This document shows positions 1-48,843 of a DNA stretch of 48,843 bases, piece by piece; positions within the stretch are counted from its first letter, which is position 1; every line of letters begins with the position of its first letter. Made by a program: the position numbers and the translations under genes. Source of the DNA: an uncultured Clostridia bacterium (GTDB taxonomy: Bacteria; Bacillota; Clostridia; Oscillospirales; Ruminococcaceae); contig CANQNG010000014.1 of the NCBI GenBank assembly GCA_947625155.1, positions 1 to 48,843 of the forward strand, given 5' to 3'. Under the pieces are notes generated by a model. It had not been told where the DNA came from and ran no database searches. It saw only the letters and a program-made list of their open reading frames with translations.

Positions 1-568
1 CACGCCGGAAACGACTTCCACAACGACCACGACAACCACACCGGAAACGACTTCCACCACGGCAACGACAACCACGCCGGAAACGACTTCCACAACGACC
101 ACAACAAAGGCGACTATCACAATGACACATCCGGAAACGGTATCACCAGAAGAGGATACCACTACCACAGGGGATACGGACGATGATTCCGCCTCCGAGA
201 CCACGACCACTGCGGTTTCCGATGACAGCGCAGACGACAGCGGAACAACGACCAGCAACCCGCTGGATGACAGCAGTATCGGCGATGAAAATACCACGAC
301 CGCAGTAACAGCGACCGATACGGAACAGAGCGAAGCGTCGCAGACGACCACAGAAGCGACCGAAGCATCCTCCGAGGCTACGGATACCAGCGCATCCACG
401 CAGGATACGCAGGCAACGACCGAAACTTCCGCATCCACAGCATCGACCACAGTGACGGGTTCTTCCTCTCCCCAGACCGGAGATACCACAGCAGTTGTAT
501 TTGGGCTGGCAGCAATGGCAGGCTTGCTCGCAGCAGCGATGGCATTCTCACGCAAGGAAGAGCAGTGA
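1..568 (+). CDS. Thr-rich sortase-anchored surface protein, C-terminal part
   Basis: The reading frame is open at the left edge, so only the C-terminal part is seen. It is almost entirely Thr, Ser, Glu, Asp and Ala. It begins with three copies of a 12-residue repeat of the form TPETTSTTTTTT and continues as a low-complexity acidic Thr/Ser linker typical of cell-wall spacer regions. The end is a sorting signal: SPQTG, a hydrophobic segment of about 20 residues (AVVFGLAAMAGLLAAAMAF) and a charged tail SRKEEQ. By family knowledge a sortase would cleave between T and G and attach the protein to peptidoglycan. The functional N-terminal domain lies outside the window, so its activity (adhesin, enzyme or other) cannot be told. 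An ATG at 122 lies inside the repeat region and is not the true start. Confidence 0.85.
   Translation, partial: TPETTSTTTTTTTPETTSTTATTTTPETTSTTTTTKATITMTHPETVSPEEDTTTTGDTDDDSASETTTTAVSDDSADDSGTTTSNPLDDSSIGDENTTTAVTATDTEQSEASQTTTEATEASSEATDTSASTQDTQATTETSASTASTTVTGSSSPQTGDTTAVVFGLAAMAGLLAAAMAFSRKEEQ
2..109 (+). repeat. Three tandem 36-bp coding repeats
   Basis: Three 36-bp units start at 2, 38 and 74, each beginning ACGCCGGAAACGACTTCC or ACACCGGAAACGACTTCC. Each encodes one TPETTST... unit of the surface protein. The units differ at a few positions only. The array probably extends left of the window and could vary in copy number by slippage. Confidence 0.85.
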
Positions 569-598
569 ACGGACACAGCAACAAGTCCATAAAACGAA

Positions 599-628
599 CC
601 GCCCACATCTCTCATGAGGTGTGGGCGG
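599..628 (+). terminator. Hairpin after the surface-protein gene
   Basis: CCGCCCACATCTC (599-611) and GAGGTGTGGGCGG (616-628) form a 13-bp stem with one G-T pair and a TCAT loop. It lies 31 bases after the stop codon. No T-run follows, so it may be a weak or factor-assisted terminator or an mRNA-stabilising end. Confidence 0.5.
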
Positions 629-723
629 CAGCTTGCTGCGTATATTCCAAAAATTTCGGCAAATACTAACACCGCAGGGGAATTCCCGGCAGATTTTTAG
701 TAGAATATTACGGAGGTAGTATG

Positions 724-1260
724 ATGAAAGCAACAGGCATTGTCAGAAGGATAGACGACCTCGGCAGAGTGGTCATCCCAAAGGAGATACGCCGTACCAT
801 GCGTATCCGGGAGGGTGACCCCTTAGAGATCTACACAAGCGGTGACGGGGAAGTCATTTTCAAGAAGTATTCCGCCATTGGGGAGATGAGCGAAAACGCC
901 TCACAGGTGGCAGATATTATGTTCAAGCTTGCCGGGTGTCCGGTGGTGGTCTTTGACCGTGACCATGTGGTAGCGACATCGGGCGTGACGAAGAAGGAAT
1001 TTCAGGAGCGCCGTGTCTCCCCCGAACTGGAGGAACTCATGGAATCCCGCAAGCAGTATTTTGCCGAAGGGCAGAACAGCACCTTATACCCCGTGGAGGG
1101 CGTGGAGCAGACATCCATTGCTGCTATGCCGATACTGTCCGCCGGGGACGTGACCGGGGCAGTAGCCTTTTTGTCGAGTGGGAACAAGCAGACCGTTTCC
1201 GAGCTGCAAAAGTCCCTTGTCAACGCTGCTGCACAGTTTCTTGGCAGACAAGTTGAGTGA
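724..1260 (+). CDS. spoVT: Stage V sporulation protein T-like regulator
   Basis: 178-residue AbrB/SpoVT-family transcription regulator. The N-terminal swapped-hairpin DNA-binding domain is clear (MKATGIVRRIDDLGRVVIPK, then EIRRTMRI and a GDPLEIY motif, about residues 1-50). The rest, about residues 55-178, matches the GAF-like C-terminal domain of SpoVT; the length is that of the B. subtilis protein. In B. subtilis SpoVT modulates sigma-G dependent forespore genes. I start at the second of two adjacent ATGs (724): GGAGGT at 712-717 leaves 6 bases to it and only 3 to 721, and SpoVT proteins start MKATGIVRRIDDLGR. It stands alone between the surface protein and lysC. Many ruminococci are not seen to sporulate, so the role here is open. 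Confidence 0.93.
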   Translation: MKATGIVRRIDDLGRVVIPKEIRRTMRIREGDPLEIYTSGDGEVIFKKYSAIGEMSENASQVADIMFKLAGCPVVVFDRDHVVATSGVTKKEFQERRVSPELEELMESRKQYFAEGQNSTLYPVEGVEQTSIAAMPILSAGDVTGAVAFLSSGNKQTVSELQKSLVNAAAQFLGRQVE

Positions 1261-1286
1261 TCACAAAGCATAGCGCTTTCATTCGA

Positions 1287-1367
1287 GCAAGCCGACCTTT
1301 GCCGGGCTATGCCCGGCATTGGGAGGCAAATCGGAGCCGGCAGCCTGCCGGTGGGAGGCAAAACGGG
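1287..1367 (+). repeat. Modular structured repeat, copy A
   Basis: Core GCAAGCCGACCTTTGC, hairpin CGGGC-TAT-GCCCG, then GCATTGGGAGGCAAATCGG. A second hairpin CCGGCAG-C-CTGCCGG follows, then TGGGAGGCAAAACGGG. It lies just after spoVT. Other copies are at 2894, 8907, 9029 (minus), 9090 and 37760. Five of the six are on the plus strand, all are intergenic and none is in a gene. Confidence 0.85.
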
Positions 1368-1433
1368 AGCGCAGGCACTGTGTATTCAACAAAAAAACAC
1401 ATCCAGCCCGGAAAAAATTGTACGGTTCTCCTA

Positions 1434-1462
1434 TTGCTTTTTCAGGAAAAATAGAATATAAT
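1434..1462 (+). promoter_or_regulatory. Promoter of lysC
   Basis: TTGCTT (1434-1439), 17 bases, TATAAT (1457-1462), placed 43 bases before the lysC start in an AT-rich stretch. Confidence 0.75.
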
Positions 1463-1504
1463 AAGAAAGTATAGAAATATGATGCTTTTCAGGAGGAAAG
1501 AGAC

Positions 1505-2833
1505 ATGGGTGTGAAAGTAGTCAAGTTCGGCGGCAGCAGCCTTGCGGATGCAGACCAGATACGAAAGGCAGCCGCTATCATAAAGAGCGATGCAGACAGG
1601 CGCTATGTTGTGCCCTCTGCCCCCGGCAAGCGCAGCAGCAGTGATGTCAAGATAACCGATATGCTCTACGCTTGCTACGAAAAAGCCAGCCTTGGCGAGA
1701 ATTTTACGGAGGACTTCGGGCGTATCAAGACACGCTACAACGAAATTATCGCCTCGCTCGGGGTGGCTATCTCGCTGGACGAGGAATTTGACCGCATTCA
1801 GGCAAATTTAGCCTCTGCCGGAAGAGAATACGCCGCCAGTCGTGGCGAATACCTGAACGGTATCGTCATCGCAGCCTATCTGGGCTTCACGTTCATCGAT
1901 GCCGCCGATGTGATCGTGTTCAGCGACGAGGGCGTGATGCTGCGACACGAGACCATTGCCAAGCTCCGGGAACGCCTGAAAGGTGTGACCCATGCCGTCA
2001 TCCCGGGCTTTTACGGGAAGTCTGTCAGCGGTGTCGTGCGGACGTTTTCGAGAGGCGGTTCGGACGTGACCGGTTCGCTCGTGGCAAGGGCAGTCCATGC
2101 TGCGGTGTATGAGAACTGGACAGACGTGTCCGGCATTCTGGCAGCAGACCCTCGGGTCGTCAAAGACCCGGTCGTCATCCCGGTCATTACTTACAAGGAA
2201 CTCCGGGAGCTTTCGTACATGGGCTTTTCCGTGCTGCATGAGGATGCGATCTTTCCGGTGCGCACGGCAGGCATCCCTATCAACATCCGCAACACCAACG
2301 CCCCGGAAGATGCCGGTACGATGATCATACCGGACAGCGATGCCGTAGACGAACCAGTGCGCACCATTACGGGCATTGCCGGGAAAAAGGGCTTCGTTGC
2401 GATCAATATGGAAAAGGGCATGATGAACAGCGAGATCGGTTTTGTGCGTGATGTGCTGAATGTCTTTGCCGACTTGGGCATCAGCGTGGAGCATATGCCG
2501 TCCGGTATCGATACGTTGAGCATCATTGCGGACAGCGCATCCCTTAAGGGCAAGGAAGAGCAGCTCCTCACCGCCCTGCGCAAGGCAGTCGAGCCTGACC
2601 ATCTTGAAATCGAGCCGGATATCGCCATGCTTGCCGTAGTAGGGCGTGGCATGCGCAAGACCCGAGGCACGGCGGCGAGAATTTTCGCAGCACTGGCACA
2701 CGGGCGCATCAATGTCAAGATGATAGACCAAGGTTCGAGCGAGCTGAACGTCATCGTGGGTGTGAACGAGCATGATCTACATCAGGCGATACGGTATATT
2801 TATGATGTGTTTGTGCTGTCTACATTGAACTGA
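1505..2833 (+). CDS. lysC: Aspartate kinase
   Basis: 442-residue aspartokinase, which phosphorylates L-aspartate with ATP as the first step to lysine, threonine, methionine and diaminopimelate. The amino-acid kinase domain has the KFGGSS motif near residues 7-12, a VPSAPGKR segment and the SRGGSDVTGS nucleotide/substrate loop near residue 182. From about residue 288 the sequence continues as two ACT domains, the usual sites of amino-acid feedback. An AGGAGG ribosome site lies 9 bases before the ATG. The gene is monocistronic: its own promoter is upstream and a strong terminator follows at 2847-2879. Which amino acid inhibits it cannot be read from the sequence. The long antisense frame over the gene is a shadow. 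Confidence 0.95.
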   Translation: MGVKVVKFGGSSLADADQIRKAAAIIKSDADRRYVVPSAPGKRSSSDVKITDMLYACYEKASLGENFTEDFGRIKTRYNEIIASLGVAISLDEEFDRIQANLASAGREYAASRGEYLNGIVIAAYLGFTFIDAADVIVFSDEGVMLRHETIAKLRERLKGVTHAVIPGFYGKSVSGVVRTFSRGGSDVTGSLVARAVHAAVYENWTDVSGILAADPRVVKDPVVIPVITYKELRELSYMGFSVLHEDAIFPVRTAGIPINIRNTNAPEDAGTMIIPDSDAVDEPVRTITGIAGKKGFVAINMEKGMMNSEIGFVRDVLNVFADLGISVEHMPSGIDTLSIIADSASLKGKEEQLLTALRKAVEPDHLEIEPDIAMLAVVGRGMRKTRGTAARIFAALAHGRINVKMIDQGSSELNVIVGVNEHDLHQAIRYIYDVFVLSTLN

Positions 2834-2846
2834 CAGTCGTGCAAGT

Positions 2847-2879
2847 AAAGGGGGTCGCATCTTGCTACCCCCTTTTTTT
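2847..2879 (+). terminator. Intrinsic terminator of lysC
   Basis: GGGGGT (2850-2855) pairs with ACCCCC (2867-2872), extended by flanking AAA/TTT, followed by seven T (2873-2879). Confidence 0.85.
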
Positions 2880-2893
2880 GTGCTAACATCCGG

Positions 2894-2957
2894 GCAAGCC
2901 GACCTTTGCGCCGCAAGGCGCATTGGGAGGCAAATCGGAGCCGGCAGCCTGCCGGGG
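2894..2957 (+). repeat. Modular structured repeat, copy B
   Basis: GCAAGCCGACCTTTGC, hairpin GCC-GCAA-GGC with a GNRA loop, GCATTGGGAGGCAAATCGG, then CCGGCAG-C-CTGCCGG. Instead of the third module it runs into the G-rich hairpins at 2965-3034. Confidence 0.85.
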
Positions 2958-2964
2958 GGGTGCA

Positions 2965-3035
2965 GGGGGCGAAGCCCCCGCAAGAACTCCCCCTTCCCCC
3001 GAGGGGGGAAGGGGGCTGGGGGGTTAGGGGATGGG
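2965..3035 (+). repeat. G-rich hairpins and G-quadruplex-capable tract
   Basis: GGGGGC-GAA-GCCCCC (2965-2979) is a 6-bp hairpin. It is followed by a perfect 12-bp stem (2989-3000 with 3004-3015, CCCCCTTCCCCC and GGGGGAAGGGGG, triloop GAG). The right arm continues into four G runs (G5, G6, G4, G3, at 3011-3035) with loops CT, TTA and AT, a canonical G-quadruplex pattern on the plus strand. Confidence 0.75.
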
Positions 3036-3056
3036 CGGAAAGCTCTGCATGAAATT

Positions 3057-3084
3057 TTACCGGGAATGCCCGGTAATTTTTTTT
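3057..3084 (+). terminator. Intrinsic terminator before the GntR operon
   Basis: TTACCGGG (3057-3064), loop AATG, CCCGGTAA (3069-3076), then eight T (3077-3084). It would stop any transcript coming through the repeat region just before the gntR promoter. Confidence 0.85.
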
Positions 3085-3094
3085 GCCAAACCCC

Positions 3095-3123
3095 TTGACA
3101 AATAAAACAAACTATGCTATACT
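3095..3123 (+). promoter_or_regulatory. Promoter of the GntR-ABC operon
   Basis: TTGACA (3095-3100), 17 bases, TATACT (3118-3123) with an extended -10 TGC. It lies 62 bases before the regulator gene. YtrA-type repressors usually bind their own promoter; I see no clear operator by eye. Confidence 0.85.
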
Positions 3124-3184
3124 ATAACTGTACTACCACAAATAATACACCTATGACATTCAATACAGAAAGGAGTGCATCTGT

Positions 3185-3568
3185 ATGTTTGACATCGACC
3201 TGATGAGCCGTGTGCCCATTTATGAACAGCTCTACCGCAAAGTCGTGGAGCTTGTCAGCAAGGGCGTTCTCACCGAACAGGACAAGCTGCCGTCCGTCCG
3301 CAGCCTTGCCACGGAACTGAGTGTCAACCCCAATACCGTCGCCAAAGCCTATGCGCTTTTGGAGCGTGACGGTATCATCCATACCCTTGCGGGACGGGGC
3401 AGCTTTGTCGCAAAGCCGGATGCGGCACTGATAGAAAAACACCTGCTTGCGGAATTTGACACGGCAGCGGAACACGCACTGGATGCCGGTATCTCCGGCG
3501 CAGCACTTTCGGCACGGCTGCAAACGCTTACAGAGCCGACCGGGACAAAGGAGGATAACAACGTATGA
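3185..3568 (+). CDS. GntR-family regulator, YtrA type
   Basis: 127-residue regulator. The N-terminal winged helix-turn-helix is complete, about residues 10-75: PIYEQLYRKVVELV, LPSVRSLATELSVNPNTV and the wing GRGSFV. After it comes only a short helical tail, as in the YtrA subfamily, with no ligand-binding FCD or UTRA domain. The family normally represses an adjacent ABC transporter operon and often responds to cell-wall or envelope stress. That fits here: the stop codon overlaps the start of an ABC ATPase gene (ATGA type). AAGGAG lies about 10 bases before the ATG. Confidence 0.92.
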   Translation: MFDIDLMSRVPIYEQLYRKVVELVSKGVLTEQDKLPSVRSLATELSVNPNTVAKAYALLERDGIIHTLAGRGSFVAKPDAALIEKHLLAEFDTAAEHALDAGISGAALSARLQTLTEPTGTKEDNNV

Positions 3569-4470
3569 TGGAATTACAGAAAACAGTCAAGCGCTTCGGG
3601 GAATTTACAGCGCTTGACGGCGTGGAGCTGACCATCCCGAAAGGCACAGCATTCGGGCTGCTCGGTTCTAACGGGGCAGGCAAATCGACCATCCTGCGCC
3701 TGTTCAGCGGCATCTACCAGCCTGAAGCGGGCAGAGTGCTCATCGACGGCGAGGATGTCTACGACAATGTCGCCGCCAAGCAAAAGGTGTTCTTCATCAA
3801 TGATGAGACCATCCAGTTCTCCAATTTCACGCTGATGCAGCTCAAAAATTTCTACAAGCAGTTCTACCCCTCTTTTTCCGAAGAAATTTTCGAGAAGCTC
3901 CAGACCGCTATCGACCTGCCCCGCAGCCGCCGCATCAGCACTTTTTCCAAGGGCATGAAACGCCAAGCGATCGTCATCACCGCTATCGCATGCTGTACGC
4001 CGTATCTGCTTTTGGATGAGGCATTTGACGGACTTGACCCGACCATGCGCATCATCGTCAAGAAAATGCTGGTCGATGCCATGTGCGAACGGGAACTGAC
4101 CGTCGTCATCTCCTCTCACAACCTGAAAGAGATCAACGAGATGTGCGACACCGCCGCCCTCCTGCATCAGGGGAAGATCGTGTTCCACCGCCAGCTGGAC
4201 AGCCTGAAAGGTGCCGTCCACAAGGTGCAGGTCGTATTCAAGGACAAGGAACGGGAGTTCACGGCAGAGGACTTCCCCGAACTGGAAGTCCTGCATTTCT
4301 CGAAGAACCAAAGCATTTACCACATCATCGCCAAAGGCAGCGAAGAAGAGATCCGCCACGCCATTGCACCCTTTGAGCCGGTCGTGGCTGACCTGGTACC
4401 GCTTTCGCTGGAGGAGATCTTTATCTATGAATTGGAGGGATTGGGCTATGACAGCAACGTCTTTGCGTAA
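3565..4470 (+). CDS. ABC transporter ATP-binding protein, YtrB-like
   Basis: 301-residue ATPase of an ABC-2 type system. Walker A is GSNGAGKST (residues 34-42) and Walker B is LLLDEAFDGLDP (from about residue 147). The signature region reads STFSKGMKRQ rather than LSGGQ, as is common in this group. It is translationally coupled to the regulator (4-base overlap) and to the permease (23-base overlap), so all three are one operon. The C-terminal 70 residues are a small accessory domain. Start could be 3565 or 3568, which differ by one Met. The substrate is unknown; by analogy with YtrABCDEF-like systems it may deal with envelope stress or antimicrobial peptides. Confidence 0.93.
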   Translation: MMELQKTVKRFGEFTALDGVELTIPKGTAFGLLGSNGAGKSTILRLFSGIYQPEAGRVLIDGEDVYDNVAAKQKVFFINDETIQFSNFTLMQLKNFYKQFYPSFSEEIFEKLQTAIDLPRSRRISTFSKGMKRQAIVITAIACCTPYLLLDEAFDGLDPTMRIIVKKMLVDAMCERELTVVISSHNLKEINEMCDTAALLHQGKIVFHRQLDSLKGAVHKVQVVFKDKEREFTAEDFPELEVLHFSKNQSIYHIIAKGSEEEIRHAIAPFEPVVADLVPLSLEEIFIYELEGLGYDSNVFA

Positions 4471-7105
4471 AACACCGCCGTTCCGGAATATGCTCCGCAC
4501 CGTGCGGCAGAACCTGAAAATGACCATCGTCACCTGCGTCCTGCAATTGCTCGGCATTCCGCTGATCGTGGGGGACATCCTCTGGCAGGTATGCCTGTAT
4601 TCCCATCTGGGCGTGGACAGTTCCTACTACATGAGCCCGGGGCTGTATGCCGTCATCGGTATGTTCTGCCTGAGTGCAGCCGTTTTCCTTGGCATGATCG
4701 CCGGTATCAATTCTTTCACGGAGACCCACAGCAAATCACGTGTCGATATGCTCTACGCCCTTCCGCTGACAGGCAAGCAGCGCTTCTTCTCGGACTATCT
4801 GGGCGGGCTGTGCATCTACGTCCTGCCGTATCTCGTTTCAGTCGTGCTGGGGTGGGGCATCCTCTTCCTGTTTGGCGGACTGACCAACTGGAGCGCTGCC
4901 AACATGATCAAAGAGGACATCACATGGGACAACTTCATGACCCCCATGATACGCTACTACGCCTACCTGACGATAGGGCTTTTAGTGCTGATGCTGCTCT
5001 ACTACACCCTGAGCGTTCTGGTCACGTGCTGCTGCGGCACACTGTTCGAGAGCATCTACACCAACATCTTGCTGAACCTGCTCGTCCCCGGCTGTCTGGC
5101 AGCCGTGATCGGTGTGCTGACGGTGGATATGAATTTCTACTTCGCCTACACATGGGACATCATCGGCTATACCAGCCCGATCGGTGGTCTGATCTATCTC
5201 ATTTTGCTTGTGACGATGGATGCCGATACGCTCTACAGCGACTACTTCTCTGATGATATTCTGCACGCTTCGCAAGCCATATCCCATGCCACGCTCCCGA
5301 ACTTCCTGCGGTGGGGGCTGGTGATCCTGATACTGACGGTCGTGCTGCTGCTTGCGGCATGGCAGCTCTACACCCGCCGCAAGGCAGAGCAAGTCGGCAA
5401 GCCCTTTGTCTGGCTGGGGGCGTATTACGTCATGCTCACGCTCATTACCGTGTCCATTCTGTGCCTCCTGAAAGGCGGTGTGGTCGGTCCTGTCCTGCTG
5501 TTTGCCGCCATCGTCTACTTCGTCATGGAAGTCATCCGCAAGCGTGGTTTCAAGCGTTTCTGGCTGACGGTGGTCAGCTTTGCAGCAACGGTCGCCATCA
5601 CGGTCGGGCTGTATGCCCTGACTGCCGCAACGGGCGGTTTCGGACGGGAGACCTACGTGCCGGCTGTCGCCTCGGTCAGCTCCGTGGAAGTGAACTTCTC
5701 CGCCACAAGACGCAGTGACATGACCCTCGAATTCACGGACAAGGACATCATCCGGCAAGTGGCAGATTTTCATAAAGCTTTGCTTTCCGCCCGCAAGGGG
5801 AAACAAGACCCCGGCAATGCCATGAATGAAGCCATGAAAGCCGACAACTGGCGTGTCCTGCAGTACACCTATGCCGATGATGTGGGTTCGCTGTACGACT
5901 ACATGACCGAAGACCCCAACACCCAGTATCGGTATTATGACAGGTACGGTAATGAAACAGAAACGCCGGAAATACACGAGTTGACCTATGACTATGCGGA
6001 CGAAGTCGAGGTAGCTTTCACCTACTACACCATTACCGGGAGCCGCATCCACCGGGAATATGACATCACAGCCGATGAGTGGCAGGCACTCCGGGAGATC
6101 ATGACCGGAACAGACCTCTGCAAACAGGTATATACAAATGCCATGGGCGCCCTGATCCAGCGCAATTCGTACAGCGGATCCAATACGACCGGCAAATGGT
6201 CGATAGACTTGGCATTCACTGTGTTTGAGTCCGGCAATTACAACAAAAGCACTCAGGAACAAACTATCATGACAACGGACGTGGACAGCATTGCCGCACG
6301 TTTTGCAGAAGCCTACCAGCACGATATCGCCGACATGACCGCAGAGGACTTCCGGACGGTACAGAAGAAAGGCTATCTCCAGAACCACAGAAGTTACGGG
6401 ATCATGATACCCATCTACGAATGCTGCACGGAGACGTGGGAATTACTGGAAAGCTACGGCTTCCGGGCATTCACGGCAGAGGAACGGAGCGGGCTGACCA
6501 CATACGACCCCTACAGCAACTACGACTATTATACAGATCAGGACAGCTATCTGCGTATCCGCATCTATGCGCCGGGTACTTACCGGGCAGCTTCCGACCA
6601 GTACCCCTGTTCCAGTCTGACGGATCTCTACGTCAAGGAAGACTCCGACAGCATCCCTGCCTATGAGGACAGCTATGTTGCCGTCAGCGGCAGCATGAAA
6701 GCGAACTACCCGGAACTGGAAGCCCTGCTTCAGGCAGTGCAGCAGTCGTATGTCTCGGAAGAGGACTGCTATGCGGTATTCGTGAACGGAAGGTCTTATC
6801 TGCTCCCGGCAGACAAGTCCGACCTTGCCGAAGCCGTGATCGCCAAGGGAGACCAGTTCTGGGAGGAAAACTGGGATAAGGAAACGGACTGGAGCGACTA
6901 TCTGGATCAATACGGCGCACCGGACTACCCCGACCCCGGCAACGAGGACTACCTTGACGATGACTACATCTTCGGCTATGACTACTACGAGGACAACAAG
7001 CCGGGGACTGTCGTACCGGACTACCCCGTCCCCGATGACGAGGACTACTACGAGGACTACAAGGGATATGCCCCGGGAACTGTAGTATTTGGGCAGAATA
7101 CTTAA
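4448..7105 (+). CDS. Large ABC permease with extracellular domain and acidic tail
   Basis: About 885 residues. I start at ATG 4448 (MTATSLRKTP), which has GGAGGG 8 bases upstream; the frame is open further left, but that part is antisense-like sequence inside the ATPase gene. Residues about 25-395 hold roughly ten hydrophobic helices of an ABC-2 permease, with MLYALPLTGKQRFF near residue 110 as in YtrC/YtrD-like proteins. The remaining ~490 residues are soluble and probably outside the cell. They end in a strongly acidic, Tyr-rich tail with two PGTVV elements and runs such as PDDEDYYEDY. It is the sole permease of the operon, so it may act as a homodimer. The substrate is unknown. Confidence 0.85.
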   Translation: MTATSLRKTPPFRNMLRTVRQNLKMTIVTCVLQLLGIPLIVGDILWQVCLYSHLGVDSSYYMSPGLYAVIGMFCLSAAVFLGMIAGINSFTETHSKSRVDMLYALPLTGKQRFFSDYLGGLCIYVLPYLVSVVLGWGILFLFGGLTNWSAANMIKEDITWDNFMTPMIRYYAYLTIGLLVLMLLYYTLSVLVTCCCGTLFESIYTNILLNLLVPGCLAAVIGVLTVDMNFYFAYTWDIIGYTSPIGGLIYLILLVTMDADTLYSDYFSDDILHASQAISHATLPNFLRWGLVILILTVVLLLAAWQLYTRRKAEQVGKPFVWLGAYYVMLTLITVSILCLLKGGVVGPVLLFAAIVYFVMEVIRKRGFKRFWLTVVSFAATVAITVGLYALTAATGGFGRETYVPAVASVSSVEVNFSATRRSDMTLEFTDKDIIRQVADFHKALLSARKGKQDPGNAMNEAMKADNWRVLQYTYADDVGSLYDYMTEDPNTQYRYYDRYGNETETPEIHELTYDYADEVEVAFTYYTITGSRIHREYDITADEWQALREIMTGTDLCKQVYTNAMGALIQRNSYSGSNTTGKWSIDLAFTVFESGNYNKSTQEQTIMTTDVDSIAARFAEAYQHDIADMTAEDFRTVQKKGYLQNHRSYGIMIPIYECCTETWELLESYGFRAFTAEERSGLTTYDPYSNYDYYTDQDSYLRIRIYAPGTYRAASDQYPCSSLTDLYVKEDSDSIPAYEDSYVAVSGSMKANYPELEALLQAVQQSYVSEEDCYAVFVNGRSYLLPADKSDLAEAVIAKGDQFWEENWDKETDWSDYLDQYGAPDYPDPGNEDYLDDDYIFGYDYYEDNKPGTVVPDYPVPDDEDYYEDYKGYAPGTVVFGQNT

Positions 7106-7163
7106 AAAAAGAAAGTTTCAACAAGAAATTTTCGTGGTTTCAAGAAAAAACTGCATCATTTTC

Positions 7164-7192
7164 TTGACAAAGCACGGGCAGTGCGGTATAAT
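7164..7192 (+). promoter_or_regulatory. Promoter of asnB
   Basis: Perfect consensus TTGACA (7164-7169), 17 bases, TATAAT (7187-7192). Transcription should start near 7199, just before the leader hairpin. Confidence 0.9.
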
Positions 7193-7209
7193 GATAGCAG
7201 AGAGCAATG

Positions 7210-7252
7210 GCAACGGTGCCGCCTGAAAGGGGGGGGCACTGTTGCTTTTTTT
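7210..7252 (+). terminator. Leader terminator (attenuator candidate) of asnB
   Basis: GCAACGGTGCC (7210-7220) pairs with GGCACTGTTGC (7235-7245) with one G-T pair, followed by seven T (7246-7252). It sits between the consensus promoter and the asnB start at 7282, so it should stop most transcripts before the gene unless it is overcome. The loop side holds a run of eight G (7229-7236). The leader before it is only about a dozen bases, too short for a T-box. Confidence 0.75.
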
Positions 7253-7281
7253 GTGCAGGATCAGGAATGGAGGTTTTTGGT

Positions 7282-8859
7282 ATGTGTTCTATCATGGGCT
7301 GGTGCAGCAGCACGGCTGACAGAGAACTGTTTCAGAAAGGCTTTGATGCGACGATCTCGAGAGGTCCGGACTGTTCCCGGATAGAGGACACGGGCATGGG
7401 CTTGCTGGGATTTCACCGGCTTGCCATCATGGGCTTGACCCCGGAGGGGATGCAGCCGTTCCGGCTGGGAACGGACATGGTCGTTTGCAACGGCGAGATC
7501 TACGGCTTTGAGAAGCTGCGGGAAACGCTGTGTGACAAGTACAGTTTCCGGAGCGATTCGGACTGCGAATTGCTGCTGCCGCTGTACCGGGAATACGGTA
7601 CGGATATGTTCGCCATGCTCGATGCGGAATTTGCTTGCATCATTTACGACAGCCGGACGAAAGAATTCATCGCCGCCCGTGACCCGATCGGCATCCGTCC
7701 GCTGTATTACGGCTTTGCGGCAGACGGCAGCATCGTCTTTGCCAGCGAACCGAAGAACCTGATACCCATTTGTGCGGAGATACGCCCGTTCCCGCCCGGG
7801 CATTATTACAAAGGCGGCGAATTTATCTGCTACAATGACATCGCCCACGTGGATGCGGTGTGCTATGACAGTCTGGAGGAAATTTGCCGCAACATCCGGG
7901 AAAAGCTGACTGCCGGCGTAGAAAAGCGGCTTGTGGCAGATGCGAAAGTCGGCTTTCTGCTGTCGGGCGGGCTGGATTCTTCTTTGGTGTGCGCCATTGC
8001 CGCCCGGAAGAGCGACAAGCCGATACGCACCTTTGCCATCGGTATGCGGGAAGATGCCATTGACCTGCGTTATGCCCGTGAAGTAGCCGACTACATCGGC
8101 AGCGACCACACGGAAGTCATCATCACGGAACAGGACGTGCTGAACGCCCTCGAAGAAGTCATCCACCTGCTCGGGACATATGATATTACGACCATCCGGG
8201 CAAGTATCGGCATGTATCTGGTCTGCAAAGCCATCCACGAACAGACGGACATCCGTGTCCTGCTGACCGGAGAAATTTCGGACGAATTGTTCGGGTACAA
8301 GTATACGGATTTTGCCCCGGATGCGGCAGCATTCCAGCAAGAAGCCGAAAAACGCCTGCGGGAGCTGCATATGTATGACGTACTGCGTGCGGACAGGTGC
8401 ATTTCGGTGAATTCCCTCGAAGCCCGTGTGCCGTTCGGGGACTTGGACTTCGTGAAATACGTCATGGCGATCGACCCCGAAAAGAAGCGGAACACCTACG
8501 GCAAGGGCAAGTACCTGCTGCGAAAAGCCTTTGAGGGCGACCTGCTGCCGGAAAGCATTCTGTGGCGTGAGAAAGCGGCATTCTCCGATGCGGTAGGGCA
8601 TTCCATGGTAGACGACCTGAAAGCCTATGCGGAGACCCGTTACACGGACGAGGAACTCCCGGAACGCTGTGCGGCATACACCCACGCAGCGCCATTCACG
8701 AAAGAATCGCTGCTGTACCGGGAAATTTTTGAGAAATACTATCCGGGGCAGAGTGAAATGGTCGTAGATTTCTGGATGCCGAACAAGGACTGGGAGGGCT
8801 GCAACGTCAACGACCCGTCCGCCCGAGTGCTGTCGAACTACGGCGCAAGCGGAGAATAA
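7282..8859 (+). CDS. asnB: Asparagine synthase, glutamine-hydrolysing
   Basis: 525-residue enzyme that makes asparagine from aspartate, glutamine and ATP. The glutamine amidotransferase class II domain begins with MCSIMGW; Cys2 becomes the N-terminal nucleophile after Met removal. The synthetase domain has the PP-loop LSGGLDSS near residues 227-234. I start at 7282 because GGAGG lies at 7269-7273 and Cys must be residue 2. The frame is open to an ATG at 7207, but that would bury the nucleophile and runs through the leader hairpin. The C-terminal part after residue 400 includes ...RVPFGDLDFV, usual in AsnB. It is monocistronic between its own promoter and the repeat island. Confidence 0.95.
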   Translation: MCSIMGWCSSTADRELFQKGFDATISRGPDCSRIEDTGMGLLGFHRLAIMGLTPEGMQPFRLGTDMVVCNGEIYGFEKLRETLCDKYSFRSDSDCELLLPLYREYGTDMFAMLDAEFACIIYDSRTKEFIAARDPIGIRPLYYGFAADGSIVFASEPKNLIPICAEIRPFPPGHYYKGGEFICYNDIAHVDAVCYDSLEEICRNIREKLTAGVEKRLVADAKVGFLLSGGLDSSLVCAIAARKSDKPIRTFAIGMREDAIDLRYAREVADYIGSDHTEVIITEQDVLNALEEVIHLLGTYDITTIRASIGMYLVCKAIHEQTDIRVLLTGEISDELFGYKYTDFAPDAAAFQQEAEKRLRELHMYDVLRADRCISVNSLEARVPFGDLDFVKYVMAIDPEKKRNTYGKGKYLLRKAFEGDLLPESILWREKAAFSDAVGHSMVDDLKAYAETRYTDEELPERCAAYTHAAPFTKESLLYREIFEKYYPGQSEMVVDFWMPNKDWEGCNVNDPSARVLSNYGASGE

Positions 8860-8906
8860 TACAGCCCGTGAAGGGAGTGGATAAACAGAGGGTTTTTGAA
8901 AGTATT

Positions 8907-8946
8907 CCGACCTTTGCCGCCGTAAGGCGGCATTGGGAGGGAAATC
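8907..8946 (+). repeat. Modular structured repeat, copy C
   Basis: CCGACCTTTGC, hairpin CGCC-GTAA-GGCG with a GNRA loop, GCATTGGGAGGGAAATC. It starts 47 bases after the asnB stop codon. The second module of the other copies is replaced by the hairpins at 8961-9020. Confidence 0.8.
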
Positions 8947-8960
8947 AAAAGTTTTTTGAT

Positions 8961-9020
8961 CCAGCTTTTTTTCAAAAAAGCTGGCGGGAGTCCAGAGGGC
9001 AGCGGCGGCAGGCTGCCGCC
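8961..9020 (+). repeat. Two hairpins inside the asnB downstream island
   Basis: CCAGCTTTTTT (8961-8971) pairs with AAAAAAGCTGG (8974-8984). GGCGGCAG (9004-9011) pairs with CTGCCGCC (9013-9020) around one central G, the same geometry as the CCGGCAG-C-CTGCCGG hairpin in the other repeat copies. No reading frame of note is present. Confidence 0.7.
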
Positions 9021-9028
9021 TCCGTGGT

Positions 9029-9062
9029 GTCGCCCAATGCGCCTGACGGCGCAAAGGGCGAC
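9029..9062 (-). repeat. Modular structured repeat, copy D (inverted)
   Basis: Read on the minus strand: GTCGCCC-TT-TGC, GCC-GTCA-GGC, GCA-TT-GGGCGAC. The outer stem is fully Watson-Crick here, whereas the plus-strand copies have CCGACC opposite GGGAGG. It faces copy C. Confidence 0.75.
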
Positions 9063-9089
9063 TGCTTTCAGGTAAGATAAAAGTAGCAG

Positions 9090-9199
9090 GCATGCAAGCC
9101 GACCTAAATTGTACCTTCAGTCGTGCAAGCCGACCTTTGCCGGGCATAGCCCGGCATTGGGAGGCAAATCGGTGCAGCGCCTCGCTGCTCTGTTTTTTT
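9090..9199 (+). repeat. Modular structured repeat, copy E, ending in a terminator
   Basis: A 5' element holds GCATG (9090-9094), GCCGACCTAAATTG and CGTGC (9122-9126); GCATG can pair with CGTGC. The core follows: GCAAGCCGACCTTTGC, CGGGC-ATA-GCCCG, GCATTGGGAGGCAAATCGG. It goes straight to GCAGCG-CCT-CGCTGC (9174-9188) and a T-run (9193-9199), which reads as an intrinsic terminator. It lies just upstream of the DUF1015 promoter. Confidence 0.85.
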
Positions 9200-9205
9200 C
9201 TTGCA

Positions 9206-9234
9206 TTGACATTTGTGAAAAAATATGCTATAAT
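9206..9234 (+). promoter_or_regulatory. Promoter of the DUF1015 gene
   Basis: Consensus TTGACA (9206-9211), 17 bases, TATAAT (9229-9234), with an extended -10 TGC. Confidence 0.9.
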
Positions 9235-9271
9235 AACAATGACCCCCAATTCGACCGAAGGAGTGTTCCTC

Positions 9272-10501
9272 ATGCGTATTTTTTCACCGGCAGACATATT
9301 ACTGCCCGATCTTACAAAGACCGATGCCGGAAGGTGGAGCGTCATTGCCTGCGACCAGTTCACCGGCGACCCTGCCTACTGGGAGGAGACCGAACGGCTC
9401 GTCGGTGATGCCCCCTCGACCCTGCGCCTGACGCTGCCGGAGATCTATCTCGAGGATGCGGACGTAGCCCGGCGTATCGGCAGCATTCACCGGAATATGG
9501 AGCAATATCTCTCCGGAGACCTGTTCCGAACTTACCCGGACGCCCTCATCTATACGGAACGCATACAGTCCAACGGCGTGCTCCGTGCCGGGGTGATCGG
9601 GAAGATCGACCTCGAAGCCTACGATTACCGGGCAGGCAGCCATTCCCCCGTCCGTGCCACGGAAGCGACCGTTCTGGAACGCATTCCCCCCCGCATCAAA
9701 GTCCGTGCGCAAGCCCCTCTCGAACTGCCGCATATCATGATCCTCATCGACGACCCGGCAGACGAGGTGATCGGGAACTGTGCCGCCGAAAAAAACCGTA
9801 TGCAGAAGCTCTACGGTACGGAGCTCATGCAGGGCGGCGGGTACATTGACGGCTACCTCATGGACGGAGCACAGCAGGAAGCCTTCCTGAAACGGCTGGA
9901 TGCCCTGACCGCACAGGCAGGGGAACTGCAATTCGCCATGGGAGACGGCAATCACTCCCTTGCCACCGCAAAGGCTTGCTACGAAAAGCTGAAACAGGCA
10001 TACCCCGACAAAGATCTCAGCAGCCACCCTGCCCGCTATGCCCTCGTGGAACTGGTAGATCTGCACAGCGAAGCTTTGCAGTTTGAAGCGATCCATCGGA
10101 TCGTGACACGCATCGACCCCGGACAGATGATGATCACGCTGACCCGAATTTTAGGGCTTTCGGAAGAGCCGTCCGGGCAGTCTGTCACAGTCGTGCGGGA
10201 CGGCGAACGCAGACCCCTGTACATCCACAAGCCCACCTCACAGCTTGCCACCGGGAGCCTGCAAAACGCACTGGATGCCTATGTTTCGGCAAATCCGGGC
10301 AAGATAGATTACATCCACGGAGAACGCACCGTGGAACGGCTTTCGGCAATGCCGGATGCCATCGGTTTCCTCCTGCCGGATATGGATAAGCGTGACCTGT
10401 TCCCCAGTGTCCTCAAGGATGGTGCGCTCCCCCGCAAAACGTTCTCCATGGGACACGCCGAGGATAAGCGGTATTATATGGAAGCAAGAGCCATTCGGTA
10501 A
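9272..10501 (+). CDS. DUF1015 family protein
   Basis: 409 residues, matching the DUF1015 family along its length. It starts MRIFSPADILLPD, with RWSVIACDQFTGDPAYW near residue 27 and GDGNHSLATAKA near residue 230, the most conserved patch of the family. Some distant relatives act as free-serine kinases (SbnI and SerK type); that function is an inference here. ATG 9272 has AAGGAG at 9258-9263; the frame extends left through the repeat, which is not coding. It is monocistronic with its own promoter and no clear terminator before the rimP promoter at 10540. There is no signal peptide, so it is probably cytoplasmic. Confidence 0.88.
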   Translation: MRIFSPADILLPDLTKTDAGRWSVIACDQFTGDPAYWEETERLVGDAPSTLRLTLPEIYLEDADVARRIGSIHRNMEQYLSGDLFRTYPDALIYTERIQSNGVLRAGVIGKIDLEAYDYRAGSHSPVRATEATVLERIPPRIKVRAQAPLELPHIMILIDDPADEVIGNCAAEKNRMQKLYGTELMQGGGYIDGYLMDGAQQEAFLKRLDALTAQAGELQFAMGDGNHSLATAKACYEKLKQAYPDKDLSSHPARYALVELVDLHSEALQFEAIHRIVTRIDPGQMMITLTRILGLSEEPSGQSVTVVRDGERRPLYIHKPTSQLATGSLQNALDAYVSANPGKIDYIHGERTVERLSAMPDAIGFLLPDMDKRDLFPSVLKDGALPRKTFSMGHAEDKRYYMEARAIR

Positions 10502-10539
10502 AAAATTTTGTATATTTCTGAAAAAATTTGAAAAAATGC

Positions 10540-10568
10540 TTGATTTTTCAAATCAGATGTGGTATAAT
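10540..10568 (+). promoter_or_regulatory. Promoter of the rimP-nusA-infB operon
   Basis: TTGATT (10540-10545), 17 bases, TATAAT (10563-10568), with an extended -10 TGG. It lies 84 bases before rimP. Confidence 0.85.
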
Positions 10569-10592
10569 AGCTATTGTAAAAGAATGTGAAAG

Positions 10593-10618
10593 GACCGGAA
10601 AACAAATTCCGGTCTTTC
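10593..10618 (+). promoter_or_regulatory. Leader hairpin of the rimP operon
   Basis: GACCGGAA (10593-10600) and TTCCGGTC (10607-10614) form a perfect 8-bp stem followed by TTTCATTTT. It lies in the short 5' leader and may be a weak attenuator; autoregulation of nusA operons at the leader is known in other bacteria. Confidence 0.5.
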
Positions 10619-10652
10619 ATTTTGCCTGTTACGGGCAGAAAGGGAGAAAGCT

Positions 10653-11135
10653 ATGAAGCTGAAAAAATTCGGCAGCACAGAACAGCGCATCTATGACCTG
10701 ATCGCACCGATCGTGACGGAGCTGGGGTATCTCGTTTGGGACGTGCGGTACGAAAAAGAGGGCGCTGACTGGTACCTGCGCCTCTTCATCGACCACGAGA
10801 CCGAGCCGGTCAGCATCTCTGACTGCGAACGTGTCACCCGCCCCGTCAGCGACCTGCTCGACGAGAAAGACCCCATCCCGCAGAGCTATATTTTAGAGGT
10901 CAGCTCCGCAGGGCTGGAGGCAGAGCTGGTGCGGGAGAGCCACTTCGATGCTTGTATCGGCTGTGAGGTGCGTGCAAGGGGCATCCGTCCCTTTCCGGAC
11001 GGCAGCCGGGAACGTGTGGGCGTACTCACGGACTGGGACAAGGACAGCGTGACCCTACAGGTCGGTGAGGAGACGGAGGTGCTGCCGATGCAGGGGCTTG
11101 CTTTCGTGAAACTGTATTTTGCATTCGAGAAATGA
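10653..11135 (+). CDS. rimP: Ribosome maturation factor RimP
   Basis: 160 residues, the usual size. RimP binds the 30S precursor and helps S12 and other late small-subunit proteins assemble. The N-terminal alpha/beta domain includes LGYLVWDVRYEKEGADWYLRLFID (two parts of a conserved patch near residues 25-50) and ...ISDCERVTRPVSDLLD. The YILEVSSAGLE segment near residue 80 is the family signature (usual form LEVSSPGLDR). The C-terminal SH3-like domain follows. It is first in the operon with nusA 35 bases downstream. GGGAG lies about 8 bases before the ATG. Confidence 0.94.
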   Translation: MKLKKFGSTEQRIYDLIAPIVTELGYLVWDVRYEKEGADWYLRLFIDHETEPVSISDCERVTRPVSDLLDEKDPIPQSYILEVSSAGLEAELVRESHFDACIGCEVRARGIRPFPDGSRERVGVLTDWDKDSVTLQVGEETEVLPMQGLAFVKLYFAFEK

Positions 11136-11170
11136 TATGAAGTATCCTAGATGGAGGCGAAGGAACGACT

Positions 11171-12394
11171 ATGGAAACCAAGGAAACGTACAATTTTTTC
11201 GAGGAGCTGAAAGCGCTCGGCGCACAGAACAGCCTTGACACGGATCTCCTGATCGAGAAAGTCAAGACTGGCATGCAGAAAGCCGTCCAGCGCATGTACC
11301 CGGAGTGCAAGGAGTGCATCCGGGTGGACATCGTGCCGGAGACACAGACATTCGATGTTTTCATCCTACAGGAGATCGTGGAGGAAGAGCCTCTCAACAT
11401 GACACAGATCCACATTGATGAGGCAAGGGCAAAAGACCCGGATGCCATCGTGGGCGGCATCTTTGAGCGCCGGCTGGACATCTCCAAATTCGGCAGAGCA
11501 TCCGCACAGTCCGCCAAGCAGTCTATCAAGGGCGATCTCCGGGACATCAACCGTGACCGCATTTTGGAGAAATTCGAGAGCAAGGTCAAGGACATCATCA
11601 CCGCCACCGTCACACAGGTCGAGCCGGGCAGAGGTTCGGCAACGCTGATGTATGACAAGACGGAACTGTACCTGCTCCGGCAGGAACAGATCCCCGGCGA
11701 AGTACTGGAGGAGGGCATGACGGTCAAGGTCTATGTGACCGACATCGCCAACCGGAGCAAGAAGCCCATCATCAAGCTCTCCCGTGTCCACCGGGATCTG
11801 GTGAAGCGTCTGTTCGAGCTGGAAGTGCCGGAGATCTATGACGGGACGGTCGTTATCAAGTCTATCTCTCGGGAAGCCGGTTCCCGTTCCAAGATGGCGG
11901 TGTATTCCAATGACCCGAACGTGGATGCGATCGGTGCGTGCATCGGTCCGAAGCGTTCGAGGATCTCGGCAGTCGTCCGGGAGCTGAACGGGGAAAAGAT
12001 AGACATCATCCCCTACAGCGAGGATCCCGCAGAATTCATTGCCCGTGCGCTTTCCCCTGCCAAGGTGGAGCGTGTCATCATGCTCGACCCGATCATCGAG
12101 GAGGGCAGGGACGGCGAACTGCGGCAGCCAAAGCTCTCAGCGATCGCCGTTGTGCCTGCCGACCAGCTTTCCCTTGCCATCGGCAACAAGGGACAGAATG
12201 CCAAGCTCGCCGCCAAGCTGACCGGGTGCAAGATCGACATCAAGTCCGATCAGGAAGAATTTGAGATCCCTGCCCCGCAGCCTGTGCCGGAACAGATGCC
12301 CGTGCAGGACGAGGACGATGTGCTGTTTGAGGACGAAGCCCCGGCAGCACCCGAAGCCCCGGAGGCAGCACCGGACACCGCCGATGCCGAGTAG
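11171..12394 (+). CDS. nusA: Transcription termination/antitermination protein NusA
   Basis: 407 residues. NusA binds RNA polymerase and modulates pausing, termination and antitermination. The order of domains is the N-terminal polymerase-binding domain (1-130), an S1 domain (about 138-205, [20 protein letters not shown] and [19 protein letters not shown]) and two KH domains (about 210-360, with [10 protein letters not shown] and [18 protein letters not shown]). After the KH domains comes a ~45-residue Pro/Glu/Asp-rich acidic tail instead of the acidic repeats of E. coli NusA. GGAGG lies upstream of the ATG. It is the second gene of the operon. Confidence 0.96.
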
Positions 12395-12403
12395 GAGGCG
12401 CAC

Positions 12404-12679
12404 ATGGCAAAGAAGATCCCGATGCGCATGTGCATCGGCTGCGGGGAAATGAAGCCCAAACGGGAACTGGTGCGTATCGTCAGACCCAAGGAGGGAGACA
12501 TTTCTCTGGATCTGACCGGAAAGCTTGCGGGGCGGGGCGCTTACCTCTGCCGCAGTGCGGAATGCCTTGCGGCGGCAAGAAAGAACCGCCGTCTGGAACG
12601 GAGCTTTTCCTGTAAGATCGCACCGGAAGTATACGAGGTGATGGAACATGCCCTATCAGAAGCTGACGGGAATACTTAG
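12404..12679 (+). CDS. rnpM: RNase P modulator RnpM (YlxR)
   Basis: 91-residue YlxR-family protein with the signature MRMCIGCGEMKPKRELVRIV near the N-terminus and GRGAYLCRSAECL near residue 46. The four cysteines of the two CxxC-like pairs are present. YlxR proteins bind RNA; the B. subtilis member was shown to interact with RNase P RNA and was renamed RnpM. It starts 9 bases after the nusA stop codon and overlaps the next gene by 32 bases, typical of this operon. Confidence 0.92.
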   Translation: MAKKIPMRMCIGCGEMKPKRELVRIVRPKEGDISLDLTGKLAGRGAYLCRSAECLAAARKNRRLERSFSCKIAPEVYEVMEHALSEADGNT

Positions 12680-12980
12680 CATCTGCCGCAAGGCGGGCAA
12701 GCTGGTGCTCGGTTTTGCCCCCATGAAAGAGGCACTGCCGTCCGGCAAAGTCTGCGGCGTGTTCACAGCTTCGGATATTTCACCGAGATCATATAAAGAA
12801 GTCTGTTTTTTCTGCGGAAAACACAATGTCCCTGTGTACCGCCTGCCGCTGACTGCGGAGCAGCTCGGCAGGGCAGTGGGAAGGAGCGCAGCCGTGGCTG
12901 CTGTTCTGGATACGGGCTTTTCCGACAGGATCGGTACGCTCTGTACTGCGGCACAGGCAGTATGTGAGCCATCAGAGTAG
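12648..12980 (+). CDS. ylxQ: L7Ae-family RNA-binding protein YlxQ
   Basis: 110-residue L7Ae/L30e/S12e/Gadd45-fold protein (YlxQ, also called RplGA). L7Ae proteins recognise kink-turn RNA. Features are LTGILSICRKAGKLVLGF at the N-terminus and the conserved segment CFFCGKHNVPVYRLPLT, followed by LGRAVGRSAAVAAVLDTGF. It overlaps rnpM by 32 bases and infB starts 12 bases after it. It may be relevant that this genome has a repeated RNA-like element with a possible tandem G.A motif, but nothing here links the two directly. Confidence 0.9.
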   Translation: MPYQKLTGILSICRKAGKLVLGFAPMKEALPSGKVCGVFTASDISPRSYKEVCFFCGKHNVPVYRLPLTAEQLGRAVGRSAAVAAVLDTGFSDRIGTLCTAAQAVCEPSE

Positions 12981-12992
12981 GAGGGTTTGCCT

Positions 12993-15530
12993 ATGGCAAA
13001 GAAGATCAAATTGTCGGAGGCTGCAAAGGATCTGCAGATCTCCGCAAAGGAACTGGCTGCATTTTTGGAAGAACATAACCGGGGCAAGAAGAACAGCAGC
13101 TCTTCTGTGACCGAGGAGGACATGGATCTGGCACTGGAATATTACAGCCAGAAGGCAAGGGTCGAGAACTTTGATGCCTATTTTGCGACCCGGGATCTGC
13201 CCCGCCCGGAAAGACCGGCAAAGGCGGAAAAAGCAGCCAAGTCTGCCAAGAACGAAAAGCCTGCCAAGTCTGCCAAAGCCGAAAAGCCGGCACAGGAAAA
13301 AACTGCCCCCGCCAAGGAGGCAAAGCCCGCACAGAAGCCTGTGCAGGAGCATCCCCCAAAGGAGCAGTCCAAGCAGGAACAGCCTGCCCAGCCGAAACAG
13401 GAGCAGCCGAAAAAGGGACGGTCTGCCCAGCCCAAGCAGGAGCAGCCGAAGAAGCGCAAAGAGGAGAAAAAGAAGCCCAAGACCCCGCAGGTACACGGCG
13501 AAAAGACCCGCCTTGGCGGCGTGATCGGCGAGACCCGGGAGGAAAGCCCCGAAAAGCGCCGTACCGTGGATACCAGAGGCAGCTATGTCGATCTGGAGAA
13601 GTATAACGAACGTTACGAGCAGATCGCACCTGCCGACCACCGGAAAGACAATTATTCGACCAAGAAGCAAAAGATCAACCAGAGATCTGCACAGAAGAAC
13701 AAGAAGGGCGGCAGAAAGCAGGAGACCGAGGCACAGCGCCTTTCCCGTCTGGAGCTGGAGCGTGCCCGCAAGCAGCAGCTCAAGGTGCGCATCCCCGATC
13801 TCATCCAAGTCGGTGAGCTTGCCTCCCGCCTGAAAGTCACGGCATCCAAGGTCATTGGCAAGCTCATGGGACTGGGTGTCATGGCATCTATCAACGAGGA
13901 AGTCGATTTCGATACAGCGAGCCTTGTTGCCGAAGAACTCGGCGCAAAGGTGGAGAAGGAAGTCATCGTCACCATCGAGGAGCGCCTGATCACTTCCGAG
14001 GAGAACGACGAGGAGAACCAGCAGCCCCGTCCGCCGGTCGTTGTGGTCATGGGACATGTCGATCACGGCAAGACTTCTATCCTCGATAAGATCCGCCATG
14101 CGAATGTCACCGCCTCTGAAGCGGGCGGCATCACGCAGCACATCGGTGCATATCAGGTCAAGCATGACGGCAAGACCATCACATTTCTGGACACGCCGGG
14201 ACATGAAGCATTCACGTCCATGCGGGCAAGAGGTGCGAACATCACAGACATCGCCGTTCTGGTCGTGGCTGCCGATGACGGTATCATGCCGCAGACGGTC
14301 GAATCCATCAACCACGCCAAGGCAGCGGGCGTTTCCGTGATCGTTGCTATCAATAAAATGGATAAGGAAGCTGCCGACCCCGACAAAGTGCGCCAGCAGC
14401 TCACCGAATACGGGCTCGTCTGCGAGGAATGGGGCGGCGATACGATCTGCATCCCGGTGTCTGCCAAGACGGGTATGGGCATCGAGGACTTGCTGGAAAA
14501 TATCCTGCTCGTTGCCGAGGTCAAGGAGCTGACCGCCAACCCCGACCGCTTTGCCAAGGGTACGGTCGTCGAAGCCCGGCTGGACAAGGGCAGAGGTCCG
14601 ATCGCAACACTGCTTGTCCAGAAAGGCACGCTGCACACGGGCGACATCATCCTTGCCGGCATGTCGGTCGGTAAGGTGCGTGTCATGACCGACTACAACG
14701 GCAAGGTCGTCAAGGAGGCAGGACCGTCCGTTCCGGTGGAGATCACCGGTCTGAACGAAGTGCCGAGCGCAGGTGATACGTTCGATGCGGTCGCAGATGA
14801 ACGGCTGGCAAGAGAGCTGGTCGAGCAGCGCAGACACGAGGCAAAGGAAGCCCAGTTCCAGAGCAGCACCACCAAACTCACGCTCGACAATCTGTTCAGC
14901 CAGATAGAAGAGGGCGAACAGAAGGAGCTGCCCATCATCGTCAAGGCAGACGTGCAGGGTTCGGCAGAAGCCGTCAAGGCTTCCCTCGAAAAGCTGTCCA
15001 ATGAGGAAGTCAAGGTGCGTGTCATCCACAGTGCCGTCGGCGCTGTCAAGGAGAGCGATGTCATGCTGGCAAACGCCTCCAATGCGATCATTGTCGGCTT
15101 TAACGTTCGCCCGGACAACGGCGCAGCGGAAAGCGCTGCACGGGACGGCGTAGACATCCGCCTGTACAGGATCATTTACGATGCCATTGAGGAGATCTCC
15201 ACTGCCATGAAGGGCATGCTCGCCCCGAAATTCCGGGAAGTCATCCTCGGCAAGGCAGAGGTGCGGGAGATCTACAAGATCTCCAGCGTGGGTACGGTCG
15301 CAGGTTCGTATGTGCTGGAGGGCAAGCTCACCAGACAGAGCATGATCCGTGTCGTGCGTGACGGCATCATCGTAGCGGACGACCATATCGCAGGCTTACA
15401 GCGGTTCAAGGATGCCGTGAAAGAGGTCGCAAGCGGCTATGAGTGCGGCGTTTCCTTGGAAAAGTTCAACGACCTCAAGACCGGAGATATTTTTGAGGCA
15501 TATATCATGGAAGAATACAAACCGGAATAA
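12993..15530 (+). CDS. infB: Translation initiation factor IF-2
   Basis: 845 residues. IF-2 is the GTPase that brings fMet-tRNA to the 30S subunit and promotes subunit joining. A short N-terminal IF2-N domain ([18 protein letters not shown]) is followed by a long Lys/Ala/Pro/Gln-rich linker (about 60-280) with repeated AEKPA- and QPKQEQPKK-type segments. A second IF2-N domain precedes the G domain: GHVDHGKTS (about 354), DTPGHEAF (about 400) and NKMDK (about 453). Domains II-IV follow. I choose ATG 12993 (MAKKIK) because AGGAGGG at 12979-12985 fits; a TTG two codons upstream is also open. The long antisense frame is a shadow of the Lys-rich coding bias. Confidence 0.97.
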
Positions 15531-15551
15531 TGACACGACCGAGGTGATCAT

Positions 15552-15881
15552 GTGGAATTTACTAGAATGCGGACAGAGGATATGCTGCAATACTGTGAGG
15601 AAGCACTGGCATGGGACCAGTTCGGTCCGGTGGATATCCTCTTCTTTGAATCCGTAAAGCGGATCTTACTGGGGCAGTGTCCCGCTATCGAAGCACCGGA
15701 AACGGATGAGCTGGCAGGTGTCAGTGTGCCGATCCCGGCAGAGGAGCTGATCTCCTACAACGAACAGGATTCCGCACGGACGCAGGGCATTGCGGAAGAT
15801 ATTTTCTATAAGGCAGAAACGGAATATACGCTCTGCGAAACAGACGGAAAGGAGACCGGAAATGCCGAGCTTCAAAAATGA
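15552..15881 (+). CDS. Unknown small acidic protein between infB and rbfA
   Basis: 109 residues, not recognised. A GTG start is chosen (V/M-EFTRMRTEDML) because GAGGTG at 15541-15546 fits and the frame stays open to 15881. The alternative ATG at 15550 is in another frame and soon ends. The protein is acidic (many Glu and Asp) with amphipathic helices in the first 45 residues (MLQYCEEALAWDQFG) and no membrane segment. It starts 21 bases after infB and overlaps rbfA by 20 bases, so it is translated with the ribosome-biogenesis genes. The codon use matches its neighbours. The usual Firmicutes operon has rbfA directly after infB, so this insertion is lineage-specific. Confidence 0.72.
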   Translation: MEFTRMRTEDMLQYCEEALAWDQFGPVDILFFESVKRILLGQCPAIEAPETDELAGVSVPIPAEELISYNEQDSARTQGIAEDIFYKAETEYTLCETDGKETGNAELQK

Positions 15882-16248
15882 CCGTATGGCAGAGGACATC
15901 CACCGGGAGCTGACGGATATTTTCCGGCTCGTCAAAGACCCGCGGGTGGGGAGCATGCTGTCCGTCGTGCGGGTGGAGCTGTCCAAGGACGGCTCCTCCT
16001 GTAAGGTATATGTTTCCAGCCTGAACGGGCTGGAAGATGCCAAGCAGTCCGTCAAGGGACTGAAAAGTGCGGCAGGCTTTATCCGGCGGGAGCTGTTTGC
16101 ACGGCTGAAAATGCGCAAAAGCCCGGAACTGCGCTTTATTGCGGATGATTCCATCGCAAGGGGCGCAGAGGTGGCACGAAAGCTGGAAGGCATGACCTTT
16201 TCCGAGGAGGAGACGGATGAACAGGATCAATGTGGCAGCGGCAGCTGA
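15862..16248 (+). CDS. rbfA: Ribosome-binding factor A
   Basis: 128 residues. RbfA binds the 5' end of 16S rRNA and helps 30S maturation, especially in the cold. Start is ATG 15862 (MPSFKNDRMAEDIHREL) with AAGGAG at 15848-15853. The KH-like fold is seen in VKDPRVGSMLSVVRVELSKD, then CKVYVSSL and the C-terminal ...RKSPELRFIADDSIARGAEV. The last residues, EQDQCGSGS, lie in the overlap with nrnA. The gene overlaps the unknown ORF upstream by 20 bases and nrnA downstream by 32 bases. Confidence 0.94.
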   Translation: MPSFKNDRMAEDIHRELTDIFRLVKDPRVGSMLSVVRVELSKDGSSCKVYVSSLNGLEDAKQSVKGLKSAAGFIRRELFARLKMRKSPELRFIADDSIARGAEVARKLEGMTFSEEETDEQDQCGSGS

Positions 16249-17170
16249 AATTCTGGAGACCTGCGGAGATGCGTATATCCTGATACACCGTGCGCCGGAC
16301 GGCGACTGCATCGGGGCAGGGCTGAGCTTACAGGCAGTCCTGCGGCAGACCGGCAGAAAGGCAAAAGTCCTCTGCGCCGACCCCATTCCGGAACGGTTCC
16401 ACTACCTGCTGCCGGAAACAGAGGACGAGGACTTTGCGCCGGAGATCATCATTGCCGTGGATGTGGCAGATGAGAAGCTGTTCGGTACACTGGAAGAGAC
16501 CTACGGCGGCAAAGTGCAGCTCTGCATCGACCACCATATCTCCAATCTGCTCTATGCGGAACAGGTGCTGTTGGAGGGCGAAGCGGCTGCGACCTGTGAG
16601 ATCCTCTACAAAGTCTACCGGGCAATGGGCGTGACGCTCACGAGCCAGATCGCCGCATGCCTGTACACGGGCATAGCGACCGATACCGGGTGTTTCAAAT
16701 TCAGCAACACCACGCCGGAAACGCATATTTTCACGGCGGAGCTGATGCGGGAATTTCCCGACATCCGCTATGACCTGATCAACCGGGACATGTTCACCGT
16801 GAAAAGCCGTGCCCGCCTGCAAGCGGAAATGACGATGCTCCGGAATATGGAATACCACCTGAACGGCAGGTGTACCATTATCTGGGCAACATTGGCTGTT
16901 TGCCGGGCAAACGGCGTGGACGAAAAGGACATGGAGGGGCTGACTTCCCTCGGTCTCCAGCCGGAGGGCGTGGAGGTCGGCATCACCGTCCGGGAACGGG
17001 AACCGGGTGTGTATAAAGTATCACTGCGTGCTGCCGACTATGTGGACGTTTCAGCGATCTGCAAGCAGTTCGGCGGCGGCGGTCATATCCGGGCGGCAGG
17101 CTGTCAAATGAAAGGCACGCAGGAGGAGATCCGTTCCCGCCTGCTTTCTGCCGTGGAGCAGGCGCTGTGA
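16217..17170 (+). CDS. nrnA: Bifunctional oligoribonuclease / pAp phosphatase
   Basis: 317-residue DHH/DHHA1 phosphoesterase. NrnA-type enzymes degrade nano-RNAs and convert 3'-phosphoadenosine 5'-phosphate to AMP. The first metal motif is HRAPDGDCIGA (about residues 24-34), the DHH motif is CIDHHIS (about 104-110), an Asp in GIATDTGCF is motif III, and the C-terminal DHHA1 domain ends FGGGGHIRAAG (about 285-295). The first motif has RA in place of the usual xN, but the Asp residues are kept. It overlaps rbfA by 32 bases and truB by 4 (GTGA). Confidence 0.92.
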   Translation: MNRINVAAAAEILETCGDAYILIHRAPDGDCIGAGLSLQAVLRQTGRKAKVLCADPIPERFHYLLPETEDEDFAPEIIIAVDVADEKLFGTLEETYGGKVQLCIDHHISNLLYAEQVLLEGEAAATCEILYKVYRAMGVTLTSQIAACLYTGIATDTGCFKFSNTTPETHIFTAELMREFPDIRYDLINRDMFTVKSRARLQAEMTMLRNMEYHLNGRCTIIWATLAVCRANGVDEKDMEGLTSLGLQPEGVEVGITVREREPGVYKVSLRAADYVDVSAICKQFGGGGHIRAAGCQMKGTQEEIRSRLLSAVEQAL

Positions 17171-18051
17171 ACGGCATCCTCTGTATCGACAAGCCGCAGG
17201 GGTTCACGTCCTTTGACGTGATCGGCAAGCTGCGTGGCATTCTGCACATGCGCCGTCTGGGACACGCCGGAACGCTTGACCCGATGGCAACGGGCGTGCT
17301 GCCGGTGTTCGTCGGCTGTGCGACCAAAGCTTGCGGCATTCTGCCGGACGACCGGAAAGCCTATACAGCGCAGTTTCAGCTTGGCATGGTGACGGATACA
17401 CAGGACAGCACCGGAACAGTCTTGCAAACGCACCCTACAGGGCAGCACACGGCTGCGGACGTGGTGCAGATCTTGGAGAACATGACGGGAGAAACAGAAC
17501 AGATACCGCCGATGTATTCGGCGGTACAGGTGAACGGAAAACGGCTGTATGAACTCGCCCGTGAAGGCAAGACCGTGGAACGCAAGGCAAGACGGGTACG
17601 CATCGATGCGCTGACACTGCGGACATTTGACGGCGTGCAGGGAACGCTTGAAATTCGGTGCGGCTCGGGGACGTATGTCCGGACGGTCATACACGACATG
17701 GGACAGGCACTCGGCTGCGGGGCTGTGATGACGGGCTTGCGGCGGACGGTCTCGAACGGGTTCGGGCTGGACATGTGCCGGACACTAGAGGAAGTGCAGC
17801 AGCTTGCGGCGGAAAACGCTGTGGAAACGGCGGTCATCCCGACAGAAACTGCCTTTGCCTGCCTGCCGGCAGTTCACTTGGATGCCGAACAGACCCGCCT
17901 GTACCGGAACGGCGTGCGGCTGGGGCTTTCACAGGTCGGCTATACCGGGGCGGAACGCTGTGCGGTATTCGGCACGGCGGGTTTTCTCGGCACGGCTGTC
18001 CCGGCAGAGGGAAAGCTGCGGATGGAACGGAATTTCTTCGGGGGTGACTGA
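17167..18051 (+). CDS. truB: tRNA pseudouridine(55) synthase
   Basis: 294 residues. TruB converts U55 in the T-loop of tRNAs to pseudouridine. The catalytic Asp38 is in GHAGTLDPMATGVL. Other family markers are DKPQGFTSFDV at the N-terminus, PPMYSAVQVNGKRLYELAREG and RCGSGTYVRTVIHDMG. A GTG start overlaps the nrnA stop (GTGA). After residue 230 comes a PUA-like end. ribF starts one base after its stop codon. Confidence 0.95.
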   Translation: MNGILCIDKPQGFTSFDVIGKLRGILHMRRLGHAGTLDPMATGVLPVFVGCATKACGILPDDRKAYTAQFQLGMVTDTQDSTGTVLQTHPTGQHTAADVVQILENMTGETEQIPPMYSAVQVNGKRLYELAREGKTVERKARRVRIDALTLRTFDGVQGTLEIRCGSGTYVRTVIHDMGQALGCGAVMTGLRRTVSNGFGLDMCRTLEEVQQLAAENAVETAVIPTETAFACLPAVHLDAEQTRLYRNGVRLGLSQVGYTGAERCAVFGTAGFLGTAVPAEGKLRMERNFFGGD

Positions 18052-18942
18052 ATGCAGAAAAGGGCGGTCGCACTTGGTCTGTTTGACGGGGTACACCTCG
18101 GACACAGGGCAGTGCTGCGGGCAGCGGCCGATGCTGCCGCAAAAAACGGTCTGCTGCCGGCAGTCTATACGTTTGCGGACGAAATGGCTGGCAAGACGGG
18201 GGAATATCTCTACCCGCCCGCACAGCGGGCGGAGCTTTTCCGGGCATGCGGTGTCGGACTGACGATCAGCGCACCGTTCGCACGTGTGCGTGACCTGTCC
18301 GGGGCGGCATTCGCAGAGAAACTTGTCCGGGAGGAATATGTGGCATATGTCTGCTGCGGCAGGAATTTCCGGTTCGGCAAGGGGGCGGCATGGAATGCCG
18401 ATGACCTGCGGGCATTCGGGGAGATCTACGGCTTTGGCGTGACAGTCGTGCCGGATGTCGAGGCAGACGGCATCAAAGTCTCCTCGACCGTCATCCGCCA
18501 GCTCCTCAAAGAGGGCAGGACGGAACAGGCAGACCGCCTGCTCGGTGAGCCGTACTGCATCCTACAGACCGTCCGGCACGGTGCGGAACTGGGGCGGACG
18601 ATCGGCTTTCCGACCATCAATCAGCCGTTCCGGCAGGGACAGCTCGTGCCGAAGCATGGGGTGTATGTGTCGGAAACGGTCACGCCGGACGGCAGGCATT
18701 TCCCCTCGCTGACGAACATCGGCATGAAGCCGACCGTACACTATCACGGACTGCCGCTGGCGGAGACATATCTGGACGGCTTTTCCGGCAGTCTGTACAA
18801 CAAGACTGTGTGCGTGTACCTGCATCGGTTTTTGCGGGAAGAACGGAAATTTGATTCCGTGGAGGCACTGACGGCACAGATGCAGGACGACCTGCGGATG
18901 TGCAGAGAATTTTCAAAGGGCTGTCACGGTTTGAACACATAA
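18052..18942 (+). CDS. ribF: Bifunctional riboflavin kinase / FAD synthetase
   Basis: 296 residues. RibF phosphorylates riboflavin to FMN and adenylates FMN to FAD. The N-terminal nucleotidyltransferase domain has GLFDGVHLGHRAVL (HLGH near residues 15-18) and CCGRNFRFGKGAAW, and the segment VSSTVIRQLLKEG. The C-terminal riboflavin kinase domain has GRTIGFPTINQP near residue 183 and FPSLTNIGMKPTV. It is the last gene of the rimP operon. The first ~10 residues are shorter than in many RibF proteins. I see no terminator immediately after; the next gene begins 61 bases on. Confidence 0.95.
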   Translation: MQKRAVALGLFDGVHLGHRAVLRAAADAAAKNGLLPAVYTFADEMAGKTGEYLYPPAQRAELFRACGVGLTISAPFARVRDLSGAAFAEKLVREEYVAYVCCGRNFRFGKGAAWNADDLRAFGEIYGFGVTVVPDVEADGIKVSSTVIRQLLKEGRTEQADRLLGEPYCILQTVRHGAELGRTIGFPTINQPFRQGQLVPKHGVYVSETVTPDGRHFPSLTNIGMKPTVHYHGLPLAETYLDGFSGSLYNKTVCVYLHRFLREERKFDSVEALTAQMQDDLRMCREFSKGCHGLNT

Positions 18943-19003
18943 GAGGCTTATAATAAGACTGCTGTCATGCAGCCTGACTATTTTGGAAGGAGGACTGTGC
19001 CTT

Positions 19004-19966
19004 ATGATAGAGGTCAGAAACCTGACAAAGCACTACGGCGATAAAAAAGCCGTCAATGACATTAGTTTTACGGTGGAGGACGGGGAGATCTTAGGCTTTC
19101 TCGGACCGAACGGTGCGGGAAAATCCACCACGATGAATATGCTCACCGGCTATATTTCCTCCACGTCCGGCAAGGTACTCATCAACGGCGTGGACGTGCT
19201 GGAGGATCCCATCAAGGCGAAAACCAACATCGGCTACCTGCCGGAGATACCGCCGCTGTATCTGGATATGACGGTGAAAGCGTACCTGAATTTCGTCTTT
19301 GACCTGAAAAAAAGCAAACTCCCCCGGCGCTCCCATATGAAGGACGTGATGGCGCTCTGCAAGATCAAGGACGTGGAAAACCGCCTGATCAAGAACCTTT
19401 CCAAAGGTTACAAGCAGCGTGTAGGGCTTGCACAGGCGCTCGTCGGCAATCCGCCGGTACTCATTCTGGACGAGCCGACCGTCGGACTTGACCCGAAGCA
19501 GATGGTCGAGATCCGTACCCTCATCAAGCGCCTCGGCAAGAACCATACCGTTATTTTAAGCTCTCACATCCTTTCTGAGATCCAAGCCGTCTGCGACCGT
19601 GTCATTATTATTGATCACGGTGTCATCGCAGCGGACGATACAGCGACCCACCTCTCCGAACAGGTCACGACCGACCACCGTGTCATTGCCCGCATCGAGG
19701 GCGAAAAGGCGGAGATCTTACAGGCGATCCGGGGCATTGAGGGCATCCGCTATGTCCGTGCCGATATGGAACGGGAAAAGGGCATCTGGGAATATGAGAT
19801 CGAAGCCGAACCCGGTCGGGACATCCGCCGGGACATCAATGCCATTGCCCGGGAGCATGCATGGAACATCCTGCTGCTCAAGACCATGGAAATGACATTG
19901 GAGGACATCTTCCTGAAGATCACCATGGGTGAACAGGTCGAGCTGGGAAAGGGAGGTACAAAGTAA
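19004..19966 (+). CDS. ABC transporter ATP-binding protein, GldA-like
   Basis: 320-residue ATPase. Walker A is GPNGAGKST (residues 34-42), the signature is NLSKGYKQR and Walker B is VLILDEPTVGLDP. An EIEAEPGRDIRRDI segment lies in the C-terminal accessory domain. It resembles GldA and other ABC-2 ATPases. I start at ATG 19004 (MIEVRNLTKHYG) with AAGGAGG upstream; a TTG at 18983 is in frame but overlaps the ribosome site. Its last base is shared with the permease start codon. Together with the next three genes it forms a GldA-GldF-GldG-DUF4340 cluster that is common in Clostridia; the substrate is unknown. Confidence 0.92.
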   Translation: MIEVRNLTKHYGDKKAVNDISFTVEDGEILGFLGPNGAGKSTTMNMLTGYISSTSGKVLINGVDVLEDPIKAKTNIGYLPEIPPLYLDMTVKAYLNFVFDLKKSKLPRRSHMKDVMALCKIKDVENRLIKNLSKGYKQRVGLAQALVGNPPVLILDEPTVGLDPKQMVEIRTLIKRLGKNHTVILSSHILSEIQAVCDRVIIIDHGVIAADDTATHLSEQVTTDHRVIARIEGEKAEILQAIRGIEGIRYVRADMEREKGIWEYEIEAEPGRDIRRDINAIAREHAWNILLLKTMEMTLEDIFLKITMGEQVELGKGGTK

Positions 19967-20670
19967 TGGGTGCTATTTACCGGAGAGAGATCGGCGCATT
20001 CTTTACATCGAGCATTGCCTATGTATTTCTTGCCGTATTCTTCATCATTACCGGATTCTTCTTTACGCTGGGCAATGTCGCTTCCGCATCATCCAACCTG
20101 TCGCAGGTGTTCACGGTCATGTTTATCATCAGCATTTTGCTGATCCCGATCCTGACCATGCGGCTGTTCAGTGAGGAGAAAAAGCAAAAGACCGAACAGG
20201 GACTGCTGACTGCGCCCGTGTCGCTGACGAGCATCGTGCTCGGCAAGTATTTTGCGGCGCTGACGATCTTCCTCATTGCGGTGAGCATCGCACTGATCTA
20301 TGGCTTTATCCTGAGTATTTTCGGGACGGTGGCATGGATGACGCTCCTGTCGAACTGCCTTGCCATGATACTGGTCGGGGCAGCGTTCATTGCGGTGGGA
20401 CTGTTCGTGTCCTCGCTCACGGAGAACCAGATCGCTGCGGCAGTCGGCGGCATCGTGTTCCTGCTGCTGTTTTTCCTGATCGACCTGCTGGCTTCCTTTA
20501 TCCGAGTGCCATGGATCCAGAGCGTGCTTTATGAGCTGTCGTTCTATTCGAGATACTATGAATTCACCTGCGGCATTTTCAACCTCTCAAGCGTGCTGTT
20601 CTATCTCAGCACGGCGGTGCTGTTCAATTTCTTCACCGTGAGAGTGTTTGAAAAGAGACGCTGGAGTTAA
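19966..20670 (+). CDS. ABC-2 permease, GldF-like
   Basis: 234 residues with about six hydrophobic helices. The pattern SSIAYVFLAVFFIITGFFF in the first helix, then TMRLFSEEKKQKTEQGLLTAPVSLTSIVLGKYFAA, is the signature of GldF/ABC-2 type permeases. The later helices are in ...FIAVGLFVSSLTENQIAAAVGGI. It overlaps the ATPase gene by one base and is followed 12 bases later by the GldG-like gene, so it is co-translated with both. Confidence 0.92.
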   Translation: MGAIYRREIGAFFTSSIAYVFLAVFFIITGFFFTLGNVASASSNLSQVFTVMFIISILLIPILTMRLFSEEKKQKTEQGLLTAPVSLTSIVLGKYFAALTIFLIAVSIALIYGFILSIFGTVAWMTLLSNCLAMILVGAAFIAVGLFVSSLTENQIAAAVGGIVFLLLFFLIDLLASFIRVPWIQSVLYELSFYSRYYEFTCGIFNLSSVLFYLSTAVLFNFFTVRVFEKRRWS

Positions 20671-20682
20671 GGAGGCGGCATC

Positions 20683-22323
20683 ATGTCAGACGAGAATAAG
20701 GAGATACAGGAAACAGAAGCAAAGGCAGAAAAGCCTGCCAAAAAGCACATGAGCGCAGCCATGCAGAAAAAGCTCCGTTACGGCGGTGTGGCAACGGCGA
20801 TCACCTGTGTGGTCGTGGCGATCGTGGTCGTACTCAATGTGGTGGTGAGTCGTCTGGTGGACAAGTACCCCCTGAAGATCGACCTCACGGAAAGTCATAT
20901 GTATGAGATCTCACAGGACAGTATCGATTTTCTGGAGGGCATGGAGCAGGATGTGGACTTCACCGTGCTGATGGCGGAGAGCAATTTTCAGGGCACGGGC
21001 GCTTCCATGAAAATGGTCGCTGAAATGCTGGAGCGCTATGCACAGTATTCGGACAAGATCCACCTCTCCTACGTTGACCCGGCGACAAATCCGGATGTGG
21101 TGAACGCCTATCAGGAGAATTATTCGGCTTCCCTGCAAGAGGGCGACATCGTGGTCGCTTTGCAGGACGACAAGAGCAAGATGCGTGTCGTCAACATCAA
21201 TACGCTGTTCACCTACGACCAGCAGAAATATTATGCGCTGATGTATTCCGGGCAGGGTACGCTGGAAAACTGCATCACCGGCTTTACCGGGGAGCAGAAC
21301 CTGACAGCAGCTTTGATGTATGTCACGGATGCCGACCCGATCAGTGTGGGGGTCTTTGCAAAGGCGAACGGGAGTTCGATCTTCAATCCCGTGCGTGCCT
21401 ATTCGATGGCTGTCCTTTCGCAGACACTGACCAAGAACGGCTATGATGTGGAGACACTTGACCTCTACACGGATACACTGAACGCAGACGACTATGACGT
21501 GCTGATACTGCCTGCCCCGGTCAATGACCTGACAGAAGCCGGTATCGAGAAGCTGACGAATTTCCTTTACAATGACGGCGCTTACGGGAAAGACCTGATC
21601 TATATCGCCGACGTGACACAGGGCGCAACGCCCCGTATCGATGAATTTCTGGCTTCGTGGGGACTGGAAGTCGGTTCGGAGGGCTATCTGACAGAGGGCG
21701 ACAGCAATGCCGCTTTGCAGGCAACGCTGGCGAGCGTGAATGCTGCCGGAGTGGCTTCGGCAGTGCCGACCTATGACACGCCCAAGGCGGAGATCGACGA
21801 TCAGGACTATGCCGCAGGGGTGTCTAACACCTCTCTGCCGATCGCTGTACCGTACTGCCGTCCTGTCCGGCTGCTCTGGGATTCCAAGACTGCCGGAATA
21901 ACGGCTTCCCTCCTGAAAACATCGGACACGGTCCTCCTGAATGCGACCGATTCTGACGATGCGGAGGGCGAGGTCAAGACCGAGGAAACAGATGCGCAGA
22001 CGGTCATGGCACTGTCCGCCCGCAGGACATCTGTCAACAATGAAAGTGTGGAAAGTGACATCATGGTGCTCGGTTCTCTGCTGATACCGGATTATTACCT
22101 GATGCAGGACAATTCCTATAACAATTCCCAGTATCTGGTGAGTGCTGTCAACACCATGACCGGCAAGGACAGTGGACTGATCATCACAGAAAAGACACTG
22201 ACCGACCAGACACTGACAATGACTGCCGGCGATGTACGGGGCAGCGTGATCGCTGTATTCGCTGTGCCGCTGATCGTGATCATTGTCGGCATCGTGGTGA
22301 TCGCAAGGAGACGGAACAAATGA
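20683..22323 (+). CDS. GldG-like protein of ABC transport system
   Basis: 546 residues. A charged N-terminus precedes a membrane helix (about 30-55, VVAIVVVLNVVVSRLV), then a ~460-residue extracytoplasmic domain with DLTESHMYEISQDSIDFL, typical of the GldG/ABC-type 'uncharacterised' family, and a second helix at the C-terminus (about 520-543, AVPLIVIIVGIVVIARRRNK). The domain contains alternating beta-alpha segments such as DDYDVLILPAP. Its job in Clostridia is not known. It overlaps the DUF4340 gene by 4 bases (ATGA). Confidence 0.88.
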   Translation: MSDENKEIQETEAKAEKPAKKHMSAAMQKKLRYGGVATAITCVVVAIVVVLNVVVSRLVDKYPLKIDLTESHMYEISQDSIDFLEGMEQDVDFTVLMAESNFQGTGASMKMVAEMLERYAQYSDKIHLSYVDPATNPDVVNAYQENYSASLQEGDIVVALQDDKSKMRVVNINTLFTYDQQKYYALMYSGQGTLENCITGFTGEQNLTAALMYVTDADPISVGVFAKANGSSIFNPVRAYSMAVLSQTLTKNGYDVETLDLYTDTLNADDYDVLILPAPVNDLTEAGIEKLTNFLYNDGAYGKDLIYIADVTQGATPRIDEFLASWGLEVGSEGYLTEGDSNAALQATLASVNAAGVASAVPTYDTPKAEIDDQDYAAGVSNTSLPIAVPYCRPVRLLWDSKTAGITASLLKTSDTVLLNATDSDDAEGEVKTEETDAQTVMALSARRTSVNNESVESDIMVLGSLLIPDYYLMQDNSYNNSQYLVSAVNTMTGKDSGLIITEKTLTDQTLTMTAGDVRGSVIAVFAVPLIVIIVGIVVIARRRNK

Positions 22324-23909
22324 GCGAAGAAAAGGATACGCAGGAAAAGCAGGGATATACTGCCGAGAATGCCTCTGCCGAGGCGGATACCATTTTCGGG
22401 GGCGAGCCGGCACAGACTGCGGAAGGGCAGCCAAGCAAAAGCGGCGGCATGCGGAAAAATACCCGCCTGCTGATCATATGCGGTGCGGTGCTGCTCGTGC
22501 TTGCGGGGACGCTTACGGCAATGCTGCTGCAGAAAGACGGCGGCACGGCAGAAAATTCCTCGGAAACGGAAGCCACGCAGGCTGCTATTTCCCTGAACGG
22601 TGCTTCCGGTGCGGAAGTCGTGCGCTTAGAGGTCAAGGGAGAGACGGAAAGCTATACCCTTGTCCAGACTGCCCCGGCGGAAGGCGAGAAACGGGCGGTG
22701 TTTACCATTGAGGGGTATGAGGATGTCCGGATGAACGACAACCTCCTCTCCACTCTCCCATACAATGCCAGTGCACTCGAGGCGGAGGCGCTGGTAGAGG
22801 AAAACGCCAAAGATCTGGAGCGCTACGGTCTGGAAGACCCCCGTGCCGAGGTAACGGCACACTATGCAGACGGGAGCGAATTTACTTTCGGGATCGGCAT
22901 CGTTTCGCCGCTGGATGCGTCACAGACATACTGTCTGATCGGCGGGGACGTGTATCTTGTGCGCACATCGCTGACGGGTAATTTCTCATTTACGCCGGCA
23001 GATCTCGTTTCCACGACCGTCATTGCAGAACCGGAAAACAAGGACTATCCCATTGTGCAGTCCGTGCGTATCGAACGCAAGGATCTGGAGGAGGACCTCT
23101 ATATCGAATATGACTATGAGGGGCAGGAAAACGGCAACGAAAGCGGTTCGGCTGCGACACATGTTCTGGTCGAGCCGGTGTTCACGTACCTGAATCTGGA
23201 AAACTCTTTGGCGATCACGAACGGTTTCTTCGGGCTTACTGCCAAGGAGATCGCGGCACTGCACCCGGAGAAGGCAGACTTTGCCAAGTATGGTCTCGAC
23301 GACCCGTTCTGCACGGCGACGACTGCCTGCGATGACGGCAATACCTACGTGCTGCAGATCGGCGACAGCTACACCACAGAGGACGGGACGAAGTGCTACT
23401 ACACCTATCTGGAGGGCGTGAACGTGATCTATGGCATCACGGAGGAGAACGATGCATGGGCGACCGTGCAGGCAAAGGATATTTTCTCCCCGCTGATCTT
23501 TGACACGTATGTGTGGAGCTTGGCAAGCGTGGATGTGATGGCAAGGGATCAGAAAGTACACTTCGACTGCGAGGGGACGGACAAGGAAGATTTCGTTGTC
23601 AAAAAGGACGGCAAGACGGTCGATACGGAACGTTTCCGGCAGCTGTATCAGTTCATTCTGAGCCTGTATGCGGATGACTTGTATCTCGATGAGATCCCCG
23701 AACAGGAGCCGGATGCCGAGATCACCCTCACGACCCAAAGCGGGCATAGCTACACGGTGTCATTCTATCAGAAGAGCGCCCTGCAAACACTGGTCGCAAG
23801 GGACGGTGTGCCGACCTTTACGATCCGCACATCCAGTTTGGATACACTGGCGCATGATCTGGAAATTTTTGATGATATGGAACAGGCATTCACATTGACA
23901 TGGCAGTAA
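22320..23909 (+). CDS. DUF4340 domain protein
   Basis: 529 residues. A ~40-residue acidic cytoplasmic tail precedes one membrane helix (about 43-65, LLIICGAVLLVLAGTLTAML). The rest is extracytoplasmic with two DUF4340-like repeats: ERYGLEDPRAEVTAHYADGSEFTFGIG near residue 160 and AKYGLDDPFCTATTACDDGNTYVLQIGD near residue 320. DUF4340 proteins accompany GldG-like proteins in many Clostridia and cyanobacteria. Start overlaps the previous stop codon. The paired repeats of this unit are the best landmark. Confidence 0.85.
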   Translation: MSEEKDTQEKQGYTAENASAEADTIFGGEPAQTAEGQPSKSGGMRKNTRLLIICGAVLLVLAGTLTAMLLQKDGGTAENSSETEATQAAISLNGASGAEVVRLEVKGETESYTLVQTAPAEGEKRAVFTIEGYEDVRMNDNLLSTLPYNASALEAEALVEENAKDLERYGLEDPRAEVTAHYADGSEFTFGIGIVSPLDASQTYCLIGGDVYLVRTSLTGNFSFTPADLVSTTVIAEPENKDYPIVQSVRIERKDLEEDLYIEYDYEGQENGNESGSAATHVLVEPVFTYLNLENSLAITNGFFGLTAKEIAALHPEKADFAKYGLDDPFCTATTACDDGNTYVLQIGDSYTTEDGTKCYYTYLEGVNVIYGITEENDAWATVQAKDIFSPLIFDTYVWSLASVDVMARDQKVHFDCEGTDKEDFVVKKDGKTVDTERFRQLYQFILSLYADDLYLDEIPEQEPDAEITLTTQSGHSYTVSFYQKSALQTLVARDGVPTFTIRTSSLDTLAHDLEIFDDMEQAFTLTWQ

Positions 23910-23928
23910 GCCGGAAAGGAGACTTTTT

Positions 23929-24201
23929 ATGGATTTTATGACCTATAAGGGCTATCCGCTGGTGCGCAGCGGAGATGATCTGTACTTTGGGTACATGAGC
24001 GAGCCGCATGTGGTGATGCTCCAGACAGAGGGGAAAAAGGAAGTGGAGGGGATCGCCGTTTCCGAGAAAGTGCGGTTGTATCTGATGTCTACAGACCAGT
24101 CCCTCGACCCCATTCAGGCAATTGTCCGCACCAGTGAACGGGAAAGCCTGTACGAAGCCTTAGAAGTGGCAGCGACATGGCTGGAGCGTTCCAATGCGTA
24201 A
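23929..24201 (+). CDS. Unknown 90-residue protein in the Gld-like cluster
   Basis: 90 residues, not recognised. It has no signal peptide or membrane helix and looks like a small alpha/beta domain: MDFMTYKGYPLVRSGDDLYFGYMSEP and VVMLQ, then a helical end YEALEVAATWLERSNA. The fold could be a small beta-rich domain followed by a helix. AAGGAG precedes the ATG. It is 19 bases after the DUF4340 gene and 12 before the cyclophilin gene, so it is part of the operon, and the codon use matches. Confidence 0.8.
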   Translation: MDFMTYKGYPLVRSGDDLYFGYMSEPHVVMLQTEGKKEVEGIAVSEKVRLYLMSTDQSLDPIQAIVRTSERESLYEALEVAATWLERSNA

Positions 24202-24213
24202 AGGGAGGGGCAT

Positions 24214-24855
24214 ATGAAAAGACTGGTGTTCGCTCTGCTGCCGGCACTGCTGCTGACTGGCTGTATCCCCAAGACACCGACTGCCACCGAAACGACACCG
24301 GGCGCAGTTTCCGGGGAGACAGAACAGGCAGCGGCGCAAACGGAAAGCTTTATCATCACGCTGTACCCGGATGTCGCACCGATCACCTGTGAAAATTTTG
24401 AGGAGCTGGTGGAGGAGGGCTTTTATGACGGGCTGACTTTCCACCGTGTCGCACAGGATTTCATGGCACAGGGCGGCGACCCGACCTTGCAGGGCAGGGA
24501 GAAAGCCGCCGCGATCAAGGGCGAGTTCGAGGCGAACGGCGTGAAAAACGACCTTTCCCACCAGAGGGGCATCGTTTCCATGGCACGGACACCGGAATAC
24601 GATTCCGCATCGAGCCAGTTCTTTATCTGTTATACGGACTGCTCCAGTCTGGACGGCAGCTATGCGGCATTCGGGGAAGTGACCGAAGGCATGGAGGTCG
24701 TTGACCATTTTCTGGATGTCCCCCGTGAAGTCGGCAATGACGGCGCACTGTCTGCCCCGACCTCGCCTATCGTGATGGAAAAAGTCGAGATGATCGAGGA
24801 CGACGAGGCAGGCAACCCCCGTGCAGAGGTGACAGTCTCCATTCCGGCAGACTAA
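24214..24855 (+). CDS. Peptidyl-prolyl cis-trans isomerase lipoprotein, cyclophilin type
   Basis: 213 residues. A signal peptide with lipobox LLTGC places it on the outer face of the membrane. The cyclophilin domain covers about residues 45-195: SFIITLYPDVAPITCENF, FYDGLTFHRVAQDFMAQGGDP, SMARTPEYDSASSQFFICY and YAAFGEV. Catalytic Arg in FHR and the Gln/Phe pair in FMAQGG and SSQFFI are present, so it should be active. Exported cyclophilins help folding of secreted proteins. It is the last gene of the Gld-like operon and is followed by a terminator. Confidence 0.92.
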   Translation: MKRLVFALLPALLLTGCIPKTPTATETTPGAVSGETEQAAAQTESFIITLYPDVAPITCENFEELVEEGFYDGLTFHRVAQDFMAQGGDPTLQGREKAAAIKGEFEANGVKNDLSHQRGIVSMARTPEYDSASSQFFICYTDCSSLDGSYAAFGEVTEGMEVVDHFLDVPREVGNDGALSAPTSPIVMEKVEMIEDDEAGNPRAEVTVSIPAD

Positions 24856-24908
24856 CGCTGTTTCCGTGCGGATGCGGTGCAGATGCCGCAGACATTTGGA
24901 TAGTCTGA

Positions 24909-24949
24909 CAGGAGAATGCGATGAAACATGCACATTCTCCTGCTTTTTG
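24909..24949 (+). terminator. Terminator of the Gld-like operon
   Basis: CAGGAGAATG (24909-24918) pairs with CATTCTCCTG (24933-24942), followed by C and five T. Confidence 0.85.
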
Positions 24950-24971
24950 TCTTAATTTTTTTGAAAACCCC

Positions 24972-25000
24972 TTGCCATTTGCTGCAAAAAATGGTATAAT
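24972..25000 (+). promoter_or_regulatory. Promoter of the 364-residue membrane protein
   Basis: TTGCCA (24972-24977), 17 bases, TATAAT (24995-25000), extended -10 TGG. Confidence 0.85.
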
Positions 25001-25067
25001 AGGAGAAGCGGCTTATTTTTTGAAACTACAGAGAAAGGAAGAGCCCCGTTTCCGGGGGACAACGATC

Positions 25068-26162
25068 ATGAACGAGCTATTCTCAAATATATGGACGAAG
25101 CGGGTCGTATCACTGCTGAGTCCGCTGTATGCTGTCGGGGTGTTCTGGTTCGCCTATTACGCAGTCTTTTATGATATGGAGCTGCTGCGCCCGATGCAGG
25201 CATGTGTGCTGGTCTCTGCGGTCTCCATTTTTGCGCTGGTGGTGATGCTCTACACAAGGGAGCAGCTGATCACCAAGCTGACGAGCCTGCTGCTGCTGCC
25301 GGGGATGCTGCTGCCGGTGCTGCTGTATTTCGGGCAGTGGGGGGTATTGATACCGCCGCTGGTGGTCGCACTGGTGATATTTTTCTTTTCGGGAATGAGC
25401 GAGACTGCCAAGACCGTCTGGGGTACGATCTTCCTGCTCCTGTACCTGCTGGGTTCGCTGCTGTATTTTCTGGTGACATCGCTGTTTGCGCCGTCTACGG
25501 TCACGACCGTTGTGGAACAAAGCACATCGCCGTCCGGGATCTACCGCTGTACCGTGACGGAGACGGTAGACAGTTCCAACGGCAGCACCAAAGTCTCCGT
25601 GGAAAGCAATGAGCTGGACAAGGCGAATGATCTTGCCGTGTTCCGTATAAAAGGACTTTCGAGAGATGTCGAGATCGAACGTCCCCTCAAGCAGGATGTG
25701 ACACTGGTATGGCAGACGGAGAGCCGTGCAGATATTACACAGCAGATCGAGGGGATCTCGGATGCTGTTACAGCAAGCCTGAGTGATGCGCAGATGACGC
25801 TCCTAAACCGTCCTGCCTATCGTGTCACCTATTCTGACGGGCGCAGTGCTGACCTCATGGCGGAGGATTATCACAATATCGTTGTGACACTCACCCCGGA
25901 GCAAATGACGGCGCTGAAAACGGAACGATCAGAGTATATGCTCGATGAACTGAGCGACCATGCGCTGTCGGTGCTTGGGATCACCACGGAAGATCTGCGG
26001 ACGGTGCCGTTCAGTTCGCTGACGGAGAACGACCTGATCACGCTCGGCATCCCGGAACAGGGGGATGTGCTGTATTACAACGGCAAAGTCGTGTTCCGCT
26101 ACTATGTGGCGATCTTGGAACAGTATTTTGACATTTCCAATCAGGATCTGGGGCTGTTCTGA
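25068..26162 (+). CDS. Unknown membrane protein with extracytoplasmic domain
   Basis: 364 residues, not recognised. The first ~140 residues hold about five hydrophobic helices (VVSLLSPLYAVGVFWFAYYA, ACVLVSAVSIFALVVML, LLLLPGMLLPVLLYF, LIPPLVVALVIFFF, IFLLLYLLGSLLYFLVTSLF). The rest, about 220 residues, is soluble and begins STVTTVVEQSTSPSG. I start at ATG 25068 (MNELFSNIW). The ribosome site is weak (GGGGGAC at 25054-25060) and lies next to a short CCCCG...CGGGG hairpin that could hide it. It is monocistronic with its own promoter and terminator. It could be a sensor or envelope protein; there is no sequence basis for choosing. Confidence 0.75.
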   Translation: MNELFSNIWTKRVVSLLSPLYAVGVFWFAYYAVFYDMELLRPMQACVLVSAVSIFALVVMLYTREQLITKLTSLLLLPGMLLPVLLYFGQWGVLIPPLVVALVIFFFSGMSETAKTVWGTIFLLLYLLGSLLYFLVTSLFAPSTVTTVVEQSTSPSGIYRCTVTETVDSSNGSTKVSVESNELDKANDLAVFRIKGLSRDVEIERPLKQDVTLVWQTESRADITQQIEGISDAVTASLSDAQMTLLNRPAYRVTYSDGRSADLMAEDYHNIVVTLTPEQMTALKTERSEYMLDELSDHALSVLGITTEDLRTVPFSSLTENDLITLGIPEQGDVLYYNGKVVFRYYVAILEQYFDISNQDLGLF

Positions 26163-26199
26163 TCCTGTTCCGCAAGAGAATACCTGACCGGTCAAGTGG

Positions 26200-26227
26200 A
26201 CTCCCGGAACACCGGGAGTTCATTTTT
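26200..26227 (+). terminator. Terminator after the 364-residue membrane protein
   Basis: CTCCCGG (26201-26207), loop AACA, CCGGGAG (26212-26218), then TTCATTTTT. Confidence 0.75.
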
Positions 26228-26321
26228 GCTGTCAGAAAAGATGCAAAAATGCTTCTATACTTTTTTGTCAGAAAATGTTATACTGTTTTTAGATACTGAT
26301 ACTGACAAAGGAGTAACGCAT

Positions 26322-27245
26322 ATGAACAAAAAATTATTTGCCCTGTTAGCGGTATCCTGTCTGATGCTGACGGCTTGTGACCAAGGGACGAGCAGCAACA
26401 CGGATACGGTACAGGAAGCGGAAGCAGAAACCGATGCTCCCACGGAAATAGCCACGGAAGCCCCGGAAACAGAATGCGATCATGACTGGGTGCTTGTGGA
26501 TTGTGAAAAGCCTGAGACCTGTTCCAAATGTGGGGAAACACAGGGTACTGCCCCCGGGCATGACTGGGAAGATGCCGACTGTGAGAACCCCAAGACCTGC
26601 GCTGTCTGCGGAGAGACCGAAGGCTCTGCCCTCGGGCATGACTGGGTGGAAGCAGACTGTGAAGACCCGAAAACCTGCTCACGCTGTGGTGAAACGCAGG
26701 GCAGTGCGCTTGGGCATGAGTGGGAAGAGGCAGACTGCGAAAATCCGGAAACCTGCTCACGCTGCGGCAAAACGCAGGGCAGTGCGCTTGGGCACGTGTG
26801 GTTGGAGGCTACCTATGATGCCCCGCAGACCTGCTCTGTCTGCGGCAAGACACAGGGAAGCCCGCTCGAGAAGCCCTCTATTTCTGTGACGCTCACAAAC
26901 TCGCTGCCAATGGAGGTCGTATCACTTCCCGGAAATGCATATGGGGAAGTAAGGCTTCTGATTACGGATGTAAGTGTGGAAACAGTGGAAAAGGGAGATG
27001 GATATACTATAAATTTGTATCTGACCGGTGAAAAGACGTATGATGTCCAAGGAGACACAAACAGTAACGACGGAGCAGGATACATTAAAGTGTATGACGA
27101 GGATGGGTACCTTGTTACTTCTAAAACCTTTTTTACAAGGGACATGATGGTGGGAGATAAATTCAGGGATCTAAAGCTCCAAATATATTATGAATTTCCT
27201 GCCGGACATAACTATTCCATAGCGTTCGAGGACTATACAGGGTAA
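26322..27245 (+). CDS. Lipoprotein with five CxxCG repeats
   Basis: 307 residues. Signal peptide with lipobox LTAC (Cys19). After an acidic Thr/Glu linker comes a tandem array: five CxxC motifs at about residues 67, 93, 119, 145 and 171, spaced exactly 26 residues, of the type CSxCGETQGSALGHxWxEADC. Each unit has two Cys, a His in GH and another Cys, so metal binding or disulfides are possible. Such repeats occur in surface proteins of gut Firmicutes. The last ~130 residues are a beta-rich domain (DVSVETVEKGDGYTINLYL) coded with clearly more A/T than the repeats, suggesting a different origin. Start ATG 26322 has AAAGGAG 8 bases upstream. A terminator follows at 27257. Confidence 0.85.
   Translation: MNKKLFALLAVSCLMLTACDQGTSSNTDTVQEAEAETDAPTEIATEAPETECDHDWVLVDCEKPETCSKCGETQGTAPGHDWEDADCENPKTCAVCGETEGSALGHDWVEADCEDPKTCSRCGETQGSALGHEWEEADCENPETCSRCGKTQGSALGHVWLEATYDAPQTCSVCGKTQGSPLEKPSISVTLTNSLPMEVVSLPGNAYGEVRLLITDVSVETVEKGDGYTINLYLTGEKTYDVQGDTNSNDGAGYIKVYDEDGYLVTSKTFFTRDMMVGDKFRDLKLQIYYEFPAGHNYSIAFEDYTG
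26520..26870 (+). repeat. Tandem 78-bp coding repeats
   Basis: Four full 78-bp units plus part of a fifth start at 26520, 26598, 26676, 26754 and 26832. They encode the 26-residue CxxCG units. Units 3 and 4 are most alike in DNA, which points to recent duplication. Confidence 0.8.
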
Positions 27246-27256
27246 AGATACATCAG

Positions 27257-27287
27257 CCGGATGCGAATTTTTCCGCATCCGGTTTTT
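27257..27287 (+). terminator. Terminator after the CxxCG lipoprotein
   Basis: CCGGATGCG (27257-27265) pairs perfectly with CGCATCCGG (27274-27282), then five T. Confidence 0.88.
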
Positions 27288-27291
27288 ATGC

Positions 27292-27320
27292 TTGACAAAC
27301 CGTTCAGAATGTGATATAAT
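27292..27320 (+). promoter_or_regulatory. Promoter of tRNA-Pro
   Basis: TTGACA (27292-27297), 17 bases, TATAAT (27315-27320) with extended -10 TGA. The tRNA starts 11 bases after it. Confidence 0.9.
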
Positions 27321-27331
27321 AGAAAAGCCGA

Positions 27332-27405
27332 CGGGATGTAGCTCAGTTTGGTAGAGTGCTTGGTTTGGGACCAAGATGCCGCAGGTTCGAGTCCTGTCAT
27401 CCCGA
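27332..27405 (+). tRNA. tRNA-Pro(UGG)
   Basis: 74 bases with a full cloverleaf. The acceptor is CGGGATG (27332-27338) and CATCCCG (27398-27404) with discriminator A. The anticodon loop is TTTGGGA between CTTGG and CCAAG, giving anticodon TGG, which reads proline codons. The T arm is GCAGG-TTCGAGT-CCTGT. CCA is not encoded. It has its own promoter and terminator, and proS lies about 370 bases downstream. Confidence 0.95.
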
Positions 27406-27411
27406 TACGCC

Positions 27412-27440
27412 CATGCTCCCGGAAAGGGAGCATGTTTTTT
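27412..27440 (+). terminator. Terminator of tRNA-Pro
   Basis: CATGCTCCC (27412-27420), loop GGAAA, GGGAGCATG (27426-27434), then six T. Confidence 0.92.
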
Positions 27441-27450
27441 AGGGAAATAC

Positions 27451-27479
27451 TTGATTTTTCGGGAAAGATCTGCTATAAT
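27451..27479 (+). promoter_or_regulatory. Promoter of the small membrane protein and proS operon
   Basis: TTGATT (27451-27456), 17 bases, TATAAT (27474-27479), extended -10 TGC. Confidence 0.85.
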
Positions 27480-27502
27480 GGAATAGGCAGGAGGTGAACA
27501 GC

Positions 27503-27748
27503 ATGCAGCTGGAGCTTTCACAGATCATCCGGTTTGTCGTGATGACGGTCATCGTACTGGGGCTGATCTATCTGTTTGCGGAACTGACCCCGTGGATCGC
27601 GAAGCATGTGGACAAGTGGATCGCCGACTACCGCAAAACGCATGACCCGAAACAGGACGATACCTACGGGATACGCTCGATCTACGATCTCCCCCCTGCA
27701 AAGCCGGAACAGCCGGAACAGGACGAAAAGCCTGACGACAAGGCATGA
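27503..27748 (+). CDS. Small single-pass membrane protein
   Basis: 81 residues, not recognised. One membrane helix near the N-terminus (about residues 9-31, [20 protein letters not shown]), then a charged cytoplasmic region [20 protein letters not shown] and a Pro/Glu/Lys-rich tail ([15 protein letters not shown]). A perfect Shine-Dalgarno AGGAGGTGA (27489-27497) precedes ATG 27503; the GTG inside it at 27494 is the other possible start but is less likely. It ends 23 bases before the proS start at 27772, so it shares its transcript with proS. Confidence 0.8.
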
Positions 27749-27771
27749 AAATACAGAAAGGAATAGGTTCT

Positions 27772-29214
27772 ATGGCTAAGAATGAAAAAAAGATGGTGGA
27801 TGCCATTACCCCCATGGATGAGGATTTTGCACAGTGGTACACGGACATCGTCAAAAAGGCGGAACTGATCGCCTACACCAGTGTCAAGGGCTGTATGGTC
27901 ATCCGCCCCTACGGCTATGCGATCTGGGAAAATATCCAGCGCATTCTGGACGGGATGTTCAAGGAGACCGGGCATGAAAATGTCAATATGCCGATGTTCA
28001 TCCCCGAATCTCTGCTTCAGAAAGAAAAAGACCATGTCGAGGGCTTTGCACCGGAAGTCGCATGGGTGACATACGGCGGCAATACGAAACTGGAAGAACG
28101 CCTCTGCGTGCGCCCGACCTCCGAGACACTGTTCTGCGATCACTATAAGGACATCGTGCATTCCTATCGTGACCTGCCGAAACTCTATAACCAGTGGGTC
28201 AGCGTGGTGCGCTGGGAAAAGACGACCCGCCCGTTCCTGCGTTCCCGGGAATTTCTCTGGCAGGAGGGGCATACGATCCATGCCACGGCAGAGGAGGCGA
28301 TCGCCGAGACCGAACAGATGCTGGGCGTGTATACCCGTTTCTGCGAGGAGTCGCTTGCGATCCCGGTCGTGCAGGGGAAGAAAACCGAAAGCGACAAGTT
28401 CGCCGGGGCAGTTTCTACTTATGCGATCGAAGCCTTGATGCATGACGGCAAGGCGCTGCAGGCAGGCACATCCCACTATTTCGGGGACGGCTTTGCCAAG
28501 GCTTTCGGCATCCAGTATGCCGACAAGGACAACACCCTGAAATACCCCCACCAGACAAGCTGGGGCGTGACCACCCGCCTGATCGGTGCGATCATCATGA
28601 CCCACGGCGACAATAACGGTCTGGTGCTGCCGCCTGCGGTCGCACCCATTCAGGTCGTGATCGTTCCGGCTGCCATGCACAAAGAGGGCGTGCTGGACAA
28701 GGCACGGGAAGTCTGTGCACAGCTGAAAGCTGCAGGTATCCGTGTCAAACTGGACGAGACAGACAATTCTCCGGGGTGGAAGTTTGCGGAGTACGAAATG
28801 AAAGGCGTTCCGGTACGGCTGGAGATCGGACCGAGAGACATCGCAGCGAACCAGTGCATTTTAGCGACCCGCCACAACGGCGAAAAGACGGCAGTTTCGC
28901 TGGACGGCTTAGCAGAAAGCGTACAGGCGAAATTGCAGGAAGTGCATGACGGGCTGTATGCCGCTGCCCTCGAAAACCGGAAGGAGCGTACCTACCAGTG
29001 CCGTTCCATAGACGAGATACAGGCTGCACTTGCGGAACGGGACGGCTTTATCGAGGCAATGTGGTGCGGTGACGAAGCCTGTGAGGATGAAGTCAAGGCA
29101 CAGACCGGGGCAGGTTCCCGGTGCATCCCCTTGGAACAGAAGCACATTGCCGACACCTGTGTTTGCTGCGGCAAGCCCGCTAAGTGCATGGTGCTTTGGG
29201 GGAAGGCATATTGA
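27772..29214 (+). CDS. proS: Prolyl-tRNA synthetase, type 3 (short, archaeal-like)
   Basis: 480 residues, the usual size of ProS3, with no editing insertion domain. It charges tRNA-Pro. Class II motifs are [13 protein letters not shown] (near 108-120) and [24 protein letters not shown] (two pieces of motif 2, near residues 145-168), and motif 3 lies in [18 protein letters not shown]. The C-terminal anticodon domain includes [10 protein letters not shown]. It ends with a Cys-rich region ([18 protein letters not shown]) typical of this type. I start at ATG 27772 (MAKNEKK); the frame opens earlier, at 27745, with less support. The stop codon overlaps the next start (TGATG). Confidence 0.95.
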
Positions 29215-30428
29215 TGGCAGCGAAAGCCCTGCGGCTGGCAGGGGCAGTGCTTGCCGCTGCCCTGCTGACGGGATGCGCCGCCGGAAAAGAAACGGAACAC
29301 AGGAACATCACCGAAATTTTTCCGACAGAAGCAGTCCCTCTCACGCCGGAAAACAGCATCGTGCCGGAAGAGACCGTTCCGGCAGATGCACCGTCTACGG
29401 CGGCAGATATGACCCTTGACGAGAAACTGCACCAGATGTTCATTGTCACACCGGAAGCCCTGACGGGGTATTCACAGGTGACACAGTTCGGGGATGCCTC
29501 CCGGACGGCATTCAGCAAGCACCCGGTGGGCGGACTGATCTATTTTTCCGGCAATCTGGAGACTGCGGAACAGACACAGGAAATGCTTTCCGGTATGCAG
29601 GCATTTGCAAGATCTGCAACGGGGCTGGGGCTGTTCCTTGCGGTCGATGAGGAGGGCGGACAGGTCGCCCGCTGCGCCGACAAACTCGGCACGACAGCCA
29701 TAGAGCCCATGCAGACCTACGGGGAACGTGGCGACGATGTGGAGGTCTTTGAGGTCGGCATGACGATCGGCAAGGACATTGGCGGACTGGGATTCAACCT
29801 CGATTTCGCCCCCGTGGCAGATGTGGATCTGAACGAGGGCAACGAACTGGGCGACCGCATTTTCAGTTCCGACCCGGAAGTCGTTTCCAAAATGGTGCAA
29901 GCCTATGTGCAGGGGCTGCAAAGTACGGGCGTTGCGGCGACCCTCAAGCATTTCCCCGGTCTTGGTGCGGAGGACGGCAATGCCCACACGGATGATAAGA
30001 TCGTCATCGAACGTTCGCTGGATCAGCTCCGGGCTTCGGAATTTGTCCCGTTTGCAGGCGGCATTGCGGCAGGGGCAGATCTCGTGATGGTCAGTCATCA
30101 GATCGTGACGGGCGTAGGCGATGACCTGCCTGCCTGCTTTTCCCCGGTGGTCTGCACCGACCTGCTGCGGGGCGAGCTGGGATTTCAGGGGCTGATCGTG
30201 ACGGATTCGCTCCAGATGAACACGATCTCCGGCAGCTATTCTTCCGGAGAAGCTGCCGTGATGGCGGTAGAAGCTGGCGTGGACCTGCTGCTGATGCCGC
30301 AGGATCTTGAGGAGGCGCTCGCAGGCTTGCAGGAAGCGGTCGAAAGCGGCAGGATCAGCGAAGAACGCATTGACGAGAGCGTGGAACGTATTCTTGCGGA
30401 GAAAGAAAAGCTCGGACTGGTGGGATGA
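29214..30428 (+). CDS. Glycoside hydrolase family 3 lipoprotein, NagZ-like
   Basis: 404 residues. A signal peptide with lipobox LLTGC anchors it outside. The GH3 N-terminal catalytic domain has MTLDEKLHQMF, VGGLIYFSGNL, DEEGGQVAR near residue 145, and KHFPGLGAEDGNAHTDDK near residue 245, the loop with the catalytic His/Asp typical of beta-N-acetylhexosaminidases. The nucleophile Asp is in VTDSLQMNTI. By family it would remove GlcNAc from muropeptides or glycans. It starts inside the proS stop codon and ends overlapping the HD-domain gene, so the genes 27503-31947 form one long operon. Confidence 0.92.
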   Translation: MAAKALRLAGAVLAAALLTGCAAGKETEHRNITEIFPTEAVPLTPENSIVPEETVPADAPSTAADMTLDEKLHQMFIVTPEALTGYSQVTQFGDASRTAFSKHPVGGLIYFSGNLETAEQTQEMLSGMQAFARSATGLGLFLAVDEEGGQVARCADKLGTTAIEPMQTYGERGDDVEVFEVGMTIGKDIGGLGFNLDFAPVADVDLNEGNELGDRIFSSDPEVVSKMVQAYVQGLQSTGVAATLKHFPGLGAEDGNAHTDDKIVIERSLDQLRASEFVPFAGGIAAGADLVMVSHQIVTGVGDDLPACFSPVVCTDLLRGELGFQGLIVTDSLQMNTISGSYSSGEAAVMAVEAGVDLLLMPQDLEEALAGLQEAVESGRISEERIDESVERILAEKEKLGLVG

Positions 30429-31024
30429 AGATGGAAAACGAACGCCTGAAACAGCAGCTCACATTTTTGTTAGAGCTTGACAAGCTGAAAAATATCTACC
30501 GGCAGACCTATGTCCTGCACGAGGACAGAGCCGAAAACGATGCCGAGCACAGTTTCCACTTAGCCATTATGGCTTGTATCTTAGCCGAACATGCCAGAGG
30601 ATCAGTCGATGTGCTGCACGTCATGAAAATGGTGCTTGTCCACGATGTGGTCGAAGTCGATGCCGGGGACACCTATGCCTATGACACCGAGGGGTACAAG
30701 ACAAAAGCAGTTCGGGAGCAGAAAGCAGCCGACCGCCTGTTTGCCCTGCTGCCGGAAGAGCAGGAACGGGAATACCGGGGGCTTTGGGAGGAATTTGAAG
30801 CCCGTGAGACACCGGAAGCGAAATTTGCCAATGCCCTTGACCGGATCCAGCCGATGCTGCTGAATTATCGGAAAGGCGGCATTTCGTGGAAAGAACGGGG
30901 CATCCACGTGGAGCAGGTCATTGCCCGGAATGCACAGGTCACAAAGGACGGGAGCGAAGCCATCGGCGAGCTTGCCCGTGAGATCACAGAAGCAGCGCTC
31001 CGGGAAGGAATGCTGCTGAGTTAG
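30425..31024 (+). CDS. HD-domain phosphohydrolase, YfbR-like
   Basis: 199 residues. HD-domain metal motif residues are visible: DAEHSFHLA (first His near residue 40), then the HD dyad in VLVHDVVEVDAGD near residue 72, and a final Asp in LDRIQPML. The YfbR/YedJ-like group cleaves 5'-deoxynucleotides; that substrate is by analogy. The start overlaps the GH3 stop codon (ATGA). The alternative start 30431 removes two residues. Confidence 0.88.
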   Translation: MKMENERLKQQLTFLLELDKLKNIYRQTYVLHEDRAENDAEHSFHLAIMACILAEHARGSVDVLHVMKMVLVHDVVEVDAGDTYAYDTEGYKTKAVREQKAADRLFALLPEEQEREYRGLWEEFEARETPEAKFANALDRIQPMLLNYRKGGISWKERGIHVEQVIARNAQVTKDGSEAIGELAREITEAALREGMLLS

Positions 31025-31037
31025 GGAGGTTTTGGTC

Positions 31038-31439
31038 ATGAAAGAATTGGAGATCGGCTGTCATGCAGAGGTCAGCGCCTACGTACATGAGTCCATGCTG
31101 GCGACCAGCGTGGAAAGCGGTTCACTGCCGGTACTGGCAACGCCCATGATGGCAGCACTGATGGAGAAAGCGGCATATCTGCTGGTCGGGAAAGCACTGG
31201 ACGAGGATGAAACGACTGTCGGCACGGCGCTGGACATCCGGCATACGGCAGCGACCGCAGCGGGTGCACTGGTGACGGCAAGGGCTGAACTGACGGCAGT
31301 CGAGGGGAGAGAGCTGACGTTTCAGGTCTCGGCTTGGGATGAAGCCGGAGAGATCGGCAGCGGCGTTCACAAGCGCTTTGTGGTGAAGGCAGAGCCGTTT
31401 TTCCAGAAGGCAGAGGCAAGGAACGGCAATGGCGCATGA
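31038..31439 (+). CDS. Hotdog-fold thioesterase-like protein
   Basis: 133 residues. Hotdog fold resembling the fluoroacetyl-CoA thioesterase (FlK) group: VLATPMMAALMEKAAYLLVG and TTVGTALDIRHTAATAAGALVTARAELTAVEG. The Thr, Glu (LMEKAA) and His (DIRHTAAT) that form the FlK active site are present. The substrate is unknown. ATG 31038 has GGGAGG 8 bases upstream; a TTG at 31032 is also in frame. It is followed by the CYTH gene, which it overlaps by 11 bases. Confidence 0.85.
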   Translation: MKELEIGCHAEVSAYVHESMLATSVESGSLPVLATPMMAALMEKAAYLLVGKALDEDETTVGTALDIRHTAATAAGALVTARAELTAVEGRELTFQVSAWDEAGEIGSGVHKRFVVKAEPFFQKAEARNGNGA

Positions 31440-31947
31440 TCTGCCGAGGGAAATAGAGCGGAAGTACCTGCTCACGTTCCCGGAACAGGCGGCAATGGCG
31501 GCAATGGAAGAAGCATCCTGTACGGAGATCTTTCAGTATTATCTGAAAGATGACGGTTCGGGCTACAGCCGTCGCATCCGGAAACGGGGCACGCCCGGCA
31601 CGGGTTGGCAGTATACCTACACTAGAAAGAAGCCGGTCGCTTTCGGGGAGCGCATCGAGCTGGAAGATGAGATCACAGCGGCGCAGTTTCAGGTGCTGAT
31701 GCAGGAACGGCTGCCGGGGGTGGACATCTGCAAAAGGCGCTGCTGTTTCACCTACCGGGGACAGCGGTTTGAGCTGGACATCTATGATCTCAGCGATGCC
31801 TATGCGACACTGGAGATCGAACTGCCCGATATGCAGACCCCGGTCACGCTGCCGCCGTTCCTTCCGGTGATACGGGAGATCACGGGGGAGAACGCATACG
31901 GGAATTTTGAACTTGCCCATACAAAATGTTTCCCGGAGGAGAGATAA
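31429..31947 (+). CDS. CYTH-domain protein (triphosphate tunnel metalloenzyme)
   Basis: 172 residues. The CYTH signature EIERKYL (ExExK) is at residues 8-14, and tunnel residues follow in SRRIRKRGT and YTYTRKKPV, ELEDEI and FELDIY and LEIEL. CYTH enzymes hydrolyse triphosphates such as PPPi, or thiamine triphosphate, and some have adenylate cyclase activity; which one cannot be told here. It is the last gene of the operon and is followed by a bidirectional hairpin at 31950. Confidence 0.9.
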   Translation: MAHDLPREIERKYLLTFPEQAAMAAMEEASCTEIFQYYLKDDGSGYSRRIRKRGTPGTGWQYTYTRKKPVAFGERIELEDEITAAQFQVLMQERLPGVDICKRRCCFTYRGQRFELDIYDLSDAYATLEIELPDMQTPVTLPPFLPVIREITGENAYGNFELAHTKCFPEER

Positions 31948-31949
31948 AC

Positions 31950-31979
31950 AGCGAGCGCCCTTTACGGACGCTCGCTTGC
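31950..31979. terminator. Hairpin between convergent operons
   Basis: AGCGAGCG (31950-31957) pairs with CGCTCGCT (31969-31976). Short T-rich sequence follows on both strands (plus TGCTTTATTC; minus GTTTATC). It may serve both the CYTH gene and iscU. Confidence 0.7.
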
Positions 31980-31980
31980 T

Positions 31981-32406
31981 TTATTCATGACGATCTTCAC
32001 ACTCGGGCACTGTCCCGACGATCGGTCCCGGGTCGATGCCCTGCCGCCGGTAGTAGTCCGACAGCGCTGCCTTGATCGCCTGTTCCGCCAGTACGGAGCA
32101 GTGTACCTTCACGGGCGGCAGTCCGTCCAGTGCTTCCATGACTGCCTTGTTGGTCAGCTGCAGGGCTTCCTCGATGCTCCTGCCCTTGATCATCTCCGTT
32201 GCCATGGAGGAGGTCGCCACCGCAGCCCCGCAGCCAAAGGTCTTGAACTTGACATCCGTGATGGTCGTGCCCTCGATCTTCAGGTACATTTTCATGATGT
32301 CGCCGCACTTGGCATTGCCGACTTCCCCAATGCCGTCCGCATCCGGGATCTCGCCGACATTGCGGGGGTTGGTGAAATGATCCATTACCTTTTCACTGTA
32401 ATTCAT
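31981..32406 (-). CDS. iscU: Fe-S cluster assembly scaffold protein, IscU/NifU type
   Basis: 141 residues. This scaffold receives sulfur from IscS and iron to build clusters for transfer to apo-proteins. The three Cys are in GNAKCGD, FGCGAAVATSS and VHCSVLAEQAI, with Asp in CGD. I start at 32406 (MNYSEKVMDHF) since GGAGA lies upstream and the family starts here; the frame extends 19 residues upstream into iscS. It lies 17 bases after the iscS stop codon and is co-transcribed with it. An IscR regulator or other isc genes are not present. Confidence 0.93.
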   Translation of the reverse strand: MNYSEKVMDHFTNPRNVGEIPDADGIGEVGNAKCGDIMKMYLKIEGTTITDVKFKTFGCGAAVATSSMATEMIKGRSIEEALQLTNKAVMEALDGLPPVKVHCSVLAEQAIKAALSDYYRRQGIDPGPIVGTVPECEDRHE

Positions 32407-32423
32407 CGTATATCTCCTTTCGG

Positions 32424-33617
32424 TCAGACGAGCCGTCTGCCTTCCTTGCAGATGGATTCCCACATGGGGGACATGGCACGCAGGCGGTCAACGACCTGCG
32501 GAATGACGGATAGTACATACGCCGCATCGTCCTTTGTGAAGTCGCTGCCCAGACTCAGCCGCAGCGAACCGTGTGCGACCTCGTGTATCAGCCCCAGTGA
32601 CAGCAGCACGTGTGACGGGTCAAGCGAACCCGACGTACATGCCGACCCCGAAGAAGCCGCAATGCCGAAATGGTCGAGCATCAGCAGCAGGCTTTCGCCC
32701 TCCACGCCGACAATGGAGACATTCACATTGCCGCAGAGACGGTGTTCCCTGTCACCGTTCAGGCGGGTCTGGTCGATCTGCAAAATGCCGTCAATGAGCA
32801 TGTCCCGCAGGGGGGTGAGTCTTGCGATCTTTTCGGGGATGCCAGCCGTGGCGATCTCCATTGCCTTGGCAAGCCCGATGATGCCCGGAACATTTTCCGT
32901 CCCGGCACGTCTGCCCATTTCCTGACCGCCGCCGTGGATGAGGTTGGGGAGCTGGATGCCCTTGCGGACGTACAGCGCTCCCACGCCCTTGGGGGCATGG
33001 AGCTTATGTCCAGAGAGGGACAGCATGTCGATATGCTGCGCTTTCACGTCAATTTCCACATTTCCCACAGCTTGTACCGCATCCGTGTGGAACAGCACCT
33101 TGTGGGCGTGGCAGATCTCCCCGATCTCCGGGATGGGCTGTATCGTGCCGATCTCGTTGTTGGCATACATGATCGTGACCAGTGCGGTATCCTCCCGGAT
33201 GGCAGCTTCCACGTCTGCCGGGTCGATCAGCCCCTTATCGCCTACAGGCAGATAGGTCACTGCAAAGCCGTGCTTTTCCAGATATTCGCAGGTGTGCAGG
33301 ACAGCATGATGCTCAAAGACACTGGTGATGATGTGCTTCTTGCCCTGTGCGGCAAGGCGGTCAGCCGTGCATTTGATCGCCCAGTTGTCGGATTCCGAAC
33401 CGCCGCCCGTGAAAAACACTTCTCCCGGCTGTGCGCCAAGACAGGCAGCCACACGGGCACGGGCATCCATGACAGCACGCTCGTTTTCTCTGCCCTTTGC
33501 GTAAATGCTGGACGGATTTCCGTAATTTGTCTGGAAATAGGGCAGCATGGCTTCGAGGACCGCATCTGAGACGGGTGTCGTTGCAGCGTTGTCTGCGTAG
33601 ATATAGCGGTGTTCCAT
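32424..33617 (-). CDS. iscS: Cysteine desulfurase
   Basis: 397 residues. PLP enzyme of the NifS/IscS group that takes sulfur from cysteine. The PLP Lys is in [14 protein letters not shown] and the catalytic Cys in [17 protein letters not shown]-terminus is [18 protein letters not shown]. Of three nearby ATGs I choose 33617, because AAAGGG sits directly before the upstream pair and leaves 9 bases here. It is transcribed with iscU from the promoter at 33650-33678. Naming as nifS would be equally correct. Confidence 0.94.
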
Positions 33618-33649
33618 TCGCATCATTCCCTTTCTGATCAATATACTAT

Positions 33650-33678
33650 AGTATACCACAATATCCCCGATAATGCAA
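33650..33678 (-). promoter_or_regulatory. Promoter of iscS-iscU
   Basis: On the minus strand TTGCAT, 17 bases, TATACT (33655-33650), extended -10 TGG. The -10 lies in a perfect 14-base palindrome TATACTATAGTATA (33642-33655) that could be an operator. Confidence 0.8.
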
Positions 33679-33694
33679 GTCTTGTTAGCCGGGT

Positions 33695-34402
33695 TTACTC
33701 CGGGCTGTTTTCCTGTTCCAGAAAAGCCGCATACAGATCAGGGCGCTTTTCCTGCGTGACACGCAGGCTCTCCGCCTGCCGCCATTTGTCAATGTTCCGG
33801 TGATGCCCGGACAGCAGCACTTCCGGAACGCCCTCCCCCTCCCAGAGTTCCGGGCGGGTATACTGCGGATATTCGAGCAGTCCGCTGAAATGGCTCTCCT
33901 CCTCAAAGGCAGAGGCATTCGGGAGTACCCCGGTACACATCCGTGCAACGGCATCCGTCAGCACCAGTGCCGGGAGTTCTCCGCCGGTCAGTACATAGTC
34001 CCCGATAGAAATTTCCTCGTCCACGATCTTGTCCAGCACACGCTGGTCTACCCCCTCATAGTGACCGCACAGCAGGAACAGCGCCGGCAGCCGGGAAAGT
34101 TCACGGGCACGCTGCTGTGTGAGCGTTTTACCCTGTGGGGAGAGATAGATCGTGTGGGGCTTTTCCGGGAGCGCAGCACAGACGGCTTCCCAGCAGCGGT
34201 ACACCGGCTCTGCCTGCATGACCATGCCCATGCCGCCCCCGAAAGGCTTGTCATCGACCCGGCGGTGCTTGTCCAGTGTGTAGTCCCGGATATTATGGCA
34301 GGTGACGGAGAGATAGCCGGCTCTGCGTGCCCGCCCGATGATGCTTTCGGAGAGGACGGCTTCACACATGTCCGGAAACAGCGTGGCGATCTCAATTTGC
34401 AT
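33695..34402 (-). CDS. trmD: tRNA (guanine(37)-N1)-methyltransferase
   Basis: 235 residues. TrmD methylates G37 next to the anticodon with S-adenosylmethionine. N-terminus [12 protein letters not shown], then [33 protein letters not shown] and [19 protein letters not shown] form the knotted SAM site. It is the last gene of the ylxM-ffh operon and overlaps rimM by 11 bases. I start at 34402; a TTG two codons upstream is in frame. The usual rplS partner is absent here. Confidence 0.95.
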
Positions 34403-34916
34403 CGTCAAACAGCCCTTTCAGCGGGCGGATGGTCATTGTTCCTCCTGCCACGTCCGTTTCCAGAATGACATCCGGGATGGCAGGGGCGAGGTATTCCTTG
34501 TGCAGTGCCTCATCACGGATCACATAGACATCATTCGCACCCGTCTGAAGCACATCTTTCAGAATGCCCCAAAGCTTTCCGGTGTCGGCATCGATCACTT
34601 GCAGCCCGATCAGATCCTGAATGAAATAGCAGCCGTCCTCCAGTTCCATGTCGTTTCTGTCAGCATACAAGATCGTGTTGCGCAGGGCTTCTGCCTGTTC
34701 ACGAGTCGTGCATCCGGCAAATTGCAGAATGACCATATTCTGCTGTACACGGGCACGCTGCACCTGCACGGCATGGCTGCCGTCCTTGTCCGTGTAGAGC
34801 ATAGCAAAGGAACACAAAAACGCCGCATCGTCACACCAGGGGTATACCTTGACCTCCCCGGCAAGACCATGGACGTTTGTGATCTTTCCAATTTCCAGAA
34901 ATCGTTTCAGTCCCAT
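34392..34916 (-). CDS. rimM: Ribosome maturation factor RimM
   Basis: 174 residues. RimM helps assemble the head of the 30S subunit through S19. N-terminal domain: FLEIGKITNVHGLAGEVKVYPWCDD. C-terminal PRC-barrel: LIGLQVIDADTGKLWGILKDVLQTGANDVYVI (shown in two pieces). It is between khpA and trmD, overlaps trmD by 11 bases and lies 4 bases after the khpA stop codon. Confidence 0.94.
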   Translation of the reverse strand: MGLKRFLEIGKITNVHGLAGEVKVYPWCDDAAFLCSFAMLYTDKDGSHAVQVQRARVQQNMVILQFAGCTTREQAEALRNTILYADRNDMELEDGCYFIQDLIGLQVIDADTGKLWGILKDVLQTGANDVYVIRDEALHKEYLAPAIPDVILETDVAGGTMTIRPLKGLFDDAN

Positions 34917-34920
34917 GCCG

Positions 34921-35154
34921 TCAGCCGATCTCCACGGTCACGCTTTCCATGCCCTTGTTGACCGCACCGGCACGGATGAGGGTGCGGACGGCTTTGGCGA
35001 TCCTGCCCTGCTTGCCAATGACACGCCCCATATCTTCTTCTGCCACGTGCAGCTGGAGTACATGCGTACCCTTTTCATCGGTATCTTCCGTGATCTCAAT
35101 GGCGGACGGGTCATCGACCAGTTCTGCCACGATCGTATACAATAATTCTTTCAT
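34921..35154 (-). CDS. khpA: KH-domain RNA-binding protein KhpA
   Basis: 77 residues. KhpA pairs with KhpB in other Firmicutes and affects cell division and RNA stability. The KH GxxG loop is GRVIGKQGRIAKAVRTLIRAG near residues 46-65 (given in parts). I start at 35154 (MKELLYTIVAEL) with AGGAGG upstream; the frame is open further upstream but has no other start of note. It sits between rpsP and rimM. Confidence 0.93.
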   Translation of the reverse strand: MKELLYTIVAELVDDPSAIEITEDTDEKGTHVLQLHVAEEDMGRVIGKQGRIAKAVRTLIRAGAVNKGMESVTVEIG

Positions 35155-35235
35155 AGTATCCTCCTGTGCGGTTTTCCCGAAAGGGAAGCAGGAGAAAGCC
35201 GTGAGCATCTGCCCTTTGCTTCCTCCCGGCATTGC

Positions 35236-35478
35236 TTACAGAATGCCTTCCTTTTTCAGGATGCCCTTTACGGAATCGGTCGGCTGTGCGCCTTTACCGA
35301 TCCAGTCCTTAGCCTTATCAGCGTCCACCTTGATCACGGTCGGCTCCTTGGTCGGGTCATAATAACCGATCTCGTCAATGCATCTGCCGTCTCTCGGGGC
35401 ACGTGCATCAGCGACAACGATACGATAGAACGGGTTCTTCTTGGCACCCATTCTTCTCAGACGGATCTTGACTGCCAT
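35236..35478 (-). CDS. rpsP: 30S ribosomal protein S16
   Basis: 80 residues, full length. Start [19 protein letters not shown], then [11 protein letters not shown] and [10 protein letters not shown], the S16 signature. A perfect AGGAGGTGA lies 6 bases before the ATG at 35478; a GTG inside it is the other frame start. It is preceded by ffh and followed by khpA. Confidence 0.97.
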
Positions 35479-35531
35479 GTGTTTCACCTCCTTGTACAGG
35501 ATCCTATTACAGCGGGGGACCGCATGTAAAC

Positions 35532-36911
35532 CTACTTTTTGCCTTTCGGCATACCGGGCATGTCGTCGAAATTCATCCCGGCAAAGGAACGCTTTGCCTG
35601 CCGCATGAAAGACCTGCCCTTTTTGCCCTTGCCGCCGAGCTTCTTCATCATCTTCTGCATCTGCTCGAACTGTTTGAGCAGGCGGTTGATGTCCTCTACT
35701 TTCGTACCGCTGCCGGCAGCGATGCGCCGCTTGCGCTTCGGGTCGATGATAGAGGGCTTGGCACGTTCGGCAGGGGTCATGGAAAGGATGATCGCCTCGA
35801 GGCGGTCAAAAGCCCGGTCGTCCAGATCCTCCTCCTTCACCTTGCTGCCGCCGGGGAACATGGAGACAATATCCTTGAGCTTGCCCATTTTCCGGATCTG
35901 TCGGATCTGGTCGAGCAGATCGTTCATGTCAAAGCGGGACTCGGTGAATTTCTTGGTGAGCTTTTCGGCTTCTTTCTGGTCAATGACGTTCTCGGCACGT
36001 TCGATGAGGGTAAGCACATCGCCCATGCCCAAAATACGGGAAGCCATCCGGGACGGGTGGAATTTCTCAAAATCATCGAGCTTTTCGCCCGTACCCACGA
36101 ATTTGATGGGCTTGCCCGTGACAGCCAGCACGGAGAGCGCCGCACCGCCGCGGGTATCGGAATCGAGCTTGGACATCAGCACGCTGTTAATGCCAATGGC
36201 ATCATCGAACGACTTTGCCACATTGACGGCATCTTGCCCGGTCATGGCATCGACTACCAGCATGATCTCATGCGGTCCGGTGGCTTCCTTGATATTCTGC
36301 AGCTCCTCCATGAGAGCGGTGTCGATATGCAGCCGTCCTGCCGTATCGAGGATCACATAGTCATGCCCGTAGTCCTTGGCATAGCGGACAGCCTGCCGGG
36401 CGATGATCACGGGGTCGATCTGTCCCATTTCAAAGACCTTGACACCGGCTCTTTCGCCGACGACCTGTAACTGCTGGATCGCTGCCGGACGGTAGATATC
36501 GCAGGCAGCAAGCATGGGTCTGTGTCCGTCAGCCTTGAGCATTTTCGCAAGTTTGGCGGCGTGGGTGGTCTTACCGGAACCCTGCAAGCCACACATCATG
36601 ATGATGGTCGGCGGCTTTGAGGCAAGTGCGAGCCGTTCGTTATCGCTGCCCATGAGGGCGACCAGTTCGTCATTGACGATCTTGATGACCTGCTGTGCGG
36701 GGGTCAGGCTGGAGAGGACTTCCTCACCGACTGCCTTTTCCGTGACACGGTTCACAAAATCCTTGACGACCTTATAGCTGACATCCGCTTCGAGGAGTGC
36801 CAGACGCACTTCACGCATGGCTTCCCTGACATCATTTTCGGTCAGCTTGCCGTGTGATCGCAGCTTCTTGAATACCTGTTCCAGCTTTTCGGAAAGTCCC
36901 TCAAAAGCCAT
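35532..36911 (-). CDS. ffh: Signal recognition particle protein Ffh
   Basis: 459 residues. Ffh binds SRP RNA and signal peptides for co-translational membrane targeting. The NG domain has [15 protein letters not shown] (near residue 107), [20 protein letters not shown] and TKLD-like [16 protein letters not shown]. The C-terminal Met-rich M domain ends [18 protein letters not shown] and MPGMPKGKK. It is the second gene after ylxM, 23 bases downstream, the usual Firmicutes pair. Confidence 0.97.
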
Positions 36912-36934
36912 GGCGTTCCCTCTTTTCCTGTATA

Positions 36935-37261
36935 TTAGAGCAGCTCCAGTCCCTGCTGTGCGAGCGTTCTGATCGTTTCGGTGTCCGGCTGTCCCTGTGC
37001 TGCGGCAAGAATGTCCTCGAGACAGTGCCGGAGCTTGCCGATGCGCTGTGCCATGCCGAGCTTTTCTTCCGCATGCCGGAGCATCTGTTCGGAGTGCCGC
37101 AGGCTGTCAAGCACTGCCTGACGAGAGATCTTTTGTATATCGGCGATCTCAGAAAGTGTGAGATCTTCGTTGTAATACAGCTCTGCCAGTTCCCGCTGCC
37201 TTTCGGTCAGAAGATCGCCGTAGCAGTCGAGCAGCAGCACGCATTGCAGATCCTTTGCCAT
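36935..37261 (-). CDS. ylxM: YlxM/p13-family DNA-binding protein
   Basis: 108 residues. Helix-turn-helix resembling sigma-70 region 4: MAKDLQCVLLLDCYGDLL, then LTERQRELAELYYNEDLTLSEIA and ISRQAVLDSLRHSEQML. YlxM is thought to modulate Ffh/FtsY; its details are unclear. I start at 37261, with GGAGGTG upstream on the minus strand, and it is first in the ylxM-ffh operon. Confidence 0.9.
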   Translation of the reverse strand: MAKDLQCVLLLDCYGDLLTERQRELAELYYNEDLTLSEIADIQKISRQAVLDSLRHSEQMLRHAEEKLGMAQRIGKLRHCLEDILAAAQGQPDTETIRTLAQQGLELL

Positions 37262-37307
37262 CGTCACACCTCCGTTTGTCAAGCAGATGAGCTTTCCGGA
37301 CTTATCC

Positions 37308-37336
37308 AGTATACCACATTTCCGCCGGAAAGTCAA
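37308..37336 (-). promoter_or_regulatory. Promoter of the ylxM-ffh operon
   Basis: On the minus strand TTGACT (37336-37331), 17 bases, TATACT (37313-37308), extended -10 TGG. Confidence 0.85.
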
Positions 37337-37380
37337 GCAGCTTGACAAATTTTTTTATTTTTGGCGGTTTGCACAAAAGA

Positions 37381-37722
37381 TCAGAAATTGCCGCCGTTCC
37401 AGCCCCAGTCGGGGGTCGCATGGTAGCTGACGTAGATGCGGTTTGCGGGGATGCCGAGGTTTTCGGTCAGGATACCGCTGATCTTTCCGGTCATGGCATC
37501 ATAAGCTGTCCCGGATGCACCGCCGTAGACCTGCACCTCGACCATGGCAGCCGGGGCATCTGAGCCCTGAAAGTAGAGGGCAGACTCCGGCGTGATGTTC
37601 ACCATCAGCCACTGTTCCGATTTGCCGGGAATGGTGGAAATGGCTTTCCCCAGTCCGGTCTTGACCGCCTGTTCCTTGTCCTTCGGAATGGCAGTGTTCG
37701 TTCTCACATGAATAAATGGCAT
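37381..37722 (-). CDS. MIF/tautomerase-family protein
   Basis: 113 residues, MPFIHVRTNTAI start with Pro2 available as the catalytic base after Met removal. The pattern QWLMVNITPESALYFQGSDAPAAMVEVQVYG and NLGIPANRIYV matches MIF-like/phenylpyruvate tautomerases. The substrate in bacteria is not known. AAGGAGG lies upstream of the ATG at 37722. The frame extends to 37749, but that part holds the ribosome site. It stands alone: a repeat copy lies upstream and the ylxM promoter downstream; I see no clear terminator in 37337-37380. Confidence 0.88.
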   Translation of the reverse strand: MPFIHVRTNTAIPKDKEQAVKTGLGKAISTIPGKSEQWLMVNITPESALYFQGSDAPAAMVEVQVYGGASGTAYDAMTGKISGILTENLGIPANRIYVSYHATPDWGWNGGNF

Positions 37723-37759
37723 AGTAATTTCCTCCTTATTTATATTCACTAACAGTTAA

Positions 37760-37884
37760 GCACGCCGACCTAAATTGCACCCTCAGTCGTGCAAGCCGAC
37801 CTTTGCGGCGTAGCCGCATTGGGAGGCACCACGGAGCCGGCAGCCTGCCGGCGGGAGGCACAACGGGTGCAGCGTCACGCTGCC
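37760..37884 (+). repeat. Modular structured repeat, copy F (most complete)
   Basis: In order: GCACG...CGTGC enclosing GCCGACCTAAATTG; core GCAAGCCGACCTTTGC, GGC-GTA-GCC, GCATTGGGAGGCACCACGG; CCGGCAG-C-CTGCCGG; CGGGAGGCACAACGGG; GCAGCG-TCA-CGCTGC. It ends exactly at the last base before the stop codon of the minus-strand CobW gene and is opposite to the flanking genes in orientation. The first 40 bases match copy E closely. Confidence 0.88.
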
Positions 37885-38847
37885 TTAGTAGAAAGTTGCA
37901 ACTTCCTGTTCCGGCGGTCCGGTCAGAATGACAGCACTGACTTCCAGAACAGGACCTTTGTTCTTGTAAAGCTTATGGCGCTTGACATGGACTGTTCCGG
38001 TCACACGCACCCATTGGCTGTTCTCCAGCTTTTTCGCATTGTCCCACTCTGCCACGAGCCAGCAGTACTGGATATCTTCCACACAGCAGGTCATGACGTG
38101 CCTGCCAGCGGCAAAGACATTCGCCGGGAATTTCGCATTCTGGGCGGCTGCCCCACGGAATGTGATGACCTTGCCGTCCCATTTGCCCGGTTCTTCCATG
38201 ATGTCCCGGTAGAACAGCGCAAAGTCCTCGTCCTTGATCTCGATCTCATCCGCTTGCATATCGAACGGCAGCGGGTCTTGGATATCATCATAGGCGACCT
38301 GTCCGTCTGTGGTCTCGTAGGCGATCTGTGTCCGCCGGCTGACAGCACGGACGATCTTGTGGAATTCGTTCTGATCCATGGCATTCAAGTCGAAACGGTT
38401 GAATACGACCAGTTCGCTAACGTTGATCTTGTCCACGACCAGACTGCGCATGTTGGCGTTGTACTGCAAAAACGTGTTGGAATCCACAAAGCACATTGCC
38501 TGATACACCGCCCAGTCCAGCGGGAGCTGTTCAAACAAGTCGTTGATCGTCCACATACCGTTGTATTCCAGAACGACACGGGTCGCACGGGCTTCTTTCC
38601 GGAGCGCTTCGAGCTTTTCGGGGGTGAAGTCTGCCTGTTCGGTCAGGACTTGCTGCACGACATTTTTGCTTGCCCAGCGGGACGGCTCGAATTCTTCCTC
38701 GCCCTCCTCACAGATCAGCAGCAGTGTGCGCTCCCCGTTGTTAAAGCGCTTGTCCTCTAACGTCTCCTGAATGAATTTCGTCTTGCCGCTTTCCAGAAAC
38801 CCGACAAACAGGTAGACTGGAATATCCTCGTTCGGCTGATTCGGCAT
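37885..38847 (-). CDS. CobW-type GTPase fused to a DUF1980/YcgQ-like C-terminal domain
   Basis: 320 residues. N-terminal P-loop GFLESGKT (residues 16-23) and the order LLLICEEGEEEFE, VVLEYNGMW and FNRFDLN fit a CobW GTPase; the CxCC metal motif of the usual family is missing. From about residue 220 a second domain, GKWDGKVITFRGAAA and GRHVMTCCVEDIQYCWLVAEW, resembles the C-terminal region of YcgQ/DUF1980 proteins. Those usually pair with CobW relatives in neighbouring genes; a fusion to one is unusual. A GAGGAGG ribosome site lies upstream. It follows the His-rich CobW gene by 14 bases, so both are one operon. Confidence 0.82.
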   Translation of the reverse strand: MPNQPNEDIPVYLFVGFLESGKTKFIQETLEDKRFNNGERTLLLICEEGEEEFEPSRWASKNVVQQVLTEQADFTPEKLEALRKEARATRVVLEYNGMWTINDLFEQLPLDWAVYQAMCFVDSNTFLQYNANMRSLVVDKINVSELVVFNRFDLNAMDQNEFHKIVRAVSRRTQIAYETTDGQVAYDDIQDPLPFDMQADEIEIKDEDFALFYRDIMEEPGKWDGKVITFRGAAAQNAKFPANVFAAGRHVMTCCVEDIQYCWLVAEWDNAKKLENSQWVRVTGTVHVKRHKLYKNKGPVLEVSAVILTGPPEQEVATFY

Positions 38848-38861
38848 GACAGTCCCTCCTC

Positions 38862-39938
38862 TTATTCAGCGTGGAAAAGCTTGGCAATGGCATCTTCTTT
38901 CAGCCCTGCACCGATCACGCACAGCCTGCCAATGGTAGCTGCGCTGCCGCTGCGGACATCCGGTGTACCGGGTACATAGTCATAATGGATCCATGTGCCG
39001 TCCGTGTTGGCAACAATGCCCTTTGCCCGGAGCACTGTGCCGTACAGTTCGGCGTTGTCAAGGGCTTCCAGAGCAGACCGGATCTCTTCCATGGTGTAGG
39101 GTCTTGCCGTTTCTGCGCCCCAGCTCTGGAATACTTCGTCTGCATGGTGGTGATGATGATGTTCGTGTTCGCCTTCATCGTGGTGATGATGATGTTCATG
39201 TTCCTCTTCATCGTGGTGGTGATGGTGTTCATGTTCCTCCTCATCATGGTGGTGATGATGTTCATGCTCCTCATCGTCATGGTGATGGTGATGATCGTGG
39301 GCAGCGGCTTCGGCAAGGAGCGCTTTCAGCTCGTCGTCAATGGTGTTCCGCTGTGTCATGGCTTCGGTGATCTGTGCGCCGGTGAGGGCATCCCAGTCGG
39401 TGGTGACGATGGGCGCTGCCGGGTTCTTCTCCCGGAGTGCGTGGATGACGGCATCCAGCTTCTCCTGCGCCATGCCCTGCGTATGCGACAGCACCAGACA
39501 GGAGGCATAGGTGATCTGGTTGTCAAAGAATTCACCGAAATTCTTCTGATACATTTTGCACTTCTTGGCATCGACAACGGTCGTGAAGCCGTCCAGCGTG
39601 ACATCTTCCATTTCTAGGTTTTGCACGGCACGGATGACATCGCTCAATTTGCCGACACCGGACGGCTCGATCAGGATCCTGTCCGGGTGGTACTGCTCCA
39701 GCACTTTCTTCAGGGCTGCCCCGAAATCGCCTACCAGAGAGCAGCAGATACAGCCGGAGTTCATCTCGGTGATCTCGATACCGGCATCTTTCAGGAAACC
39801 GCCGTCAATGCCGATCTGCCCAAATTCGTTCTCGATGAGGACGAGCTTTTCGTTCTGATAGGCTTCTGCGATCAGCTTCTTGATGAGGGTCGTCTTGCCT
39901 GCACCGAGGAAGCCGGAAAAAATGGTTATTTTTGTCAT
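38862..39938 (-). CDS. CobW/ZNG-type metallochaperone GTPase with His-rich segment
   Basis: 358 residues. P-loop GFLGAGKT (9-16), metal motif SGCICCS with Cys63, Cys65 and Cys66 (CxCC), Switch region EPSGVG near residue 91, and a C-terminal CobW domain from about residue 280. Residues 214-265 form a His-rich segment with five HEHHHHH-like units (31 His) split by DEEE. Such GTPases move zinc (or another metal) to client proteins. I start at 39938 (MTKITIFSG); the frame is open 26 codons further upstream. It is the first gene of the pair, with a promoter at 39988. Confidence 0.92.
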   Translation of the reverse strand: MTKITIFSGFLGAGKTTLIKKLIAEAYQNEKLVLIENEFGQIGIDGGFLKDAGIEITEMNSGCICCSLVGDFGAALKKVLEQYHPDRILIEPSGVGKLSDVIRAVQNLEMEDVTLDGFTTVVDAKKCKMYQKNFGEFFDNQITYASCLVLSHTQGMAQEKLDAVIHALREKNPAAPIVTTDWDALTGAQITEAMTQRNTIDDELKALLAEAAAHDHHHHHDDEEHEHHHHHDEEEHEHHHHHDEEEHEHHHHHDEGEHEHHHHHHADEVFQSWGAETARPYTMEEIRSALEALDNAELYGTVLRAKGIVANTDGTWIHYDYVPGTPDVRSGSAATIGRLCVIGAGLKEDAIAKLFHAE

Positions 39939-39987
39939 GGTCAACACTCTCTTTCTCGTAAAGTCCGCCCGTAGGGGTGTCATTCTT

Positions 39988-40016
39988 AGTATACCACTTT
40001 TTCCGGAATTTGACAA
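39988..40016 (-). promoter_or_regulatory. Promoter of the CobW pair
   Basis: On the minus strand TTGTCA (40016-40011), 17 bases, TATACT (39993-39988), extended -10 TGG. No Zur-like palindrome is obvious; a short inverted element ACACCCCTACGGG lies downstream. Confidence 0.8.
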
Positions 40017-40306
40017 GAGAAAATGAAAAAAATTTAGAATACAGTCTCATTTATGAACGTTTCTTAAATATTTTGTAAATTATCGGTGAAAATGCCAATT
40101 TTCTTTCCGCTTTGTTGTTATATAAATGAATACCTGCCAGCATGCATGTCGGCTGCTTTGGGATATACTGACTGTATAAAAACGTATGGTGTTTGCAAAG
40201 TCCCTATGTTTAGGGCATTTCTACATCATTCCGCCCATAACTGTCAGCCTGAAAAGCGAGGTTTTCTACACATTCTACAAAATTTGCGATTTCCATTTGT
40301 TGTGTA
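40017..40306. other. AT-rich divergent intergenic region
   Basis: Non-coding and AT-rich, between the divergent CobW pair and sugar-transferase gene. It contains CCCTA-TGTT-TAGGG (40202-40215), part of a CCTATGTTTAGGGCATT element (40203-40219) that recurs upstream of the membrane protein at 47671. I see no reading frame or RNA gene. Confidence 0.6.
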
Positions 40307-40335
40307 TTGACAAGGATCTGGGAATGGTGTATAAT
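40307..40335 (+). promoter_or_regulatory. Promoter of the sugar-transferase gene
   Basis: Consensus TTGACA (40307-40312), 17 bases, TATAAT (40330-40335). The leader to the start codon at 40448 is about 105 bases. Confidence 0.9.
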
Positions 40336-40447
40336 AAAAATGATCCAAGAAATATTACAAAAATGGCTAGATCCCTGTTTGGTCACTGGCAGAATGCAGC
40401 ATTCTGAAATAAGAGAAAGAGGAATATGTGTTAAGGGGGAAATGACA

Positions 40448-41176
40448 ATGTTGAAAACTGTGAATCTGGCATATAAAGAGAGTCTTGGTGAAAAGACAAA
40501 GCCAGTCATTACAGTAAGGGCCAATCCCGGGCTGCGGATGCGCTACCGCTTCCGGCAGCAGGAGACGGTCACGCTCCAGCCGAAGCCTGTCTATGAGGTG
40601 TTCAAGCGGGGCATGGATATTGCTTGCTCGGCTGCGGCGCTGGTGGTGCTGTCACCTCTGCTTGCGGCGGCATCTTTGTCGATCGTAGCGACCGATCTCG
40701 GCTCGCCGATCTATACGCAGACCCGTGTCGGCAAGGACGGCAAGCCGTTCCGGATCTATAAATTCCGCAGTATGTATCTGGATGCGGACGAACGGAAAGC
40801 GGCGCTGATGGAACAGAACGAAAGTCAGGGCGCTACTTTCAAGATGAAAGACGATCCGAGGATCACCAAAGTCGGCGCTTTTCTGAGAAAGACTTCCATT
40901 GATGAACTGCCGCAGCTCGTCAATATCCTCAAGGGCGATATGACGATCGTGGGACCAAGACCGTTTATTCCGGATGAACAGGACAAGCTCCCGGAGGACA
41001 GACTGCTCGTGAAGCCCGGTCTTTCCTGCTATTGGCAGATCGGCGGGGGCAATGACCTGCCTTTGGAGGAGCAGATCGCCTTGGACCGCAGGTACATAAA
41101 GGAACGTTCGATGTGGACGGACATCAAGATCATCTTCCGCACGGTCGCACATGTGCTGGGTGGAAAGAATTGCTGA
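40448..41176 (+). CDS. Undecaprenyl-phosphate sugar-phosphate transferase
   Basis: 242 residues, the bacterial sugar transferase domain of the PglC/WbaP/WecA-independent type. An N-terminal re-entrant helix (IACSAAALVVLSPLLAAASL, about residues 58-81) precedes the catalytic core: QTRVGKDGKPFRIYKFRSM (91-109), DELPQLVNILKGDM and IVGPRPFIP. The transferase attaches a sugar phosphate to the lipid carrier to start a surface polysaccharide. I start at ATG 40448 rather than 40442: AAGGGGG ends 8 bases before the former. The Wzz-like gene follows, with a hairpin in between. Confidence 0.92.
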   Translation: MLKTVNLAYKESLGEKTKPVITVRANPGLRMRYRFRQQETVTLQPKPVYEVFKRGMDIACSAAALVVLSPLLAAASLSIVATDLGSPIYTQTRVGKDGKPFRIYKFRSMYLDADERKAALMEQNESQGATFKMKDDPRITKVGAFLRKTSIDELPQLVNILKGDMTIVGPRPFIPDEQDKLPEDRLLVKPGLSCYWQIGGGNDLPLEEQIALDRRYIKERSMWTDIKIIFRTVAHVLGGKNC

Positions 41177-41185
41177 ATACATGGG

Positions 41186-41226
41186 ACCCGGGTGCTTCGC
41201 CCTTTTCGGAGAAGCCCCGTGTTTTG
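41186..41226 (+). terminator. Hairpin after the sugar-transferase gene
   Basis: CGGGTGCTTC pairs with GAAGCCCCG (a bulged T) around GCCCTTTTCGGA, then GTGTTTTGTGTTT. Termination is likely partial or real; the Wzz-like gene has no separate consensus promoter that I can see. Confidence 0.65.
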
Positions 41227-41271
41227 TGTTTATGTCAGGATAAATCTATTTAGAAAAACCGGAGGAGAAAC

Positions 41272-42792
41272 ATGGCAACAAAAGATGAACGTTACGTCAA
41301 TGTAACACTCAAGAACGGCGAGGACGAGGATAAGGAAGAGATCGTCATTTCCTTTTCCACATTTGGCAAGGTGCTCAAACGTTTTCTGCTGTGCTGGATC
41401 GTGACCGCACTGATCGCCGGGATCCTGATCCCTGTGTACTTTGCGATCTTCACGGCGGATAAGCACAAGAACCTGACCGCACTGGTCAGCTTCAACTACG
41501 ACGGCATCGAGGACGGCAATGCCCCTGACGGCAGCAAGTTCGACATCAACTCCATCAAAAGCCCGACCATCATCGAACAGGCGCTGACAGATCTGGGGGA
41601 ACCCTTAGAATTGGTCGAGCCGATACGGCAGAACATCCTGCCGACGGGTCTGACACCGGTCGATGCGGTCAACAAGGCGGCTGCCTATAAGACACCGCTG
41701 GAGAACGGCAACATCGCTGCCGTGCAGGAGATCTTGGATACCAAGATCTACCCGACACAGTTTCAGATCACGTTCAACTATGCGGCATCCGGACTGAGCG
41801 GCGAAAAGGCTGTCGAAGTGTTCAACAGCATCCTGAACAATTACCGTGACTACTTCTTCAAAGCCTATGGCTTTAATCAGGCGCTCGGCAGTGCCATGAC
41901 AGCGCTGGACTATACGGATTATGACTTTGCAGAAGCCGTTGATGTGTTTGACTCCACGCTGCGTTCTTTGGAGAACTATATCCGGAATCTTTCCGCAGAG
42001 GATACGACCCGTTTCCGTTCCACAGAGACCGGCTACAGCTTTGCAGATCTGTCTCAGTCTATCGAGACACTGCGCACGGTCGATCTGGACAGGATCTCGT
42101 CTTATATCATCGGGGGCAATGTGACAAGGAACCGTGACAAGCTGATCCAATACTATAATTACCGCATTGACCAGCTTTCCCGTGATTGTACCGTAGCGAA
42201 GGAGAGTTTGGCTTCTCTGGAGGCATCCATTGCGTCTTATCAGAAAGACTCCATTGTTGTCTACGGCGGCGATGGGCAGGACATCAATGAATATGTACAG
42301 GCATCGGCGGAGTATGATAACCTGATCGAAAAGAAGAATCAGACACAGAATACACTTTCCAGCAAGACACAGGAGATCCAAGAATACCAGCAGCGTATGA
42401 ATGCGCTCAAGATCGGTTCCAGTGCCAGTGAGGACAGCATTGCAGAGGCAGAAAAAGACCTGACAGTATTGAACCAGAAGATCAATACGCTGATGGAAGC
42501 AACGAATCAGACTGCCAATGAGTATTATGAGACGGTCTATCTGGCAAATTCCTATAACATCCTTGTTCCGCCCAGCACCTCCGGACTTACCACCACGACC
42601 AGTATCCTCAAGTCCGCTGCGGAGCCGATGCTGATCGCAGAGGCATTGCTCTTTGTGCTTTATCTCGGCGTTTCCTTTGTGGTCGCATTGATCGAGGAAA
42701 ACAAAAAGAAAAAGGTCTTACCTGCTGTGGCAGACGGGGACGAGCCAGAGGATGCACAGAAGGAAGATACACAGAAAACAGAAACAGAATAA
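41272..42792 (+). CDS. Chain-length determinant (Wzz)-like protein
   Basis: 506 residues. A cytoplasmic acidic N-terminus, a first helix (about 38-60, LCWIVTALIAGILIPVYFAIF), a large extracytoplasmic domain with long helices between 180 and 440, and a second helix near 450-473 (AEALLFVLYLGVSFVVALI). This is the topology of polysaccharide co-polymerases that set chain length. The C-terminal tail is charged (PEDAQKEDTQKTE). No kinase domain is attached. It would act with the sugar transferase just upstream and a ligase/polymerase elsewhere. Confidence 0.82.
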   Translation: MATKDERYVNVTLKNGEDEDKEEIVISFSTFGKVLKRFLLCWIVTALIAGILIPVYFAIFTADKHKNLTALVSFNYDGIEDGNAPDGSKFDINSIKSPTIIEQALTDLGEPLELVEPIRQNILPTGLTPVDAVNKAAAYKTPLENGNIAAVQEILDTKIYPTQFQITFNYAASGLSGEKAVEVFNSILNNYRDYFFKAYGFNQALGSAMTALDYTDYDFAEAVDVFDSTLRSLENYIRNLSAEDTTRFRSTETGYSFADLSQSIETLRTVDLDRISSYIIGGNVTRNRDKLIQYYNYRIDQLSRDCTVAKESLASLEASIASYQKDSIVVYGGDGQDINEYVQASAEYDNLIEKKNQTQNTLSSKTQEIQEYQQRMNALKIGSSASEDSIAEAEKDLTVLNQKINTLMEATNQTANEYYETVYLANSYNILVPPSTSGLTTTTSILKSAAEPMLIAEALLFVLYLGVSFVVALIEENKKKKVLPAVADGDEPEDAQKEDTQKTETE

Positions 42793-42822
42793 CGGTCTGC
42801 CCGTTCTGCGGCAGGACAAAAG

Positions 42823-42853
42823 AAAGCGCACCTTTTCGGGTGCGCTTTTTGTT
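42823..42853. terminator. Bidirectional terminator between convergent genes
   Basis: AAAGCGCACC (42823-42832) pairs with GGTGCGCTTT (42839-42848), loop TTTTCG, then TTTGTTTT; on the minus strand a run of T also follows the stem. Confidence 0.85.
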
Positions 42854-45211
42854 TTACTTCCAGAAGATCAGCATGTCCTCCATGAGATCGAGGATCTCCG
42901 GGGCATGACGGACAAGGCTGTGCATAGAGCTGAGCAGCAGCAGGAACATCATTGCCATGGTGACAGGCAGGGAAATGGCAGCGACCGCATACCGCAGCCC
43001 ATGCCGTTCCGGGTCGGCAGTGTGCTGCATCACAAGCACCGCCCCCAACGTCAACAGCGGCAGGATGTCGATGATATACCGCTGATTCACGCCGCCTATG
43101 CAGAAGTCCATCCATGCCAGCACGACCGGCACAGCAAAGCAGAGCAGCAGGCATGCCATGCGCACCCGGCGGGTGCTTTTCGTCAGGAAAGGCATGCCCC
43201 GGCGGCGTATCGTGAACAGCAGGAGCGTTCCCACCGCCAGCATCGGGAAAGCGAGCGCCCCACAGACCTCTGCCTGATACTGATATTTCCCGTAGTTCCG
43301 CAGGGAGAAATTTTGCAGCTCCACAAACGGGAATGTTGTCCGCAGTTTCGGCGTTTGGAAGAAATAGTGAAAGACCGCAGCCGGGAGCTGACTGAGCTGC
43401 ACGGTGTTGGCATGGACATCGCTGACTGTGAGCTGATAGGCTGCCCCGAAATCCAGCGGCGACCCGAACCGGGCAGCATTATATGCAAAGATCACGCCCA
43501 GCCCCGCAAACAGCGGCACAAGGAAACAAGCAGCCTGCCGGATGCGCCGGACAAGGGGGACAGACTTCCGGAACAGGATGCCGAAGAAAAACGGCAGTAG
43601 GACAGCCGCATTGACTGCCATGCCCGGTCGGGATGCCACACAAAATGCCAGCGCCGCACCGCTGCCTGCAAACAGCAGCCAGCGCAGCCATTCCCGCTTG
43701 ACAAGGCAGCCCCACAGCCCCAGACAGAGCGTCATAGCAATAAAGCACAGCGCCGAAGAGACTGCTACATAATACTTATCTCCATACTGCATCGCAAAAT
43801 ACGCTCCGAAACAGCTCGTCCCTGCCGGGAGACTCAGCAGCAGGAGCAGGAAATTCGGGCGGCGGATCATCAGGCGGACAGCGGCGATCAGTGCCAGACA
43901 GAAACAGAAGATCGCTGCCCCGGAGAGGATATTCGAGGTGATATTCGTGGTCGGCAGCTTTCCGGTGAGCGCATAGAACGGATAGTAGACTGCCAGCACC
44001 GGCGCTGCCCCGAAATAGCTGTAATACTGCCCCTCATAATAGGCAAAGTCCCAACGGGCAGGAACGCCGCTTTCACTGCGTTCGCTGTAGTCATAGGGGT
44101 CATCCAGTGCCGCAAGCCCGGGGTCGGGGGGATCTTCGAGGGCTGCCTCTCCATGCATGAACGCATCGAACAGTTCTATATAGGGGTCTGCGCCGGTATA
44201 GCGGTCGGCTTTGCTGTAGCGTATCAGTTTTTCTCCCGGGCGGATAAACTGGATCACGCTTGCCGTACACAGCACCGTCACCACGACAAGTGCGGCGACC
44301 TGCGCAGGTCTCCGGGTGTAGGTCACGGTATACAGCCGATACACGAAAATGACCGTCAGCGCCGCACCCAGCAGCAGCAGGAACAGATACCGTTCCGGGA
44401 TAAAGGTGTAGGGCACAGCCCTGCTGAACTGGATGCCTTTCAGTGTCACAGGCTCGCTGATCTCCCGGAAATCCAGGTTCAGGGAACGGATATTCCCATA
44501 GGGGGAAAGCTGCACGCTGTAGGGACGTTCCAAGGCATTCAGGCGGGTCTCGGAAACGATCATGTAGCTGCGGGAGAAATTATCATCCTCCATTTCGATG
44601 CTGAGGAAAAAGGGGAAAGAATTTGTGGTATATTTCTGCTGCATATCAAATGTCAGTGCAGCCATGTCCGCTGGGATGTCGTTCAGGGTGAGCGTGGTGT
44701 TGCCGGTGACGGTGATCCCGTCCGTATCGGGGGTCGCCTCTCCGCTGATGACCGGGGCGAGGGCGGAAACGGTGCGGGCGATAACGGTCTTGTCCGCTGT
44801 GAAGCTCTTGGCATTGAACAGGAACACTTCTGCCGGGAGCAGCAGCAGGGCAATGGCTGAAATGACGGCGTAGGTCTTTCGGAGAAGATCCTGTTTCGGG
44901 CAGAAGATCCACAGCCATACCGTGAACATCGGCAGACAGGCAGCCAGCATCACGCAGCCCGGATGCAGTGCAGCGCCCTCTCCGGAGATCGTAAAAGCAG
45001 AAACTGCCAGTGTCAGCAGGAGAAACAGCACGATCTCTGCCCCTGCCAGCACCCCGGCGATGAGCAATAGCGTTCCGGTGTGGCAGGTGTCGGTTTTCAG
45101 GAAACGGCGGAGAGGGGCGGGGGTGTGTACGGGCTTGCCGGCATTGGCGCAGACCGACATGATATAAAATACCAGTGCCGCCGCCAGCGGCATACCGATC
45201 GCAGTCAGCAT
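42854..45211 (-). CDS. Large polytopic membrane protein, glycosyltransferase-like
   Basis: About 785 residues with many membrane helices (at least twelve). A ~200-residue soluble segment lies between the third helix group and the rest, with FAYYEGQYYSYFGAAPVLAVYYPF near residue 380. That YYEGQYYSYFG stretch is conserved in polyprenol-dependent glycosyltransferase-like and uncharacterised envelope proteins. No soluble GT-A or GT-B domain is seen. I start at 45211 (MLTAIGMPLAAAL), with AAGGAG on the minus strand. It lies downstream of the HD-domain gene (45254-45835) on the same strand. The exact family is not certain. Confidence 0.7.
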   Translation of the reverse strand: MLTAIGMPLAAALVFYIMSVCANAGKPVHTPAPLRRFLKTDTCHTGTLLLIAGVLAGAEIVLFLLLTLAVSAFTISGEGAALHPGCVMLAACLPMFTVWLWIFCPKQDLLRKTYAVISAIALLLLPAEVFLFNAKSFTADKTVIARTVSALAPVISGEATPDTDGITVTGNTTLTLNDIPADMAALTFDMQQKYTTNSFPFFLSIEMEDDNFSRSYMIVSETRLNALERPYSVQLSPYGNIRSLNLDFREISEPVTLKGIQFSRAVPYTFIPERYLFLLLLGAALTVIFVYRLYTVTYTRRPAQVAALVVVTVLCTASVIQFIRPGEKLIRYSKADRYTGADPYIELFDAFMHGEAALEDPPDPGLAALDDPYDYSERSESGVPARWDFAYYEGQYYSYFGAAPVLAVYYPFYALTGKLPTTNITSNILSGAAIFCFCLALIAAVRLMIRRPNFLLLLLSLPAGTSCFGAYFAMQYGDKYYVAVSSALCFIAMTLCLGLWGCLVKREWLRWLLFAGSGAALAFCVASRPGMAVNAAVLLPFFFGILFRKSVPLVRRIRQAACFLVPLFAGLGVIFAYNAARFGSPLDFGAAYQLTVSDVHANTVQLSQLPAAVFHYFFQTPKLRTTFPFVELQNFSLRNYGKYQYQAEVCGALAFPMLAVGTLLLFTIRRRGMPFLTKSTRRVRMACLLLCFAVPVVLAWMDFCIGGVNQRYIIDILPLLTLGAVLVMQHTADPERHGLRYAVAAISLPVTMAMMFLLLLSSMHSLVRHAPEILDLMEDMLIFWK

Positions 45212-45253
45212 GAAGCATGCTCCTTTCTTATCCAAACGAAAAGCCGGAGCGGG

Positions 45254-45835
45254 TCAATGCTCCGGCTCCGGCAGACAGGTCCGTGCCAATTCGGCAATAC
45301 GCCTTTCCAGCCCGACGATGACATTTTCCAGCGAGTAGAGATGCCAGATCTCACTGGCGGCGCAGCATTTGTCCGCTATGGTGATGATGAAGCTTTCCTT
45401 GTAGCGGGGGGGCGGAAAGCAGAGAGGGAACATATGTTTCCGGATGATGTCCTGCTCCACAGGATCCAAGTCAAATTCCGCAAGGGCATTGCGCAGAGCG
45501 ACCATGGGGTGGCGAAATGTGTGGAAACGGCAGGCAGCATTTTTGTCATGCCAGTCATACAGGAAATAATCATGCAGCAGACTGCCGCGCACCATACTGC
45601 GCACGTTGATCTTCACCCGTAGGATCTCAGCGACCCGCAGTGCCATATATGCCACACAGATAGAGTGTGTGTAGCAGCTGGTGATACCGTGCTGCATATA
45701 ATTGCGTTCGGACTGCATGCGGGGGGAGCGCAGGATCTCCGCACCGTGTTCCAGCACAAGTTCGATCAGGCGGGAGCTGGCTTTGATGTGATACAATGCC
45801 TGCGCACGGCGGTGCAGCAGGATATGATGAGCCAT
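45254..45835 (-). CDS. HD-superfamily phosphohydrolase
   Basis: 193 residues. Metal residues: HSICVAYMAL with a first His near residue 57, the HD dyad in SLLHDYFLYDWHD near residue 87, then FHTFRHPMVAL, IIRKHMFPL and IADK. This is a single-domain HD enzyme of unknown substrate. AAAGGAGG lies upstream. It has its own promoter and leads to the polytopic gene downstream. Confidence 0.85.
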   Translation of the reverse strand: MAHHILLHRRAQALYHIKASSRLIELVLEHGAEILRSPRMQSERNYMQHGITSCYTHSICVAYMALRVAEILRVKINVRSMVRGSLLHDYFLYDWHDKNAACRFHTFRHPMVALRNALAEFDLDPVEQDIIRKHMFPLCFPPPRYKESFIITIADKCCAASEIWHLYSLENVIVGLERRIAELARTCLPEPEH

Positions 45836-45871
45836 TGTGTTGCCTCCTTTGCGGACAATACTTCATTTTCT

Positions 45872-45900
45872 ATTATAATACAGATCGGTGGATTTGTCAA
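45872..45900 (-). promoter_or_regulatory. Promoter of the HD-domain gene
   Basis: On the minus strand TTGACA (45900-45895), 17 bases, TATAAT (45877-45872). Confidence 0.9.
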
Positions 45901-45908
45901 GGCTTTGG

Positions 45909-45941
45909 CAAAAGAGATCCCCCTCTTTCCAGAGGAGGATC
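45909..45941 (-). terminator. Terminator of the 573-residue membrane protein gene
   Basis: GATCCCCCTCT (45916-45926) pairs with AGAGGAGGATC (45931-45941), loop TTCC. On the minus strand the stem is followed by four T. Confidence 0.75.
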
Positions 45942-45949
45942 CTGTGTGA

Positions 45950-47671
45950 TCAGTCCGGTTCTTTGGCTTTTTGGGCGTAGGTCTGTTTCTCGAATTGCGG
46001 GTACTCGTCGAGGAGGTCGGAACGGAGGTAGACTTTGATCTCACATTCGTTGCGTGTGAGCTTCCAGATGTTCCCGTATTCCAAAGTATCGACCCAATCA
46101 TAGGTCACACCGTCAAGCTGTTCCGGTGTATAGATCTCCTGTAAGGGCACAAGCCCGAATATCACATCCGGTAAGCCTTTTTGCTGCCACATCTGATAGA
46201 GCTTTTCATGATCACCGCCATCGATCCATTTCATATACAGGCAGTCAGGGTCATCTGCGTTGAAATTCATGATGATATTTTCCTCAAAATACGGCAAGAT
46301 CGCCACAGCTACACCATTCAAATAGGGATGATGCTTTGCAATGGGAGGGCAGTCGGCAGGAAGTGTTTCATCAAACAAAATACCGCCAAGCAGGCTTTCT
46401 GTTTCCAGTTGCTTAAATTCATAATTCCACATGACCATAATGTTTTTATCAGCAAGCTGATGTTCCCTGATAAAATATGCCACGCAGCTCAGACCGTAGG
46501 TATAGCGTATCTCATTGACCGAACTGACGACACTGCACAGCGGTGAAACCAGTGCAGCCAACACCATGACAAGTTTTGCGAAGAGCCGCACGCCGTTTGA
46601 CCTGATTTCGGCAGAGAGCCGGAGAAATACGGGCGGGATCCGAAGTGTGCCGTTTTCCGCATAGATCACCCACAGAATAAAGATCATGAACAAGGCACTG
46701 ATGCCCAAATGATGTGTCGCAAAAAACAGGAGCAGCATCGTGATGCCGTACATCAGATACGGAACTAAAAACAGCGCCTTTTTCCGGTTTTCATGCAGGA
46801 ATAACAGCAGGATCACCCAGAACACAATACCGCCTATGATCTCTATCACCAGACCAGCCGAAGTATCATAAACAGTATTATCATTCAAATAACATCCGAT
46901 AAAGCTATCAAACGGAAGAATGAACAAATACCGGAGCAGTTTGATTTTTTGGATAATTTTTGCATCATGCTGGTCGAAAAAGCAATCTTCCGCCGGCAGC
47001 ATACACAACAGCAGAAAGACAGCAAGGATCAGTATCCCGCATAAGGCATACGGACGTTTGTCAGATACGACTTTCCGCCATGCCCGTGTGCAGCGGTATT
47101 CTTTCAGTATCTCGAACACCCACACAAGGCAAAGCCCCCCGGCAATGACCACACCATAGGCGGAAGTCATACACAAAAAAGACAATGCCAAAATATACCA
47201 GACAGGTTTCTGATCCCGTTTCGGATAAGCCAAAGCGGCGAAACAGAACGCAAGCATCATCATGCTGTAGGGACGGCTCAGCACGCCGTATTGGTAAAAA
47301 TAGAAAAATGTGAAAGGTATCCAACAGCGAACAATTTTCGGGAACGGCGATTTCCATAGGATCAGCCCTACAGCAGATACACAGAATGCCGCATTGACCA
47401 AAAAAATTGTCAGTTCAAAGGGCGCACCCGCTCTTGCAAACGGCATCAGAAGTAAGTGCCACAATTGCGGATGTCCTTCATAATGCGGAATGGTAAACAA
47501 AATCTCTTTCAGTGTGGCACAGCGGGCGATCTGCCATGCCTGCGCCTCGTCAAACCACGGCTCGTGAAAATAGCCGACAAACGAAATGCCTGCAATATAG
47601 CAGAAAAAAGCAATGATCTCCGCTTTGCCGTGCTGTTTGGAAAAGAGCAGATCTTTTATGTTTTGTTTCAT
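45950..47671 (-). CDS. ArnT/PMT-like membrane glycosyltransferase
   Basis: 573 residues with about ten membrane helices and a ~170-residue soluble C-terminal domain (...CLYMKWIDGGDHEKLYQMWQ). The first periplasmic loop has GYFHEPWFDEAQAWQIAR; Asp41 and Glu42 match the catalytic acidic pair of GT-C enzymes of the ArnT/protein-O-mannosyltransferase type. The donor would be a polyprenyl-linked sugar; the acceptor is not known. I start at 47671 (MKQNIKDLL); the ATGs at 47677 and 47701 are in frame but fit the ribosome site less well. Immediately upstream is a terminator-like hairpin (47682-47730). Confidence 0.82.
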   Translation of the reverse strand: MKQNIKDLLFSKQHGKAEIIAFFCYIAGISFVGYFHEPWFDEAQAWQIARCATLKEILFTIPHYEGHPQLWHLLLMPFARAGAPFELTIFLVNAAFCVSAVGLILWKSPFPKIVRCWIPFTFFYFYQYGVLSRPYSMMMLAFCFAALAYPKRDQKPVWYILALSFLCMTSAYGVVIAGGLCLVWVFEILKEYRCTRAWRKVVSDKRPYALCGILILAVFLLLCMLPAEDCFFDQHDAKIIQKIKLLRYLFILPFDSFIGCYLNDNTVYDTSAGLVIEIIGGIVFWVILLLFLHENRKKALFLVPYLMYGITMLLLFFATHHLGISALFMIFILWVIYAENGTLRIPPVFLRLSAEIRSNGVRLFAKLVMVLAALVSPLCSVVSSVNEIRYTYGLSCVAYFIREHQLADKNIMVMWNYEFKQLETESLLGGILFDETLPADCPPIAKHHPYLNGVAVAILPYFEENIIMNFNADDPDCLYMKWIDGGDHEKLYQMWQQKGLPDVIFGLVPLQEIYTPEQLDGVTYDWVDTLEYGNIWKLTRNECEIKVYLRSDLLDEYPQFEKQTYAQKAKEPD

Positions 47672-47681
47672 AGTCATCCTC

Positions 47682-47730
47682 AAAAAAATACCCTTCCCCA
47701 TGCGGAGAGGGGGACTTGTGTAAAGGGCAT
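47682..47730 (-). terminator. Leader hairpin with T-run before the membrane glycosyltransferase gene
   Basis: On the minus strand the sequence AAGTCCCCCTCTCCG, loop, TGGGGAAGGGT is followed by seven T (plus strand A at 47682-47688), only about 11 bases before the start codon at 47671. TCCCC pairs with GGGGA and GCCCTT with AAGGGT across an internal loop. It looks like an intrinsic terminator in the leader, that is, an attenuator candidate. Confidence 0.6.
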
Positions 47731-47767
47731 TGGTCGATTGCTAAAGCAATCATAGAAGTAAATACAC

Positions 47768-47883
47768 TTATTACTTCGGCAATGATTTATCGATAACATC
47801 AAGTGTCTTTTCGATACTATTGTACAGAGATTAGTTTGACTATACAAACAAGAACTATCGATATTTAGTTGCCGAAGTAATAA
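47768..47883. repeat. 116-bp inverted-repeat element
   Basis: TTATTACTTCGGCAA (47768-47782) is the exact reverse complement of TTGCCGAAGTAATAA (47869-47883). Five bases further in, both arms carry TATCGATA (47788-47795 and 47856-47863), so the arms match over 28 bases apart from the spacer. The interior carries a possible minus-strand promoter. Confidence 0.85.
47819..47847 (-). promoter_or_regulatory. Possible promoter within the inverted-repeat element
   Basis: On the minus strand TTGTAT (47847-47842), 17 bases, TACAAT (47824-47819). The -35 is a poor match, so this is tentative; it faces the 573-residue membrane glycosyltransferase gene. Confidence 0.35.
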
Positions 47884-48031
47884 TAACATGAAAATGGGAA
47901 TGCCCTAACATAGGAGCAACCGTTTACACGATATACTCTTACTTATAAGTGTGGCATATTCCAGTAGATTTGTCAAGCATCTTTCAAGTATTTTCGAAAA
48001 AATTTTTCTCTCTCGGAGTTGACTACACATA
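47884..48031. other. AT-rich gap between the inverted repeat and the pilin terminator
   Basis: No gene. It holds CCTATGTTAGGGCATT on the minus strand (47899-47914), shared with the region upstream of the sugar-transferase gene, and a TTGACA without a matching -10 at normal spacing. Confidence 0.55.
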
Positions 48032-48060
48032 GAAAGCCCCCTCCGGAGAGGGGGACTTTC
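48032..48060 (-). terminator. Terminator of the pilin-like gene
   Basis: CCCCCTC (48037-48043), loop CGGA, GAGGGGG (48048-48054), with GAAAG/CTTTC flanks. On the minus strand it reads AAAGTCCCCCTCTCCGGAGG, then CTTTCT. Confidence 0.8.
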
Positions 48061-48090
48061 ATTAGTGTTCTGTAATCAGGTCAAGGGTGG

Positions 48091-48606
48091 TTAGCAGGAT
48101 TTGCGAATAGCATCAGAAATAGCAAACTTAGTGTAGTTATCTGTGGTAGAACCAGTCGGATAACCGCCGTGATATGTGCTATCATCACAATAAGCGGCAA
48201 CACAAGCCATGTCCTTAACAGCAAACTGACATACATTCAGCGTAGTGCATCCATCAAAATAGCTGATTATTTTACCAGAAAATGTACCATCATTTGCTTT
48301 CTTCGTTTTGTCAACAACATAAACATTTGCAGTTCCACCGTCTGGAGCTGTGATTGTGGCACCGGCGCCGGTAGCTTTAGAGCAATCAATTTTTGCCTCG
48401 CCCTTTCCTTCAGAATCCAACTCAACCAGTGATGTTGCAACTGCATCATACAGGCTCTTAGCATTGGAGTTCATAGCGGAAACCTTCGACTTCTTGACAT
48501 ACCCCAGCATAGACGGCACGAGGATAGCAGCGAGTACACCGATGATAGCGATAACGACGATCAGCTCGACCAGTGTAAAGCCCTTGACGTTCTTTCTTGT
48601 TTTCAT
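48091..48606 (-). CDS. Type IV pilin-like protein
   Basis: 171 residues. Class III/IV prepilin signal: KGFTLVELIVVIAIIGVLAA, with predicted cleavage after Gly9 and Glu14 as mature residue 5. A long hydrophobic helix is followed by YVKKSKVSAMNSNAKSLYDAV and a Cys-containing globular domain with five Cys (C-terminal Cys included), likely disulfides. Ruminococcus albus has pilin-like cellulose-binding proteins of this form, so an adhesive pilus or a pseudopilin is likely. No other pilus gene is in the window. AAGGAGG lies 8 bases before the ATG at 48606. Confidence 0.9.
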   Translation of the reverse strand: MKTRKNVKGFTLVELIVVIAIIGVLAAILVPSMLGYVKKSKVSAMNSNAKSLYDAVATSLVELDSEGKGEAKIDCSKATGAGATITAPDGGTANVYVVDKTKKANDGTFSGKIISYFDGCTTLNVCQFAVKDMACVAAYCDDSTYHGGYPTGSTTDNYTKFAISDAIRKSC

Positions 48607-48663
48607 AGTGAAAACCTCCTTATAATGAAAAGTTAAGGAGAGTTTTTGAATACCTAAAAATTA

Positions 48664-48693
48664 ACAGATATTTCTATTTTTAGAAACATCTGT
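48664..48693. promoter_or_regulatory. Hairpin/operator-like inverted repeat between divergent genes
   Basis: ACAGATATTTCT (48664-48675) and AGAAACATCTGT (48682-48693) form an imperfect 12-bp repeat (one A/G difference) around a six-base T-rich loop. It is in the region upstream of the pilin-like gene and 39 bases from the divergent promoter at 48733. Confidence 0.55.
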
Positions 48694-48732
48694 CATGCTG
48701 GAATGTAGAATTTTTACTATTGGAAATACCTG

Positions 48733-48761
48733 TTGACAAGCCGGGAAATGTGTGCTATAAT
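48733..48761 (+). promoter_or_regulatory. Promoter of the gene at the right edge
   Basis: Consensus TTGACA (48733-48738), 17 bases, TATAAT (48756-48761), extended -10 TGC. The leader to 48839 is about 70 bases. Confidence 0.9.
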
Positions 48762-48838
48762 AATTTCAGAGCACACCTGAAAACGGTAGGCGGCGAATCC
48801 TGCTCCCTGAAATGAAAATGGAAGGGAGGGAACACGTT

Positions 48839-48843
48839 ATGGA
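48839..48843 (+). CDS. First codons of a further gene (partial)
   Basis: ATG at 48839 with GGGAGGG at 48824-48830, 8 bases upstream, and the promoter at 48733. Only the Met codon and two bases of the next are in the window, so the product cannot be named. Confidence 0.7.

Follow-up and report, generated by a model that had tools for sequence, protein, structure and literature searches.

A probable non-autonomous two-hairpin mobile element in a genus of gut Clostridia

Element copies at the locus

The stretch of DNA analysed here (the window) spans 48,843 nucleotides from an uncultured Clostridia bacterium and contains six copies of a structured repeat, all located between called genes. A pattern search revealed five exact cores, CCGACCTTTGC-N(2-24)-GCATTGGGAGG, at positions 1292-1326, 2899-2930, 8907-8940, 9130-9164, and 37796-37826, all on the plus strand, compared with none in 100 shuffles. 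The sixth copy (9030-9061, minus strand) carries a variant core, TCGCCCTTTGC...GCATTGGGCGA, in which the pairing is retained. A preliminary description of the locus had proposed a modular structured repeat family with at least six copies, and the five exact cores together with the paired variant bear this out.

The copy on which that description centred (37760-37884, plus strand) begins with a 5′ module, GCACGCCGACCTAAATTGCACCCTCAGTCGTGCAAG (37760-37795), in which the start of the core is partly repeated. This is followed by hairpin 1, the core CCGACCTTTGC-GGCGTAGCC-GCATTGGGAGG (37796-37826), as defined by the pattern, covariation, and folding; by a linker and hairpin 2, folded as CCGGCA-GCC-TGCCGG (37827-37851); and, from sequence and folding, by a second occurrence of the linker and a third hairpin of sequence GCAGCG-TCA-CGCTGC (37852-37883), the end of which adjoins the stop codon of a minus-strand gene at 37885. 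When the neighbouring G (37795) and C (37827) are included, hairpin 1 folds as (((..((..((((((...))))))..))..))), and a covariance model of the family (R1) matches positions 37796-37851.

The remaining copies, each matched by R1, are assembled differently. Hairpin 1, a linker, and hairpin 2 occupy 1292-1351 (plus strand), and 1352-1383 supplies another linker and the decayed remains of a third hairpin. The copy at 2899-2955 (plus strand), consisting of hairpin 1 and hairpin 2, has the top R1 score of the whole genome (74.4 bits). By eye, the other three copies form a single compound array: hairpin 1 followed by an alternative, AT-rich tail (8907-8959, plus strand) lies tail-to-tail with the variant copy, which combines a TCGCCC...GGGCGA core with hairpin 2 (9005-9061, minus strand), and the latter lies head-to-head with a copy consisting of hairpin 1, a linker, and a hairpin 2 of the GCAGCG...CGCTGC type (9130-9188, plus strand; found by both pattern and R1), preceded by its own 5′ module in the sequence at 9094-9129. 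Two details of the modules in the preliminary description were corrected by eye: the 5′ GCACG...CGTGC element is confined to 9094-9129 and 37760-37795, and the CCGGCAG/CTGCCGG module is missing from the copy at 8907, which has the AT-rich tail instead.

The copy at 9130 lies upstream of a DUF1015 gene (ATG at 9272). The DUF1015 frame is open upstream through this copy, to an ATG at 9092 (window 9092-10501). Translation of the element before DUF1015 is unlikely, because a TTGACA/TATAAT-like promoter lies between the two ATGs.

Abundance, structure, and covariation

In the genome of the window (1.96 Mb, 38 contigs, 86.5% complete), 73 places match the 125 bases of the copy at 37760-37884 at E <= 10, a few only weakly. 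R1, which was trained on 59 copies, 5 of them from the window, gave 117 matches at E <= 0.01. The preliminary description had named a lack of further copies as grounds for its refutation; within this genome, the covariance model and the single query alike contradict this. The description was also right in placing the family outside Rfam: at gathering score, the Rfam covariance models matched only a tRNA in the window, with no family for the element, and gave no match in L017, L041, L061, L066, and L074, five loci outside the window. Sub-threshold matches to the Clostridiales-2 RNA (RF02937), at least 34 bits under the threshold, adjoin four copies in the window's own genome (L002, L004, L005, and L006); RF02937 may in part cover repeats of this kind.

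Two hairpins in a fixed geometry make up the minimal unit, which is about 54-56 nt long. In most copies, hairpin 1 is interrupted by two internal 2x2 mismatches; hairpin 2 has a 6-bp stem and a triloop. On 59 distinct sequences, 98.8% of the cells of this two-hairpin structure were paired, and both sides varied, with compensatory change, in 9 of the 16 pairs. The covariation score was 0.366, compared to 0.097 (sd 0.009) for shuffled sequences, with none of 500 shuffles as high, and was at most 0.042 with the partners slid. Further pair types showed no excess (15, versus 15.7 in shuffles). Hairpin 1 was found to extend one pair beyond the stem first described: among 192 copies (counted without loci L001-L008, L120 or higher, sequence-end copies, and duplicate-flank copies), pair -1/+1 occurs as G-C in 146 copies, as T-A in 28, and as a pair of any kind in 178, versus 129.6 expected from column composition. 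A tandem G.A mismatch (CCGA..GAGG) is present in 143 of these copies and is replaced by pairs (TCGC..GCGA) in 16. The minimal unit of a relative (L041) and that of the window adopt the same predicted fold whether treated as DNA or RNA: hairpin 1, broken by two 2x2 internal loops, then a spacer and a 6-bp stem with a triloop. Other palindromic repeats are also scattered in the window's genome, for example GTCGTGAAATGCGAC (L105:2950-3050 and other loci), as are tail hairpins that lack a core.

Exact-pattern searches were preferred for mapping the distribution, because the order-wide covariance search was strictly filtered, with few candidates scored per genome (28 in the rows shown); it gave a match in 1 of 197 genomes, the window's own. 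Of 38 genomes in the genus, 15 carry the exact core, most often the window's genome (33 forward and 33 reverse). In a family-wide sample of 396 genomes, 8 of them of the same genus, the exact core was found in 5, all of this genus, and in none of the 388 genomes from 125 other genera, with a pattern that misses diverged cores. Carriers of the exact core comprise at least 78 stretches, all of which, among the matches listed, are metagenome-assembled genomes (MAGs) titled as uncultured Clostridia, uncultured Ruminococcus, or Oscillospiraceae bacterium.

Unoccupied sites and target duplications

The genomes compared are drafts, mostly MAGs. The copy at 37760-37884 is missing from a close relative, G232, relative to which this stretch is extra sequence. 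The flanks are collinear in the two genomes (window 28850-37736 and 37885-42789, at 92% and 85% identity, respectively), and the gap between them is 28 bases in G232, compared with 148 in the window, element included. Similarly, a four-core array at L102 is not found in G232, in which the flanks lie about 15 bases apart at an intact terminator-like hairpin. At the orthologue of window 3131-3172 (plus strand), the reverse is seen: G232 contains an array (L210) bounded on both sides by 42-bp direct repeats, 86% identical to each other and 81% to the window, in which sequence comparison identifies a single copy of this flank as the unoccupied target. Flanking repeats of about 49 bp (39 of 49 positions matching) surround a copy in genome G216 (L151/L061) and are single-copy in G214, and at L041 a 54-base unit lies between 44-bp repeats (43 of 44 matching) that are flush with both of its ends.

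Most copies have no clear target duplication. In an anchored test of 60 copies (omitting L067, which shares its nadC site with L017, sequence-end copies, and duplicate-flank copies), 8 exceeded the 99% level of re-paired flanks, where 0.6 were expected; four of these are in tandem arrays (L010, L066 twice, and L015), and the others are L041, L061, and, more weakly, L081 and L054. The duplications lack the fixed length by which MITEs are recognised, being 42, ~49, or 44 bp, ~5-9 bp, or not clear at all. Since the copies in nadC and hemW have only a ~5-9-bp direct repeat, a single insertion chemistry may be insufficient to account for every copy. A general short duplication equal to the right arm of hairpin 2 was considered and rejected, as it is present in few of the 53 copies tested (L067, L084, sequence-end, and duplicate-flank copies dropped): repeats of at least 7 bp numbered 7, versus 2.0 when shuffled (1 of 2000 shuffles), and the mean repeat was 4.30, versus 3.98 (51 of 2000).

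Some of these features would also fit passive spread, in which replication forks would multiply the hairpins through template switching, slippage, or gene conversion and no transposase would take part. Tandem arrays occur with periods of ~54-55, 63, 88, 111, and 113 bp, mosaics combine several palindromes, and at one orthologous site the hairpin-2 module and the core stem differ between G000 and G232, which suggests conversion or re-insertion. However, the exact ends with a flush 44-bp duplication at L041, the presence of copies at many unrelated loci, and the stereotyped two-hairpin unit across the carriers of the genus all point to an enzyme, and we regard purely passive spread as unlikely.

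A stem-loop-targeting DDE transposase of IS1182/IS1272 type is a further candidate for moving the unit. PMC5678879 describes structure-dependent insertion of IS1272 (IS1182 family) at stem-loops, with inverted repeats of 21-38 bp as targets, and paths of stem-loop duplication, in a model that leaves either no stem-loop or the whole stem-loop duplicated. The variable length of the duplications and the intact terminator-like hairpin at the G232 counterpart of the L102 site are in keeping with such a mechanism. IS1272, however, is a 1.9-kb insertion sequence with terminal inverted repeats, of which none was seen by eye in the element (ends GCCGACC... and ...CCCCGC), and no relative of it was found in a search with an approximate DUF772-like motif over 1.36 Mb made up of part of each genome. 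This explanation is considered unlikely.

Insertions within protein-coding genes

In relatives, the unit was found within the open reading frames of nadC (three genomes), hemW (two), and an LCP gene (two), and also in frame in polA, a GH31 gene, an AAA_24 (phage-type ATPase) gene, and ssb, where it lies close to the C-terminal tip. The total is 11 in-frame copies in seven gene families, counting only copies for which the host gene was confirmed by Pfam or is an orthologue of a Pfam-confirmed gene: the host family was confirmed in 9 of the 9 proteins scanned, and the remaining two are nadC orthologues. A simple and rough gene caller assigned 67 copies as 48 intergenic, 16 spanning, and 3 overlapping; 5 of its 16 spanning calls have a poor coding score on one side (L045, L071, L087, L088, and L040:6299), and neither ssb nor the AAA_24 gene was called. 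Stretches from the window's own genome showed no clear in-frame insertion in protein genes. Of their 40 clusters, 35 are intergenic; another 3 sit at edges, and the remaining 2 overlap 5′ ends that are themselves doubtful.

The nadC and hemW sites are unoccupied in many orthologues. A search of the genus recovered nadC from 36 of 38 genomes; among 30 loci its site is occupied in 3 (G214, G223, and G216; +57, +57, and +54 bases) and empty in 27. In a polA tree, G223, G214, G215, and G216 form a clade with 100/100 support, within which G215 pairs with G216 at 100/100. The nadC site of G215 is nevertheless empty, and the nadC copy must therefore have been lost, or gained more than once. For hemW (34 of 38 genomes), 2 of 30 loci are occupied and 28 are empty, with +54 bases in G216 and +96 in G214, the latter representing two tandem units, of which the second is shortened. 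For polA (33 of 38 genomes), an R1 search of 30 loci placed the unit within the gene only in G223. By eye, polA of G214 (L181) likely contains a decayed, shortened insert where G223 has the full unit. When NadC was aligned to a solved structure (1x1o), the alignment broke at the insert, with query residues 63-85 opposite four residues of the chain, and an AlphaFold prediction of NadC with the insert, from a three-sequence input, gave a pLDDT of 31.6, too low to be informative.

These insertions bear directly on whether the family consists of regulatory RNAs or terminators dispersed at gene ends. Such a function would account for the strong compensatory change and for the intergenic position in the window's genome. 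Moreover, at 14 of 167 copies a pair of promoter-like boxes follows, the -35 box beginning 15-60 nt past the core end (sequence-end and duplicate-flank copies dropped), compared to 0.6 expected at average density, a figure that understates the true expectation because promoters are intergenic. The same unit is nevertheless carried in frame in seven gene families of relatives and has no Rfam match, the junction types around copies resemble the background, and T-runs follow only some copies (by eye). A dispersed RNA or terminator family is thus very unlikely as the general explanation, since relatives carry the unit in frame in coding sequence, although some copies could still act as a terminator or regulatory RNA.

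The preliminary interpretation is partly supported. A modular structured family, absent from Rfam and mobile, was upheld; the option of a mobile element gained from the unoccupied orthologous sites, the flanking duplications, and the insertions inside genes. The statement that all copies are intergenic holds for the window, and fails for the family, which has in-frame copies in relatives, and a terminator or regulatory RNA as the unifying function did not stand. Of a DNA-packaging site, also among the options named, no sign was seen.

A CTTGAC -35 box starts a few bases from the 3′ hairpin end at L009, L045, L060, L062, L065, L083, L094, L113, and L114; an insertion preference or promoter insulation is possible.

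Doublets and gene-order breakpoints

Among 67 cores in stretches from the window's own genome, 14 head-to-head pairs were found, 12 of them at 36-37 nt and 2 at 68; 8 tail-to-tail pairs, 7 at 86-89 nt and 1 at 158; and 3 direct pairs. The family resembles REP, BIME, and REPIN sequences: it too consists of short mismatched hairpins, which lie at gene borders as doublets and mosaics, with inverted doublets at fixed spacing (the 12 of 14 pairs above), many intergenic copies, and a genus-restricted spread. A REP/REPIN system would be moved in trans by a RAYT (Y1 transposase). No match to Pfam PF01797 (RAYT/Y1) was found in the 86.5%-complete genome of the window, in a search whose control matched in 5 of 14 genomes. 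The gene could be missing because the genome is incomplete, yet it is also missing in 36 of the 38 genomes of the genus; the two that have it (L118 in G227 and L119 in G213) do not track copy number, and the exact core is absent from G227. Long target duplications, present at some copies, are not expected from Y1 chemistry. The family further differs from REP/REPIN in having copies in genes, and no GTAG or CGTC tag was seen at the core edge. Mobilization by a RAYT is accordingly highly improbable.

Gene order around the copies was compared between the window and G232. Block breaks lie at 1256/1382, 2823/3131, and 8859/9226, with an element in every gap, and the fourth element site (37760) shows simple presence versus absence. 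By comparison, none of 36 element-free junctions in collinear spans is broken (Fisher p 0.0004; p 0.009 when restricted to the 11 element-free junctions with spacers > 40 nt), in a test of one window in which 25 of the 36 junctions were compared directly and the other 11 lie in 17796-28850. A further switch without an element, at 42789/42825, falls where a G232 contig begins and cannot be judged for this reason. Copies at gene borders probably also serve as rearrangement sites, although chimeric assembly joins are possible at the synteny breaks. Gene order is largely conserved between window 9226-42789 and contig C12 of G232 (compared directly outside 17796-28850), and the left end of this stretch is an element-bearing junction. 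The genomes are drafts, with some copies near contig ends, but an assembly artefact as the source of the family as a whole is exceedingly improbable, given the identical nadC insertion in three separately assembled genomes, the reading frames that stay open across inserts, the compensatory changes in the hairpins, and the duplications with single-copy orthologues.

Relation to known elements and proposed mechanism

Palindromes that invade proteins in frame are best known from Rickettsia (RPE). Like RPE, the family described here consists of small palindromes that lie both between genes and in frame in conserved protein genes. RPE is one long stem-loop of the Rickettsia lineage, whereas two short hairpins of ~54-56 nt make up the unit in this Clostridia genus, and the long target duplications at some sites also set it against RPE. 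PMC2229807 gives a length of 105-146 bp for RPE and models it as a long stem-loop that bears terminal inverted repeats; RPE is treated as well in PMC3733652 and PMC10969869.

YPAL (RU-2) of Yersinia, as described in the same account, is an intergenic element ~168 bp long, with internal inverted repeats, and is neither A+T-rich nor bounded by TA ends; its target duplications are 3-26 bp, and its targets lie at or beside dyad symmetry (PMC2229807). The internal inverted repeats, the base composition, the lack of TA ends, the variable-length duplications, and the dyad-symmetry targets are shared by the family here, in a comparison by description rather than by sequence, whereas YPAL is longer and intergenic and the duplications here reach 42-50 bp. 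The enterobacterial small mobile repeats with reading frames, ERIC/RU-1, RU-2, and RU-3, have copies both within and between genes, according to PMC2759123 and PMC2229807; at 103-168 bp and in other hosts, they were likewise compared by description only. Unusually long target duplications are also a feature of the long-duplication subgroup of the IS1202 family (16-28 bp in PMC10132070). Members of that subgroup are full insertion sequences with a DDE transposase and terminal inverted repeats, in contrast to the unit here, which holds no gene and has longer duplications. The 42-50-bp duplications exceed the ranges cited here for both IS1202 relatives and YPAL, and point to an unusual insertion reaction. 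In open-licence literature, none of the matches listed for the 11-base core string concerned bacterial repeats, judging from titles and the starts of abstracts, and no account of the family was among the matches listed on palindromic or repeat elements of Faecalibacterium, Firmicutes, Ruminococcus, and Oscillospiraceae.

Presence and absence at orthologous sites, target duplications at some sites, and persisting in-frame gene copies show that the unit is mobile. Most probably, the copies are small non-autonomous two-hairpin mobile elements that depend on a trans-acting enzyme and have formed BIME-like mosaics in the lineage of the window. The enzyme would recognise a folded single strand, and insertion with a variable stagger would give target duplications ranging from none to ~50 bp. 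Insertions in genes would survive only where the frame is kept, in loops or linkers. In the window's lineage, the unit has probably acquired 5′ and 3′ modules, and its recombination has probably produced the head-to-head and tail-to-tail doublets and the BIME-like mosaics at gene borders. The best reading is that of a new genus-restricted, hairpin-type element with RPE-like protein entry and YPAL-like variable target duplications, distinguished by its two-hairpin unit, duplications of up to ~50 bp, in-frame insertion into core genes, and occurrence in a gut Clostridia genus. Apparently unrelated to RPE, it would add a further case of in-frame protein-invading palindromes, in gut Clostridia. 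The presence and absence of the unit in the same gene among sister species would make both its movement and the effect of the insert on proteins testable by comparison.

A bolder and doubtful proposal is that the family represents a new class of bacterial mobile hairpin, moved by an enzyme that would insert it with a 40-50-nt stagger or by target priming, perhaps by way of an RNA copy in the manner of a bacterial SINE. Such a hairpin would add in-frame peptides of ~18-19 residues to core enzymes and change gene order at gene borders within one gut genus.

The 125-base query gave no match in phage and plasmid records. Copies were observed on three viral contigs (L087, L088, and L089), two of which (L088 and L089) also carry a TCGACC...GGGAGA variant, and phages may ferry the element between hosts.
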